This document shows, in pieces, positions 1 through 64,000 of a stretch of DNA of 64,000 nucleotides (position 1 is its first letter; every line of letters begins with the position of its first letter). Source of the stretch: Haematococcus lacustris (taxonomy: Eukaryota; Chlorophyta; Chlorophyceae; Chlamydomonadales; Haematococcaceae). Made by a program: the position numbers and the translations under genes. The stretch is taken from assembly GCA_030144725.1 (NCBI GenBank), contig JASKMD010000007.1, positions 8,419,568 through 8,483,567 of the forward strand, read 5' to 3'. Below the pieces are notes generated by a model. The model did no database searches. It was not told the origin of the DNA and saw only the letters and a list, made by a program, of their open reading frames with translations.

Positions 1-282
1 AAGGGGAGGAAGGGGAGGGAAGGGAAGGAGAGGTCCATGGGGAGGGCGAGAGAAGTGGGGAGGGCATCGATAGTCTCAGGTGTAGGCGCACAAGACCTGC
101 GGCAATGGTGTGACGATTTGTCAACGGAAGCAAACATTGGACATGGGTACTGGATGCACTCACCATTAGAGTAGGGAGATGTAGAGCTGGCAGATGGAGG
201 GGCAGGTGTAGCAGCCCTCCATTACAACCCACCTTCCTTTGTCCTCACCTCAGTAGGAAGTGCAGTGTGGGAGAGTAGGGTT
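1..282. other. Spacer before the first pentanucleotide array
   Basis: No gene is supported here. Positions 86-125 contain a short sequence (TAGGCGCACAAGACCTGCGG and following bases) that recurs at 2177-2217 ahead of the second pentanucleotide array, so this is part of a dispersed repeat. Confidence 0.5.
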
Positions 283-816
283 GGGCTGGGCTGGGCTGGG
301 CTGGGCTGGGCTGGGCTGGGCTGGGCTGGGCTGGGCTGGGCTGGGCTGGGCTGGGCTGGGCTGGGCTGGGCTGGGCTGGGCTGGGCTGGGCTGGGCTGGG
401 CTGGGCTGGGCTGGGCTGGGCTGGGCTGGGCTGGGCTGGGCTGGGCTGGGCTGGGCTGGGCTGGGCTGGGCTGGGCTGGGCTGGGCTGGGCTGGGCTGGG
501 CTGGGCTGGGCTGGGCTGGGCTGGGCTGGGCTGGGCTGGGCTGGGCTGGGCTGGGCTGGGCTGGGCTGGGCTGGGCTGGGCTGGGCTGGGCTGGGCTGGG
601 CTGGGCTGGGCTGGGCTGGGCTGGGCTGGGCTGGGCTGGGCTGGGCTGGGCTGGGCTGGGCTGGGCTGGGCTGGGCTGGGCTGGGCTGGGCTGGGCTGGG
701 CTGGGCTGGGCTGGGCTGGGCTGGGCTGGGCTGGGCTGGGCTGGGCTGGGCTGGGCTGGGCTGGGCTGGGCTGGGCTGGGCTGGGCTGGGCTGGGCTGGG
801 CTGGGCTGGGCTGGGC
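283..816. repeat. (GGGCT)n pentanucleotide array
   Basis: An essentially perfect run of CTGGG units of about 107 copies, ending at a short CAG-rich sequence. Because 5 is not a multiple of 3 and the unit has no stop in several frames, it produces long artefactual ORFs (LGWAG-type and PAQPS-type peptides) on both strands. Confidence 0.98.
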
Positions 817-1009
817 AGCAGCAGTAGGGGGGCTGGATACTAAGGGCTATGTTGCGCAATGCTAGCTCCTTCTAAGCTCTTACCTTGATCCTAAGCTCTT
901 ACCATAGTCCGTCTGGCCTCTTCGCTGCTCACAACACGTTGCACCTGCCTTGCGTTGGTGCATCAATGCTTGCGATTCATTGCGGAGAATCGTTGCGAGG
1001 AAACTGGCC

Positions 1010-1116
1010 GCGAGGCTAGCTGCGATGCTGGCTGCGATGCTGGCTGCGAGGCTGGCTGCGAAACTGGCTGCGAGGCTGGCTGCGAGGAAAACGGCTGCGA
1101 GGCTGGCTGCGAGGTG
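1010..1116. repeat. GAGGCTGGCTGC minisatellite
   Basis: Tandem 12-bp units (GAGGCTGGCTGC with GATGCT and GAAACT variants), about eight copies. No gene is supported in 817-1430. Confidence 0.85.
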
Positions 1117-1160
1117 AGATCCTCGCACCAAGCTGCCTCACAGGTATGCTTCTGCGCTGC

Positions 1161-1361
1161 TGGACCAGCTGTGTGGCCGCGAGGTTGTCTGCCGAGTATG
1201 TGGCTGCGAGTATGGGCTAGATGTGGCTGCGAGTATGGGTAACCTCGTGCGATGCCATCTGTGGACCAGCTGTGTGGCCGCGAGGTTGATTGCCGAGTAT
1301 GTGGCTGCGAGTATGGGCTAGATGCGGCTGCGAGTATGGGTAACCTCGTGCGATGCCATCG
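1161..1361. repeat. 101-bp tandem duplication
   Basis: The block starting TGGACCAGCTGTGTGGCCGC at 1161 is repeated at 1262, and both copies run to GTGCGATGCCATC, so the period is 101 bp. The copies differ at only a few positions, for example TGTCTGCC versus TGATTGCC. Confidence 0.9.
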
Positions 1362-1431
1362 CTGCAATACCGGCTACACGATGCTGCGACTAAGTGTTGG
1401 ACGGCCTTGAATGCAAGTGATTCAAGGCTAC

Positions 1432-1828
1432 AGTACTGTAAGTGGTCTCTCGAGGTACCTCGAGGTACCTCGAGGTACTGTAGATGTCTACAGTACTGTA
1501 GATGTCTACAGTACTGTAGATGTCTACAGTACTGTAGGTACCTACAGTACTGTAAGTGGTCTCTCGAGGTACCTCGAGGTACCTCGAGGTACTGTAGATG
1601 TCTACAGTACTGTAGATGTCTATAGTACTGTAGATGTCTACAGTACTGTAGATGTCTACAGTACTGTAGATGTCTACAGTACTGTAGATGTCTACAGTAC
1701 TGTAAATGGTCTCTCGAGGTACCTCGAGGTACCTACAGTACTGTAGACATCTACAGTACTGTAGCATGGCCGTATCTCACCTCGAGGTACCCCGACAGTA
1801 CTGTAGACACCTACAGTACTGTAGCATG
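1432..1828. repeat. Tandem array of perfect palindromes (TACAGTACTGTA / GAGGTACCTC)
   Basis: Units of about 18 bp (GATGTCTACAGTACTGTA) are stacked with runs of CTCGAGGTAC. Both cores are perfect palindromes, so each unit can form a cruciform and units can pair with each other in either orientation. In the 3' part the spacer switches to the reverse complement (GACATC instead of GATGTC), so the array itself is inverted around about 1735. The AGTACT centre recurs in the unrelated arrays at 33-38 kb. Confidence 0.95.
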
Positions 1829-2510
1829 GCCGTATCTCACCAACCGCGCAAAATCACGAATTTTAGTTTCGACCCCCAATCTTACAATGCCTTCATTTGA
1901 CTATGTACCAAGTCCGAGGCTCTGAATCTCAAAAATGCTGTTACTAATTTGCCTGAGTGGTGTTAACCACTTACCGGGAGCTACTCACTCACTACCCGGC
2001 ATGAGGGCGGGCGTGAGGGCATGAGGGCATGAGGGCGTGAGGACATGAGGGCATGAGTGCGTGCGTGCGTGCGTGATGGAGGAGGGGATAGGGGGAGTGG
2101 CTGCCTCATGACTGCTTGGCGCAAGCTGCTTCACGGGGGCAAGGGGGGATAGGCGCATAAGGGGGCATAGGGGGCATAGGCGCACAAGACCTGCGGCAAG
2201 GGTGGGACGCGTTGTCAATGTAGCAGGAGCAGCAGTAACATCACTCATCACACAACGACCCACCCTGCCTGCTAAGGCTATGGTGCAGCTACAGCATGTG
2301 GTATGTGGATAGACATGGCCAGAGGTGTGGTGTAGATGGGCATGGCTCCAGGCTGCCGTACACAGCATGTTGCCACTACCGTTTCCATAGGATGAGAGTT
2401 GTAGTGACAGTGTGTGTAGAGGTGGTGGTTTGGGCCGGGCTGGGTGGGGGCGGGGGCGGGAGAGGGAGCGGGGGCGGGGGAAGTGTGTTGATGAATTGGG
2501 AGGAGGTGGG
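1829..2510. other. Spacer with GC-rich low-complexity DNA
   Basis: No coding exon is convincing. 1995-2075 is a run of GAGGGCATGAGGGCGT-like units. 2177-2217 matches 86-125 near the first array. Confidence 0.5.
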
Positions 2511-2514
2511 GGCG

Positions 2515-4643
2515 GGTCGGGGCGGGTCGGGGCGGGTCGGGTCGGGTCGGGTCGGGTCGGGTCGGGTCGGGTCGGGTCGGGTCGGGTCGGGTCGGGTCGG
2601 GTCGGGTCGGGTCGGGTCGGGTCGGGTCGGGTCGGGTCGGGTCGGGTCGGGTCGGGTCGGGTCGGGTCGGGTCGGGTCGGGTCGGGTCGGGTCGGGTCGG
2701 GTCGGGGTCGGGTCGGGTCGGGTCGGGTCGGGTCGGGTCGGGTCGGGTCGGGTCGGGTCGGGTCGGGTCGGGTCGGGTCGGGTCGGGTCGGGTCGGGTCG
2801 GGTCGGGTCGGGTCGGGTCGGGTCGGGTCGGGTCGGGTCGGGTCGGGTCGGGTCGGGTCGGGTCGGGTCGGGTCGGGTCGGGTCGGGTCGGGTCGGGTCG
2901 GGTCGGGTCGGGTCGGGTCGGGTCGGGTCGGGTCGGGTCGGGTCGGGTCGGGTCGGGTCGGGTCGGGTCGGGTCGGGTCGGGTCGGGTCGGGTCGGGTCG
3001 GGTCGGGTCGGGTCGGGTCGGGTCGGGTCGGGTCGGGTCGGGTCGGGTCGGGTCGGGTCGGGTCGGGTCGGGTCGGGTCGGGTCGGGTCGGGTCGGGTCG
3101 GGTCGGGTCGGGTCGGGTCGGGTCGGGTCGGGTCGGGTCGGGTCGGGTCGGGTCGGGTCGGGTCGGGTCGGGTCGGGTCGGGTCGGGTCGGGTCGGGTCG
3201 GGTCGGGTCGGGTCGGGTCGGGTCGGGTCGGGTCGGGTCGGGTCGGGTCGGGTCGGGTCGGGTCGGGTCGGGTCGGGTCGGGTCGGGTCGGGTCGGGTCG
3301 GGTCGGGTCGGGTCGGGTCGGGTCGGGTCGGGTCGGGTCGGGTCGGGTCGGGTCGGGTCGGGTCGGGTCGGGTCGGGTCGGGTCGGGTCGGGTCGGGTCG
3401 GGTCGGGTCGGGTCGGGTCGGGTCGGGTCGGGTCGGGTCGGGTCGGGTCGGGTCGGGTCGGGTCGGGTCGGGTCGGGTCGGGTCGGGTCGGGTCGGGTCG
3501 GGTCGGGTCGGGTCGGGTCGGGTCGGGTCGGGTCGGGTCGGGTCGGGTCGGGTCGGGTCGGGTCGGGTCGGGTCGGGTCGGGTCGGGTCGGGTCGGGTCG
3601 GGTCGGGTCGGGTCGGGTCGGGTCGGGTCGGGTCGGGTCGGGTCGGGTCGGGTCGGGTCGGGTCGGGTCGGGTCGGGTCGGGTCGGGTCGGGTCGGGTCG
3701 GGTCGGGTCGGGTCGGGTCGGGTCGGGTCGGGTCGGGTCGGGTCGGGTCGGGTCGGGTCGGGTCGGGTCGGGTCGGGTCGGGTCGGGTCGGGTCGGGTCG
3801 GGTCGGGTCGGGTCGGGTCGGGTCGGGTCGGGTCGGGTCGGGTCGGGTCGGGTCGGGTCGGGTCGGGTCGGGTCGGGTCGGGTCGGGTCGGGTCGGGTCG
3901 GGTGGTCGGGTCGGGTCGGGTCGGGTCGGGTCGGGTCGGGTCGGGTCGGGTCGGGTCGGGTCGGGTCGGGTCGGGTCGGGTCGGGTCGGGTCGGGTCGGG
4001 TCGGGTCGGGTCGGGTCGGGTCGGGTCGGGTCGGGTCGGGTCGGGTCGGGTCGGGTCGGGTCGGGTCGGGTCGGGTCGGGTCGGGTCGGGTCGGGTCGGG
4101 TCGGGTCGGGTCGGGTCGGGTCGGGTCGGGTCGGGTCGGGTCGGGTCGGGTCGGGTCGGGTCGGGTCGGGTCGGGTCGGGTCGGGTCGGGTCGGGTCGGG
4201 TCGGGTCGGGTCGGGTCGGGTCGGGTCGGGTCGGGTCGGGTCGGGTCGGGTCGGGTCGGGTCGGGTCGGGTCGGGTCGGGTCGGGTCGGGTCGGGTCGGG
4301 TCGGGTCGGGTCGGGTCGGGTCGGGTCGGGTCGGGTCGGGTCGGGTCGGGTCGGGTCGGGTCGGGTCGGGTCGGGTCGGGTCGGGTCGGGTCGGGTCGGG
4401 TCGGGTCGGGTCGGGTCGGGTCGGGTCGGGTCGGGTCGGGTCGGGTCGGGTCGGGTCGGGTCGGGTCGGGTCGGGTCGGGTCGGGTCGGGTCGGGTCGGG
4501 TCGGGTCGGGTCGGGTCGGGTCGGGTCGGGTCGGGTCGGGTCGGGTCGGGTCGGGTCGGGTCGGGTCGGGTCGGGTCGGGTCGGGTCGGGTCGGGTCGGG
4601 TCGGGTCGGGTCGGGTCGGGTCGGGTCGGGTCGGGTCGGGTCA
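2515..4643. repeat. (GGGTC)n pentanucleotide array, about 2.1 kb
   Basis: An almost perfect run of about 425 TCGGG units. Two phase slips are visible: an extra G near 2704 and a shortened unit at 3901-3906. Because the unit lacks stops in the forward frames, the array yields open frames of nearly 1000 codons of (S/G)GRVG repeats, which are not genes. Confidence 0.98.
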
Positions 4644-5215
4644 GGTCAGGTCAGGTCAGGTCAGGTCAGGTCAGGTCAGGTCAGGTCAGGTCGGGTCCAG
4701 AGTCGGGTCAGGCCAGGTCAGGTCAGGTCAGGTCAGGTCAGGTCAGGTCAGGTCAGGTCAGGTCAGGTCAGGTCAGGTCAGGTCAGGTCAGGTCAGGTCA
4801 GGTCAGGTCAGGTCAGGTCAGGTCAGGTCAGGTCAGGTCAGGTCAGGTCAGGTCAGGTCAGGTCAGGTCAGGTCAGGTCAGGTCAGGTCAGGTCAGGTCA
4901 GGTCAGGTCAGGTCAGGTCAGGTCAGGTCAGGTCAGGTCAGGTCAGGTCAGGTCAGGTCAGGTCAGGTCAGGTCAGGTCAGGTCAGGTCAGGTCAGGTCA
5001 GGTCAGGTCAGGTCAGGTCAGGTCAGGTCAGGTCAGGTCAGGTCAGGTCAGGTCAGGTCAGGTCAGGTCAGGTCAGGTCAGGTCAGGTCAGGTCAGGTCA
5101 GGTCAGGTCAGGTCAGGTCAGGTCAGGTCAGGTCAGGTCAGGTCAGGTCAGGTCAGGTCAGGTCAGGTCAGGTCAGGTCAGGTCAGGTCAGGTCAGGTCA
5201 GGTCAGGTCAGGTCC
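4643..5215. repeat. (GGTCA)n variant of the adjoining array
   Basis: At 4643 the unit changes sharply from GGGTC to GGTCA and stays pure for about 110 units, with one imperfect break at 4690-4715. Irregular GGTCAGATCCAGAGTC units follow to about 5270. The same irregular unit reappears at 7204-7280 beyond the gag fragment. Confidence 0.97.
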
Positions 5216-5521
5216 AGAGTCAGGTCAGGTCAGATCCAGAGTCGGGTCAGGCCAGGTCAGATCCAGTGTAGTGGACATGCGCAGCATGGGCGGCTTGCAT
5301 CTTTTAAACTGACTTGCATGTCTGATCTTTAGCGAACTGAGTACTTGTTCTTTTCTTACAGTGGATGCTTCTGTTGTTCTCTGTGCAAGGTGCTCCGAAC
5401 CTAGGCGGATGCACCGAGCACAGAAGTTCACAGTTTACGTACACCTTTTCCCTTTACACGTGGATGACTAAGAATGTGAATGGTTTTGAGTACTTAAGGC
5501 TCTGTGAGGGCTGAGACAGGC

Positions 5522-5708
5522 ACCTTGGCTCAGAACTCTATCTGACCCCGGGTCCTGTCTCGCTCTCCCGCCCTCACAGATAAGCCGTGCTCTGTTGGTC
5601 ATCTCTGCTATGTTGTAACCTTGGCTCAGAACTCTATCTGACCCCGGGTCCTGTCTCGCTCTCCCGCCCTCACAGGCTCCCGGGTCTCAGCTCCGTTACA
5701 TTGGTGCC
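5522..5708 (+). other. Retrotransposon leader: direct repeat and primer-binding-like site
   Basis: A 58-bp block beginning ACCTTGGCTCAGAACTCTAT and ending CCGCCCTCACAG occurs at 5522-5579 and again at 5618-5675. Just downstream at 5691-5708 lies TTACATTGGTGCC, resembling primer-binding sites that start TGGTGCC behind the 5' LTR of Ty3/gypsy elements. It precedes the gag ORF by about 95 bp. The LTR boundaries themselves could not be defined. Confidence 0.4.
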
Positions 5709-5803
5709 TTCTCTCTCGGGAACCGCAGACCTCTTCCCTCGTCTCTCCCACTCCACCGTTCCTCTCTCCCACTCCGCATTCTCACCGCTAATCCCGCGCC
5801 GCC

Positions 5804-6727
5804 ATGAACGCGGAAGAGATCGCTCAGATGCAACGCGTATTTTCGGAGCAGCAGGCCACAATCCAGCGGCTGGAACAGCAGCTCGCGCAACTGTCCCTGC
5901 AGCAAACCACTCCGGCGGCGCCTGCTCCTGCTCCTGCTCCTCCTCCTACTCCCGCTCCTGCCCCACAGCAGCGTATGCCCCGTGCCAATCCACCCGCCAC
6001 TTTCTCTGGAAGCCGTACCACGGACGTGGCGGCTTGGCTATTCGCAGTGGATCTCTTTTTCACAATCTCCGAGTTGACGGACGCCCAACGGATCGTCTAC
6101 GTCGCCACCCTCCTCTCCGGCCATGCTCTCCTGTGGTACCGCAGCAGCGTCAGCTCATTCACCTCCTGGACGTGCTTTGTCGCTGCTTTTGAGCGGCAGT
6201 TCGCGCCTGTCAACCGGCTGCGCCATGCAAGGGACCGCTTGGCAGCTCTCACCCAAACGAGCTCCGTGCGGCGGTACCTTGGCAAGTTCACAGCGCTCTG
6301 CCTGGAGGTCACGGACCTCTCGCCCGCAGAACAGCTCGACCGGTTCATCCGGGGCCTCAAGCCCTCAGTGCGGCGTGAGCTGGAGCTGCGCGAGCCAACC
6401 TCTTTCTCCGAAGCCACCACCATCGCGGATCGGGTGGACGCCATCTCCTATTCCACCTTAGCCTCCCGCTCCTCCTATCGCCCTCCCTCCACTCCCCGCC
6501 CTCCCCGCCCTGAGACTGCCGCGGTGCCCATGGAGCTGGACGCCATGCTCCACACCAGCCCAAGCCGCAGCCGTGGTACTCGTCTCTCCGATGCTCAGCG
6601 TGCGGCTCTGCGGGACAGCAAGGCGTGCTTCTACTGCCGCAAGGCGGGGCACACCATGAAGGACTGCCCCATCCGCCCTCCCCGCCCAAACGTCAGCAGC
6701 GGCCCACGGAAGGGGGACCGCCGCTAG
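5804..6727 (+). CDS. gag: Gag polyprotein of an LTR retrotransposon (Ty3/gypsy-like), solo gag
   Basis: A 307-aa protein starting at ATG 5804 in a good context (CGCCGCCATGAAC). Residues 1-35 form a Gln-rich coiled coil, followed by a Pro/Ala linker. Residues about 65-225 match the retrotransposon Gag capsid fold (motifs ATFSGSR, LFAVDLFF, LWYRSSV, FERQFAPV, FIRGLKPSVRRELEL). A single CX2CX4HX4C zinc knuckle (CFYCRKAGHTMKDCP) sits near residues 275-289. The frame closes with TAG at 6725-6727. No protease, reverse transcriptase or integrase follows, so this is a gag-only or 3'-truncated copy bounded by GGTCA satellite on both sides. Confidence 0.85.
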   Translation: MNAEEIAQMQRVFSEQQATIQRLEQQLAQLSLQQTTPAAPAPAPAPPPTPAPAPQQRMPRANPPATFSGSRTTDVAAWLFAVDLFFTISELTDAQRIVYVATLLSGHALLWYRSSVSSFTSWTCFVAAFERQFAPVNRLRHARDRLAALTQTSSVRRYLGKFTALCLEVTDLSPAEQLDRFIRGLKPSVRRELELREPTSFSEATTIADRVDAISYSTLASRSSYRPPSTPRPPRPETAAVPMELDAMLHTSPSRSRGTRLSDAQRAALRDSKACFYCRKAGHTMKDCPIRPPRPNVSSGPRKGDRR

Positions 6728-7700
6728 ACGTCGCCTTCCGGACCCTCCCACCACCCCCTCCCACCACCCCCTCCCACCCCCTCCCACCCCCTCCCACCAC
6801 CCCCTCCCACCCCCTCCCACCCCCTCTCACCACCCCCTCCCAGCCCCTCTGCTTTTCCACCTCCTCTCCTTGTCCTCCCCGGTGCGCTCGTCCCCACCGC
6901 GCACCTTACTTCCTCCTCCCTGCCCCTGCACCCTCCTACCCTGGTCTGCATTCCACCTGCCAGCCGTACACTGGTAAGGTGGACACTGCTGGCCGGCCCT
7001 CCCTGCAGGTTGTCAGATCCATGCCCTTACCCCTGCAGCATGTTAGACCTGCTGGCAGCATTCTGAAGCAGCCTTCTGTGGCTGGCTCCACGCCACCGGG
7101 ACGACCTCGTAAGGTCATGCGGTTCTCCCTGCCCCTACCTGCAGCTCTAGGTGGCAGCCCTCCTCGCCCTCCACAGCCTGGCCGGACAGCCCGCCCAGCT
7201 GTGCAGAGTCAGGTCAGGTCAGATCCAGAGTCAGGTCAGGTCAGATCCAGAGTCAGGTCAGGTCCAGAGTCAGGTCAGGTCCAAGTCAAGTTCAGAGTCT
7301 ATGCACCACCATTACTTGCCTGGGTTGGAGTCAAGATGTCCCAACATGGGGTTGGTACTCTTCATGCAAATACTCTTTCAATACTGAACCGTTTTTGATA
7401 GCGTTCATCACACTGGCTGCTGCGAATTATTGCGCATCTACTGGCAAGCGGCGCGTTAACTCTTGCGAGTGAGGCCATGCCGGCGCAAGCGAGCGCGGAT
7501 ACACCTCAGCTGCTCACTATCGATTGTTCTAGTGGTATGTAGCGGCATCAGCGATTGAACTGCGCCTTGCAAGAAGTACAATCTCATTTCAGCCCGCCAG
7601 GCCTTTTACTTGTGCAGGCTGCGTCGGAGTGCCATCGTTGGGCAAGAAATAACTCGACATTGTAGCGAAGTGCGATTGGGTAGAGGTCTCTCTAGGCAGC
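6728..7700. other. C-rich low-complexity tract and spacer after gag
   Basis: 6740-6850 is a CCACCCCCTCC-type tract, and 7204-7280 is a block of irregular GGTCAGATCCAGAGTC units matching 5215-5270. A 257-codon open frame crosses this stretch but is Pro-rich low complexity with no recognisable domain, so I do not call it. Confidence 0.5.
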
Positions 7701-8189
7701 CACACAGAAAAAGGGACCCCCTTGCACAAACTGGCATGTGGTGAGCTGACCACTGTGAGTTATTACTTTCGAGTTATTACTCTGTTCGTAACTCAACGAC
7801 ACAGCTGTTGGAGAAGAAAGCACGGCAATCCATCAACCAGGGCCGCCTCCTCACCCTTTGGCGTGACCCGACTCTGCCTTGCAGGATTTTCTAGCCTACT
7901 CCGACCGCCTGGACCCTGCCCCCTCCCAGCCCCCTCCCAGCCCCAGCCCCGCCTTCCCCACCCTTCCCACTCCCAGCCCCACCCTCCCACCCCCTCCCAA
8001 CCTCTCCCAGCCCCTCCCAGCCCCCTCACTGCCCTCCCACCCCCGCCCCCCCCCCCCCCCGCTGGTGGCACAACAGTCCTAACCGCTGGTGGCACAACAG
8101 TGCAGCCCACACCTGACCCATGCCCCCTTGAGCCCTGTGACCTCTTCATCCCCACCCAAGAGGCCTCACCTGGCAAGCCAGCAGCAAGG

Positions 8190-8665
8190 ACAGCAGCACT
8201 GTCGAGGAGGCTGAGAAGCTATCTGTTAGGGAGCTGCAAGCTTACCTTCGCTTCCACCAGCAAGAGCTTATGAAGGGGTGGCTGAAGCCCAAGCTGAAGG
8301 GTCTTGTCATGGCCCATATCTGCAACACAATAGCCGCCCTGCATGGCGATGAGCTGGGGGTAGCCACAGGTGCCGGTGCTGGTGTCGCCCCTTACCTGCC
8401 CCCCCCTCCTGCTGCACCCCCCTGGCAGCAGCAGGCAGCTGGTGCTGGTGCCGCCCCTGACCTGCCCCCCCCTCCTGCTGCACCCCCCTGGCAGCAGCAG
8501 GCAGCTGGTGCTGGTGCTGCCCCTGGGCTGCCCACCCCTCCTGCTGAGCAGCAGGGGGTCAGGGCGGAGCTGGACACAAGCTCGACACGCAAGCGGAGGG
8601 CGGGCGGGAGGGATCGGACCCAACATATCGAGCAAGGTAACGTAGCAATGGCCTACACACCTTGA
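8190..8665 (+). CDS. Hypothetical exon with SAP-like helix and Pro/Ala/Gln repeats
   Basis: Open frame ending at TGA 8663-8665; the 5' limit is uncertain and probably a splice acceptor. The first part (LSVRELQAYLRFHQQ, then K/L-rich) resembles the two-helix SAP DNA-binding motif. It is followed by two tandem copies of an ATGAGAG-PPPPAAPPWQQQ-type block, then a basic tail (STRKRRAGGRDR). The sequence CACCAGCAAGAGCTTATGAA inside it recurs at 8731-8750, indicating a partial local duplication. It may be transposon-derived, since it lies 0.9 kb before the transposon starting at 9536. Function unknown. Confidence 0.4.
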
Positions 8666-9535
8666 GTGGCCTTACCGAGTGGCCAGGTAGTAGGTACTAC
8701 TCACGAAGCGGTCAAGCTGGACACATGGCACCAGCAAGAGCTTATGAAGGGGCGTCGTTACATCGGTTTGGCGTGCCATGTGCATTGTTTTGACTGCGGC
8801 GACTGTCCCTGACTGTTTGCAGAGGCTACTGGGCCACGTCGGTCGCGGCGGTCGGTCGCGGCGAGGCCCGCATGAGCAAAACTGGCATGAATCTAAATGT
8901 CAAGATTTGAGCCGCCATAGCACTCAGCACAGTGCACAATATTTAATGTCACAAGCTGCACCGCATAGCTGACAGAGTCCTCTATCCAGGGATGTGCGAA
9001 ACATAAATAGAAACCACGTGGCTGAGACGCGGCGACGTTTTGATTACCAGGGGTCGGTTTCCTATCATTTCCTGTCATTTTCTGTTAGTTGGGGTCGCCT
9101 GAGTTGGAGTAGTGCTGCTGCATGGCCACCGCTAGCTGCATGGAGTGCGCTCCGATGGTGTTGGTGTCACCCTCAGGTTGATGTTGCCTAGCTCCTGCAG
9201 CTTGGCCAGCAGCGCCTGGTTGCTGGGTTCCTCAAAGACGGGCATGAGCATGGGGTGGCGGCGCTGCCCTTTGTGCACAAGGCGCCGCTGTAGACTGTGA
9301 GGAACTTGGGGTTGGCGAAGAACTGGCAGAAGTCCTTGAGCTGCTTGAGCATAACCGGGTCCTCGAAGTCAAGGGGCAAGGGAGGGCCAGTGGGTGCTGC
9401 GGGTGCAAGGGCTGCCAGGCGGGCGCTGCAGCGCCTTGGGGGGGGGTGCGTGACTAGCTCTGGCTCTGGCTCTGACTCCGAGTCAGACTGTGGCTCTGGA
9501 TCAGAGTTAAAATTGATTCAGAGTCGGAGTCAGTG
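8666..9535. other. Spacer without supported genes
   Basis: Contains a CTCTGGCTCTGGCTCTGACTC low-complexity patch at 9455-9535 that abuts the transposon end at 9536. A comparable GGCTCTGGCTC patch precedes the transposon-end-like sequence near 27444. Confidence 0.4.
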
Positions 9536-9725
9536 GGTCACCCCCGCCATTGGCCCCGCAATTCACTTTTTGGCACCGTCTTTGACCCGCTGCATGTAAT
9601 TCTTCCACCATTGGGCTCTACATCTCACAACGGTGTCGCTAGCAGGGTAGGCCCTCTTTTGTCGATTGTACTGCATTGTCTCGACGACTTGATTAGCTTC
9701 GCAATGGCAATCTCCATCTGTTTAT

Positions 9726-10009
9726 ATGCGTGTCGTAACAGGAGAGGTGGATTGGTGGCCGGAGGCATTTCCGTGCCGAGCAGCCTTTGCTGCCGTTGGA
9801 CTGGGCAACTCGCGATACATCTCAGGTAAGCACGGGGTGCTATTTCTTAGTGCGTTGTGCATACGATGTCAACACATGCAACCAAATCTGCTGACCTCCA
9901 CAGGTGCTTCGCTGATTTGAGGATCAACACCAAACCCACACCAGCCCAAGGGCTCATAAGCAGCATTGCAGCAAGGCTATCAGACCTTGAAAACAGTGCC
10001 TTGGAGGTG
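9726..10009 (+). CDS. Candidate 5' exons of the transposon gene (partial)
   Basis: ATG 9726 opens a short frame (VDWWPEAFPCRAAF) ending at a consensus donor, CTCAG|GTAAGC, at about 9829. An acceptor at 9902 (CTCCACAG) begins an exon coding CFADLRINTKPTPAQGLI up to LENSALE, ending at the donor GAG|GTGAGT near 10009. The two exons join in frame only if exon 1 is read in the alternative frame that ends AIHL, so either a frameshift or a different splice exists. The splice sites are good and the assignment to one gene is inferred. Confidence 0.35.
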
Positions 10010-10210
10010 AGTAATCTTGTAATACACGTCACCTTGATTAAGTCAGTTTGATGTTCACTCGCACACTCCCGTAACGCATGACAGGCATGGATAGCTGAGG
10101 GTAGCACACAACAGTCACCTGCCCGACTTTCATCTCTTATTATTTCTTATGAACGACGCTACGCCTCAATATGTTGAGCAAACATGTGTTTATGTGTTTC
10201 TATGCGCAGG

Positions 10211-10336
10211 ATGCCGTCGACATACTACCACCCTTATCTCAACAGTCCAACAGCTAGGGATGAGCCCGATGCTAGACTGTGTGCTGTTTGTGGACTCACG
10301 TGTGCAGCCAAGAATAGGGATGGGTTTGTGTGCTGA
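10211..10336 (+). CDS. Short Cys-rich exon of the transposon gene
   Basis: ATG 10211 directly follows an acceptor-like TATGCGCAG and opens a 41-codon frame ending RLCAVCGLTCAAKNRDGFVC. The CxxC plus two further Cys suggest a metal-binding motif, and CWQC follows after the next intron. It lies between the preceding exons and the Pro-rich exon of the same transposon. It could be a separate small ORF or an internal exon; the downstream junction is not resolved. Confidence 0.3.
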   Translation: MPSTYYHPYLNSPTARDEPDARLCAVCGLTCAAKNRDGFVC

Positions 10337-11280
10337 TGGGCTGCGTGGTAGATGCATGCCAACGTGCAGGGCTTGCCCCCCTGGCGCATAGAGATTGCGT
10401 CAGGATGCACCAGAAGCAACAACCCCCTCCTCCCTCCCCACCCCGGCAGCCACCTCCTCCTCCCCCCTTCTCCCTCCCCCCCTCCTCCCTCCCTCCCCAC
10501 CCCACCTCACCCCACCTCCTCCCTCCCCCCCTCTTGCCTCCCTCCACATCCTCCTCCTCCCTCCCCACCCCGGCACCCGCACCTCCTCCCCCCTCCCCGC
10601 CACACTCTCTACATGGCCAGACCCTGGAGCAGCAGCCCCCTCCCACCTCCCTGCCCCCCGAGCTGGATGACCAGCACCAGGATCAAGTGTCTCCATGCCC
10701 CTCCCCCCCGCCTTCCCCCCCGCTGCAGCCACCCTTGCCACCCTCCCCTCCCCGACCCTCTCTTCCAACCCCCACCCAGCAGCCACAGCAGCCACCTCCC
10801 ACCTTCATTGCCCACAAGTAAGTAGTAAGGGCTGTGGTTGAAGCTATGTGTCAGGTGCCAATGAAGTGGTCTACAACTTGTGTAATGTGTCTTTTGTTTT
10901 GCAGGTGTTGGCAATGTGGTGCCTTACAACAACACGGAGGCTACCCCCAGGTCGACCATCACCAGCCAGAGCAGCCACAGTTTGACTATGAGGCAGAGCT
11001 TGCCTTGGTAGCACAATTCCAAGAGCAGTTCCATGAGCTGGATCAGGCATTGACTGCCTTGCAACCACATCCAGACCCACCAGCACAGCCTGCCAGGACC
11101 CCACTGAGGCTGTTCAACCGGTTTGCTTTGCTTGACCTGGAGTCTGGGGTGCAAAAGGAGCAGGAGGTGATTGAAGTGCAAGTGCTACCTTCGGCACGCA
11201 GCCAAAAGCGCCGCCGCTTGCTGCTGGCCACACCTCCAGCCCACCCCACCCTCCCCACACTTGTCACTGCTAGACTTTGA
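10330..11280 (+). CDS. Pro-rich protein with CWQC motif (transposon ORF1-like)
   Basis: A Pro/Ser-rich frame runs to ...PPPTFIAHK, where a donor (CACAA|GTAAGT, intron 10818-10904, acceptor TTTGTTTTGCAG) joins it in phase to CWQCGALQQHGGY and on to a stop at 11280. After the junction come an acidic, Gln-rich helix (EAELALVAQFQEQFHELDQ), the motif RLFNRFALLDLE and a basic patch QKRRR. The upstream start is unknown; the listed start is a GTG. An NRFALL-type motif is common in N-terminal proteins of eukaryotic transposable elements. It is likely an accessory or N-terminal product of the element at 9536-12680. Confidence 0.45.
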
Positions 11281-11295
11281 ATCCTTGTAGCATGT

Positions 11296-12237
11296 GTGTA
11301 TTTTAAAACTGCCAGTGATGCCTACAGGGAAGAGACGGTTTATGTCTTGACAGATGGCAATGATCAGAGCGCACCAGCCACACAGGCCGCATTGTATCAG
11401 GTGATTGCCCACTTAAAGCACAACGCTGGCATGGACTTGCAGGAGTTGTTCATGTGGTCTGATGGTTGTGCAGGGCAGTTCAAAGGTACCCCAGCATTGC
11501 AACAACATCGTCGCATGGCACTGAACTTGTCTGTGCCATTGTGGTGGTCGTATGGTGCCACCTCCCACTTCAAGGGCAGGCATGACTCGGAGGGTGGAGT
11601 CTTAAAGCATAAGCTCAGGGATATGGTCCTGGCAGATCATGATGGCTTGGCCACGTGTAGGGCTCAACAGCTGACAGCTGCTTTCAATAATAAGCACACA
11701 GAGCCTGCATCCCAAGTTGGTGCATGCAAGGCCCACCGGGACAGGGCAAAAGTGATGAGGAGGGAGTGCTTGGTATTGGATGAGGGGTTGGTGAAGGAGT
11801 GCTACAAGCAAGATGAGGATGCTGACAGCTTCAAGGGTACAGTACAAGGGTCTCGTGCACAACACAGCATGTATTTTCCTGCTACTACCGAGGGTGAGCT
11901 CATGTGGTCAATGACGGCATGTGCTTGTGGTGCACGCATGAGCAACCCCCCTCAGCCGTGTGGTGCACAGTGCCGTGGTTCGATGCCTCTTGAGCCAATG
12001 CCCATGCTGCTAGACAAGGAAGCTGCTAGGCAAGCTGCTTTGAATGCAGAGTGTATCAGGCTCATGGTCTTGGACACCCCTGGTATGCCTCAATTTGATA
12101 CACTGAACAAGGACCTATTGAAAGCATGGTGCAAGCACAATAACATCAGAGGGGTTTCAAGTAAATCAAAGAATGAGTTGCGTGACATGTGCCTGCTGAA
12201 GTTGAGGAAGAAGGTTGAGGCACCACGGCACATGTAA
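11296..12237 (+). CDS. Transposase-like protein (RNase-H-fold, SDG..QFK motif) with C-terminal SAP-like domain
   Basis: About 310 aa. The core FMWSDGCAGQFKG followed 30 residues later by YGATSHFKGRHDSEGGV resembles a eukaryotic transposase-derived family in which an SDGxxxQFKN motif precedes a TSHGKGxxDGxGG motif. The Asp/His residues are candidates for the DDE-type catalytic centre. A Cys cluster (ACACGARMSNPPQPCGAQC) follows. The last 45 residues (LNKDLLKAWCKHNNIRGVSS, then KNELRDMCLLKL) fit a SAP DNA-binding motif. It is the last ORF of the TIR element and stops 440 bp before its right end. The first Met is a GTG in the open frame, so the true start is probably an upstream exon. The motif resemblance is from memory and was not searched. 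Confidence 0.55.
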   Translation: MYFKTASDAYREETVYVLTDGNDQSAPATQAALYQVIAHLKHNAGMDLQELFMWSDGCAGQFKGTPALQQHRRMALNLSVPLWWSYGATSHFKGRHDSEGGVLKHKLRDMVLADHDGLATCRAQQLTAAFNNKHTEPASQVGACKAHRDRAKVMRRECLVLDEGLVKECYKQDEDADSFKGTVQGSRAQHSMYFPATTEGELMWSMTACACGARMSNPPQPCGAQCRGSMPLEPMPMLLDKEAARQAALNAECIRLMVLDTPGMPQFDTLNKDLLKAWCKHNNIRGVSSKSKNELRDMCLLKLRKKVEAPRHM

Positions 12238-12729
12238 CACTGAAAGCCAGAGCCATCCCGAGGCATCCCGACAACATATTGCCAAGTGATGATGTAGCGC
12301 TGTCATAAGGCAGCTTACATTTACATAGAGTCATGCCGCAACGTAAGTGAGGTAAGGGGTGCCAGCTTGCTGACTTGTGCGCATATGCACGAATTATATG
12401 CTCCATGCACTGACATGCAAGCAGGCGTACTGCACTTGTGCCGTTGGCTTACGGCGTGCGTAGAAGGACTGCCAGCCTCGCCTTATGATGTGCGTGAGTC
12501 TTTTAGGAGCGGAAAGCACAGGTCAGGTTTGGGCGGGCGCCGATCTGAGCTAGTGTTTTGCGGCTGCGGGGTGCCGGATACGCCTGTTACACCCAACTGC
12601 GCCAAAACTTTGTCGCGAGCTACACGGAGATTCGCGCCCCAGACCGTCTCACATTTGCGGGGCCAATGGCGGGGGTGACCAGTGTCACACTCCATGCTGG
12701 CAGGCTGGGTAGGCACTGGGCCGTGTACT
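12238..12729. other. Transposon 3' end and flank
   Basis: 12238-12680 is the non-coding 3' portion of the TIR element, including its right terminus. 12681-12729 is flanking DNA leading into a degenerate coding relic. No gene seen. Confidence 0.5.
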
Positions 12730-12850
12730 AGGCAGTCCAGCCGAACCAAGCCACCAGCACAACCCCAGCGGGGACAGCTTGCTGTCCCCAGTGCGTTGCA
12801 TGTTCATCGTTACATTCGACGTTGCATTCAAAACCTTGATTCCTCACCTG
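12730..12850 (-). pseudogene. Degenerate TnpB/Fanzor-like C-terminal fragment (copy A)
   Basis: Read on the minus strand, 12825-12735 gives NVTMNMQRTGDSKLSPLGLC then WWLGSAG. This aligns with NAALNMQRIGESRWRPLELS then WWPDLSA of the better copy at 17.1 kb. Stops and a frame change lie just upstream. It sits about 140 bp beyond the stop codon of the minus-strand dehydrogenase gene, so it may be carried in that gene's 3' UTR or just beyond it. Confidence 0.55.
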
Positions 12851-12986
12851 CCTGGCTGTGGCTCCCTGCCTATGCCCTGGCTGTGCCCTTGGTGGGCTGG
12901 AGGCACCCTGCAAGTGACTGGTGTGTGTCACCAAAGGTGTAGACAAGCGCAGCAGCTGTGACTCCCCTGGCAATGCAACAGGGGTT

Positions 12987-15900
12987 TCAGCACTGCAGCT
13001 GGACCTTAATGACCCCAGGTGTGGCCGCTAGACCCATGGCCTCTATTGCCTGGCTAAGAGGCACAACATGGGACACCATAGCATTTAGCAGCTGCCGCAC
13101 TGCCACATGCTCAGCCATGATGCTCAAGGCCATGTCCATGGGCCCACACCTGCAGGGCGCAGCAAGAAGGGCAGGCAACCTGACTCAGGCTGGGTGGGTA
13201 GGGCAGGAGTATGCAGGTCGCTTGTCAATGCTGAGGCGGAACTTCAGAAACTGCGGACATGCATGCTTCTGAGTGGCAAGCAGGCGGGCGATAGGCATGT
13301 GTTTGACGTACCAGCCTGCCTGCCTGCCTGCCCGCCCAGTAGCCTGCCTGCCTGATTGACTGCTAGGTGTCCTATATGCATGTCAAACCAAGCCATGCGA
13401 GCCATGATGACCATGCATGGGTTACAAAAGAAAACCAATGTGGGTTGTTCAGCAGGTACACTGCAGTGGCTTCAAACGTGCCACTTTGCTCAGCAGGTAC
13501 CAGCAGGCCAGTTAGCTGGCAGTGTGCAGCTGGCAGCGACCCACCTGCTCCCAAGCAGCACCTGCAGAGGCAGGGCCAGGAGCACTCGTATGGCCGTAGG
13601 CAGCTTCTTTGCACCCACCACAACAAGCCTACGCCCTGCCGCATGCCGATAGGGAGGAGGGTGACGCGTGTGTCCCCTCACTGGCCTCCCTCTAGAGCCG
13701 CTGATATAGGTTCACTCACCACACCTGCCCAGGGCTTCCCAGACAGTCATCCCTGCCCACGCAGTTCAGCCTTCCAGCTTCCTCCTACCTTTTCGTTTAC
13801 GACAATGTCATTCGCCATCGCGCTCCAAGCAGGCTCGCTTGCGCTGGGAGCAACAGTGCTCTTCAACACCAACGTGCCTTGCGGACGCAGCAGCGGCAGT
13901 GCCAGCTGGATGCCCGCCGACGAGCCGCTTGCCTCAATGCACACGTCGAACTGCCCGGACAGACGGACGGCGACGCTCGCGCTGCTCTCTCCGTCGCAGC
14001 TGGCAGCCGGCGGGTGGGCACTCGTCGCAGTCGCGCAAGACTCCAGGGCGGTGTCCGTGTCGACGGGCGGGCCAGACGGGGCGTCACGTTGCAGCAGGAC
14101 TGTCGCGTCTAGGCCCTGCACCAGCGCCATCTTGTGCGCGTTGCGACCCAGCAGAGTGACCTTCGTGTGACCGGCAGCGACTAGTACCGCAGCCACCAAT
14201 AGGCCCAGCTTGCCACAGCCTGCGGGTCAGACACATGAACCAAAGGGCTGAACCACACATTCGGGTGTACGCCCCTGCCCCTGCCCCTGCCCCTGCCCGT
14301 GCCCCTGCCCCTGCCCCTGCCCCTGCCCCTGCCCCTGCCCCTGCCCCTGCCCCTGCCCCTGCCAAGTACACAACCAGTCTCTGTCTGTCAAGGAAGAGAA
14401 CATCCTGGCCTGAGGAGCAGGCAGTCTGCCCACGTGTCTGCCCAAGGGCACAGCACTAGTCACATGAATGTGCGCAAGGTCAAGGCAAATCATGACATGC
14501 ACTCTGTCGCTGTGTACTGGGCTTCATCACCGCCAATCCTTCCCCCTCACCTCCCACCCCAACCTCTCCCACAACCCTCACTCCTCTTCGTGCCCTCACC
14601 TATGACTGCAATCTTGCATGGCACAGAGGCCTGTGTGACCTTCTGCTCCAGCACCCTGCAGGCTGCTGCAAGTGGTTCTGTGAAGCACGCCTCTTGGTCG
14701 GTGAGGCTGTCGGGCACCGTGTGCAGATTGGCCGCAGGCAGGGTCAGCCACTGGGCCATGGTGCCGTCCTTGGCGATGATGCCCAGCACAGTCCTACACA
14801 ACAGGCAAGCCAGGGGAAGCATTGTGAGCCAGCACATCAACCAGCTTACCAGCCACACCACCCAGGCAGGCAAACAGCAAGGCAGGCAAGAAGGCAGGCA
14901 GGCAGGCACATGTGGCGGCAGGCCAAACTACCTTCATGAGCATAGCAGCACCCTCACGTGGCCTGACAGCTGTAGCATGCAAGACAGCGAGCTGACATAC
15001 AATTTAATGCCTGCCACAGTCATAAGCCAGCCCCCGTCCTTTGACCCAGCTAATGGGATAGCATGAGTGCTGCTCACACACAGGATAATGCCTGTCAGTT
15101 CGTCTGCTGTATGACACACAGCAGGCTGCATGGTTTCACAATAATAGCATGCCTGCCCAGCGTCCATGCCTGCCAGTCGACAGCATGAGACAGACATGAG
15201 TGACGGAGCATGCGGCTGCCAGCCCCGCCACCATTTCATGGTGAGCCTAGGCAGCGATGCTCTTCCCCTCACCTGGGGCTGACAGTGCCTACAGCCAGCT
15301 GGCACATGATGCTGGCCTTGTCTGGCACATGATGTTGGCACATGATGCTGGCCTTGTCTGGCACATGATGCTGGCACATGATGCTGGCCTTGTCTGGCAC
15401 ATGATGCTGGCACATGATGCTGGCCTTGTCTGGCACATGATGCTGGCACATGATGCTGGCCTTGTCTGCTGAGCAGACTTCCCCAGGCTGGAGGTTGGTG
15501 AGCTGGGTGGCTGCCAGCAATATGTCTATGTGCTGCACCCCCCACCACCCATCAGCATTAGGGGTCTGAAGGGTGGCAGCTGAGGCAGCGACTGTGAGCG
15601 CATTCAGTACGGCCAGTCATGCCTGCACTGTTATAGCATCGTGCCATATCCACTGATGATAAGCTGCCACACCCCACCCGTCATCATTAGGGATCTGAAA
15701 GGTGTGCAGCTGGTTAACTGGGTGGCAACGTGTCTATCAAGTACCTACATGCTGTACCTCCAACCCAGGCCATTCCGCAGGGTCTCTGGAAGTTGTGGCG
15801 GCAGGCAGCAGGCTCCTAGCCGACAGCTAGCTGACCAGCAGTGAGAGCATCCAGTGACTGGTGACGCCCTGTTTCATCATAGCATCTGCAACATCTATTG

Positions 15901-18133
15901 ATGGCACTGCCCCTGCCTCTGCCCCTGCCTCTGCACCTGCTTCTGGGGAGCAGATGGGTCCCTGCCAGCTGAACCCTGCCAGTTGAACCCTGCCAGCTGA
16001 ACCCTGCCAGCTGAACGCTGCCAGTTGTCCCTGGAACGTGCCATCGGAGTGGGGTTTGTAGTCATCAAGGGTGCGATCGAGGATGCTACAACTTGTTTGT
16101 AGTAGCTGAGTGAGATTACCCACAGACCCACATGTTGTTCCTTGTTGAATAAGTTTTGTTGGTCTGCATGGGCAGTTGGTAACTGCTAGTCTGGGAAGCC
16201 CTGCACAGGACTGTCTGCACTCGCTTGGTCAACTGGCCTACCAAGTGGGCCGCTAAACACTACCAGGTGCCAAGGAAATGGAGGTGCAGGTAGAGGCAAC
16301 TAATGTGATGCTCAGTGAGGAGCGCACCTGCCTGGTGCATGGTTGCGAGTGAACACGGCGTCCGCACAAGTGAACTTGCAGACGTTGCAGTTGATCTCCC
16401 CAACCACCCGACGCCCCACCAAGTGGGGCTGGCAGCTGCATGCCTCCACCACACCCACAAACTGCACACGCGGCACGTGCACAGGGAAAGAATCATCAGG
16501 CTGCACTCATGTGCGCTGCAGCAGCGGTGACAGGGGCATGCCATGTGATGCTGGTCATGATCACTGATTAGGGTCAGCAGAGGCGGACTGCGCTGCTGCC
16601 CAGCACATTTGCCTGCCTGCAGGGTAAGGGAAATATGCATGCTAGTCCATCTGCCATGGCACACATTGCCCGCAGGGTTGGTGATGGGAAGGCTTTCCCT
16701 AGGCTGTGAGAGGTCCACCACCTGTGGACCTGCTTGGCACTCTTTCCGTTTGCCCAGCCTGCCCAGCCCGTGGCACACAGCAGCAGCTGTTGTAGGGGCA
16801 GGTGCAGCAGATTGCACCCGCAGGGACACGAGGTGACTGCGCTAGCCCTCTGACCAGGGCGTACCTCATGGCCCAACACTCCGTGGTATCCAGGAACATA
16901 GCCCCGCAGGATCTGGAGGTCCTGCATGAGGGGCACGGGTGCAAACACGACAGGCACAGGCACAGGTCACCCTGGTACCTGAGCTGCTGGGAGAGGACAT
17001 CACAGCTCATCAAGGCTGGCAGATGGCAGCCAACCCCACCCAGTCCACCAAGGGCAAGGGCGGCGCTGCCAAAGCCTAGCCTGCACCACAGCCTGGCAGG
17101 TGGCTGGACAGGGACTGCAATGCAGCGCTGAACATGCAGCGCATTGGGGAGAGCAGGTGGCGCCCACTGGAGCTGAGTTGGTGGCCAGACCTGTCAGCTC
17201 TGCCAGCCAAGGGCAAGGTTAACCCTGGCCTGGGCTACAAGCAGCTGTGAGACCGGCAGCCCAAGCAGCAGCAGCATCAGCATCAGGAGCCTGCTGTGGC
17301 ACAGTAATGTGTGCCATGTTACACAATGTATCATGCCATACTGTCGACTCGCCTCATAGCCCGCAGCTTCAGGCCCACTATCGTGGATGCAGTGCACCTT
17401 GTTCGCTGCCAAGCCGAAGGAAAGCCAAGGCAAGGCGAAGTGCATAAGGGAGGCTGCCCAGCCCCCAAATGCGATGTTGCAACCAGGAACTGAGGCTGGA
17501 CTGAGGCTGCAACAAAGGTCTAGGCGGTCAAAGTACAAGCAAGGGAAAGCAAGTGGCGCCTGCTGAAGCTGTGCTGCTGGCAAGGGCAACCCTATCCACT
17601 TGTCAAGCAGGGCAACAGTTCAGTGTGGGATGTAAGTGGCTGTTAGATTACCCTCCCCGAGGCACAGTCGCAATGGGCACAGTAGCAGTGTGAGAGCGGC
17701 AGTGCCTATCTGCATCAGTCAAACTGGGTCATGTCAGGCAGCAAGGGGTGGACAGCCGCAGGCGCAGGTTTGGTACAGCAGTGAGGATAGAGACGACAGT
17801 GGGCAAGAGCCAGATGGCAATGGCTCAACGATGCCTACACCCCTGAAAGCCTAGGTGCAAGGCAGCAACAGTCTTGAGGACATTATGACAGGGATCGTGG
17901 GGTCTGTGTCTGCTTGACGCACGATATGCAAGGGGCCTACAAGGGCAGCACTGGCCACCAATGGAGAGGTGTATAGTGCGATAGGGATACAGAGTTTTAG
18001 CTTAACGCACAGTGCTGCAGATGCCTGCTCGTAGCACGCGAACCAGCGCCTCATCGTCGCCTGGCTGCGGCTTAGGGTGGTTCGCCAAGGGACGCAGCAA
18101 ATGGTTGGCTTCGTCGAACACTAGCGCCTGCAT
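12987..18133 (-). CDS. Zinc-type alcohol dehydrogenase / MDR-family oxidoreductase, 7 exons
   Basis: Assembled exons (minus): 18133-18011, 16921-16865, 16461-16328, 14793-14600, 14219-13789, 13561-13545, 13149-12987. Together 1119 nt, exactly 373 codons (372 aa plus stop), with GT-AG introns in matching phase. Exon 1 begins MQALVFDEANHLL and carries GICST (catalytic Zn Cys39); exon 2 ends GVLGHE (His59-Glu60). Exon 3 has RRVVGEINCNVCKFTC (Cys85, 88, 92 of the structural Zn lobe). The usual fourth Cys in RNHCPxR is Ala (RNHAPGR), so that lobe may lack zinc. IAVIGCGKLGLL (about 166-177) is the GxGxxG nucleotide-binding turn. Exon 6 is a 17-nt microexon giving VLLGSR. The substrate is unknown. 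An in-frame upstream ATG at 18208 would add 25 Arg/His-containing residues, possibly a targeting peptide. Confidence 0.85.
14272..14362. repeat. (GCCCCT)n hexanucleotide array in intron 4 of the dehydrogenase
   Basis: About 15 tandem CCCCTG units with one CCCGTG variant, between exons 4 and 5 of the minus-strand gene. Explains the PAPAPAP and GQGQGQ open frames here. Confidence 0.95.
15296..15470. repeat. TGGCACATGATGCTGGCCTT minisatellite in intron 3 of the dehydrogenase
   Basis: About four and a half copies of a unit of about 38 bp, composed of GGCACATGATGCT and GGCCTTGTCT blocks. It accounts for repeated open frames on both strands and is intronic with respect to the assembled gene. Confidence 0.9.
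16046..16163. repeat. Dispersed repeat, copy 1 (with 31165-31275)
   Basis: GGGGTTTGTAGTCATCAAGG and about 90 following bases align with 31165-31275 at high similarity, including ACAACTTGTTTGTAGTAGCT and the TTACCCACAG blocks. It lies in intron 3 of the dehydrogenase. No coding content seen. Confidence 0.75.
17030..17307 (+). pseudogene. TnpB/Fanzor-like C-terminal fragment (copy B), best preserved
   Basis: Plus-strand frame: KGKGGAAKA, stop (TAG 17077-17079), PAPQPGRWLDRDCNAALNMQ, RIGESRWRPLELSWWPDLSA, LPAKGKVNPGLGYKQL, stop (TGA 17248-17250), then a Gln-rich tail to TAA 17305-17307. The DRDCNAALNM core matches the DRDxNAAxN signature around the last catalytic Asp of TnpB/Fanzor RuvC domains. 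It lies antisense in the 1089-bp intron 1 of the dehydrogenase. The two in-frame stops make it a relic. Assignment to Fanzor rests on this motif plus the RuvC-like sequence in copy C and has not been verified by search. Confidence 0.6.
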
Positions 18134-18518
18134 CCTCGGAGCTCGACGGTGAGTGTGCAGATAGCCTGCTGTTTGAACAGCAATCGGATCGGAAAACGGG
18201 TGCGGCAATGTGGCAATGAGCCCACCTCCCCCCCATATCTAGAGGGCGATGCCACAGCACGACCATTTGGACTTACAGCATGCTACTTACTAGGTTGGGC
18301 TCCTTTTAGACATTGTTACAAACGCTGATACTCAGATAAGCCAAAAGCTCACTTTGGTCTGTGACCCCCAACTCCTTTAGCCTATCTCAGGGCAGGGCCA
18401 TGCAGTCAGTCACACAGCTCCACACCATGACCGAATATGGACTCGGCTCCCTCCAAGAGATACACTCCCCTACATGCCATCCACCTGCGTGCAAAGTTGC
18501 ATAGCATAGCTCGCAGGC
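18134..18518. other. Upstream region of the dehydrogenase
   Basis: Probably contains the promoter and 5' UTR of the minus-strand dehydrogenase (start 18133, or 18208 if the upstream ATG is used). I see no clear TATA box or other defined motif. Confidence 0.35.
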
Positions 18519-18622
18519 CGCCCCGCCCCGCCCCGCCCCGCCCCGCCCCGCCCCGCCCCGCCCCGCCCCGCCCCGCCCCGCCCCGCCCCGCCCCGCCCCG
18601 CCCCGCCCCGCCCCGCCCCGCC
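18519..18622. repeat. (CCCCG)n pentanucleotide array
   Basis: About 20 perfect CCCCG units, immediately 5' of the exon beginning at about 18681. It is a third type of pure pentanucleotide array in this window, after GGGCT and GGGTC/GGTCA. Confidence 0.97.
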
Positions 18623-18680
18623 CTTGCCATTGCCTGTGCCCTTCCCCATACCAATGCATGTGGTGTTGCATGTGGTGTTA

Positions 18681-19390
18681 CAAGCGCCCAACGCTACTGA
18701 AAAGCGTATACAAGCAGTGCTGGAAGAGCATGCACGGGAGAACCATGACTGGCAGCAGCAGCAACAGGACTGGCAGCAGCAGCAACAGGACTGGCAGCAA
18801 CAGCAACAGGCCTGGCAGCAACAGCAGCAGGACCATGTCTGCCTACCAAATGTCCTTTGTGTTTGTTGTAGGTCTATGTGAAGAAGTGGGTGTCAGTGCC
18901 ATTGCCTTCGACAGCAAGGGTGACCACATGGTGGTACTTCTCTCTCCACCAAGGCCTTCACTCAACTGCCCTTGCTCCATCGCCATCACCTCCACCCCTA
19001 CCACCAGCTCAAACCCCAGCCTTGAGCCAGGTGCACCCTGCCGCTACCTCCACCCCTACCTCATCCCCACCCCTACCCCCAGCACCCAGGTCTCATTTGG
19101 CCAGGGCTATCAAGCCTCCACTTCGATTTTCCGAATATCTCCAGCCAGGCTACCGCTCCGTACCACCACCATCTCCCAGCAAAACTGTCACCTTTGTGAG
19201 CTCCACTCCAACAGCCACTGGCCCGGCGGCCCGGGCTGCTGGACCCCCCTCCTCCACCTCAAGGTGGGGTGCAGCTGCAGGCGTGTACACAGCGATGCAC
19301 TGTGTGGTGGGCTGTGTTGACTTGCCCAAGCATGACGCCAAGAGCCAGTGCCAAGCCTTCATCACATGCCTTAACCAAGCTGGCTACTAG
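18681..19390 (+). CDS. Hypothetical protein with DWQQQQQ repeats (two exons)
   Basis: Exon 1 (about 18681-18836) codes APNATEKRIQAVLEEHAREN followed by four DWQQQQQ heptads ending QDH. Intron 18837-18871 is very short (35 bp) with acceptor GTTTGTTGTAG. Exon 2 (18872-19390) continues in phase VYVKKWVSVPLPSTARVTTW, then Pro/Ser-rich sequence, and ends CQAFITCLNQAGY before TAG. Positions 19079-19141 inside exon 2 match 27461-27523. The donor (CAT|GTCTGC) is weak and the true 5' end is unknown. No known domain seen; it could be a transposon-derived gene fragment. Confidence 0.45.
19079..19141 (+). repeat. 63-bp dispersed block shared with 27461-27523
   Basis: AGCACCCAGGTCTCATTTGG and the following 40 bases are about 90 percent identical to 27461-27523. 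The differences keep the frame STQVSFGQ(G/S)Y(Q/E)AST open in both, but no independent evidence says that frame is used. Confidence 0.7.
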
Positions 19391-19860
19391 TCAGCAAAAC
19401 TCAAGAATCTCTTCGTTGCGTGACAGCAAATGTGACAGTCCATGTGAGGTAGGCTTATGCGAAGATGTTGATACGGGTGTGGGTTGGGGTGGGCTAGATG
19501 GTGTGTAGAGTGGGTTTCGATGCAGCAGGTGAGCTTGGGAGAGGGTTTCGATGCAACACCAATGCGTTGCAACACTAATGCGAGCTAACCTGTGAAGTTG
19601 ACATGTCCACGCGGGATGCGCCATTCACGCCGCAATGTGTCCAGGCTGCCTACAGATGTTGCTAAATGTGTCTGCGAAGCTCCAGAACACGGCAAACCGC
19701 TGGAGCTGTCTGCACTCTATTCGGGCCATCAGCAGCTCATCGCACAAATCGGCGGCATCATCCGTGTAGAATTGAGTTAGAAAGTTATCTCTAGAGCCAT
19801 GACCCCGTTTCCAATGGGCCAGAGCCAGAGCTAGATCTCACTTTTTGGGCGACCCCGTTT
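19391..19860. other. Spacer with Harbinger-type end sequences
   Basis: GACCCCGTTTCCAATGG at 19801-19817 and GACCCCGTTT at 19851-19860 resemble the terminal repeat of the PIF/Harbinger element at 27588 (GGCCCCCTTTCCAATGG). The second is the left half of a terminus interrupted by the element at 19861-26034. No gene supported. Confidence 0.5.
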
Positions 19861-20175
19861 CAGTTAGGTCTCCCGGTTACACATGGCACGTTTTTGGGTA
19901 ACTTGAAGAAGACGAAAAAGGGAAACATGTCCCAAGTGGGCCCCGTCTCTTCCGCGTAGCCCAGCTAGCCATCGCACAGTGGAAGCGGGCTCACACAGGC
20001 GATTCCGGTGCCGGCCAGGCAGGTGAGCCAGCCTGCTTGGGCGCACGTCAACGTTAACCGCACTGCGTGGCTGTTAGCCTTGCGCACGCCAAGCTGGGCC
20101 AGTAAGTGCGAACGCCGCACAGCCAAGCAGCGGTTACGGCAGTCGGTTATAGATGGCTTGCACGCTGCAGGTACA

Positions 20176-20550
20176 ATGTCCGAAATCGCTAGTTCCGTTC
20201 TTAAGTCCGTGCCGAACCACTGTCAGCGGGGCATCAATTCGTCCAGGAATAGACACGCTAGCACCCAGGACAGCACGGAGACGTCGTGACCAGTCTCCAC
20301 CGCGCGCGAAATCCCCAACGCAGCGTACCACAAAGCAGAAGGCAGACGGGAAACATCCCGAGCAGGAACAAGAGGAGCAACGGGAACAGCAGGGGGAGCA
20401 GCGGCAAGAGCAACAGCATGAGCGCCAGCAGCGGCAAGGGCAACAACATGAGCTTGCTGGTGAATGTGCAGGTGACACTGGCTGACAAGAGCAACACTAG
20501 CAATAAGCGTCTTGAGCAGCTGAAGAGAGAATGCATAATCCAAAAGGAGC
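20176..20550 (+). pseudogene. Left-arm copy of the arm-encoded basic protein, frameshifted
   Basis: ATG 20176 opens MSEIASSVLKS, but relative to the right arm a small indel (CTTAAGTCCGTGCCGAAC versus CTTAGAGGCCGAAC) moves it out of frame within 10 codons. The downstream homologous segments (SGASIRPGID, ARRRRDQSPPRAKSP, Glu/Gln-rich tail, VNVQVTLADKSNTSNKRLEQ) remain readable in other frames. The last portion ends KRECIIQKEQSKP, as in the right arm. It is therefore a decayed twin of 25489-25719. Confidence 0.5.
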
Positions 20551-20565
20551 AGAGCAAGCCCACCC

Positions 20566-21355
20566 CCTCCCAACCTTGCGTTGCCCCTCCCTGCCCAGCC
20601 CTGCCCCACCCCCTCCCAGCATTGCGTTGCCCCTCCCTACCTGTCCAGCCCTGCCCCACCCCCTCCCAGCTCTGCCCCACCCCCTCCCAGCCTGGCCCCA
20701 CCCCCTCCCAGCCTTGCTTTGCCCCTCCCCTCCCTGCCCAGCCCTGCCCCACCCCCTCCCAGCCTTGCGTTGCCCCTCCCTACCTGTCCAGCCCTGCCCC
20801 ACCCCATCCCAGCCCTGCCCCACCCCATCCCAGCCCTGCCCCACCCCATCCCAGCCCTGCCCCACCCCATCCCAGCCCTGCCCTACCCCATCCCCTCCCA
20901 GCCCTACCCCACCCCATCCCAGCCCTGCCCCACCCCCTCCCAGCCTTGCGTTGCCCCTCCCCTCCCTGTCTAGCCCTGCCCCACCCCATCCCAGCCCTGC
21001 CCCACCCCCTGCCCTCCCAGCCCTGCCCCATCCCAGCCCTGCCCCACCCCATCCCAGCCCTGCCCCACCCCATCCCAGCCCTGCCCCACCTCCTCCCCTC
21101 CCTGTCCAGCCCCACCCCATCCCATCCCTGCCCCACCCCCTCCCTGCCCATCCCTGCCCCACCCCCTCCCTGTCCAGCCCTGCACCACCCCATCCCAGCC
21201 CTGCCCCACCCCATCCCAGCCCTGCCCCACCCCATCCCAGCCCTGCCCCACCCCATCCTAGCCCTGCCCCACCCCACCCCATCCCATCCCTGCCCCTCCC
21301 CTCCCTGCCCAGGCCTGCCCCACCCCCTCCCCTGCCTTTCCCTGCCCTGCCTGTA
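20566..21355. repeat. C-rich minisatellite of the left arm
   Basis: Units of about 15-25 bp built from CCCAGCCCTGCCCCACCCCA and CCTTGCGTTGCCCCTCCC. The reverse complement forms 24483-25352 in the right arm. It generates Pro-rich open frames of more than 300 codons that are not genes. Confidence 0.95.
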
Positions 21356-21454
21356 GGTGTGTGGCAGTGCAGGCTGCAGGTAGCAGCAGGAGTGCATGAG
21401 CAGCAGCTGCAGGCTGCAGTGCATGTGTTGCAGTGCATGAGCAGCGGCAGCAGC

Positions 21455-22178
21455 AAAGAAGAAGAAGAAGACTACTCCGGTATTCACCGGCGTGCATTAA
21501 GGGAGGAGCTACCGCCTGGGGCGCGGCCTGCTCCCACCAATCGAGCCAAGAAAGAGGCGACCCCCCTACCCTCCCTCCCTCTTAGTAGCCCTGAGTCTGT
21601 AGCTCGTCTTTGCAATGGAGTGGGCTGTCTCCACCGCGTGTCTTGTTAGCTTGTGTAAAAGTTTAGTAGTGTTATCTTGTGAGATCCCCAAGGCCAGGAG
21701 GTGTTGCCGTGTGTGTGCTTCATACGTTATGCCCCCTATGCCCAGGAGGATGGGTCTAATCTCCACCATGTGGCCTACCTTGCGTATGGTTTGAGCTAGA
21801 TTGGTGTGTTGGTTGAGTGCCTTGTCTAATTGATCCGTCCACCTTGAGTCCGAGCAGTATTTGATTTCTATGATGATGACCCGTTTGATGGCTTTGACAC
21901 GTTTGCCCGTCTTCGTTGTTGGCATCACCATGAGAATGTCCGGTCTGGTGGTGTTTTTTGGTTGCTGCGCGGCAGCAGCAACAGGATGTAATGCATGACC
22001 AGGAGTGCAAGGACAGCAACATGTGCGGTGTGTGTCTGGTTGCATGCAAGCTCATTTTAAGGCATAGATCTGGCATGGTCTGCGTTGGTCTTGGCAGATC
22101 CATGCAAATAAAGGCATGCAATTTGCGGTTGTTCAACCATGCCATTTCTTGTTTAGCCGCATATGGACACCACATTGG
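21455..22178 (-). mobile_element. 3' fragment of a non-LTR retrotransposon (LINE), 5'-truncated
   Basis: Minus-strand ORF 22045-21566 (159 aa) contains RPDILMVMP, KRVIIIEIKYCSDSRWTDQL and PILLGIGGITYEAHTRQHLL. This resembles the PD-(D/E)XK endonuclease-like C-terminal domain found after reverse transcriptase in algal non-LTR elements. After the stop come a short 3' UTR, the conserved tail CTCCTCCCTTAATGCACGCC with hairpin CCGGT-GAAT-ACCGG (about 21510-21470), and a terminal (CTT)n run (21470-21455, minus sense). Reverse transcriptase is absent, so the 5' part is truncated. The SINE immediately to its right carries the same tail. Confidence 0.65.
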
Positions 22179-22191
22179 TTGTGTAAGACAA

Positions 22192-22382
22192 AAGAAAGAA
22201 AGAAAGAAAGACTACTCCGGTTTACACCAGCGTGCATTAAGGGAGGACTCCGGCATGGGGCGCCGACACTGTCTCACCAGAGGTACTTTTTCGTCGTAGT
22301 GGAGTCGAACCCACGACCTCTCAGTTGTAGGAATCACCCTTAACCAACTGAGCCACTTCACCGCACGACGGGGCGGGATAAT
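22192..22382 (-). mobile_element. tRNA-derived SINE, complete, with 13-bp target duplication
   Basis: TTGTGTAAGACAA occurs at 22179-22191 and 22383-22395 and brackets a 191-bp insert in minus orientation. The head contains RNA polymerase III box A (TGGCTCAGTTGG, 22355-22344) and box B (GGTTCGACTCC, 22321-22311) in tRNA-like spacing. The body ends with AGTCCTCCCTTAATGCACGC, a hairpin CTGGT-GTAA-ACCGG, GAGTAGT, and a (CTTT)n tail at 22210-22192. The last 40 bp match the 3' end of the adjacent LINE fragment, which would let the LINE's reverse transcriptase copy this RNA. Confidence 0.85.
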
Positions 22383-22468
22383 TTGTGTAAGACAATGTTC
22401 CCGGTGATGGGCAATTGCAACTCGAATATCAGTGTTTACAATAGACCTAGCGTCCTTGACCATGCCAG

Positions 22469-23790
22469 TTGCAGCGTCGATGTAATACCGTGTGGTGCCA
22501 TATGGTTGGATTTGGTGCCATATGGTTGGATTTGGCGTGGATCACTGCCAGGCCTACACTTGCTAAGCATGACCGTGATGCATACATGCAGAGGGGGTAT
22601 GTAGCAGGTGGCTCCCACGTTTGTAGCATTAGCGCATCACCGCGTGGTGGTGTTGTCCATACAAGGGACATGTGGCGCACCACACCCTAGTATGTGGCTG
22701 GATGTGGTGAGCCTCCACTTCAGGTACCATCCGTAGTTCAGCTAGCTGTGACACATTGGGTATGGATCACTGCCAGGCCTGCACTTGCTAAGCATGGCCG
22801 TGATGCATACATGCAAAGGAGGTATGTAGCAGGTGGCTCCCACGTTTGCAGCATTAACGCATCACCGCGTGGTGGTGTTGTCCATACAAGGGACATGTGG
22901 CGCACCACACCCTAGTATGTGGCTGGATGTGGTGAGCCTCCACTTCAGGTACCATCCGTAGTCCAGCTAGCTGTGACACATTGGGTATGGATCACTGCCA
23001 GGCCTGCACTTGCTAAGCATGGCCGTGATGCATACATGCAAAGGAGGTATGTAGCAGGTGGCTACCATGTTTGCAGCATTAGCGCATCACCGCGTGGTGG
23101 TGTTGTCCATACAAGGGACATGTGGCGCACCACACCCTAGTATGTGGCTGGATGTGGTGAGCCTCCACTTCAGGTACCATCCGTAGTTCAGCTAGCTGTG
23201 ACACATTGGGTATGGATCACTCCCAGGCCTGCACTTGCTAAGCATGGCCGTGATGCATACATGCAAAGGAGGTATGTAGCAGGTGGCTCCCACGTTTGCA
23301 GCATTAACGCATCACCGCGTGGTGGTGTTGTCCATACAAGGGACATGTGGCGCACCACACCCTAGTATGTGGCTGGATGTGGTGAGCCTCCACTTCAGGT
23401 ACCATCCGTAGTTCAGCTAGCTGTGACACATTGGGTATGGATCACTGCCAGGCCTGCACTTGCTAAGCATGGCCGTGATGCATACATGCAAAGGAGGTAT
23501 GTAGCAGGTGGCTCCCACGTTTGCAGCATTAACGCATCACCGCGTGGTGGTGTTGTCCATACAAGGGACATGTGGCGCACCACACCCTAGTATGTGGCTG
23601 GATCTGGTGAGCCTCCACTATAGGTACCATCCGTGGTCCAGCTAGCTGTGACACATTGGGTGTGGATCACTGCCAGGCCTGCACTTGCTAAGCATGACCG
23701 TGATGCATACATGCAAAGGGGGTTCGTAGCAGGTGGCTACCACATTTGCGGCCTTAGCGCATCACCGCATGGTGGTGTTGTCCAGAGGAG
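22469..23790 (+). repeat. 225-bp satellite, about six tandem copies
   Basis: Unit starts recur at 22469 (diverged first copy), 22694, 22919, 23144, 23369 and about 23594, an exact 225-bp period. Internal copies differ by only a few bases. As 225 is divisible by 3, the same frame (GEPPLQVPS, then HVCSI-ASPRGG, then RDMWRTTP) is open in every unit with one stop at the same place. No start context or splice evidence supports translation. It occupies the spacer of the inverted-arm element. Confidence 0.95.
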
Positions 23791-24482
23791 GGGCGTAGGT
23801 ATCATTTGAGAAGAGGATACACGGCTAATGACCACCACCGTTTTCGTCATTACATCTTGACCATTCACTGCTTACAAATCACGTTGTGTGGCATGGAACT
23901 GAACGGAAGCTCAGGACAACCTTTTGACAGCTTTTGTACCATGCAACATTCTTCCTGCACTGCCACACACCTACAGCCTGCTGCTGCTGTCCATGCACTG
24001 CTCATGCACTACTGCCACACACCTACAGCCTGCTGCTCTTGTTGCTGCTCATGCACCGCAACAAACCTGCAACCTGCTGCTGCTGCTGCTCATGCACTGC
24101 AGCCTGCTGCTGCTCATGCACTGCAGCACACCTGCAGCCTGCTGCTACCTGCAGCCTGCACTGCCACACACCTGCAGCCTGCTGCTGCTGCCCATCCACT
24201 GCTGCTGCTGTCCATGCAATATTCTTCTCAGATGAGCTATGACTGCACTGATAAGCTCTGACTGCACTGCCACACACCTACAGCCTGTTGTTGCTGTCCA
24301 TGCACTGCTCATGCACTACAACCTGCTGCTCTTGATGTTGGTCATGCACCCTAACACACCTACAACCTGCTGCTTCTCATGCTCTGCCGCACATGCACTG
24401 CAGCCTGCTGCTGCTGCTCATGCACTTAAGCACACCTGCAACATGCTTCTACCTGCAGCCTGCACTGCCACACACCTACAGG
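23791..24482. repeat. CTGCTG/CTGCAG-rich low complexity, inner part of the right arm
   Basis: Repeats of CACACACCTGCAGCCTGCTG and CTGCTGCTCATGCACTGC. The distal portion (about 24390-24482) is the inverted counterpart of 21350-21445 in the left arm. No gene. Confidence 0.8.
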
Positions 24483-25352
24483 CAGGACAGGGAAAGGCAG
24501 GGCAGGGCAGGGAGGGGCAACGCAAGTCTGGGAGGGGGTGGGGCAGGGCTGGGAGGGGGTGGGGCAGGCTGGAGGGGGGTGGGGCAGGCCTGGGCAGGGA
24601 GGGGGTGGGGCAGGGATGGGATGGGGTGGGGAAGGGCTGGGAGGGGAGGAGGTGGGGCAGGGCTGGAATGGGGTGGGGCAGGGCTGGGATGGGGTGGGGC
24701 AGGGCTGGGAGGGCAGGGGGTGGGGCAGGGCTGGGATGGGGTGGGGCAAGGCTGGACAGGGAGGGGAGGGGCAACGCAAGGCTGGGAGGGGGTGGGGCAG
24801 GGCTGGGATGGGGTGGGGTAGGGCTGGGAGGGGAGGGGGTAGGGTAAGGCAGGGCTGGGATGGGGTGGGGCAGGGCTGGGAGTGGGTGGGGCAAGGCTGG
24901 ACAGGGAGGGGAGGGGCAACGCAAGGCTGGGAGTGGGTGGGGCAGGGCTGGGAGGGGGTGGGGCAGGGCTGGGCAGGTAGGGAGGGGCAACGCAAGGCTG
25001 GGAGGGGGTGGGGCAGGGCTGGGCAGGGAGGGGAGGGGCAACGCAAGGCTGGGAGGGGGTGGGGCACGAATGGGAGGGGGTGGGGCCGGGCTGGGCAGGG
25101 CTGGGAGGGGCAACGCAAGGCTGGGAGGGGGTGGGGCAGGGCTGGGAGGGGGTGGGGCCGGGCTGGGCAGGGCTGGGAGGGGCAACGCAAGGCTGGGAGG
25201 GGGTGGGGCAGGGCTGGGAGGGGGTGGGGCCGGGCTGGGCAGGGCTGGGAGGGGCAACGCAAGTCTGGGAGGGGGTGGGGCAGGGTTGGGATGGGGTGGG
25301 GCAGGGCTGGGCAGGGAGGGAAGGGGCAACGCAAGTCTGGGAGGGGGTGGGC
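24483..25352. repeat. G-rich minisatellite of the right arm
   Basis: GGGGCAGGGCTGGGAGGGGG units, the inverted equivalent of 20566-21355. The repeat number differs between arms, as expected for independent slippage. The long open frames on both strands are artefacts. Confidence 0.95.
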
Positions 25353-25488
25353 TTGCTCTGCTCCTTTTGGATTATGCATTCTCTCTTCAGCTCCTCAAGA
25401 CGCTTCTTGCCAGTGTTGCTCTTGTCAGCCATTGTCACCTGCACATTCACCAGCAAGCTCATGTTGTTGCCCTTGCCGCTGCTGGCGC

Positions 25489-25719
25489 TCATGCTGTTGC
25501 TCTTGCCGCTGCTCCCCGTTGCTCCTCTTGTTCCTGCTCGGGATGTTGCCCGTCTGCCTTCTGCTTTGTGGTACGCTGCGTTGGGGATTTCGCGCGCGGT
25601 GGAGACTGGTCACGACGCCTCCGTGCTGTCCTGGGTGCTGGCGTGTCTATTCCTGGACGAATTGATGCCCCGCTGACAGTGGTTCGGCCTCTAAGAACGG
25701 AGCTAGCGATTTCGGACAT
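25489..25719 (-). CDS. Basic Arg/Gln-rich protein encoded in the right arm (intact copy)
   Basis: A 76-aa frame from ATG 25719 to a stop at 25489. It reads MSEIASSVLRGRTTVSGASI, then RPGIDTPAPRTARRRRDQSP, a Lys/Arg region and an acidic Gln tail. It is preceded by CTGCAG|GTACA, so it may be an internal exon instead. A second conserved segment beyond the stop (25440-25360, MADKSNTGKKRLEELKRECI) has coiled-coil character and is likely a further exon. The left-arm twin at 20176 is frameshifted. The high Arg content would suit nucleic-acid binding. Function unknown. Confidence 0.4.
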   Translation of the reverse strand: MSEIASSVLRGRTTVSGASIRPGIDTPAPRTARRRRDQSPPRAKSPTQRTTKQKADGQHPEQEQEEQRGAAARATA

Positions 25720-26034
25720 TGTACCTGCAGCGTGCAAGCCATCTATAACCGCCAGCCACAACCGCTGCTAGGCTGTGCGGCGATTGCACTAACTGGCCCA
25801 GCCTGGCGTGCGCAGAGCCAACAGCCACGCAGTGCGGTTAACGTTGACGTGCGCCCAAGCAGGCTGGCTCACCTGCCTGGTCGGCACCGGAATCGCCTGT
25901 GTGAGCCCGCTTCCACTGTGCGATGGCTAGCTGGGCTACGCGGAAGAGACGGGGCCCACTTGGGACATGTTTCCCTTTTTCGTCTTCTTCAAGTTACCCA
26001 AAAACGTGCCATGTGTAACCGGGAGACCTAACTG

Positions 26035-26290
26035 CCCCGTTTCCAATGGAAAGAGCCCGGTCGTTAAGGTGGTTGCCCAGAGCCCATCCCGGGAAGGGAA
26101 GGGCATGATGGGGGACATGTCCGATGCCTGACTTGCTTTGACGTCAGAAGCTTGCGCTCTGGCGCTATAATCGTCTTAGCGAATACTGGAAACTGCCCAG
26201 GGACTACAAGACACTTTACCCCAATATCCTCACCGTGTCACAGAGGCTTGTCGCTGAGGCTTGTCACAAGACTGAATAAAAGTGGGACTC
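26035..26290 (+). pseudogene. 5' fragment of a second PIF/Harbinger element
   Basis: Begins with the interrupted terminus CCCCGTTTCCAATGG (26035-26049). After an acceptor-like GACGTCAG, the exon at about 26150 reads KLALWRYNRLSEYWKLPRDY, KTLYPNILTVSQRLVAEACH and a stop. This is homologous to exon 2 of the intact Harbinger gene (RYNRVSEYWKEPRNYKTLYP at 27952-28080). The catalytic exon and right terminus are not found nearby, so this is a 5' remnant into which the 6.2-kb element inserted. Confidence 0.6.
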
Positions 26291-26951
26291 GGACAGTGGG
26301 ACAGGCAAGACTTAAACAGTGGGAACTGCTTACACCGTGGGTCACAGGATTACCAGTCACATGTCACCAGGCCACAGAATCACCTACACAATGTGGCATT
26401 ATGTAACCAAAGAGATGAGCTTCAGAGACCCAACATCATGCTGACATAATTGTGACCTGTGGCCAGTGTGTTGTGAGGGGTGCTGGGAGCCAACGGGCTC
26501 CCCGTTACTGCTGTGGTGGTGGTGGTGTGTACTGTAGTGGCAAAGGCGGCCCCATTGGCCCAAGGGGAAAGACCCACGCCCAGCACCCCACCAGGCAGCA
26601 CCCCCTGCAACCCACTAGGCACCTGCATCCCACCAGGCTGCTGCCCAGCCGCCCCACCAGGCTGCAACCCAGCCGCCCCACCAAGCACGTGCACCCCACC
26701 AGCGTTAGCCAGGGGGTGCTGCTGCACCTGTTGCTTGGCTTTGCTCGTTGGTGGTGCACGCGGAACGCCAATGCTTGCTGCAGCTGGTGCTGGGCATTTG
26801 CGTGCACCACCGCTGACCCCGTGCTGCAGGCGGTTGGGGGACGTGGAGCTGCTATGGCAAGATGTGGAGCTGCTATGGCAAGATGGCAACCTGTGCACTG
26901 TTGCTCGGCTTCAAGAACTCATCCTCCTCACCACCACCTGGAACAACAACA
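26291..26951. other. Spacer with CACCAGGCTGC-type repeats
   Basis: 26580-26700 is a loose minisatellite (CCACCAGGCTGC units) open on both strands. The minus frame is rich in GGAAGLQPGG and could be an extension of the hypothetical exon at 26952-27245. GGAGCTGCTATGGCAAGATG is repeated in tandem at 26849-26885. Confidence 0.35.
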
Positions 26952-27245
26952 TCAACAACAACAACATGCAATTGCCAAGATGTTGCTTGTATGCTGCTGC
27001 TGCTTGCTCTTGCTGTTTGCTGCTTGCTGCTTTGGTGTTCTAGCTAAAGGTCCTTGCCTGCGCGCCTTTCGTCCCACTTCCAGACGGCGACGCAACCAGC
27101 TTTGGCGTAGGCGGCTCTGTTCAGGGCCTGAGCTGCCGTCATTTTGCGGCCTCCTAGACAACATATCGCCCATTTTGTCCCCGTTGGTCTTGCCCTGGGC
27201 GTACAGCTTCGCAAACAACTCATCTTGCTGGTCGTCCCACTACTG
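26952..27245 (-). CDS. Hypothetical exon (minus strand)
   Basis: After an acceptor-like GTGGCCAGTAG the frame reads WDDQQDELFAKLYAQGKTNG, DKMGDMLSRRPQNDGSSGPE and a strongly basic helix LRQSWLRRRLEVGRKARRQ. It then runs into Lys/Gln-rich sequence and Cys-rich low complexity. A good donor-like GCAAG|GACC is not consensus, so the 3' exon limit is uncertain. Sequence complexity is gene-like, unlike the surrounding repeats. No domain recognised. Confidence 0.35.
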
Positions 27246-27587
27246 GCCACCGTGGCCACCCTCGACTATGCCTGGGAGCCCTGTTGCGAGCCCTGGTGGG
27301 AGCTGTTCGATGCAAAAATATTTATGTTTGGGCTCCGGCTCTGGCTCCGAGCTCCGTGGCCCTCGAGCCGCAGAGCCCGAAGGGACTGCATGGGGCTCCC
27401 AAGAGCGCATCTAGGAGCAAATCAGGCTCCTGGCTCCGGCTCAATGGCGGGGGTGACCCCCAGCACCCAGGTCTCGTTTGGCCAAAGCTATGAAGCCTCC
27501 ACTTCGGTTTTCCGATTATCTCCAACTCTTACGCGGCGCTGCGGCAAGGCGTGCAACTCTTACATCGTGAAGCGGTGTGTAGAGTCA

Positions 27588-29294
27588 GGCCCCCTTTCCA
27601 ATGGACTCCGGGCGGAGTTGGAGTCGGCACTTTTTTGAACTCCAACTCCACCCCTTTCCATTGCTCCGGAGCCCGGAGTCGGAGTCAACCTGCAGCCGTA
27701 GGAACTTGAAGGATCGAGCGAGGCTGTGAGCTGCGAGCTGTGTGCTGCGAGTTGCGATGGATGTCGATGATGATGTGCGGCGCCAGCTTCGTCGTCGTCG
27801 ATGGAGGCGTGTAATCATTCAAGTCCTCCTCAGTGTGGTGCACTGGTATTGGGAGCAAGGACGCATCGTCAAGAGGCAAGCAAAGGAGTGCCGCAATCCC
27901 CAAAGGAGCCGCATGTCCCAAGAGCCACTGACCTGGTTGCCTCGCGTGCAGGCGCTACAACCGCGTTAGTGAGTATTGGAAAGAACCCAGAAACTACAAG
28001 ACTTTATACCCCAACGTCGTCGACGTGGTGGGGCACGTAGCCCGCGAAACAGCGTATCGTTCGCGGTTTCACATCTCAAGGTGCTGCCTCTGATTGTTGC
28101 CAATACACCACCACCACCTCCTAGCTCCACCCAACAAGCCCCATAACACTGCCATAACACCAGCACCTCCTAGCACCACCCAACAAGCCCCATAACACTG
28201 CCATGTCTTTGCAGGGACCTCTTCAACGTTGTCTACCAAGCAATTGCTACCCATCCGTTGCTGCAACGTACTTGCCAACGTAAGGACTTCCTCACCATTG
28301 AAGAGCAGCTGGGCATCTTCTGCACGTTTGCAGCCCAAGGCGGAAGCTTCACCCAAGTAGCTTTGGCCATGGGGTGCAGTATCACCTCCGTCAGCCGGTG
28401 TGTGGACAGTGTTGCTACAGCCATCTGGGACCGCTTGTCAGACAAGATTGCTTGGCCTGCCAATGAAGTGGAGCTGCAAGCCAATGTCCTAGGCTTTCAG
28501 CAGCTGAGTGGGTTGGTGCAGGTGGTAGGTGCCATTGATGGCACCCATGTGCGTCTAGCATCTGCGCCTCCCAATGGGGGCCATAATTTCTATTGCCACA
28601 AGGGGTTCCACTCGATTGTGGCCCAAGCCGTTGTCAACCACCAGGGCAAGGCCATGGATGTGCATGTAGGGCATGCTGGCCGAGCGCACGATGCTCATGT
28701 CTTCACGGACTCGCCCGTGGGTGAGCAGCTGCTAGATCCTGACAGCCCCATAGCACAGGCCTTGTCAAGGAGCATGAAGAGAGTGGGTGGGGTGGATGTG
28801 CCATACCAACTTGTTGCTGATTCTGCATACCCGGCACGTGAGCACGTGCTGCCTACATTCAAGAACACTGTAGCTGCCAATGATCCTGCCCGTGCACACT
28901 TCAATGACATGCATAAGAAAGCACGTATCAAGATTGAGCACTTTTGGGGCTGGTTAAAGCACAAGTTCCGGTGCTGCAAGTGCATGACCACACGGGTAGA
29001 AACTGCTGTTAAGGTTTTCATGGCATGCTGCATCTTGCTGAACATGTGCATTGATGAGGGGGAGGCAGTGCCCCAAGAAGTGGCGGCAGAGGCATGGCTG
29101 CACTATGAGCAGCGCTTGGCTGACGATGAGGCTGCAATGGAGCGCCTTGTCAGGGTCCTGGTCATGGGATGCGCCAGCTGGGCAAGGGCTGTGGTGAGGT
29201 TAGTGCTGCAGAGGACTCCGCAGCCGACTCCAACTCCGGACTCCAACTCCGGACTCCGGACTCCAACTCCAACTCCGTCATTGGAAAGGGGGCC
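27588..29294 (+). mobile_element. Complete PIF/Harbinger DNA transposon
   Basis: GGCCCCCTTTCCAATG at 27588-27603 is perfectly inverted at 29294-29279. TCA at 27585-27587 and 29295-29297 is a 3-bp target duplication, the length expected for PIF/Harbinger, though TCA departs from the usual TWA. Subterminal GGAGTTGGAGTCGG-type repeats extend both ends. The 1.7-kb interior encodes one three-exon transposase. The right flank begins CAGTTAGGTCAGG, resembling the end of the 6.2-kb inverted-arm element, so this copy landed in the terminus of a related element. Confidence 0.9.
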
Positions 29295-29385
29295 TCAGTT
29301 AGGTCAGGTCCGTCCGAAACATGGCTCATTTTTGCCGTCTAATTCCGCACGTCGTTACAGGCGCCAAGAAAGCCAAGTCACTTGA
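27757..29385 (+). CDS. PIF/Harbinger transposase (DDE_Tnp_4 type), three exons
   Basis: Exons 27757-27845, 27952-28080 and 28215-29385 join in phase (1389 nt, 463 codons). The junctions read VVHW|RYNRVSEYW and FHIS-R|DLFNVVYQAI. The catalytic triad is in place: Asp181 in VVGAIDGTHV, Asp232 in GRAHDAHVF, Glu314 in KIEHFWGWLKHKF, with LVADSAYP and FNDMHKKAR typical of the family. A His/Arg-rich N-terminus precedes the core. The open frame has no stop before the right TIR and continues about 30 codons into flanking DNA. The family normally ends inside the element, so either the native stop was lost or a 3' splice is used. Otherwise apparently intact. Confidence 0.85.
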
Positions 29386-29817
29386 CGCCAAGACACTTGC
29401 CCAGCGCATCGACTTTATCGGCTCGTGTTCGGCTGCAGGGTTCTCTGAGACGGTGGGATGGAAGCACTGATTGCGCTTGCGCTAGCAGCTGTTAAAGAAG
29501 CATTGGCTCACTTTGCAGGAGCACGCGTGTCAGGCCAGCCCGGTACGTCGCTAATGACTTGGCTCTTGCTTCACTGTTCACAGCTGTGCTCGATCCCCTT
29601 GTTTGGTCTTGCAGTCATGGTGACACCTGAGCAGCGGGTGGAGGAGCTACAGGTCTCCGTAAGAGATGTTATGAAAAGGATTGGAATGGTCAAAGCACTG
29701 CCCTTGGACGACCCTGAGAGACAGTGCTTGTATGACCTCGACAAGCAGCTCACAATGCTATTGAAGAAGCAGTTGCTAATTATGCAGGAAGATGGTGGGT
29801 GTGGGGTAACGGTGTGA
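29361..29817 (+). CDS. Hypothetical multi-exon ORF with coiled coil
   Basis: After TCGTTACAG the frame AKKAKSLDAKTLAQRIDFIG (to a stop at 29466) is gene-like. Downstream, the exon ARVSGQP (about 29520-29542, donor CCCG|GTACGT) joins in phase across intron 29543-29614 (acceptor GGTCTTGCAG) to VMVTPEQRVEELQVSVRDVM, KRIGMVKALPLDDPERQ and a Leu/Lys-rich helix, ending at TGA 29817. The connection of the first block to the second is not resolved. The second portion is a predicted amphipathic helix. It may belong to the element whose terminus flanks the Harbinger copy. Confidence 0.4.
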
Positions 29818-32086
29818 GTGCTTGCTTACATCAGCCTGATGCCCGCAATGTGCATGTGGACCCCCATGCCTTAGGGGGTGTGGCTGCCCGCTGCCTTGCT
29901 GTCACCTAGCATTGAAGTGGAGCCTAGCAGTCACCAATAGACCCCAACTGACATGGCAATGCAGCCACGATGCATGGCCAAAGGGACAGTGCACTTCCAT
30001 GGCCGTGTATGATGCGCCCATGTGCACTGCGCAGCTGGGTTTCTGGAAAAGAGTGGGGTTCTCAGCACCATTTTGGATGCACTGAGTGCGTGCTTAAGAG
30101 GCATTTGAGGTGTATATCACGACCAGCCTGCTTTGGTGGGCCCATGTGCTCACCACTGCCTATGATGCAACTGTGCGTGCAACATCACATGCAGCCACCG
30201 TGAAATCGTTTGCTTTGTTTGATGCATGCCAAGCGTGGCTTGATGCTGTGCTGTGCGTGCTTGCAGCTGAAGCACGGCGGGCAGCTGCTTCTGCAAGTGA
30301 GTGTGTGGTGCCTTCAGGCTGTTAGGGTTGGCCTCATGTTGCCCACCATTGATATGCCCGCATGCTCACGAGCCAGCTGCAGTGATTCTTGCACGTCATG
30401 CAGCTGGTTGTTCAGAGTATATAGGGCAAGGTGACTAGGATGGTTGAGGTGGTGTAAGTAGGCCCGGAGGGGGTTCATGACAGTCACCATCGTAAGAGCA
30501 TGGGTAGCTGTGCCAGCGTATGGAGCTAGCTATGCCACCCCATTTGCTTAGTTCTCCAATGGCGTTGAGTGTATCCAGGGGCTTGATGATATCTGTTGTT
30601 TTGCTGCTGTGCAGTTGGGTGGGGTATGGTCCCATACTGCTGCCCCCTTCCTCCGCGTTGCCTTGAACGTGTTGCTTGCTGCAAATGCCCACCACCTGCT
30701 GCTTCCCGACACCCTCTTCCTGGTTGTGAGTAGGTGTATGGAGCAAGTCAGGCCTTCAGTTATTGTCCCTATCTGGGGTTTTTGGAATTCAGGTTGTGTC
30801 AATTAGGCGTAGCTTACCCGCCCCTCTTTTTGTCTACCACGTGACTTGTTGCTTCCAACTGCTCATGTCTGGTATCAATGAGTCTGGACAGTTGTAATAG
30901 TCCTGGTTGTCTCCGCTTTCTTTAGGAAGAACTGCCTGCGCTGCGGCGCCTTGGTGCTGCTGGCCTTGTGCCCGTCTTCTGGCTTGCTTGTTGCTGCACC
31001 CTAGCTGTGTCCTTAGGCCGTGGCAGATGGTGGAACCTGCAGAGCACTGCGGGGGCATTGATGGCCGGGCTTGCAATAACGCATAAGCCCTAGTAGTTTA
31101 CACAGGCTGTAAGCTTAATTGTTAACTTTGATGGGGTGCCCACAGGTCTAGTGCCACCCCGTATGGGGTTGGTAGTTATCGAGGGTGCAACCGAGGTTGC
31201 TTCAACTTGTTTGGAGTAGCTGAGGTGATATTACCCACAGTCAAACAAGTTGTTCCATGTTGAGTGAGTTTTGTTTTGACTAATAGCAGTGCAACATTGA
31301 TGTCTAGGCCACTGGGGCTGCTGGAGTGAGGGCTGTTGTTGCAAGTGGGTGTCCTGCCGCAGCTAGTTGTCAGGTAAACTTATCCATCCCTGCATCAACA
31401 TTGTATGCTTTCACTCACCACTTTGTCACCTTGCAGAGGAATACATGCCATTTGAGGTTGGAGAGCCTACTACGTCAACTGCTCAATGGCAAACAACCAG
31501 TGGTTAGTGGGCAAGTTTGCAAACCATGTCTTGGCATGTGGGCATTGTTGGATGACACCGCCAATGACAGTGATCTCCCCGCTTGTGACGCATATATCTA
31601 CTTGTGCAGTTCTGTGTTGTCCAGGTAAAGGGCATCTGAAGGTGGAATAGAATGTTGTCACCGAAGCTACCCTTGAAAGTGAAGCCCACGCCTGGCTGCC
31701 TCAGGGGCCCTATTGAGGTGGGGAGGCTGCCTTGGCACCTGGTCTAGCCTGGCGCATGCGTTTGATTCCCTTCCGAGACAGCACCAGGGCCTGCTCAGTG
31801 GCAGAAGTGGAGCGGTCATGTGCCATGGCAGGCATGGCAGCAGGCGGATGTGGAGACAATCCATGTGCTTCTCATGTCAACCCCACTTTCCCCCATTTCT
31901 CTTGGACGATGAAGGGGTGGCTGGCGAAATGCAGGCTATGATATCTTTTTGTGGCCAGGTTGGGGTCGGTTCCAATGCAAGGCCACATGTGGTGCTCTTG
32001 GGTGCCCTAACCCATCCTAAGCCGTTGTGGCAAACAAGGGTTAAGGATTGGCGCTCAATGGAGTGGTACATGGCATGGCCACTGAG
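29818..32086. other. Low-density region without convincing genes
   Basis: Several short frames on both strands (for example minus 31076-30834 with QDYYNCPDSLIPDMSSWKQQ) look partly gene-like, but I could not link them. 31165-31275 is the second copy of the dispersed repeat at 16046-16163. 32079-32086 (CCACTGAG) is the left target duplication of the hAT element. Confidence 0.4.
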
Positions 32087-32132
32087 TAGGGACCGTCCCA
32101 TCTACGTAGATCTACGTAGATCTAGATGCTAG

Positions 32133-32222
32133 ATTTAGATGGTCTAGCAGCATAGTGGTTATCTAGCAAAGAGGAGTGCTAGATGGACGATAGACGTCAT
32201 CACGCCCAGGTTCGACTCCTGA
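32133..32222 (+). other. tRNA-like sequence near the hAT left end
   Basis: TCTAGCAGCATAGTGGTTATC resembles a tRNA D-arm/box A, and GGTTCGACTCC at 32209-32219 is a perfect box B. The spacing is longer than in a normal tRNA and no clean cloverleaf is seen, so it may be a SINE head or a decayed tRNA. Confidence 0.25.
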
Positions 32223-32337
32223 CAACCTCACAATTAACAGGAAATAGTATTATCTCCTCCGACGCTGACCTTGCATACGCTATCAATGGGAGTGACAAGG
32301 CACTGCAGTTGACGACATTACAATGTACAACTACATC

Positions 32338-32908
32338 GGTGCCACACACGGTCAGCCTGCTGCTCACACCCACACATGGCACGCTAAGAGTCCTGGGCGG
32401 CTGCTAGGCACGGTGCCACACACAGCCAGCCTGCTGCTCACACCCACACATGGCACGCTAAGAGTCCTGGGCGGCTGCTAGGCACGGTGCCACACACAGC
32501 CAGCCTGCTGCTCACACCCACACATGGCACGCTAAGAGTCATGGGCGGCTGCTAGGCACGGTGCCACACACAGCCAGTAGAGCGCGACTGGTTAGTTTAA
32601 CATCCTGATGTTTTGGGTTTAACCACATCTTTAACCAATCTTTAACATACCCGTTTTGCTACCCTGGGACTGCTTCTCACTGGCTACTTCTGCCGGCATA
32701 GTGTCGCTGGGTGCATTGCCGTGTCGCGACCAGAACGACAGCAAAAAGGGACTCGTATCGCGACCAAACGGTCAACTTTAACAATCGGTTTAACACTAAC
32801 CTTTAACCAGTCCGGTCGCGCTCTAACAGCCAGCCTGCTGCTCACACCCACACATGGCACGCTAAGAGTCCTGGGCGGCTGCTAGGCACGGTGCCACACA
32901 CAGCCAGC
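32338..32908. repeat. 74-bp tandem repeat interrupted by a MITE
   Basis: GGTGCCACACACAGCCAGCC begins units at 32338, 32412, 32486 and 32560 (period 74). The fourth unit is split by the insertion at 32578-32825 and resumes at 32826. A 35-bp piece of the unit (CTGCTGCTCACACCCACACA, then TGGCACGCTAAGAG) recurs at 38566-38597 on the far side of the satellites. Confidence 0.9.
32578..32825. mobile_element. 248-bp hAT-type MITE
   Basis: TAGAGCGCGAC (32578-32588) is inverted at the right end (GTCGCGCTCTA, 32815-32825), with ACAGCCAG duplicated on both sides (32570-32577 and 32826-32833). It has no coding capacity. It is inserted inside a 74-bp repeat unit and nested within the larger hAT element, whose ends (TAGGGACC) are different, so two hAT families are present. 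Confidence 0.9.
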
Positions 32909-33067
32909 CCACTCGCAGAAAAGATCGCATTATAGGTGCCACCTAAGGGTACTTTTTTTTTTGATGGAAGGCTGCAGTTGCTCATAAGCAAGCCAACGCT
33001 GTTGAAAAAAAAAATCAACTCCAAGTGGCTGGCGAGATTCGAGCGTTGGCCTGTCGTGCCGTTTTGA

Positions 33068-33175
33068 GAGGCAACCAGTACTGGTTGAGGTCCAGTACTG
33101 GTTGCTAACCAGTACTGGACCTCAACCAGTACTGGTTGGCATCCAGTACTGGTTGCCATCCAGTACTGGTTGTCA
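33068..33175. repeat. Short CCAGTACTGG array
   Basis: Six copies of the 10-bp palindrome CCAGTACTGG joined by TTGAGGT, TTGCTAA, ACCTCAA, TTGGCAT and TTGCCAT linkers. This looks like an early stage of the large arrays that follow. Confidence 0.95.
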
Positions 33176-33832
33176 GCTTTGGCAGAGTTAGGGCATGGAG
33201 ATATCAAAGTTTCCGCGTATCACATTCAAGCCTTCCCAATAGTACTACTTGCATCGCTGGTCTTAGCGCTTCGCTGGAAGCTCCTCAACGGCTGTCTACG
33301 TCGATGTGCGATGTCGATGTCCAGTCGATGTGCGCTACAATGTGCGCTTGTGATGGGTTGACAACTCTCCATACTGCCTAGTCTTTCCGACGTGCGATGT
33401 CCAGTCGATGTGCGCTATCATGTGCGCTTGTAATGGGTCAACATCTCTCTATAATGTCAAGTCCTATGGATGAAGCGAGTATGCTTACAGACATTTGGAT
33501 GATAGCTGAAGGGTTAGGGCTGAGGACTGAGGTCAGGGCTGGGAGCCTTGGTTAGGTACTGAAACTTGGTTAGGTACAAGAGGACAACACGCTATAACAC
33601 ATTGCATGTGCTATCACTCACTAAGCAATGTCATTGATCACTATCACTATCTAGCAATGTCATTGATCACTTATCACTATCACTAACATTACATAGTACA
33701 CTGCTTCGCATGCTATGTAGCATCAACCGAGACACTCCATCCGTCCTCTATCTCATTCCCTTGTAATGCAAGGCGACCTCATTGTAATGAAGGTAGTCGT
33801 CCAAGCTCCAGCCCCTGCAAAGTGACACAGAG

Positions 33833-35678
33833 TCTGGCTGGCTGGCTGTGACCAGTACTGGCTGGCTGTGACCAGTACTGGCTGGCTGACCAGTACTGGC
33901 TGGCTGGCTGTGACCAGTACTGGCTGGCTGACCAGTACTAGCTGGCTGGCTGTGACCAGTACTGGCTGGCTGACCAGTACTGGCTGGCTGGCTGTGACCA
34001 GTACTGGCTGGCTGACCAGTACTGGCTGGCTGGCTGTGACCAGTACTGGCTGGCTGACCAGTACTGGCTGGCTGGCTGAGACCAGTACTGGCTGGCTGAC
34101 CAGTACTGGCTGGCTGGCTGTGACCAGTACTGGCTGGCTGACCAGTACTGGCTGGCTGGCTGTGACCAGTACTGGCTGGCTGACCAGTACTAGCTGGCTG
34201 GCTGTGACCAGTACTGGCTGGCTGACCAGTACTGGCTGGCTGGCTGTGACCAGTACTGGCTGGCTGACCAGTACTGGCTGGCTGGCTGTGACCAGTACTG
34301 GCTGGCTGACCAGTACTGGCTGGCTGGCTGTGACCAGTACTGGCTGGCTGACCAGTACTGGCTGGCTGGCTGTGACCAGTACTGGCTGGCTGACCAGTAC
34401 TGGCTGGCTGGCTGTGACCAGTACTGGCTGGCTGACCAGTACTGGCTGGCTGGCTGTGACCAGTACTGGCTAGCTGACCAGTACTGGCTGGCTGGCTGTG
34501 ACCAGTACTGGCTGGCTGACCAGTACTGGCTGGCTGACTGTGACCAGTACTGGCTGGCTGACCAGTACTGGCTGGCTGACTGTGACCAGTACTGGCTGGC
34601 TGACCAGTACTGGCTAGCTGACCAGTACTGGCTGGCTGGCTGTGACCAGTACTGGCTGGCTGGCTGTGACCAGTACTGGCTGGCTGACCAGTACTGGCTG
34701 GCTGACTGTGACCAGTACTGGCTGGCTGACCAGTACTGGCTAGCTGACCAGTACTGGCTGGCTGGCTGTGACCAGTACTGGCTGGCTGACCAGTACTGGC
34801 TGGCTGACTGTGACCAGTACTGGCTGGCTGACCAGTACTGGCTGGCTGGCTGTGACCAGTACTGGCTGGCTGACCAGTACTGGCTGGCTGGCTGTGACCA
34901 GTACTGGCTGGCTGACCAGTACTGGCTGGCTGGCTGTGACCAGTACTGGCTGGCTGACCAGTACTGGCTGGCTGGCTGTGACCAGTACTGGCTGGCTGAC
35001 CAGTACTGGCTGGCTGACCAGTACTGGCTGGCTGGCTGTGACCAGTACTGGCTGGCTGACCAGTACTGGCTGGCTGGCTGTGACCAGTACTGGCTGGCTG
35101 ACCAGTACTGGCTGGCTGACTCTGACCAGTACTGGCTGGCTGACCAGTACTGGCTAGCTGACCAGTACTGGCTGGCTGGCTGTGACCAGTACTGGCTGGC
35201 TGACCAGTACTGGCTGGCTGACCAGTACTGGCTGGCTGACTGTGACCAGTACTGGCTAGCTGACCAGTACTGGCTAGCTGACCAGTACTGGCTGGCTGGC
35301 TGTGACCAGTACTGGCTGGCTGACCAGTACTGGCTGGCTGGCTGAGACCAGTACTGGCTGGCTGACCAGTACTGGCTGGCTGGCTGTGACCAGTACTGGC
35401 TGGCTGACCAGTACTGGCTGGCTGGCTGAGACCAGTACTGGCTGGCTGACCAGTACTGGCTGGCTGGCTGTGACCAGTACTGGCTGGCTGACCAGTACTG
35501 GCTGGCTGACTGTGACCAGTACTGGCTGGCTGACCAGTACTGGCTAGCTGACCAGTACTGGCTGGCTGGCTGTGACCAGTACTGGCTGGCTGACCAGTAC
35601 TGGCTGGCTGGCTGTGACCAGTACTGGCTGGTTGACCAGTACTGGCTGGCTGACCAGTACTGGCTGGCTGGCTGTGAC
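33833..35678. repeat. CCAGTACTGG / GCTGGCTGT satellite, period 38
   Basis: About 48 units of 38 bp, each made of a 20-bp and an 18-bp sub-unit (GCTGGCTGTGACCAGTACTG and GCTGGCTGACCAGTACTG), so roughly 95 copies of the palindrome. Occasional TAGCTG and TGAGAC variants are shared by neighbouring units, showing local spread. The minus-strand open frames of 690-757 codons (GQPASTG, SASQYW) are artefacts. Confidence 0.97.
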
Positions 35679-36345
35679 CTGCAGCAGGGGGGCAGGGGGG
35701 CAGCAGCAGCAGCAGGGTGGCAGCAGCAGCAGCAGGAGCAGGGGGGCAGCAGCAGCAGCAACAGGGGGGCAGTAACAGCAGGGGGGCAGGGGGGCTGCAG
35801 CAGCAGACAGTAGGCGCAACCAGCGCTGGTGCCCCCCCATTCAGCAGCAGGGTTACAGCAGCAGCAGCAGCAGCAGCAGGGGGGCAGGAGGGCAGCAGCA
35901 GCAGTGGGTGGGCAGCAGCAGCAGTAGGGGGGCAGGGGGGCTGCAGCAGCAGGGGGGCAGGGGGGCTGCAGCAGCAGCAGCAGGGGGGCAGGGGTGCTAC
36001 AGCAACAGATAGTAGGGGCACTATAGCACCTACCTACCTTTAGGCTGCTTGGTGACTGCTGCTGGAATGGGGGTGATTGTGTAGGGAAAGTGGAGGAGAT
36101 GTGTTCATCAGACCTGCAATCATCAGACCTGCAATCAAGGTAGGGGGGCAGCAGCAGCAGCAGCAGCTGCAGGGGGGCTGCAGCAGTAGCAGCAGCAGCA
36201 GTAGGGGGCATGGGGGCAGCAGCAGCAGTAGGGGGGCAGCAGCAGCAGCAACATGGGGGCAGCAGCAGCAGCATGGGGGCAGCAGCAGCAGTAGGGGGGC
36301 AGCAACAGCAAGGGGGGCAGCAGCAGCAGATAGTAGGGGCACTAT
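35679..36345. repeat. GGGGGGCAGCAGCAGCAG low-complexity tract
   Basis: Alternating G-runs and (CAG)n on the plus strand. It is broken by a short repeat unit ACTATAGCACCTACCTACCT at 36019 and 36341, each preceded by CAGATAGTAGGGGC, so the tract contains a duplication of about 320 bp. Confidence 0.9.
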
Positions 36346-36968
36346 AGCACCTACCTACCTTGCTATGACTGCTGCTGGGAAGGGGGTGGGAGTGGAGGAT
36401 TGAAGACGGGGAGGGAGGGTAGCTGTGGAAGGCGGGAGGCAGGGAGGCGGGGAGGCGGGAGGCAGGGAGGCGGGAGGCGGGGAGGCGGGAGGCTCAGTTG
36501 GGTTTAAAGGGGTGGCTTGAAGGCGGGGTGGGTTGGGTTAGGGGCATGGGTTGGGTTGGGTAGGGGCCTGGGTTGGGTTGTGTAGGGGCATGGGTTGGGG
36601 GCATGGGCGGGGGTCGGGGCGGGAGAGGGAGCGGGGGCCGGGGAGGATAAATTGGGAGGGGGTGGTTGTGTAGGGAAAATGGAGGGGAGGTGCCCATCAG
36701 ACCTGCAACCAAGGGGCGTGCACGTGAGGTAGGGTGACCAGGCTGTGCACTGTGTTAGCTATCACCGCGGCCTCACCTTTGTGGTCCTCCTGGCCTCCTA
36801 CCTGCTCACCCCTGGCAACATATCCCATGCGCCAGTGGGTTGGGGCTGTGGTGGGGTGTGTAGTTGTGTGTAGGGAAGGGAAGGTGGGGTGAGGAGGGGG
36901 CTGCAACATGGGGGCAGCAGGGGGGCAGGGGGACTGGTTAAATTTTTGTTTTTTTTTTATTTTGGGGG

Positions 36969-38428
36969 GGGGGTGTGAACCAGTACTGGTTTGGTGTGAA
37001 CCAGTACTGGCTGATCACCAACCAGTACTGGTTTGGTGTGAACCAGTACTGGTTGGGGGTGAAACAGTACTGGCTAGGGTGAACCAGTACTGGTTAAATT
37101 TTTGTAAATTTTTTATTTTGGGGGGGGGGTGTGAACCAGTACTGGTTTGGTGTGAACCAGTACTGGTTAGGGGTGAACCAGTACTGTTTAGGAATAAACC
37201 AGTACTGGTTGGGAATAAACCAGTACTGGTTGGGAATAAACCAGTACTGGTTGGGAATAAACCAGTACTGGTTGGGAATAAACCAGTACTGGTTGGGGGT
37301 AAACCAGTACTGGTTGGGAATAAACCAGTACTGGTTGCGAATATACCAGTACTGGTTGGGGGTAAACCAGTACTGGTTGGGAAGAAACCAGTACTGGTTG
37401 GGAAGAAACCAGTACTGGTTGGGAATAAACCAGTACTGGTTGGGAATAAACCAGTACTGGTTGGGAATAAACCAGTACTGGTTGGGAATAAACCAGTACT
37501 GGTTGGAAATAAACCAGTACTGGTTGGGGGTAAACCAGTACTGGTTGGGAATAAACCAGTACTGGTTGGGAATAAACCAGTACTGGTTGGGAATAAACCA
37601 GTACTGGTTGGGGGTAAACCAGTACTGGTTGGGAATAAACCAGTACTGGTTGGGGGTAAACCAGTACTGGTTGGGAATAAACCAGTACTGGTTGCGAATA
37701 TACCAGTACTGGTTGGGGGTAAACCAGTACTGGTTGGGAATAAACCAGTACTGGTTGGGAAGAAACCAGTACTGGTTGGGAATAAACCAGTACTGGTTGG
37801 GAATAAACCAGTACTGGTTGGGAATAAACCAGTACTGGTTGGGAATAAACCAGTACTGGTTGGGAATAAACCAGTACTGGTTGGGGGTAAACCAGTACTG
37901 GTTGGGAATAAACCAGTACTGGTTGGGAATAAACCAGTACTGGTTGGGAATAAACCAGTACTGGTTGGGGGTAAACCAGTACTGGTTGGGAATAAACCAG
38001 TACTGGTTGGGAATAAACCAGTACTGGTTGGGAATAAACCAGTACTGGTTGGGAATAAACCAGTACTGGTTGGGAATATACCAGTACTGGTTGGGGGTAA
38101 ACCAGTACTGGTTGGGAATAAACCAGTACTGGTTGGGAATAAACCAGTACTGGTTGGGGGTAAACCAGTACTGGTTGGGAATAAACCAGTACTGGCTGCG
38201 AATATACCAGTATTGGTTGGGGGTAAACCAGTACTGGTTGGGAATAAACCAGTACTGGTTGGGAAGAAACCAGTACTGGTTGGGAATAAACCAGTACTGG
38301 TTGGGAATAAACCAGTACTGGTTGGGAATAAACCAGTACTGGTTGGGAATAAACCAGTACTGGTTGGGGGTAAACCAGCAACGGTTGGGAATAAACCAGT
38401 ACTGGTTGGGGGTGGACCAGTACTGGTT
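36969..38428. repeat. 21-bp CCAGTACTGGTTGGGAATAAA satellite
   Basis: About 68 units. Length 21 keeps frame, so several frames stay open over more than 450 codons (plus: NQYWLGI or PVLVGNK; minus: PNQYWFI or VYSQPVL), but composition is purely repeat-driven. Variant units (GGGGGTAAA, GGGAAGAAA, GCGAATATA) recur in the same order in blocks of several hundred bp, showing higher-order duplication within the array. Confidence 0.97.
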
Positions 38429-38654
38429 TTCTCGTATCTCCTCAGCCCGATTTTTCCTCGATTTTAGGTTTACACCCCCATTCTTAGAACCGCTAAAAAA
38501 CACATTCCATCAAGCCACTTTGGCAAAATTTTCAACTTTTCTCATGAACTTTTCTGCGAGTGCCTGCTGCTCACACCCACACATGGCACGCTAAGAGGGG
38601 GAGGGGAGGGTGGGAGGCAGGGTTGTGACTTTGCGTTCTTTCACTTTTGCATTC

Positions 38655-38700
38655 TTTCATTCTTGCATGAAATCGATGAAATTTCAATGCAAGAATGAAA
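38655..38700. other. Perfect 13-bp stem hairpin
   Basis: TTTCATTCTTGCA (38655-38667) is inverted at 38688-38700 with a partly complementary interior (TGAAAT...AATTTCA), forming a nearly continuous hairpin. A related degenerate sequence occurs at 40090-40160. Possibly the centre of a small foldback element. Confidence 0.6.
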
Positions 38701-38879
38701 GACTTGAAACGGCATGAAAACGCGTGGTTGCCGTGAGAGTTTTGACCTGAAACTTTGCACACAGCCCTGTTTAACATCTGTCAACCCAATGCAACAATCA
38801 GGATACGATTTGGTGCACCACATCCACCAAAACCAAAGGTCATTAAGGATATCCAACAAGGATACCACAGCTCCAAACC

Positions 38880-39738
38880 ATGCATACTAAGCTGGTGAGT
38901 TAGCCCCCACCGTTGCTGTTCATGCATGATGCCATGCTATTGCCCCCCGCGGCACCTCCATACGGCACGAACGCCTTGCAACACCCCACATAAGGTGACA
39001 AGTGACAACAACACCACACTAACAATAACACCACCAACAATAACACCACCACCAACAACAACAAGACCACCACACCACACCACACCACACCACCACCACC
39101 AAGCCATCAAGTACCCCACCGTTGCTGATACTCCCCCACCGTTGCCTAGAGTGGGCTGGCTGGCCGCTACTGCTAGCGCCCGCTCCATGCTGCCCGCCCA
39201 AGGCTGGCCTTTAGGGAGGAGGAAATTGGCTGCCACTCTTGGGTGCCGCTCCTGGCTGCCCGCTCTAGGCTGCCCGCTCCAGGCTGCCCGCTCCAGGCTG
39301 CCCGCTCCAGGCTGCCCGCTCCAGGCTGCCCAATCCAGGCTGCCCGCTCTAGGCTGCTACGCCAAGGGCTGTTGGGTTGGGTAGGGAGGGGGCTACGGCG
39401 TGTGTTGTGGGATGGGGGGAGGGTAGGTGGGGTGGCAGACTCGGAGGTGGCGGTGGTGGGAAGGGGGAGGGAAGGGGGGAGGGGGCAAGGGGCAGGAGTG
39501 TGACCATAAGACCTGCAGCCAATAAGGGGCATCCTTGCAATCAGGCTGGACATTGGGGGCCATTCATGTGCAGGAGCCGGGCACTTACAGTTTTGCTCCA
39601 TGTTATCATGCCTTGCAATCTCATTGCTGGCTCCTTAACGCCGGCTGCTCTGCCGCCTTGCCTGCAACCACCCAACCACACCTGCCACACACGTGCTACC
39701 TCAAATCACGCGTCATGTTGCACCTGCAAGCAATCAAT
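38880..39738. repeat. ACA/ACC-rich and GCTCCAGGCTGCCC low-complexity spacer
   Basis: 38995-39105 is an (AAC/ACC)n tract, 39245-39350 is a 14-bp minisatellite (GGCTGCCCGCTCCA), and 39400-39500 is G-rich. No gene is supported. Confidence 0.7.
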
Positions 39739-39744
39739 AGCATG

Positions 39745-40690
39745 GCACTTGCAAGTGATTCTCCAAGCGGTTCATGGCACTAGCAAGTGCGTTTTCAAGC
39801 GCGTGATGTTATTGATGAACATGTCCTCGCCGCACTGGAGGCAAATCCCACAGTCCTCCGTTGCGCTCTGATCCAACTGCTGCGCGGGCAGTGCGACGCC
39901 TCTTCCCGTTAGGTTGTATAGGGGTCGCATTGCCCAGGCCAATCACGTTGTGCTGGAGCACCCGTGGCAATGCCAACGAAGGGGAAAGCAGCAATGCGGC
40001 CACGAGCATTATGTTGATGGCCACCAGTTGCCGCGACAGCCTCAGCCATCGGGCTCTACTCGTGCTGCCGGGTGCTGGGGGCTACCGGGATTTTTCATTC
40101 TTGCAATGAAATGTTGCATTTTTGCACGTGAAAGATTTCACTGCAAGATTTCATGAAATACTGCAATTTTCACAACCCTGGTGGGAGGACAAGCATCTCA
40201 CCTTAGCTAGCTCACGGAGCTCCTTCATGGTCACCTGTTTGACCTCCTTGTAGAGCTCGTCGAGCAGCTGCGTGCGATAATGCTTCTTTTTGAGCAGCTC
40301 GAGCCCCAAGAGCTGGAAGGCAGCCTGGAGATGGATATTGTCCACGGTCATGAACGGAGCTTGTGACGAGAAAGAGTCCTATTCGGCGCCTGACAGCCCG
40401 CTGCATGTCTGCAGACACTGGTGCACCCTTGTCCTCGCGTGGCAATGGCCCAAACTGTGTGTCATGGCTGCGCTTAATCGCTGGGTGTTGTTCACCGTCG
40501 ACCTGACATTTGTGCCGGGAGTGCAGCTGGCTCATGTTGGCGACGCTCAGCTGGGTTCGCTTGTGTGGTGAGCATCGCTTGCATACGCACACTACTACGC
40601 GTGAGAACGTGCTGGCCGCAGCCTTTGCCATCACTTCAGCCGGAGCCATATGTACACCATTGTAAGACTGTATGGTACCATCCATAGCAG
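39745..40690 (-). pseudogene. Decayed hAT transposase / BED-finger sequences
   Basis: Minus-strand segments look coding. Around 40640-40490, VVVCVCKRCSPHKRTQLSVA then NMSQLHSRHKC fits the C..C...L.H...C spacing of a BED zinc finger. 40375-40206, after an acceptor at GCCGAATAG, codes DSFSSQAPFMTVDNIHLQAA and then LLGLELLKKKHYRTQLLDEL to a donor AAG|GTGAGA. A second BED-like piece CGICLQCGEDMFINNITRLK lies at about 39870-39790. No RNase-H/hAT dimerisation domain follows, so these are remnants near the right end of the 8.8-kb element. Confidence 0.45.
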
Positions 40691-40923
40691 ACCACAAGCG
40701 ACAGCACCAAGCAGTCCAAACGGGACCGCTGCCCGCGACCCAAAAATATTTTGGCACGCGCAGGGCATTGCGACTTGTGCGGCAGAATGCACGGGTTTTA
40801 AGCAAGCAGCAAGAGCGCTTAAAAACGCCATCTACCGCATCTAACATCTAACATGCCGGTCTAACGTTAGACCGTCTAATCTAGTCTAACGTTAGATGGG
40901 TCGGGACGGTCCCTACCACTGAG

Positions 40924-41590
40924 TGACTGTTACTTGCGGCAAGGAGCAACGAAAATGAGTTTCAAGCCACCGCGAGGACAAGCACCCTAGGCCCTCAAGC
41001 AGCAGCCTGCATTAGCACAGTAGTGTGAGCTATTCTTGAGCTGTTGCATGCATCAGAGCATGCTGTTTGTCGACGGTTGTCTAACCACCACCACGAGATT
41101 GAATGGACAAGCATGAGCACAACCCCTAGCTCTAGGGTTTGGGCCTTTCAAGGCCCCGCCCTGCCCCGCCCCGCCCCGCTGGCTCGTGCTGATGGTCAGA
41201 TGCCGCGCATTGATTTGCAGCTACTAATGTGACAAACGCTATAAAAAAAGATGAAGTATTGAGAGAGTACTTGCATGACCCATGTTGGGGCCACCTGAGC
41301 TGAAGTGCTGTCAGAGCGGAGGTACACTACTGGTATACTAGCCAACACCCTTGCAGGAGATGTTTTGCGTGGAAAGGGGCATTGGACCTGGGAATTGCTT
41401 GACATGGGCTTGTGAGCAGTGACTTCTCGCATGGCGTCCAACAAAGCTGTGACTCCTTTATAGTTGCAACCTATAGCAACACCTGCCGCTTTGGCCGCTG
41501 CTTACAATTTAAAGTTTTGAAAGCAGGGCCCTTGCATTAAAAGCATACATATATGCTAGTGTGCGAAGAGCTCCTTCTCCTGTACGCGTG
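40924..41590. other. Spacer upstream of the ubiquitin-fold gene
   Basis: 41275-41415 contains a sequence (GCCAACACCCTTGCAGGAGA and neighbours) repeated in diverged form at 42180-42235 downstream of the gene. No gene seen; the last 100 bp probably contain the promoter. Confidence 0.4.
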
Positions 41591-41998
41591 ATGGATCTAG
41601 GCGCGGACCTTCAGGCGCAGCGGGAAGAGTTCAGCAGGAAGAAAGTCGAGGAGGCGCGGATCGAGAGTGGGGAAGCAGTTACTCTGCATTTGTCACTGCC
41701 CGACGGCTCAACGGCCAGCATTCGGTGCGCTTCCTGTTAGCAACACCATAACGCAAATCAGCAGCATGTTACACGTGATTGTCCCTCATGGATGCCATGA
41801 CGACCCTGGCACAGGGTGCCCTCTGGAGCCACAGTGGCATACCTTAAACTCCTCATTGAGCAGCAACATGGCATCCCAGTAACCAAGTGCGTGCTGCGGC
41901 TGGCAGGCAAGGCAATGCTCGACCCCTTCTCCTTGTGCGACTGTTGCCCCACCCTCATCGCTGGCGCAGAGGCAAAGATAGATGTAGAGCACAAGTAG
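41591..41998 (+). CDS. Small ubiquitin-fold protein, two exons
   Basis: Exons 41591-41724 and 41815-41998 join in phase (318 nt, 105 aa plus TAG). Donor ATTCG|GTGCGC and acceptor CCTGGCACAG flank a 90-bp intron. Residues 1-25 form a charged helix (DLGADLQAQREEFSRKKVEE). From about 28 the sequence VTLHLSLPDGSTASIRVPSG, VAYLKLLIEQQHGIPVTKCV and LRLAGKAMLDPFSLCDC follows the beta-beta-alpha-beta pattern of ubiquitin-like domains. There is no C-terminal Gly-Gly (it ends KIDVEHK), so conjugation is unlikely and a binding or adaptor role is more probable. Confidence 0.7.
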
Positions 41999-42425
41999 TT
42001 GTCTGAGCAGCAGCAAAATTCGATGACGAGCGCCGTAATAGGAAGTTCGACCAGTTGAGTTCTGACATGGATCTCAGTGGTCATTAGAAATGAAACGTTA
42101 CACGAGGGATGGATTGCACAGCTGCCAAGGGTGACCCGTGCATGCAGTGGTTTCACAGTGGAGGCATATAATCCACAGGCCAACACCCTTGCAGAAGATG
42201 TCTTGCTCGGGAAGGAGTGTTGGACCTGACAGGGGAGAGTGGCATGCCCTCTTAGCGTCAAGGGACATGGAGACCTGCACTGCCCTATGCCCATGAGTTA
42301 GGTGCATCTGCCGTGCAATGTTACAAATGCCAGATTCATACAAGTTTCACACATAGCTATCCGCGTCGTAATGCACAAGAGCTCTCAAAAGTAATTCACA
42401 CGACACAGTTTGATATGTGAAGGTG
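41999..42425. other. Intergenic region between two convergent genes
   Basis: Holds the second, diverged copy of the dispersed sequence at 41275-41415 and presumably the 3' UTRs of the flanking genes. No ORF is convincing. Confidence 0.4.
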
Positions 42426-44224
42426 TCATGCATTGCGATGGTCTGATGGTGCCCCCTGCAGCTCTGTGGCAATGTAGGCAACAGTGGTGAGGCACCCCAC
42501 AACATCTTGGGCACGTGCTATTGTGGTAGTCAAAGCGTCCACTCGTCATTAATGACCATGTTGCCAGGGCTGAGCATCAGTCCGATGATCTCCTGCAGCC
42601 ATCACCGGCACCATCTCAGCCATCGGCAGCCTCAGGCAGTAGTCAGATTGACCGGCAGGTGGCACCAGCAGTAGTATACATCAGAATATCACAACAGTTA
42701 TGGGTACGTGTACGAGTATGCTTGTATGTATGAGTATGTCTATGAGTGTTGCAGCAACACTGACTGGCAAATGCCATGTAGTGCTGATGGCAATAACAGT
42801 GGTACAGCAGCAGCGCAGCTCACTTGTATAGGCGTCATTGCAGCTTTGCCATAAGTGCTCCCTGGCACCTCGTTAAAGCCCAAAGGGGTTAAGCCGCCTG
42901 TTTGCATGGCATCCATCAGCTCGTTGTCACTGTCTGACTCGTACACGGCAAAGTCAACAGGGCTGTCAGCTGCTGATGGATGCACTGGACTAACTGGTCG
43001 CCTCATTGCATGCTGGCCCACTGGGTCACTGGGTAGCCCAGCTGAGGCAAAGTCTAGGCGATGTGGCTGCAGGTCAGCTGCTGGGTCCACAGGCTCCACC
43101 ATGAGGTGCAGCGCCTGAGGTGTCGCACAAAAGAAACGAAAGTAATGGTGAAGGAGTCAGAACAGCAAACCGCGTGACAAATGCCAGACCAGTGCTGCCC
43201 ATTCTTTCTTCAATGTCCCACATGTCCTCATGCGCTCACACACTTACTTGCTCTACTGGAGTCAAAGGTGAGTCTGTGCTTGGCTCTTGAGAGCTAGGTG
43301 TCCCCTGCAGCACAGAGTGTGACAGCGCCGAAGGCATCTGCTTGTTTGTTGTTGGCAATGCAAGGGGCAGATAATGCTGCGCTCCCCTGCAATCCCCCCG
43401 GGTGCAGGAGGCGAATGGCTCGAAGCCCATGAGCCCAACAGCTAGTGCCCTTGTGTGTGCACACTGCTCTACATGCCTGACATGGTATGACATGGCTTGA
43501 CAAGGGATGACGAGGCATGACAGGCTCCCTGCACAGCTACCTGCGGCGTAGCCTCTTTTGCTCTCCGACACTGGTGGCTTTGATGGAGATGGTGACCCAT
43601 TGAGCCTGACATTGGGCCAGGGCGGTTGAAGGGGGATGTGTCAGAGCCGCCACAAGCAGGAGAAAGGCAGGCATGCGCCTGTCCTCCTCCAGCGAGGCAG
43701 CATGTGGTCTGGCTATAGTCACGGAGCCCAGCAGACCTTTGTACCGCCAGGGACAGTGGCGAGGACAGCTGATCCTGCTGCTTGCTGGTGGTGCTTGCTG
43801 TGTACCAACCCGAGCCAATAGCTCCTTTGTGCCCACCCTCTAGGGCTCTGAGCTCACTAAGGGGATGACCCATGACTGTTGTCATTGAGCTGGGAGGGTT
43901 GAGTGGAGTACAACACACAGGTGATTCGAGATCTGCTGCCTGTGGTGTGAAGTGGAGGGCCCCGGTAGCTGCAAGCCATCTGTCAAATGAGTTGGCCTCT
44001 TTTCTGCTGTCTGCAAGGCACTACACGCAATCAATGAATGCCCTGGTGTGGGTTAAGGAGCAGCGTGCCACAGTACCTGCAGCTGGTGTTGCTGGCAGGC
44101 TTGATGTCGTCAGTTTGGCAGTGCTTGTGGCTAGCCATCGTTCAAAGCTGCAGGTAGGACATAAAAAAGGATGAGCTGCACACGCAATGCAAGTGGCGAC
44201 ACTGCCAGCATTGCTGCCCCACAT
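42426..44224 (-). CDS. Conserved-looking protein of unknown function, five exons
   Basis: Minus exons 44224-44077, 44010-43541, 43304-43248, 43114-42824 and (less sure) 42455-42426 total 996 nt, 332 codons. All internal junctions are GT-AG and phase-consistent, including a strong CAA|GTAAGT. The N-terminus has two CxxC pairs (Cys12/15 and Cys22/25: CIACAAHPFLCPTC), zinc-ribbon-like. They are followed by SFERWLAT, which recurs 30 residues later as SFDRWLAAT. The rest is Ser/Pro-rich with an acidic patch YESDSDNELMD. Intron 3 (43305-43540) contains a repeat also found inverted at 49958-50112. Function unknown; the final mini-exon (GAPSDHRNA) is the weakest part. Confidence 0.55.
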
Positions 44225-44593
44225 TGCTGCACTGTTCTCCTTCTCGTCCTCAGCAACCTGAGACCTGCACGCGCAATGCCGAGAGGTTGGCGTCTCCGTA
44301 GAAAAGTAAAGACCAGCTTTGCTTCCGCAACACAGAGGCAGAAGGGGTCGTACACGAAAACTCCATTGCTAAGCCCGCGAAGCCAGCACGCTCACATGTC
44401 GCAAGTTGCATGTGATGCATGCCATACTGCAAGGTCTAGTGGCTACGGAGTCAACGTAAAGATGCAGTAGGCGAGCCGTGTTGGTCGCATGTGCAAGCAT
44501 GCGGGGTGCTAAGTTACAAAGGGGTACCTTGACAAGGGGTACATTGAGCCTCAATTAAGCTCAATTAATCTAAGCGGACCTCTAGGGCGTACA

Positions 44594-44704
44594 TTGGAGT
44601 GGACCACTAGTGACCACTACAAAACGGTGTTGTCTGTGTGGAGTTATGTTAACATGCTCATGGCATGGGCGCCTACCACTTACACTATTGCCTGGCCCCT
44701 GTGA
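44594..44704. repeat. Dispersed repeat shared with 50652-50763
   Basis: TGGAGTGGACCACTAGTGAC through GGCATGGGCGCCTACCAC aligns with 50652-50763. In both places it lies beside a TnpB/Fanzor-like relic (copies E and D), so it is probably the 3' non-coding part of that element. Confidence 0.7.
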
Positions 44705-44794
44705 CAGGGCTGTAGCTTAGAGCTGGCATTACAAGCATGTGCTACTTGTAAGCTATAACAGCTCAATAGAGGGGGCACATCTCTACTGTGATAC

Positions 44795-44895
44795 AGTCTG
44801 CTCCTGCTGCTGCTGGGCCTTGGGGGGCTTGTCTTGCAGACGCTTGTGCCCCAGCTCAGGGTCAGGGCCTCCCAACTCTGATGTTTTGGCATGTA
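44795..44895 (-). pseudogene. TnpB/Fanzor-like C-terminal tail (copy E)
   Basis: Minus frame ELGGPDPELGHKRLQDKPPK then AQQQQEQTVSQ and a stop. It corresponds to the tail YPGLGYKRLRD-PPKAQQQQ seen in copy B (NPGLGYKQL-DRQPKQQQ). Only the tail survives. Confidence 0.5.
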
Positions 44896-44958
44896 AGACC
44901 GTTACATGCGACCGATTGCTCCGGGAGCAGGCCGATGGCTTTAGCCCTGCGCGGCATG

Positions 44959-45914
44959 GCTTAAACGCGGACTCTAGTTACGGCAGCAACGGTAGCTGCT
45001 TCGATTGTGGTCGGCAGGGTGGTTGGGATCCGCCGGCCACCCTCAGGACATCGCGCAGTGCAGGCGTGTTGTTGGTGCTCTACGCATAGACGCTGCTGCT
45101 AGCCCGCGAGGTGAGGTGCACGCAGCAAGTGCCACCTATCCCGCGCCAGCACAGGTTACCCGACGAACATCTGACGATGCAGGAGTGTCCGAGTACATCA
45201 CAACACACCTACCCGGGTTCTCCCAGCTTCAGCTGCGGCTCAGCTGTGCAGGTAGGATTTCAGCCTAAACGGCAAAACCAGCCAAAACTCAGAGAGGTTT
45301 CTTTGTTTTGTGCTGGAACCCGCATCAAAGCCTAATCTACACATATGCACATCTGCAACAATAGAAATGATATTGCTCTCAAAGCTCAGTGAGCCATGGA
45401 TTGTCAATTGCAGGAGCCCAAGCACCACTAACCCTTCCTGCTTACAGTACCTGCCAGCAGCCCACCCTAGCAGGCACAGCTGCCTACCACCACCTCCCAG
45501 CACCTCCTCACTGCCCTTCTGCCTGACATGCCACCCGTCCCAAAACACACGAGAGCAAGCAGAGCCAATGGTGCAAAGACCCAAGCTTGGCATGTGGCAG
45601 CCAAGAGCATGGAACAACTCACCGCTACGCATGCAGCCCTCACCGTCGCGCATGCAGCCCTCACTGCTGACCTTCTCAGCTCCCAGCAGCTATACAACAA
45701 ACTGAGGGAGCAACACTGCAGCCTGCTTGTCTTTGCAAGTCAGCGTGAGCAGCAGCAGGAGTTAGCTGCAGGAGTTAGCAGCAGCAGGAGTTACCACAAG
45801 GTGCCGCCCAGGGATCAGCCAGTCGGCAACACCCTGGTGGCAGGCTGGCAGAAGGCCGTGCAGAAGCACATTGTTGAGCGTGGCAGCCCCACCGGGCATG
45901 GGGTGTTGCCATAG
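44959..45914 (+). CDS. Hypothetical multi-exon gene with zinc-knuckle-like and coiled-coil exons
   Basis: First block: NADSSYGSNGSCFDCGRQGG to about 45110 (donor GCGAG|GTGAGG). Second: HAASATYPAPAQVTRRTSDD, AGVSEYITTHLPGFSQLQLR to CAG|GTAGGA at 45251. Last: 45528-45914, ANGAKTQAWHVAAKSMEQLT, ATHAALTVAHAALTADLLSS, a Gln-rich helix, ending PTGHGVLP and a stop. The exon linking the second and last blocks is not settled (acceptor candidates at 45414 and 45476). The last exon has strong coiled-coil character. No family recognised. Confidence 0.4.
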
Positions 45915-46779
45915 GGCTCTGCTTTGTTGCCATGGGCGTGTAGCTATTAAACAAGAGACTAGGCCTAGCTATGCAGTGTACAGACCTTGCCTTGCCATGG
46001 GGTGCTAGTATGGGGCTTTGTTGTGGCCATAAGGCAAGAGTTGCAGTTGCTCGGGAAGGGTGTCCTGCTACTATATCTGCGATGGGTGCTTGCAGTCCTA
46101 CTAGATGTTAGCCTTTAGATACTTGTTGCTCATCTACTGTACCCAGCCAGGGGGGATGCACGTTGTGGCATGCACCTACGGCATGGATTGATGGTAAAGC
46201 AAAAACTGCTGTTCGTTAACAAACTCTAGGTGCCAGTGCCAGGGGCCTTAGCTATGGAGTGTGCAGCAGCAGGAGAGAACAAGAAGTGAAGGGTGCACAT
46301 AGTGTCTTGATGAACCCCTAGAGCATACAACCACTCCGTCTCTCGCTTGACAGCGCGAGCGACACAAATGACGAGTGAAAGCTAATAGATGTTAAAAAAT
46401 GTGCGGCTGTTCTAGACGCAGCATCAGCAGGGGTGTGGGTGCGTTAAAGAAGCATTTCAGCTTCTTAGCTTTCAAACTCGCGATTTCGGCCATCGCAACA
46501 CAAAGCGCGACTGCACACATACTTGCGTTTGCTTCATCACGGCGTCATTAAGAAGGTCGAGGGTGGAGGAGGCGTGCATGGTGATATCTGCCCATAAAAT
46601 GTAGGCCGGGTTCACGCCTAAGCAGTGCATCATATACATAGTCATGGACGCTCAGGACAGCCGTAGCGTGTAGCCAAGCGAGCCCTCTACATACTGATGT
46701 GCTTCGTTGATCAATCCGCAAACTGTACGAGAAATAAACCGCGTGAAACGGGCACACCCCCTTTTCAAGGGGGTTGGGA
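45915..46779. other. Spacer without supported genes
   Basis: Low-complexity-free intergenic DNA; I find no exon with both splice sites and no repeats of note. Confidence 0.4.
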
Positions 46780-47374
46780 GGCCCTGAGTCAGGGTACTCC
46801 TTGCACTTGGATCGCAGCTCAGGCAGGTCCAGCCACCAGCACAGCTCCAGCGGGTGCCACCTGCTTTCCCCAATGCGCTGCATGTTCAGCGCTGCATTGC
46901 AGTCCCTGGCCAGGCTGTGGTGCTGGCTAGGCTTTGGCAGCCTTGCCCTTGGCCTTGCCTTCGCCGTTTGTGGGCTGGGTGGACTCAGCTGCCTGCTTAG
47001 CCTTGGTGCGCTTGGTGCGCTTGGCTGGCGGGGGAGTGTCAGGCCCTGGCCCTGAGGCTGCTGGCTGGCTGGCTGCCTGGCTGCTGCCTGGGGGCTGTGG
47101 CACGATGTGGGGGGCACTACTGGACCCCACATCAGGCCCCGCACTGGCTGGCCACGCTGCTGGCTTCATGCTGCACGGAGCAGGCGCTGATCCACCTACC
47201 CTTCCAGTCTTCAGGCTTCCAGTCTTCAGGCCTGGTGGCCCTCCGTTTGTTTAGCTGCCTCTCACAAGGCTGCTGGCCATTCACTGCTGAGCTGACTCGT
47301 CGCTGCCCCTGGTCTGTGCCCCAGGGCCTGCACACCACCTTCTTCGCATCCCATGTGTCATGCATCATACACAT
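46780..47374 (-). pseudogene. TnpB/Fanzor-like relic (copy C), longest
   Basis: Minus strand from 47374: KKVVCRPWGTDQGQRRVSSA then VNGQQPCERQLNKRRATRPE and DWKPEDWKGR. A frame change leads to the Pro/Ala/Lys linker (PPAKRTKRTKAKQAAESTQP, NGEGKAKGKAAKA). Another frame change leads to SLARDCNAALNMQRIGESRW then HPLELCWWLDLPEL. This order (TS-V-S loop, basic linker, RDCNAALN) fits the segment from RuvC-II to RuvC-III of TnpB/Fanzor proteins. At least two frameshifts and the degraded DE-type motif (TDQGQRR) make it non-functional. Confidence 0.6.
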
Positions 47375-48528
47375 CCGGCCGCCTTGTTGCCCCTGCCTGA
47401 GTCCATTGATGTTCTCTGCCCTCTACACGCAGTTTACCCCGACATTAACGCGACAGCAATGTGCAGTCAGTTTAGAGAGGCACATGAGGTAGCCCCTCTC
47501 TCTCTCGGCCTGGCCCGTCTCAGGGTTGTCTCCCTCGCCCTGCTGGTCCTGCCCCTCTTTCCCCTCACTTAGCCTTGCCCTGACCTCCTTGCACCTCCCT
47601 CGCTGCCCACCAGCATGGCCCCTCCACCTGCTTCACTGTCCCCTCCCCAACTACTGGCCACCAGGAACCCCTCCGCCTCCACCTCAGAGCAGCTGCTGAG
47701 CCGGGATGGGCTACCATGCATGGTGTCAGGGTGGGGAGATGCATGGGGCAACAACAACATGTGACGGTGGCGATGGACCTGGGCGGGAGGATACCACCAA
47801 TGGGCAAATGTGCAGGTAGCACCTCTTCCGTACCGAATTTGCAGGCCACTTCAGTCAGTGCCAGCCCTAACGGCATCAGATGGCAGGCCTACTAAGCTCA
47901 TGTAGCTGCCGTGTTCAAGGAGCTTGAGGCTGCACTGGGCCGACCAGAGGCGCCTGAGACACAGCCAGAACAGCTGGTACGGTGGCAAGCAGAGCGTCAT
48001 GCGCAGTACTGGAACATGGTGAGCTAGCAGGGTAGCAACACATTAGCTATAATGCTGGCCTGGAGCATGCGGGGGGTTAGGGTTAGGGTTAGGGTTAGGG
48101 TTAGGGTTAGGGTTAGGGTTACGGTTAAGGTTAGGGTTAGGGTACACTGGCCGGTCAAAGCTGCTGGACCTGGCCGACCGGGCAGAGAGTGTGAACACAC
48201 TGCGGACACGGAGATCATAGCTGCGTAAGCAGCGGGAGAAGGCCACCCGGCACGAGGTGGCGCAGCAGCGGTGGCAAGAGCCGGCCCAGGTGCAGCGGCA
48301 TCAGAGGCGGCAAAAGAGCCGGCGGTGTGCTGCACAGCTCCATCCTCAGCAGCATTCAGTCTTATTGGCAACAGCCGTGTTGGTAAGGGGGAAACGAGGC
48401 AGCGGCACAGAAGGTATGCATGTACTCTGCTGGCATGTTTGTGTTTTTTTTTAAGTACTTTGCAGGACAACAACTTCCAATGCTGATCCTGTCGTCTTGC
48501 CCCTTTCATTGAAAAGAACAAAACAACA
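47375..48528. other. Region with a degraded conserved domain and interstitial telomeric repeat
   Basis: 47815-48017 (plus) codes QATSVSASPNGIRWQAY, stop, AHVAAVFKELEAAL, matching the minus-strand frame at 50392-50258 (QATSASASPKGISWQAYQAH, VAAMFKELEAAL). The telomere-type array follows at 48073. No intact gene. Confidence 0.5.
48073..48142. repeat. Interstitial (TTAGGG)n telomeric repeat
   Basis: About 12 tandem TTAGGG units with TTACGG and TTAAGG variants, embedded between unrelated sequences. TTAGGG is one of the telomere repeat types reported in Chlamydomonadales. Confidence 0.95.
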
Positions 48529-50121
48529 ATGGGTCTACTCGGTTCTGGGTCGTCTCATCTTGCTGGGCGCTATAAGGCAGGCGCGGCATCTCACTCGCAG
48601 CAAGGGCTTGGCATTGGTTATAACTATGTTGCTTGCTTGGGTGCGCTCCTGCAGGCGACAAACGCCGCACAAGCCGACCGCCAACGTGTTCGATGCCAGA
48701 AATGCCTAGAGGTTGACAGGATGCCATTTGTTAACCCTCAGCAGCATTTCTCAAAACAACGGCCGTGGCCTGCATCTACCTTGATTCTTGTGGAGGTCAA
48801 CCCCAACAGGTTCTCCCTACCTGTATCATGCAGATGGGTCACTACACCTACGAATGCAAGGGGGAGGCCAAATACCTTGCCAGACCATCTCGTACTCAAC
48901 AGCTTTTAAACCCCAAGGTGCACAAAGGCGTCGCTAGGCTCATACCAGCTACCACCTCACACCTGCTAATACCAGTGTGTCACTCCTCTACATCACTCTC
49001 GCACCTCCAGGCAGCAGACATGGCAGCCATGACTAATGCCACAATTGCCCCTGACCAGCATGTTCTGCGCTGCAGCTGGCCACTGTGGTGTTTTGCACAG
49101 CAACTAGTCCAGAGGGGTATCAGTGTGTCAGACTGCCATGGCTGCTGTGCAGGCTCGCCAGCGCTTCATGGATGCTTCTGAGGTGCCTCCCGAGCTTCAG
49201 ACACCAGAACAGAAGGCAGCTGTCAAGGCAGCAGCAGCTGCTGCAAAGCAGGCTGAGAAAGCAGCAGCAAAGCAGCGGAAGCGCAAGCCGTCACCCTCAT
49301 CATCCAGCAGCAGCAGCAGCAGCAGCTCGGATGACAGCAGCAGCTCAGACAACAGTAGTAGCAGCTCAGATGATAGCAGCAGCAGTTCAGATGACAGCAG
49401 CAGCAGCAGCTCAGACGACAGCAGCAGCAGCTCCGATGACAGCAGTAGCAGCTCGAGTGACAGTGGCAGTGACAGTGACAGTAGCAGTGACAGCAGCAGC
49501 GACAGTGACAGTAGCACCTCAAGCAGCAGCAGCAGCGGCAGTGACGACGATGCTCAGGCAAAGGAACAGCCTCCTCACAAGAGACCACGCCACAGCAAAG
49601 TTGAGCCAACACAGCAGAATGGCAAGGTAGGTCCCGGCCATCAGGCATGTGCTGTGATCTCAGCCCTGGGTGTTCTCGACAACATTCCCGCAGCAAGCAG
49701 CATCATTGTCACCGCCAACCATCCACTGTCCATCATCACCGTCCACTTTTTCATCGTCACCGTTAGCACTGACACCTGGGCTCTAGGACCCACAGCTGCG
49801 GTGATGTTGCAGTGTGTCCATGCGGCGATGTTGCAGTGTGTCCATGCGGCAATGTTGCCGTGTGTCCATGCGGCGATGTTGCAGTGTGTCCATGGCGGGC
49901 AACAGTCTGTAATGCATCACTGATCACACCCTTGTGATCACACCCTTGTGAGGGGAAGAGCATGTCATGCCATGTCAGGCAGGAACAGCAGTGTGCCCAC
50001 AGAAGGGATGGCACTAGCTGTTGGGCTCATGAGCTTCGAGCCATTCACCTCCTGCACCCGGTTGGACTGCAGGGGAGCGCATCACTAATTGGCCCATGCG
50101 TTGCCAACAACAACCCGCGGC

Positions 50122-50153
<32 letters not shown>

Positions 50154-53088
50154 GTCTTGGGTGGTGGTCTTGCGCCCGCCTGTAGCCCAGTCCAGGATAC
50201 TCTACAGGGGCTCTGGCTAATGTGTTGCTGCCCTGGGAGCTCACCATGCTCTAGAAGTGCAGCCTCAAGCTCCTTGAACATGGCAGCTACGTGAGCTTGG
50301 TAGGCCTGCCAGCTGATGCCCTTAGGGCTGGCACTGGCTGAAGTGGCCTGCTTTCCCTTGATGTTGTCATCTGTCACGGTAGATCCAAACACGCCATGGT
50401 ACTAAAGAGCACTCCTTGCCCTTCAGACAGATCAGGCAGATCAGGCTACAAGCACAACTGCAGCGGGGCCACTTGCTCTCCTCAATGAGGTGCTAGAGTC
50501 TGTCGGTCTTGGGCCATAGGCGGGTGGTCTTGCAGCAGCCAGTGTCTGATGTCCTAGTACACCTTGCACTTAGCACTTGGCCCCTCACTGGCCCTTGGTC
50601 CACTGGCACTTGGTCCTCACATGGCCCTTTCAACACCTTGACCCTCACTAGAGCCTATAGTGGAGTGGACCATTAGTAACCACTACAAAATGGTGTTGTC
50701 TGTGTGGACTCATGTTCCATGCACACGGCATGGGCGCCTACCACCTGCACTATGGCCTGACCCCGGCTTGGCGGTGTTCTTCCGCTTCTTCTGAGTCATT
50801 GCGCCGCTAGGCTCATACCAGCTGCCTGCTCATACCAGTGTGTCACTCCTCCACATCACTCTCGCACCTTGAAGTCATTGCGCCGGCTCTCAGGACTGCT
50901 CCTCCTCTCCTGTCCTCAGGACATTAAGGATTGAGTCACAGTCATAGTCTAGCCACCTGGCGGGCTGTGGTGCCTGGGAGGTGGGCTTTGTGGCCTTGCC
51001 CTCAGCCTTGGTCAGCTGGGTGGGTCCTGGGATGCTAGGCCCAGGCTGTAGACCTTCGGTGGCTGCGATCCTGAATGTTTGGTCCTTAGGGGTTGGCTAA
51101 CCTGACCCTGACGGTGCTGCACACCGCCAAAATGTCACGGGAGGGACAGTTTGGTGACCAGCAGCCACCAGCACTGGGGTCATCAGCAGGCCCAGCTTGC
51201 TGCAGCCTGTGAGGCCAGCACTTGAAGCCAAGGGCTGAGCCACACATCAGGATGTCTGAGGACTCTGCCTCCTTGTCACCATCACCATCAGTGTGATCAT
51301 TGCCACCCAGTGTGATCATTGCCACCAGTGTAGTCGTCACCATCACAGGCCGTTTGCTGTATGTTTACAGTCACAAGCCTATCACGCCCACCACACCAGT
51401 GCAGCAAGGCTGGGGCTGCGATGTTGCTCTCCTGGGTGGTGCGGCTGGGTCAGACTGCTCCCACCATCGCTCACCCTTCTGGCATGGGCATGGGCATCCT
51501 TGCATGGGCACACCACCCCATGCACCATGCTGCCACCCCTCGCTCCAGCACCCAATGGCCAGGTCCAGCAGCCTGTAGCCCAGCAGTATGTGTGCATTAG
51601 GCACTGTCCGAGCTGTTGCTTACATGAGAGCATAGAGCATGTGTTTCATGCCAACATCCTTTGCCAATCTTTGAAAGGGGGTGGGCCAGGGATGGGAGGC
51701 CCTTGCTTCTTGACGTTGATACTATTCCCTGTATGGTAAGCTTGCAGCTGCTGTGTACATGCTTGCATGGCCGATGTGATGCTTGTGTTGCTGTTGTCTA
51801 TGGCATGCAGTCAGCAGCACTGCCATGTTTAGCACACGCCCTATCATGATGATGTGTGTTGTGGGGGTGCTCACGCAGGCCAGCACCCAGGCAGCAGCTG
51901 ACAGGCCACGGTCAAGCGGCCAGCTGCCCTCCCCTGCTCACACTGAGCAGCTGAGGGATGACTCACGGGACGTTGGGAGGGGCAGCAGCAGGCGTCACCC
52001 AGGCAGTGAGCAGCAGCAGGAGGCAGGCCGTGGCCGGGGTTCCCATGCTGCTGCAGCACCTTCTGACAAGGAAGAGCATGGCACCAAGACAGCTGACGCC
52101 CCCATTGAGCTGGATGTTGAGGATCGGTGGGATGCTGGGCAGCATGGTGGAGGGGCACCGCATGGCAGCTTGGGCAGGCAGGAGGGGAGGGGCGGCAGCA
52201 GGAGCCCAGGCAGGGATGCCCGGGGCGCACCACGCAGCAGCAGGGAGGCCAATGGTAAGGTGTCCAGGGACAAGGACGATGGCAGGGGCCACAGGCGGGA
52301 TGGCGGGGATGGTAGGGATGAGGACAGGGACCGCAGCAGAGAGCGTGGGCAGCGTGAGGATAGGCACATGGGTCGGAGGGCAGGGCAGGAGCATGGCCAG
52401 GAGAGGGAGGGTGAGAGGGGTCGAGACAGGGACAGGCAGCGTGACGGGGCCCACCGGGAAGAGGGCGGCAGAGAAAGGGGGACAAACCGGAGGTCGGATG
52501 CCAATGAGGAGTTTGACAGAGGCAGGCAGGGAGCCAGAGACAGGGAGCGGGAGCAAGGGAGGGACAGGCAGCTGGACAGGGACAGGTGGCATGAGGCAAG
52601 GACGGACAGAGAGCGGGACAGAGAGCATGGGAGGCTGAGGATTGATGGGCATGAGAAGGAGAGAGAGGGGCACAGGGAGGAGGCCAGACTCCCCGGTCGT
52701 GCTGGCCGTTCACTTGACCACGCCCGCCAGCGCTCCCCTGCTGGGCTCGGCAGCAGGCGTCCCAGGGACAGCCCTGGGCTTGAGAGTGAGGGAGGGCGCT
52801 GGCATGAGGCGCAGAGGAGGGGATCAGAAAGGCTGAAATATGAGGAGCAGGGGAGAGGCACACAGCGCAGGTCTGGCAGCATCGGTCTGGCAGAGCAGCC
52901 GGGCCACAGGGAGGCGAGGTTGGCTGGAGGCCGAGTTAATGATGCGGCTGCTGCAGAGAATGGTGGGCGCAGGCGTGCAAGAGAAGCAGCTGCCAACCCG
53001 TCATCTAGCTCAAGCAGCGACAGCAGCAGCGAGGGCAGCAGTGACAGCAGCAGTAGCAGCAGCAGCAGCGGTGGCACAAACAGCAGCG

Positions 53089-53126
<38 letters not shown>

Positions 53127-53156
53127 GGCACCAGCAGTGACCAAGGGGCCAGTTGA
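48529..53156 (+). CDS. ZCCHC10-like zinc-knuckle protein with Ser/Asp and RD/RS-rich tail
   Basis: Exons 48529-48711, 48834-48917, 49153-49626 and (inferred) 51879-53156 are all phase 0: 2019 nt, 672 aa. ATG 48529 has context AACAATGG. The knuckle CQKCLE|MGHYTYEC (Cys56, 59, His64, Cys69) is split by intron 1 and followed by KGEAKYLARPSRTQQL, closely resembling animal ZCCHC10 (C-K-CLE-GHWTYEC...KYLHRPSRT-EL). Exon 3 gives an Ala/Lys helix and a long Ser/Asp tract, also as in ZCCHC10. Exon 4 is Arg/Asp/Glu-rich (REREQGRDRQLDRDR) with a second poly-Ser end, suggesting a splicing-factor-like nuclear protein. The 2.25-kb intron 3 contains a Fanzor-like relic; exon 4 could instead be a separate gene. 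Confidence 0.7.
49958..50112. repeat. Dispersed repeat inverted relative to 43345-43500
   Basis: CATGTCATGCCATGTCAGGC through GGCTCATGAGCTTCGAGCCA and GCGTTGCCAACAACAA is about 80-85 percent identical to the reverse complement of 43345-43500, which lies in an intron of the unknown minus-strand gene. Both copies are intronic in their respective models. Confidence 0.7.
50258..50392 (-). pseudogene. SWQAYQAHVAAMFKELEAAL domain copy
   Basis: The minus frame VTDDNIKGKQATSASASPKG, ISWQAYQAHVAAMFKELEAA matches 47815-47940 on the plus strand. It starts close to copy D, and the plus-strand twin lies downstream of copy C's 5' side, so it may be part of the same or a companion element. Confidence 0.4.
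50415..51060 (-). pseudogene. TnpB/Fanzor-like relic (copy D), interrupted
   Basis: Minus strand 51050-50900 reads QLTKAEGKATKPTSQAPQPA then RWLDYDCDSILNVLRTGEE, equivalent to QPGRWLDRDCNAALNMQRIGE in copy B. After about 400 bp of other sequence, including the repeat shared with 44594-44704, 50495-50415 reads IEESKWPRCSCACSL then LKGKE, equivalent to IGESRWRPLELSWW...AKGK. It lies antisense in intron 3 of the ZCCHC10-like gene. Confidence 0.5.
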
Positions 53157-55125
53157 CTTTGTGTGGCTGTCACATGTTGAGAGGCGCCCTTTCCTGAAAT
53201 GGAGGTGGGAAGTTGACAGCAGGGGTCTGGCAAGCATGCTTGACTCAACATTATCGGGCATCCGTGGATCATGTTGCATATACGCTGTGTAACTGCTGTG
53301 ACGACATGTCACACCATGTCACGCCTGTTGTCAGCTTACGATCAGCGCATATTTGTCATGCCAACTTTAAGCTTTAGCCCTGTCACCAGGGTCAGACATT
53401 AGTGCCCAGGTTTGAGCTGCAGGCGGCTACAAGTGGCTCTAGGCTACAGCCTTGTCACAGGGGTCAGGCAGCATTGCAAATGGAATGCGCAGATGGCAAG
53501 TACGTGAAAGGTACACTCCATACCAGCCAAGCACAACTCTTAAAGAAGGTCCCTATTCTTTTGCTTCAGTGTTAAGAGACGAGGGAGTTGTGGGGATGCC
53601 ATGGGTGCTGCCCCATGTTATGATGCAATGTCTGTGGTGGTGCAGGTTACGGTAGTGCCTCATTTGTTGGTTCTCCCATACCCTCTTAGATGCCTTGATG
53701 GTCCCTTGTCCTCTGTGGCCAGGACGCCCACCTTGGCCTGCCTCTGTCGAGGTCATGCAGTCAGCACACAGTTTCTGTGATAGGTGGCTTACACCGCTTA
53801 AGCCGTCAGCCGTTAGGCTGCTTGGCCGCCCTCCCCCTCTAGGGGTTCGGGACTTTCTGTAACGCACTTCAATGCAAGGTGTACAAACAAAGGTGCACAT
53901 GGGCTCAAAATGAAGTCATGCAAGTTCTCAGTAGAGTTCACTCAAAGATAAAAAGCATGGCGTCATCCACTGTGTCATGCTGTAGGCCACATAGTATCAA
54001 AATGCAGCGTGCTGGGAGACTAACGCGGGGCGCGGGCGGGGCGGGGCCCGGGCGGGGCGGGGCGGGGCCCGGGCGGGGCGGGGCCCGGGCGGGGCGGGGC
54101 GGGGCGGGCTGCTGATGGCTGTGCCCCTCTAGCGGTTGAGAGCTTCCAAGCACTCTTGGCTAATGCTCATGGTTGCTCCTCAAGGCTGTTGCTCACAGCT
54201 GCCTTTCCAAGTTGCCACTGAGTGGGTGATTGAGGGATGAGTGAGTGAGGGATGAGTGAGGGATAACAGGATGATGTGCTTGCTGGGCTGGGCTGGGCTG
54301 GGCTCGGTGACAGTTGGGGGCGCCTGAGTTGTGGGGATGCCATGGGTGCTGCCACATATTATGATGCAATGTCTGGTGGTGCAGGTTACGGTAGTGCCTC
54401 ATTTGTTGGTTCTCCCATACCCTCTTCGATGCCTTGATGGACCCTTGTCCTCTGTGGTCAGGACGCCCACCTTGGCCTGCCACTGTCGAGGTCATATGCA
54501 GTCAGCACAGAGGTCCAAAATGCAGCGTGGTGGGAGTGCTAGGAGTATGTTTCGTGCAGACGGGCAGCGCGGCCTTACAAAGGCATGGGGACAACCAGGA
54601 TGGGTATGGCCAAAGGACTGTGAGCAAATGGACCAATGCAGCTTCGCAGTACATCTAGGATGCCGAAACGCACTTACAGCCTTGCTACAGGGAATCCTGT
54701 CAATAGCATTCAACACACATACATAGTTTGTTTCCCAAATGCAACAAGTACAACAAATGAACCACGTCCGCGCTACGCCTGCTTTCTAAACCTTATTTGA
54801 TGATGACCATGCTGCGCATCTGCCATGTGCATGATTCTGAGTGCTCCATGCAGCAGGCACCAATGCAGCACCCATCGTCTCTTTCCGAATCTGTCGCTCT
54901 ACCAAGTGAGAGGCTGCGGGGCACATCTGTCTGCAACTGCGTGGACACAGGTTGCCACGAGCCATTGCCACTGCTTCTGCTGACGGTGACTGCGGCGATG
55001 CTGCGTGGGGCTGCGGATGACCCCGCATGTATGAAGCATTGCTGAGGATGCCTGGGAGGATGGCGTGGCAGCCAGCTACAGCTGCTCAATACTGCCTGTT
55101 TCTACCCAAGCCATCCAATTGCACC
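53157..55125. repeat. Intergenic region with a direct duplication
   Basis: 53588-53769 and 54328-54510 share about 175 bp (TTGTGGGGATGCCATGGGTG through TTGGCCTGCC-CTGTCGAGG), 740 bp apart. Between them, 54025-54112 is a GC-only tract of GGGCGGGGCGGGGCCCG units with GGGCCC pal­indromes. No exon is convincing; it separates the convergent ZCCHC10-like and Sec14 genes. Confidence 0.75.
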
Positions 55126-58100
55126 TCACATTATGCAACAACAGCACTGGCTTGGCTGCTTGGCTTGGTCCTGGACAAGCTGCTGTTGGTACAACAGCGA
55201 TGCCTGCAGGGCATGGCAGTGCATGAACAAGGCAGCAGTATATGACGTGCATGACAGCAACCAGGCTTTACCACATCTGAACTATCACCGAACACATCCA
55301 TCAGGCTTGCTGAGCGTTTCACTTGTTGCATTGTTCTCTGCCCCCAGTTGCATGTGACCCTGGACATAATACAACCCCTGACGACAATGACACTTGTAAG
55401 GTCCCTGCTCAACCCACATGCTGCAGCATGGAGGGGCCGTGCAAACAGCACACACACCACCACCACCGCATGCAACGCAGCACCCATGCACTCCCCCGTT
55501 TCACCTGCTGGGCTATCAAAAGCGTTTCCATGGCTTCCTCCAGCACTTCCAGCCTGTTCAGCAAGCTGCCTTCCGGTGCCGTTCGGCTGCTGGCTGCCCC
55601 TCCTACCCCTCCCAGCGCTTGATTGCCTGTTGCAGCCTGCTGCTCCGATGCCACATCTTGAACAGCATCCCGCAGCCGGCTCATATGCGGCGGCAGCACC
55701 TTCTCAAGCGCTTCCACTCGATCGACAAGGGATCGGGGCCGAGGGAGGCCTCTGCCCGCCTCCATACCTTGGATAGCTGGGGACAGGGCCACAGCAGCTG
55801 AGGCACGCTTGGAGGGCCCTCCCCCTTCAGGAATGGCTGCAAAGGACGGCTGGTTGGCGCCTGGGTGGTTGCCGGGGCTCAGCCCATTAGCTCCCACAGA
55901 GGAAGAGGAGAGGGACGGGCTGCGTGAAGGCATGCTGCTGACCAGGGAGCCTGCGTAGCGCCGTTGCGATTCCTCCAGCAGCTCGGGTGTGATGCCAGCA
56001 GTGAGGCGGAAGTTGTTGGCCCTGCAGGCAACATGGGCTGACGGTGGGCAGGAGGTCTCTGTGCCCAGCCAGGTGGTGTTTCAGTTCCTGGTGACCCACT
56101 GCAGCTGGTGGTGCCAACACGCCCTGCCAAACCTTGCCGTGGGCCTCCCTGCTAGCATGCCCATGTCTATCACTAGCAACCTCATGGTGGGTGGGCAGCA
56201 GGTGTAGATGGGCACAACGGGGACTGCATATGGGTGGAGGGGTGGCACAGCTGAGTTTCCAGGTCAGGCAGGCGTGCCGCATGTGCAGCCACCCCATGTC
56301 AGCCTGCATGGTGTCTCACAAGTCAGGGGTGTGCCGCTCTGCCCTGCTGCCCTCCATAGCAACCCACCTGAAGCTGTTCTGAGCATCCGTCGATCCTCCT
56401 GGTGACTGGTACCCATCACTCTCACTCAGCCTCACTAAGTCATGGGGAGCCCCCACATGATGGTGATTACCCTCACTGGGCCTGCGCACGCTGCCATGTG
56501 ACGCCAGCCTGTCCCCGTCACTGTGCATCGTAGAGGAGCTGCGGCGTGACATGTGTGACACAGAGGGAGCCGGGCAGTGTCCCAACCGCAGCTGGTCGTC
56601 GCTCAGACCCAGCCTGGCCAGCACGTCATGATCTGACCAGGGGCCTACGTCCTCCAGCAAGCTGCCCTTGCTCCGGCCTCCGAGGAATTCAGGCAGGTTG
56701 TTGATGTCCACCCACTTCAGCAGACCTGGCAGGTAGTCGGTACCCAGGATCTGCGACATCATGAGCATGTTGGCAGACAAGTGGGAGCAGGAGCGCAGGC
56801 AGCACAGCACAACATCAGCAGGTGTCAAGTGCTGCACCATATGTAGTGCGACCCAAATGCTTGCCAGCAAGCAGATACACAGACCTCCAACGCAGTCAAC
56901 AGCAGGCTTCAATGTTGGTAAGGCTGGTGCTACTGCTACAGCTGGTGCTGGGCAAGGGGTGTGTGCTAAGTATTGATTCCAGGGGTCGGTGCAGTCACCT
57001 CAATCTTGCCCTGCGTCCGTGCGTCCAGCATGCCCTTTACCACGCCCCATATCATCCTGAACACGGACGGGGCGTTGATGATGCAAATGTGGCCCAGTAG
57101 CTCCGGGTAGTTGTCCTGGTCATACTTTGTGATCAGACCCATCAGCCGCTTGGTTTCCCCAGTCAGATGGCTCATGCCCACGCCTGCAGTACGGCCACAG
57201 AGCAGACAGGATACAGACCTGCAATACTGCCATTCCGTGTTTTAAACTATGCATCACGCTCGAGTGGATGGCTGTGCTGACGCAGCAGCGACGAGGGACC
57301 AGTGCCCCTGCAGCTACACAGCTGGTGGTGCTATGTGGCCTCTCAAAATTTCTAGTACAACAATGCTGAACACTCCCTCACCTTTGACGTCCATGATGCC
57401 AAAGGTGGTGTCGATGTGTCGCCCAGCCAGGTGAGAGCACACTGGCATTATGACTTTGATGCAGCGTTCATATTCCTGGATGTGGTATTTAACCATGCGC
57501 TGCTCTGTAGTGATCTGCTTCAGCTTGTGGATGTCAAGCTGACCAAGGAGCTGGATGAAGATGGGTCGACCCTGTGCGCACCAAGCAGCACACCTGGCAC
57601 AAGTAGGGTATGGAACACACCCTCTATGACAGCTGTGCTGTCCCCTGCATGAAGGCTGGGCATTACCTGCTTGTCGACCTTATGGTAGCCCTGAGGGTAT
57701 GCCCTAAGAAAGCTGTCCCGTTCATCGTAGAGGAAGTCTTGCAGGATGGTGTCCACCTTGAACTCAGCCTTGAAAGCAACGTTATTCAGCCACATTGCTG
57801 TAGCCTTCTCCAAATCATATGACCGTGCTCGCAAGAAGCGCCGCAGCTGGAAAAAGTCTGTGAAGAAGAGGGCGGGCGGGTCACGCGCGCGTGAAGGAAG
57901 GAGCTGGCAGTTGAGGGCTGATTTAAAGAACAGCATACCATGCTGGTCCTCTCTCCAGGCATTCTTTGCTGCAAGAATGCGCCGAAACTGCTCAACATAA
58001 GATTCCTGCAGACACGACGTGGGTGATCGACTTAGCTCGCACTCCGCAGCCCACAGATAAGAGCCGATTGATGAGCGAGGGCTACCTGCTGGTCGGGAGT

Positions 58101-58190
58101 GAGCCCCCAGTCATCGACGCCAGGCTCTAGCGGCCACTCGAGTCTACCGTTGAACTTAAGCAAGATGGAAGGAGGGGGGGCTTTGGGCAT
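55126..58190 (-). CDS. Sec14/CRAL-TRIO lipid-transfer protein with C-terminal CCIM, eight exons
   Basis: Minus exons 58190-58086, 58005-57939, 57857-57667, 57571-57382, 57183-56999, 56750-56368, 56021-55505 and 55203-55126 total 1716 nt (571 aa). All introns are GT-AG with matching phases. Residues about 36-121 are the CRAL-TRIO N-terminal helices (FFQLRRFLRARSYDLEKATA). From 122, GRPIFIQLLGQLDIHKL, HIDTTFGIMDVKGVGMSHL, ELLGHICIINAPSVFRMIWG and NLPEFLGG form the Sec14 lipid-binding fold. The tail is Ser/His-rich, then two coiled coils (RVEALEKVLPP; LLNRLEVLEEAMETLLIAQQ). Exon 8 ends SQCCCCIM, a CaaX-type site for prenylation with adjacent Cys for palmitoylation. It likely moves phosphatidylinositol-type lipids at a membrane. 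Confidence 0.88.
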
Positions 58191-58796
58191 CGCTCAAAGG
58201 TGTGCATCATTCCGCAAACATGGACATGAGAGCCCCTGTGACGCGGAAATTCCAAAAGGAAAGGAAAGGAATCACAAAAGGAAAGGAAGTGATTACAGTA
58301 CGCTACCAAACAACCTACATCTGAACCCTTCAGCCCTCGTACTACTCTATAATCAGGCAAGAGTTATAGTAGAACCCAGGCTGCGAGCTCATTATTGTCA
58401 AGGCTACTACTAGCGCGCCAACTTCAGCTCAGCCCATATGGTGTGTGTGCCTCCATGACTACTACTAGCTTCTAAAATTTTAGTTTACCCGGATCTAAAC
58501 GTTTATTACCTATATTTTAAGATGCTGTAGCACAGGCAATCTACAGCTGATTATGCCCCAGTCTGCATCCAGTGTGAGTCTGCAGCCAGCCTGCATCCAG
58601 TGTGAGCCAACCGTTGATTATAGCCAACCTCAAACTCAGCCGTTGATTATAGCCAACCTCATCACAAAACTCAATCCTCGCCCTAAGAACTAGGGCAACA
58701 TCTTGCGCTCCTTTCACTTCATGCATTTCAAGATGCGCTCAACAAAGGCTTGCTGCAGCTAGTGCATATGGTGCATTTGCATGCTTACCATGATAG
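58191..58796. other. Sec14 promoter side and copia insertion flank
   Basis: Upstream DNA of the minus-strand Sec14 gene, then A/T-richer spacer. 58555-58670 has short tandem pieces (CAGTCTGCATCCAGTGTGAG and CCGTTGATTATAGCCAACCTC). 58792-58796 (GATAG) is the target duplication of the copia element. Confidence 0.5.
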
Positions 58797-59038
58797 TGTT
58801 GGAGCAAGGCATGCTAGGTTCAGCCAGCCCATCAGGGGTTGAGCTAACTGTATCTCAAGTGTGACTTCTGTTTTAGGCTCCGCTCAGTGACGTAGTGCTT
58901 TACTGTGTTTGTCCGGTGAAGCGCTGCCTCTTAGCGAGGGCCTCTTTCTCTTTCAGGTGGGCTTTATACTTGCTATAGTGTGTAACTGTGTTTGTCCGGT
59001 GAAGCGCTGCCTCTTAGCGAGGGCCTCTTTCTCTTTCA
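58797..59038 (+). repeat. 5' LTR with internal 83-bp duplication
   Basis: The block CTGTGTTTGTCCGGTGAAGC through CCTCTTTCTCTTTCAGG is present twice inside the LTR (58903 and 58986, period 83). Each copy ends in a pyrimidine-rich CTCTTTCAG that looks like a splice acceptor, the second coinciding with the LTR end. Confidence 0.9.
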
Positions 59039-59051
59039 GGTTATGGGCCCA
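59039..59051 (+). promoter_or_regulatory. Primer-binding site for a half-tRNA (initiator Met)
   Basis: GGTTATGGGCCCA begins at the first base after the LTR. It is complementary to the anticodon stem-loop of eukaryotic initiator tRNA-Met (TGGGCCCATAACC), the internal-fragment priming known for Drosophila copia, rather than to the tRNA 3' end. Confidence 0.8.
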
Positions 59052-59065
59052 CCGCACGGGTGCGG

Positions 59066-62000
59066 ATGGTAAAATCAGAGGCAGACGTCAGCGCTCCAGC
59101 CGAGCAGCCACAGATGGCAGTCCTTATGCCACAGCCACTGCCCCTGAATGAAGCCACTTCGTTTGTCGAATGGCGACATGGGGCGATGGGCCAGTTGAGG
59201 CTGGCCGGGCTGTGGAAGGCCATTGTTGGCGAGGACACGGACCCAGTTCGCAGTGAGCGTGCGTATGCATGGCTGCTGTGCAACTGCAAGTCGCACTACT
59301 TGCGACTTGTAGTGGCAGCCGAGACAGCACCTGCAGCCTGGAAAGCCCTGCTGGCGGACCAGCAGCCGGACAGCTATCAGCTGTGGGAGCAGCTCAACAG
59401 CTTGCAAATGCAGCCCGGTGAGACTGTGGGGCAGGTGCACAGCAGGCTGCTGGAGATTGTGTGGCAGCTGGCAGCAGTCAAGGAGCAAGTCAGTGAGCCC
59501 CAGCAGGTCATGGCCTTGTTGAAGGCCATGCCTCCCCTGCCGCAGTATGAGAATGCAAGGGACTTCATTACATTTGGGTCCCTGCGCTCCCCACCTTCCC
59601 TCACCGAAGTCAAGCGCACGCTGCAGATTGCAGAATCCCGTGCGCAGCAGGCTGGAGTGTCAGCCCAGCTGGCTGCTGTGCGTCTCCGGGGCAAGGGTGG
59701 GGGTGGTGGGGGTGGTGGGGGTGGCAGCAGCAGCAGCGGCAGCAGCAGCAGCCGCACGCAGCCGGCTGCCGTGCCGGCAGCCTCCTCCTCATCCTCAACC
59801 GCACCGCCACGCCCACGGGCAGCCGCCAACGTCAAGTGCTTCAGATGTGGCAAGCGTGGCCACTACGCACGAGACTGCCCAGAACCCGCACGAGATGGTG
59901 GTACGGCGGGGCGTGGGGCTGGTGGTGAGGGTGGTGGTGCAAGCGGGGGTGGTGCGGGTGGTTGGGCTGGTGCAGGCAAGAGCAGCAGTGGGTCAGCAGG
60001 GTTGTCGAGCGTCACCCTCGCTGCTGTGCATGCGGGCACACTGAGCCATGTGGCTGATGCAGCCCCCCCCTTGCCTGCCTGCATGCCTGCTGAGGCAGGT
60101 GTGGGAGTGGGTGGGGCTGAGGTGCACAGCTGCAGCGCAGAAGGGGGCAGTGTGGTCAGCTGTGGGGACATGACCTGCTGTTGGAGCCATGCAGTAGGGC
60201 TCTCCCCTATGCTGCCCTGTGTAGTCGACAAGCATGCCTCTCTTGCCCCTGAGACAGCTGCAGAGCCAGGCTTGCTAGCTGTTGCCTCTACCCAGCAGCT
60301 GGACAGCAGCATGAGGGTGTGGGTGGCAGATTCTGGGGCTAGTCACCACATCACCCCTGAGCGCTCCTTGCTGCATGGGTATCAAGGGTTTGCGCAGCCA
60401 GTCCCTATGGGGCTGGGCAAGAGCTCAGTGCAGCTGTATGCCTATGGGAAGGGCAGGGTGCGGCTGGCAGTGGATGGGGTGAGGATGGAGCTGCAGGATG
60501 TGTTGTGGGCTCCTGAGGCCAGCACCAACTATTTCTCCACCCTCGCAGCAGCTCAAAAGGGCTGGGAGATCAGGCAGACAGCTGACACCATCACCATGAA
60601 GTCCAGCAAGGGGGAGCTGGTCAAGGGCAGGGTGGTTGGCAGGCAGTATCAGCTCAGCGGTAGCGCGCAGCCTGCTGTGGTGGCATGTGAGCCGCCCGCC
60701 TCAGCGCAAGCTGTGACTGCAGTCACACCGCAGCTGCTGCATGAGCGGCTGGGCCATCTCAGTTACCGGGCCATGGGTGATATGATCAGCAAGGGGATGG
60801 TGGAAGGGGTGGAACTCAGCGCGGGGCAGTGCAGAGCAGCAGGTAGTGGGGTGTGTCCTGGCTGTGCAGCGGGCAAGCTGCACCGGCGTGTAGCCGACAC
60901 GCTGCCCTCCCTTGCTGCCCGGGTTGCAGCACCCTGCGACCTTGTGCACACTGATGTGTGCGGTCCCCTCCGCATTCCCAATGCTGCTGGCTACTGTTTT
61001 GTGCTCACCTTCCTTGATGAGCACAGTGGGCTGTCACTCATCGCTCTTCTCAAGGCCAAGTCAGAGGTGCCAGCAGCCATCAGGGATGCAGTCGAGTGGT
61101 TTGAGACACAGGGGGGCCGCAAGGTCAAGGTGTTGCGCAGCGACCGGGGGACTGAGTATGTCAACCAGGCTGTCAGGGAGTTCCTCAGTGGGAAAGGCAT
61201 CATCCACCAGCAGACCGCCCCGTACAGCCCGCAGCAGAATGGCAGCGCAGAACGCCTCAACCGCACGCTGTTTGAGAAGGGTCGGTGCCTGCTATACAGC
61301 AGTGGGCTCTCAGTCAACTTCTGGCCCTATGCCTTGCGCTTTGCCAATTATGTGCGCAACCTGTCCCTGGTGCGAGGCAAGGCGGGCACTCCCTGGGAGC
61401 TGTTCTGGGGGGTGCGGCCCGATCTGTCAGCGTTGCGGGTGTTCGGGGCACGGGCGTATGCCCACGTGCCCGAGCACATGCGCAGCAAGCTGGGCAGTAA
61501 AGCGGTGCAGGGGGTGTTTGTAGGATATGAGCTGAGCAGCAAGGCTTACCAGGTGCTGCTACCTGGTGGCAAGCTCTTGATCACCAAGGACGTGGTGTTC
61601 GATGAGCTTGACCGGGGGCTGCCCACCCGGGAGGCAGATCTGGCCATGCTCTTGCCACAGCCTGAGCCAGAGCCGGGGGTGTTGGTGCCGCATGCTGTGC
61701 ATGTGCCGGTTGAGGTGCAGTTGCCTGCACCGCCAGCAGCTGTACCAGCTCCGCTAGAGCGCGCGCCAGCACCACCAGGTGGTGCAACCAGCAGCGCAGA
61801 GGCTGGCAGCAGCAGCAGCGCAGGGGCTGGCAGCGGCAGCAGCGCAAGGGCTGGCAGCAGCAGCAGCGCAGGGGCTGGCAGCAGCAGCAGCGCAGGGGCT
61901 GGCAGCAGCAGCAGCGCAGGGGCTGGCAGCGGTGCTGCTGGTAGTGGTGGGGGCACAGAGGCTGTTGGCAGAGGCAGTGGCGCAGCGGGTGCAGCAGGTG

Positions 62001-63667
62001 GGGAAGGTAGTGGTGCTGCAAACCTCCTGCGCCAATCCAGCCGGCTGCGGGGTATTCAGCCTGAGTTCGCTGGTGTCAGATCTGTGGCTGTGGCAGAGCT
62101 TCCTGCAGAGGGGCCAGCAATTCCAGCTACCATTAAGGAGGCTTTGGCTGGGCCGCAGTCAGAGCAGTGGTCATTGGCTGCTGATGAGGAGATGCAGTCG
62201 TTGCTGAGCTATGGCACCTGGGAGCTGGTTGAGCTGCCCGAGGGGTGCCGTCCTCTGGATAACCGCTGGGTGTTTTCAGTCAAGCGGGATGGGCGGGGCA
62301 GCATAGTGCGGTTCAAGGCAAGGCTGGTGGTCAAGGGGTTTCTGCAGCGGGAGGGCATTGACTTCCATGAGCTGCATGCCCCGGTCAGCAAGCATGCCAC
62401 GGTGCGGGCCCTGCTAGCTGTAGCAGCAGCTGAGGACATGGAGCTAGAGCATTTGGATGTCAAGACAGCCTTTCTCAATGGCAAGCTCGAAGAGGTCATC
62501 TACATGCACCAGCCTGCCGGGTATGAGGATGGCTCGGGGCGGGTCTGCCGCCTCCACCGTGCTCTCTATGGCCTGCGCCAGGCCCCGCGTGCCTGGCATG
62601 CGCGTCTCAAGGAGGAGCTGGAGCAGCTGGGTTTCACAGCCTCAGCTGCAGACAGCTGCCTGTTCACTATGATGCGGGGCAGCAGCAAGGTGTTGTTGGC
62701 AGTCTATGTCGACGACTGCCTGCTAGCAGTCAGCAAGGGGGACATGGGGACGCTCGAGTGGGTCAAGCAGCAGCTGGCAGCTGTGTTTGATATCCATCAG
62801 CTGGGGCCTGTGGAGCAGTTTCTGGGCATGCGCATCAGCCGGGACCGTGCTGCCCGTCAGCTGGTGTTGAGCCAGGAGCAATACGCTCTGTCCGTGGTAG
62901 ACCGCTATGGCCTGGCTGACAGCAGACCCCGGGCTGTGCCACTGAGCACGGCTGAGCAGCTGCAACGGGAAGGGGTGCAGCAGCAGTCAGAGGGGGGTCA
63001 CAGCTTTGCAGAAGTGATCGGCAGTCTGCAGCACTTGGCTGTGGTGTCACGGCCAGACATTGCACATGCTGTGGGGGTGCTCGCCAAGTTCATGTCTGCT
63101 CCTACCAAGGAGCACTGGCGGGTTCTGCGCGGGGTGCTGCGCTATGTGGCTGACACAGCAGCCATGGGGCTGATGTATGGGGCCTCAGCCGGGCTGGTGG
63201 GGTTCTGTGACGCCGACTTTGCCGGTGACACAGATACCCGCCGCAGCACCACGGGGCATGTGTTTATGCTGCATGGGGGTGCAGTGTCCTGGTCTAGCCG
63301 TCGGCAGCCCACAGTCGCAGCAAGCACCACCGAGTCTGAGTATATGGCATGCTCAGCAGCAGGGAAGGAGGGTCTGTGGCTGCGGGGTGTGTTGGCTGAT
63401 CTGTCTTTGGGCTCTGCTGTGGTGCAGCCTGTCACCATCATGTGTGACAATGAGGCTGCTCTCACTCTGGTCAAGCATCCTATTGCATCTGCTCGTTCTA
63501 AGCACATTGATGTCCTTCATCATTTTGTGCGTGAGCGGGTGGCGCGTGGTGAGCTGGTCTTCAAGTTCTGTGGCTCTGCAGCCAATGTGGCTGATGTGTT
63601 CACCAAGGCTCTGCCTTCTGTCAAGTTTGAGTTTTGCAAGGCTGGTATGGGAATGGTGAAGCTGTGA
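59066..63667 (+). CDS. gag-pol: Ty1/copia Gag-Pol polyprotein
   Basis: 1533 aa from ATG 59066. Gag-type domain about 25-200 (FVEWRHGAMGQLRLAGLWKA). Gly/Ser linker, then zinc knuckle CFRCGKRGHYARDC near 258. Protease DSGASHH with Asp422. Integrase: zinc-binding HERLGH...CPGCAAGK (about 556-600) and catalytic DVCGPL (about 631), RSDRGTEY (about 693), NGSAERLNRTL (about 730). AGSSSSAGAG linker repeats about 910-960. Reverse transcriptase DVKTAFLNGKLEE (about 1132) and YVDDCLL (about 1214). RNase H CDADFAG (about 1382), ESEYMA (about 1424), ADVFTKALP at the end. Integrase before reverse transcriptase is the copia order. Gag and Pol share one frame with no frameshift or stop. All catalytic motifs appear intact. 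Confidence 0.97.
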   Translation: MVKSEADVSAPAEQPQMAVLMPQPLPLNEATSFVEWRHGAMGQLRLAGLWKAIVGEDTDPVRSERAYAWLLCNCKSHYLRLVVAAETAPAAWKALLADQQPDSYQLWEQLNSLQMQPGETVGQVHSRLLEIVWQLAAVKEQVSEPQQVMALLKAMPPLPQYENARDFITFGSLRSPPSLTEVKRTLQIAESRAQQAGVSAQLAAVRLRGKGGGGGGGGGGSSSSGSSSSRTQPAAVPAASSSSSTAPPRPRAAANVKCFRCGKRGHYARDCPEPARDGGTAGRGAGGEGGGASGGGAGGWAGAGKSSSGSAGLSSVTLAAVHAGTLSHVADAAPPLPACMPAEAGVGVGGAEVHSCSAEGGSVVSCGDMTCCWSHAVGLSPMLPCVVDKHASLAPETAAEPGLLAVASTQQLDSSMRVWVADSGASHHITPERSLLHGYQGFAQPVPMGLGKSSVQLYAYGKGRVRLAVDGVRMELQDVLWAPEASTNYFSTLAAAQKGWEIRQTADTITMKSSKGELVKGRVVGRQYQLSGSAQPAVVACEPPASAQAVTAVTPQLLHERLGHLSYRAMGDMISKGMVEGVELSAGQCRAAGSGVCPGCAAGKLHRRVADTLPSLAARVAAPCDLVHTDVCGPLRIPNAAGYCFVLTFLDEHSGLSLIALLKAKSEVPAAIRDAVEWFETQGGRKVKVLRSDRGTEYVNQAVREFLSGKGIIHQQTAPYSPQQNGSAERLNRTLFEKGRCLLYSSGLSVNFWPYALRFANYVRNLSLVRGKAGTPWELFWGVRPDLSALRVFGARAYAHVPEHMRSKLGSKAVQGVFVGYELSSKAYQVLLPGGKLLITKDVVFDELDRGLPTREADLAMLLPQPEPEPGVLVPHAVHVPVEVQLPAPPAAVPAPLERAPAPPGGATSSAEAGSSSSAGAGSGSSARAGSSSSAGAGSSSSAGAGSSSSAGAGSGAAGSGGGTEAVGRGSGAAGAAGGEGSGAANLLRQSSRLRGIQPEFAGVRSVAVAELPAEGPAIPATIKEALAGPQSEQWSLAADEEMQSLLSYGTWELVELPEGCRPLDNRWVFSVKRDGRGSIVRFKARLVVKGFLQREGIDFHELHAPVSKHATVRALLAVAAAEDMELEHLDVKTAFLNGKLEEVIYMHQPAGYEDGSGRVCRLHRALYGLRQAPRAWHARLKEELEQLGFTASAADSCLFTMMRGSSKVLLAVYVDDCLLAVSKGDMGTLEWVKQQLAAVFDIHQLGPVEQFLGMRISRDRAARQLVLSQEQYALSVVDRYGLADSRPRAVPLSTAEQLQREGVQQQSEGGHSFAEVIGSLQHLAVVSRPDIAHAVGVLAKFMSAPTKEHWRVLRGVLRYVADTAAMGLMYGASAGLVGFCDADFAGDTDTRRSTTGHVFMLHGGAVSWSSRRQPTVAASTTESEYMACSAAGKEGLWLRGVLADLSLGSAVVQPVTIMCDNEAALTLVKHPIASARSKHIDVLHHFVRERVARGELVFKFCGSAANVADVFTKALPSVKFEFCKAGMGMVKL

Positions 63668-63731
63668 CGTAGGGCTGAGACCCAGTAGCTTTGATGTTTA
63701 GTCTAAGTTGTGAGGTCTGATGGCCTGGCCT

Positions 63732-63740
63732 GAGGGGGTG
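63732..63740 (+). promoter_or_regulatory. Polypurine tract before the 3' LTR
   Basis: GAGGGGGTG directly abuts the TGTTGG start of the 3' LTR, the expected place for the plus-strand priming tract; one T interrupts the purines. Confidence 0.7.
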
Positions 63741-63982
63741 TGTTGGAGCAAGGCATGCTAGGTTCAGCCAGCCCATCAGGGGTTGAGCTAACTGTATCTC
63801 AAGTGTGACTTCTGTTTTAGGCTCCGCTCAGTGACGTAGTGCTTTACTGTGTTTGTCCGGTGAAGCGCTGCCTCTTAGCGAGGGCCTCTTTCTCTTTCAG
63901 GTGGGCTTTATACTTGCTATAGTGTGTAACTGTGTTTGTCCGGTGAAGCGCTGCCTCTTAGCGAGGGCCTCTTTCTCTTTCA
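63741..63982 (+). repeat. 3' LTR of the copia element
   Basis: 242 bp, appears identical to the 5' LTR at 58797-59038, including the internal 83-bp duplication. Followed by GATAG. Confidence 0.95.
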
Positions 63983-64000
63983 GATAGCAAAGCTATTTTG

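Follow-up and report, generated by a model that had tools for sequence, protein, structure and literature searches.

Which element carries the palindromic satellites of this locus, and how do they reach new sites? The origin and spread of satellites are usually inferred from worn remnants, and the stretch analysed here (64,000 nucleotides of the Haematococcus lacustris genome, hereafter the window) holds large arrays of a short palindrome, CCAGTACTGG, within an 8829-bp interval (32087–40915) that an earlier note had read as a single hAT-type transposon in which the satellites were born or by which they were carried. Coordinates refer to the plus strand of the window unless stated otherwise.

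The outer hAT element

The bracket around the 8829 bp is real and exact on both sides: a 13-bp terminal inverted repeat, TAGGGACCGTCCC, occupies 32087–32099, its exact inverse forms the second terminus at 40903–40915, and the 8-bp target-site duplication CCACTGAG flanks the interval at 32079–32086 and 40916–40923. Exact matches to TAGGGACCGTCCC number 137 across the genome (70 + 67) against 46 (19 + 27) for a reversed control, and the ends do co-occur as pairs elsewhere, a search that the earlier note had set as a test, with at least 17 plus/minus pairs chosen by eye among 100 of the 137 genome matches listed. Fourteen of these 17 eye-picked pairs served as the set of sibling copies; perfect 8-bp duplications were found in 12 of them, and in 13 the left end is 84–96% identical to that of the window copy (32087–32336, with subterminal TCTA/TAGA repeats). 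The right end (40650–40915, minus strand) likewise combines subterminal repeats with the terminal inverted repeat. The extended motifs (A/G)TCTA(A/G) or (C/T)TAGA(C/T) reach 54 and 62 per kb in the outermost 130 bp of the two sides, compared with 0.1 per kb in the remaining element and 0.9 per kb in the window, while bare TCTA/TAGA 4-mers are equally dense in a palindromic array near 1551–1631. Once tandem arrays had been masked, five places in the window combined such a duplication of 8 bp with inverted ends of at least 11 bp, and they correspond to four separate elements and a fifth inside one of them; among 40 dinucleotide shuffles of the masked window, two had any such pair and one had a 13-bp pair.

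Protein comparison placed the first exon of a hAT transposase at 40202–40649 on the minus strand, disrupted by one frameshift and one 10-codon gap; judged by its relatives, it holds a BED finger and the beginning of DUF659. What had been noted as decayed BED-finger sequence includes this exon. It matches six H. lacustris proteins (P0044–P0049), five of which carry DUF659 and/or Dimer_Tnp_hAT in Pfam, with three of the four DUF659 matches below the Pfam cut-off; Pfam gave no BED match, and the BED finger was recognised by eye. Comparison of 32087–40915 with the six relatives found no transposase beyond exon 1 and no catalytic or dimerisation domains, and the window copy is, judging from its coding content, a non-autonomous member, while one sibling copy (L093) has transposase pieces spanning residues 43 to 625 of 626, i.e., most of the protein. 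A tRNA-derived piece suspected by eye near the left end found no support in Rfam, where 32080–32340 matched nothing at E ≤ 1.

The outer element is a genuine hAT transposon, as its 8-bp duplications, recurring end pairs and transposase exon bear out, and the superfamily assignment of the earlier note stands. It resembles other members of the Ac/Tam3/hobo superfamily in its 8-bp duplications, short inverted ends and subterminal repeats, as well as in its transposase relatives with DUF659 and Dimer_Tnp_hAT, and differs in that the window copy retains exon 1 only and in the family's own arrays, which are a GGGCT pentamer array (in 11 of the 14 sibling pairs, reaching 393 units and frequently adjacent to exon 1) and, near the opposite end, a 74-bp minisatellite. 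In the window the minisatellite lies at 32337–32909, broken by insertions at 32578–32825 and 32910–38562, with an additional unit fragment beyond the latter (38563–38597). Tandem repeats make up 4724 of the 8829 bp, in agreement with the description of the interior as mostly satellite.

Insertions nested in the hAT element

The 8829-bp interval is a stack of insertions and not a single element. Removal of a 248-bp hAT-like MITE (32578–32825; ends TAGAGCGCGAC, duplication ACAGCCAG) leaves flanks that restore the 74-bp unit at 99 of 100 positions. A 1563-bp hAT-like element (38618–40180; ends CAGGGTTGTGA, duplication GTGGGAGG) occupies a G-rich site that is present without the insert in five sibling hAT copies. 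The largest insert, a 5653-bp CACTA-like element (32910–38562), terminates in a perfect 14-bp inverted pair, CACTCGCAGAAAAG, whose fifth base is C (it begins CACTC), and is flanked by a 2-bp duplication, CC, at 32908–32909 and 38563–38564; when it is excised together with one CC, the rejoined flanks agree with the 74-bp unit at all 73 positions compared, 33 of which lie past the junction. The first reading merged four elements because they were called by their end pairs while nested, and the same way of calling elements can fuse nested ones elsewhere in the H. lacustris genome, which calls for caution.

Without the inserts the hAT is a small element of about 1.35 kb, with transposase exon 1, the 74-bp minisatellite and both ends. 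The MITE and the CACTA-like element landed in the 74-bp array, and the 1563-bp element in the intron adjoining exon 1.

Palindromic boxes in the CACTA-like element

All 156 exact CCAGTACTGG boxes sit inside 32910–38562. They form a left-end cluster of six (33075–33169, spacing 17 bp), an array of 86 (33852–35663, spacing mostly 18 and 24 bp) and an array of 64 (36980–38426, spacing mostly 21 bp), with a CAG- and G-rich interior at 35681–36930, long stretches of which are 86–93% similar to the corresponding part of several other copies. The period of 21 bp given earlier holds for the second large array, whereas the first has a 42-bp unit (the 18- and 24-bp box spacings together) in place of the 38 bp reported.

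The boxes vary less than the linkers between them. In the window copy 7 of 1560 box positions are changed, against 97 of 1672 linker positions; across 48 arrays, drawn from 13 other copies and the window copy, the counts are 173 of 17,630 and 1163 of 18,415, a ratio of 6.4, from a box search that allowed up to three mismatches, which limits the apparent divergence of the boxes. In the same arrays 1738 of 1957 boxes are exact, and 201 linker variants surround one conserved box. This roughly sixfold lower variation fits a protein-binding site, and the box is a putative one.

Other readings of the arrays were set aside. A reading frame running through the 21-bp array had 3156 candidate relatives, none at E 0.001 or better; a DNApolII_N match in an inner-element frame (28.7 bits, above the Pfam cut-off) overlaps the palindrome cluster and was taken as chance, and the sole ARAGORN call, a tRNA-Leu at 33070–33154, sits on that cluster and was taken as spurious. 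Pairs of boxes also occur in viral and prokaryote collections, in 11 and 63 stretches respectively, 42 of the 63 coming from one Porphyromonas pasteri strain.

The CACTA-like family across the genome

The end CACTCGCAGAAAAG has 341 exact matches in the 308-Mb genome assembly (172 + 169), against none for the reversed control (0 + 0), and some end pairs among the matches listed are 16–31 kb apart. All 14 other end pairs compared carry CCAGTACTGG boxes (3 to 344 per copy), while neither the box nor CACTCGCAGAAAAG was found in any of the 14 sibling hAT pairs; the arrays therefore belong to the CACTA-like ends, and in the copies compared they are end regions of this family, i.e., greatly expanded subterminal arrays. 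Boxes occur within 651 bp of 19 of 20 ends, paired or unpaired (the first 20 among the matches listed), the exception being the end L125, and the first box usually lies 136 bp inside one terminus and 165 bp inside the opposite one. Among the 14 other pairs the duplication is 2 bp in 11, 3 bp in two and lacking in one. The left end of the window copy is 89–100% identical to those of 13 of 13 other copies and its right end 89–97% identical to those of 12 of 13, the remaining one being a 258-bp copy that matches over its last 37 bp alone. The window copy is shorter than members of about 11.1 kb, most of whose interior it does not contain.

A second palindromic array, with the box ACAGTACTGT and followed by sequence that aligns to the CACTA-like right end, lies at 1428–1959 and possibly represents a related family, to judge by this alignment. 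Within 1428–1841, 7 of 120 box positions are changed against 8 of 96 in the linkers, which gives this box no clear advantage in conservation.

Discussion

We regard it as very probable that, taken as a whole, this locus is a nest of DNA transposons in which a CACTA-like insert brought the satellites, with the box as a candidate binding site. The alternative proposed in the earlier note, that the CCAGTACTGG satellites were born inside the hAT element or belong to it, has in its favour that the boxes are enclosed by true hAT ends flanked by a perfect duplication, but they lie in a separate insertion with a perfectly rejoined site, and none of the 14 hAT pairs compared has them, in contrast to all 14 CACTA-like pairs. 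The rejoined site and the pair counts rule out the hAT as carrier for the copies compared, and we give this alternative almost no credence. The broader idea that DNA transposons disperse satellites is supported, through the CACTA-like carrier rather than the hAT. A variant in which the hAT arrived as one 8.8-kb unit with its inner elements already in place, and thus once carried the palindromic arrays, would accord with its perfect duplication and ends, which mean that the hAT insertion need not be old; it seems improbable, as the inner element is found in none of the sibling hAT pairs and the simplest order is the hAT first and the inserts afterwards.

Under the nested-transposon reading, binding of the mover protein at CCAGTACTGG would keep the box constant while the linkers drift, slippage or unequal exchange would change array length, and every transposition would set down a pre-formed palindromic satellite at a new site. 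Only tentatively do we extend this to the proposal that the family made its own protein-binding palindrome into kilobase satellites, of which it would be the main or only source, that a sister family with ACAGTACTGT, a palindrome altered symmetrically, did likewise, and that the mover is perhaps an undescribed transposase; if so, satellite sequence would be dictated by the DNA-binding protein of a transposon. The arrays might instead ride the family as neutral satellite, with the palindrome kept since short perfect palindromes seed both slippage and breakage, and without a role in movement. The wide range of box numbers, the palindrome-free CAG- and G-rich arrays of the window copy and the weakly differentiated box at 1428–1841 are all compatible with this, as is the report by Smith (PMC7043297) that palindromes are hotspots of mutation in the plastid genome of a green alga. 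The fixed starting distances of the boxes from both ends speak against neutrality, as do the many linker variants around one conserved box, which resemble subterminal binding-site repeats, and we judge it somewhat unlikely.

The inner element shows CACT-starting inverted ends, a duplication of 2–3 bp and a motif in both subterminal regions, criteria of CACTA/EnSpm. Maize En/Spm and soybean Tgmt* share the CACT-starting inverted ends, and motif repeats adjoin the ends in both subterminal regions, where those of En/Spm are reported to be bound by TNPA (PMC2613891). Here, by comparison, a perfect palindrome of 10 bp serves as the motif, and its repeats can number in the hundreds and extend across kilobases. 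The family might nevertheless lie outside CACTA/EnSpm, in another or an undescribed superfamily with CACT ends and 2–3 bp duplications. Duplications in plant CACTA elements are typically 3 bp, and those found here are mostly 2 bp. The ends match the plant CACTA consensus at only 10 of 13 positions, a score equalled or exceeded at nine further places in the window. The non-array parts of the inner element that were scanned yielded no transposase domain, nor did the central 4.8 kb of an 11.1-kb copy; a 186-aa frame in the latter copy looked recombinase-like by eye and had no Pfam match, and a genome search with PF02992 gave no matches, its controls being equally silent. Against such a placement, CA..TG ends and 2–5 bp duplications are reported from most of the CACTA/EnSpm-Mirage-Chapaev-Transib clade (PMC12730594), and the repeated motif is present in both subterminal regions; we consider it doubtful that the family falls outside.

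Internal tandem repeats spread by DNA transposons are described for Xenopus MITEs and Drosophila DINE elements (reviewed in PMC9659126) and reported for Tetris (PMC4079207). In the present case two unrelated families in one genome each have their own array, one of them with a palindromic core that is strongly conserved. For the same species, PMC7235400 reports short palindromes present in very many copies, but those are organellar and described as hairpin-forming. A non-exhaustive search of a library of open-access papers found no comparable case in print.

One genome presents the carrier, the satellite, the rejoined site and the siblings, and its two transposon families have different arrays. 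A route of satellite spread is thereby directly visible, as the arrays are end regions of one transposon that landed in another. If the palindrome is the binding site of the mover, the sequence and length of the arrays would track transposon biology, which is testable in H. lacustris.

Results

Both the 13-bp terminal inverted repeats and the flanking 8-bp duplication that the earlier note had ascribed to a hAT element at 32087–40915 are exact in the window sequence. A scan with tandem arrays masked returned five places in the window with 8-bp duplications and inverted ends of at least 11 bp, i.e., this pair, a 248-bp hAT-like MITE (32578–32825), a 1563-bp hAT-like insert (38618–40180), an element at 19861–26034 and one place internal to the latter; among 40 shuffled controls, two had any duplication with an inverted-end pair and one had a 13-bp pair. 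Motifs of the TCTA/TAGA type, often dense in hAT ends, are dense in the terminal 130 bp on either side of this pair, and the bare 4-mers are equally dense in a palindromic array near 1551–1631. A transposase exon 1 (40649–40202, minus strand), disrupted by a frameshift and a gap of 10 codons, had matches in six H. lacustris proteins, with values of 88–97% over 75–99% of the query in three. Pfam recovered DUF659 in four of these six relatives (three of the four hits below the cut-off) and Dimer_Tnp_hAT in two; the two domains co-occurred in one protein, and neither was found in another. Scanned directly against Pfam, the exon 1 sequence gave no significant match, and no further transposase parts were found in the outer element using the six relatives as queries. 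The outer element is a hAT, which measures 1347 bp once the inserts and their duplications are subtracted.

The 14-bp end CACTCGCAGAAAAG of the inner, CACTA-like element occurs in the window once at 32910 and once inverted, with its end at 38562. When these 5653 bp were removed together with one copy of the flanking CC, the rejoined sequence matched the 74-bp unit of the hAT's minisatellite at all 73 positions spanning the junction, so that adjoining array units represent the unoccupied site of the inner element; removal of the MITE left flanks matching the same unit at 99 of 100 positions. Exact 13-bp inverted pairs beginning with CACT were found five times in the window, and one of them besides that of the inner element, within the long arms of 19861–26034, also has a 2-bp flank match; the nesting argument therefore rests on the rejoined site and not on the ends by themselves. 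For the 1563-bp element, the G-rich site beside exon 1 is unbroken in five sibling hAT copies (L084, L091–L094). The 74-bp array is older than the entry of the MITE and the CACTA-like element into it, and arrival of the hAT at this site before, rather than after, the inner insertions is the simpler order. All 156 exact copies of the box, the 10-bp palindrome CCAGTACTGG, in the window lie inside 32910–38562.

Ends were counted genome-wide in the window's own assembly (307.9 Mb). The 13-bp hAT end gave 70 + 67 matches vs. 19 + 27 for the reversed control (137 vs. 46), so about one third of the matches may be due to chance. Seventeen plus/minus pairs were chosen by eye among the 100 places listed out of 137, and the 14 shorter than 10 kb were fetched. 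Pairing of hAT ends elsewhere, a check proposed in the earlier note, was borne out by these 17 pairs among the matches listed, with a perfect 8-bp duplication in 12 of the 14 fetched; the others were L084 (two mismatches) and L088 (no duplication). L088 has right-type sequence at both ends with no matching duplication, and is perhaps two elements or a single rearranged one. The 74-bp repeat follows the left-end sequence in 13 of the 14 pairs (as a 23-bp stub only in L092, and shifted inward together with the left-end sequence in L091) and is absent from L088. GGGCT arrays of at least 10 units were present in 11 of the 14, reaching a maximum of 393 units. An exon 1 piece is retained in 11 copies, in nine of which the pentamer array lies 0–114 bp from the exon on the donor side; in L087, a tenth copy, exon 1 is truncated and 43 bp separate it from the array. 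The splice donor itself is gone in three of the nine (L089, L090, and L096), where the array reaches or enters exon 1 as if replacing flanking hAT sequence. L093 has pieces that match the transposase within residues 43–625 of 626; its pentamer array separates exon 1 from the piece that follows, and the 74-bp array lies past the C-terminal piece. The pentamer is translated as PSPAQ repeats in four of the six sibling proteins.

The hAT family does carry satellites, namely the GGGCT pentamer and 74-bp arrays, in line with the general idea of the earlier note that DNA transposons carry them. The note's proposal that the CCAGTACTGG arrays arose in, or are carried by, this hAT did not hold for the copies fetched, as neither CCAGTACTGG nor CACTCGCAGAAAAG occurs in any of the 14 fetched hAT copies. 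Six same-strand hAT ends, one per ~2821 bp, were observed at G000:C40:4739285–4753401, a pattern that suggests tandem repetition of a block containing a hAT end. In the gene model of protein P0049 (QJQ45_025092), part of photosystem I PsaE is joined to part of a hAT transposase and to pentamer repeats, reflecting either an insertion into the gene or a model error.

The inner end CACTCGCAGAAAAG gave 172 + 169 matches in the assembly and none for the reversed control. Boxes (3 to 344 each) were present in all 14 fetched pairs, which comprise 13 plus/minus pairs of ≤ 11.4 kb from the 100 places listed out of 341 plus one 14.4-kb pair; duplications were 2 bp in 11, 3 bp in two and lacking in one. 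In a less selected sample, made up of the 20 ends at the head of the list regardless of pairing, 19 had boxes within 651 bp of the end; the exception, L125, lacks a box within this distance despite an end sequence 88% similar. The ends are of two recurrent types: in one, a small box cluster begins at ~165 bp, and in the other, a longer array begins at ~136 bp. Several 9.7–11.4 kb copies have interior stretches in common that are mostly missing from the window copy, and the copy C32_3249087 shares no interior stretch with the reference copy. Some CACTA-like end pairs 16–31 kb apart exist among the matches listed and may represent an autonomous copy or nested inserts.

Changed positions in the window copy were 7/1560 in the box vs. 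97/1672 in the linkers, and over 48 arrays (13 fetched copies and the window copy), each scored against its own consensus, 173/17630 vs. 1163/18415, box divergence being capped by locating boxes with ≤ 3 mismatches. Exact boxes numbered 1738 of 1957, where the linker rate (6.3% per site) predicts only about half, and the linkers fell into 201 variants (reverse complements merged).

Elsewhere in the window, a Harbinger-type ORF (28258–29385) has 99% identity over 94% of its length to an H. lacustris protein. The element at 19861–26034, with inverted ends CAGTTAGGTCTCC and the duplication CCCCGTTT, has long arms that are 96% complementary over their outermost 343 bp. Each arm holds C-rich satellites and a 225-bp satellite lies at the centre, tandem sequence making up 3460 of the 6174 bp; across this central part, four of the six reading frames gave only Pfam hits below cut-offs. 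A Copia-type retrotransposon (58796–63983) has an open frame of 1535 aa, and its 244-bp terminal repeats are 100% identical; the insertion is therefore probably recent. The telomere repeat that PMC7617258 gives for H. lacustris (AACCCT) is present as about 11.7 copies of GGGTTA at 48074–48143, away from a chromosome end.

Discussion

We call the inner family CACTA-like on sequence features. With CACT ends and duplications of 2–3 bp, it fits the CACTA/EnSpm-Mirage-Chapaev-Transib clade, for which PMC12730594 gives mostly CA..TG ends and duplications of 2–5 bp; a 2-bp duplication is also reported for one CACTA element (PMC4298943). The inner ends agree with the plant CACTA consensus at 10 of 13 positions, and since nine other window places match equally well or better, end resemblance alone is no proof of class. 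No transposase was found in the scanned non-array parts of the inner element or in the central 4.8 kb of an 11.1-kb family copy, and a PF02992 search of the genome gave no match, a weak result as the control genomes were silent as well.

The arrays most likely originated by multiplication of a putative binding site, because CACTA elements have a short, conserved, freely spaced motif in both subterminal regions that TNPA-like proteins bind (PMC2613891), and the inner family likewise has a conserved short motif in both. The box would be the protein-binding site, and its copy number would have grown through slippage or unequal exchange. A related block at 1428–1959, a palindromic array of ACAGTACTGT with CTCGAGGTAC repeats, differs from the inner-element box by both arms being altered at once. 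There, 7/120 positions changed in the box vs. 8/96 in the linkers, and this lack of clearly greater box conservation counts against the binding-site idea. The sequence after this array aligns to the inner right end, beating 2000 of 2000 shuffles and 1973 of 1973 random window segments, and passes narrowly under stricter scoring with a wider target (a score of 31, where the highest among 200 shuffles was 30); a left end of the block was looked for and not found.

Tandem repeats riding on DNA transposons are already known (PMC9659126), and the sections consulted of the Haematococcus genome papers do not describe these CACTA-like or hAT elements. As far as our searches show, what is new in H. lacustris is a CACTA-like family whose palindromic subterminal arrays extend over kilobases, together with a hAT family that has a pentamer satellite beside exon 1.
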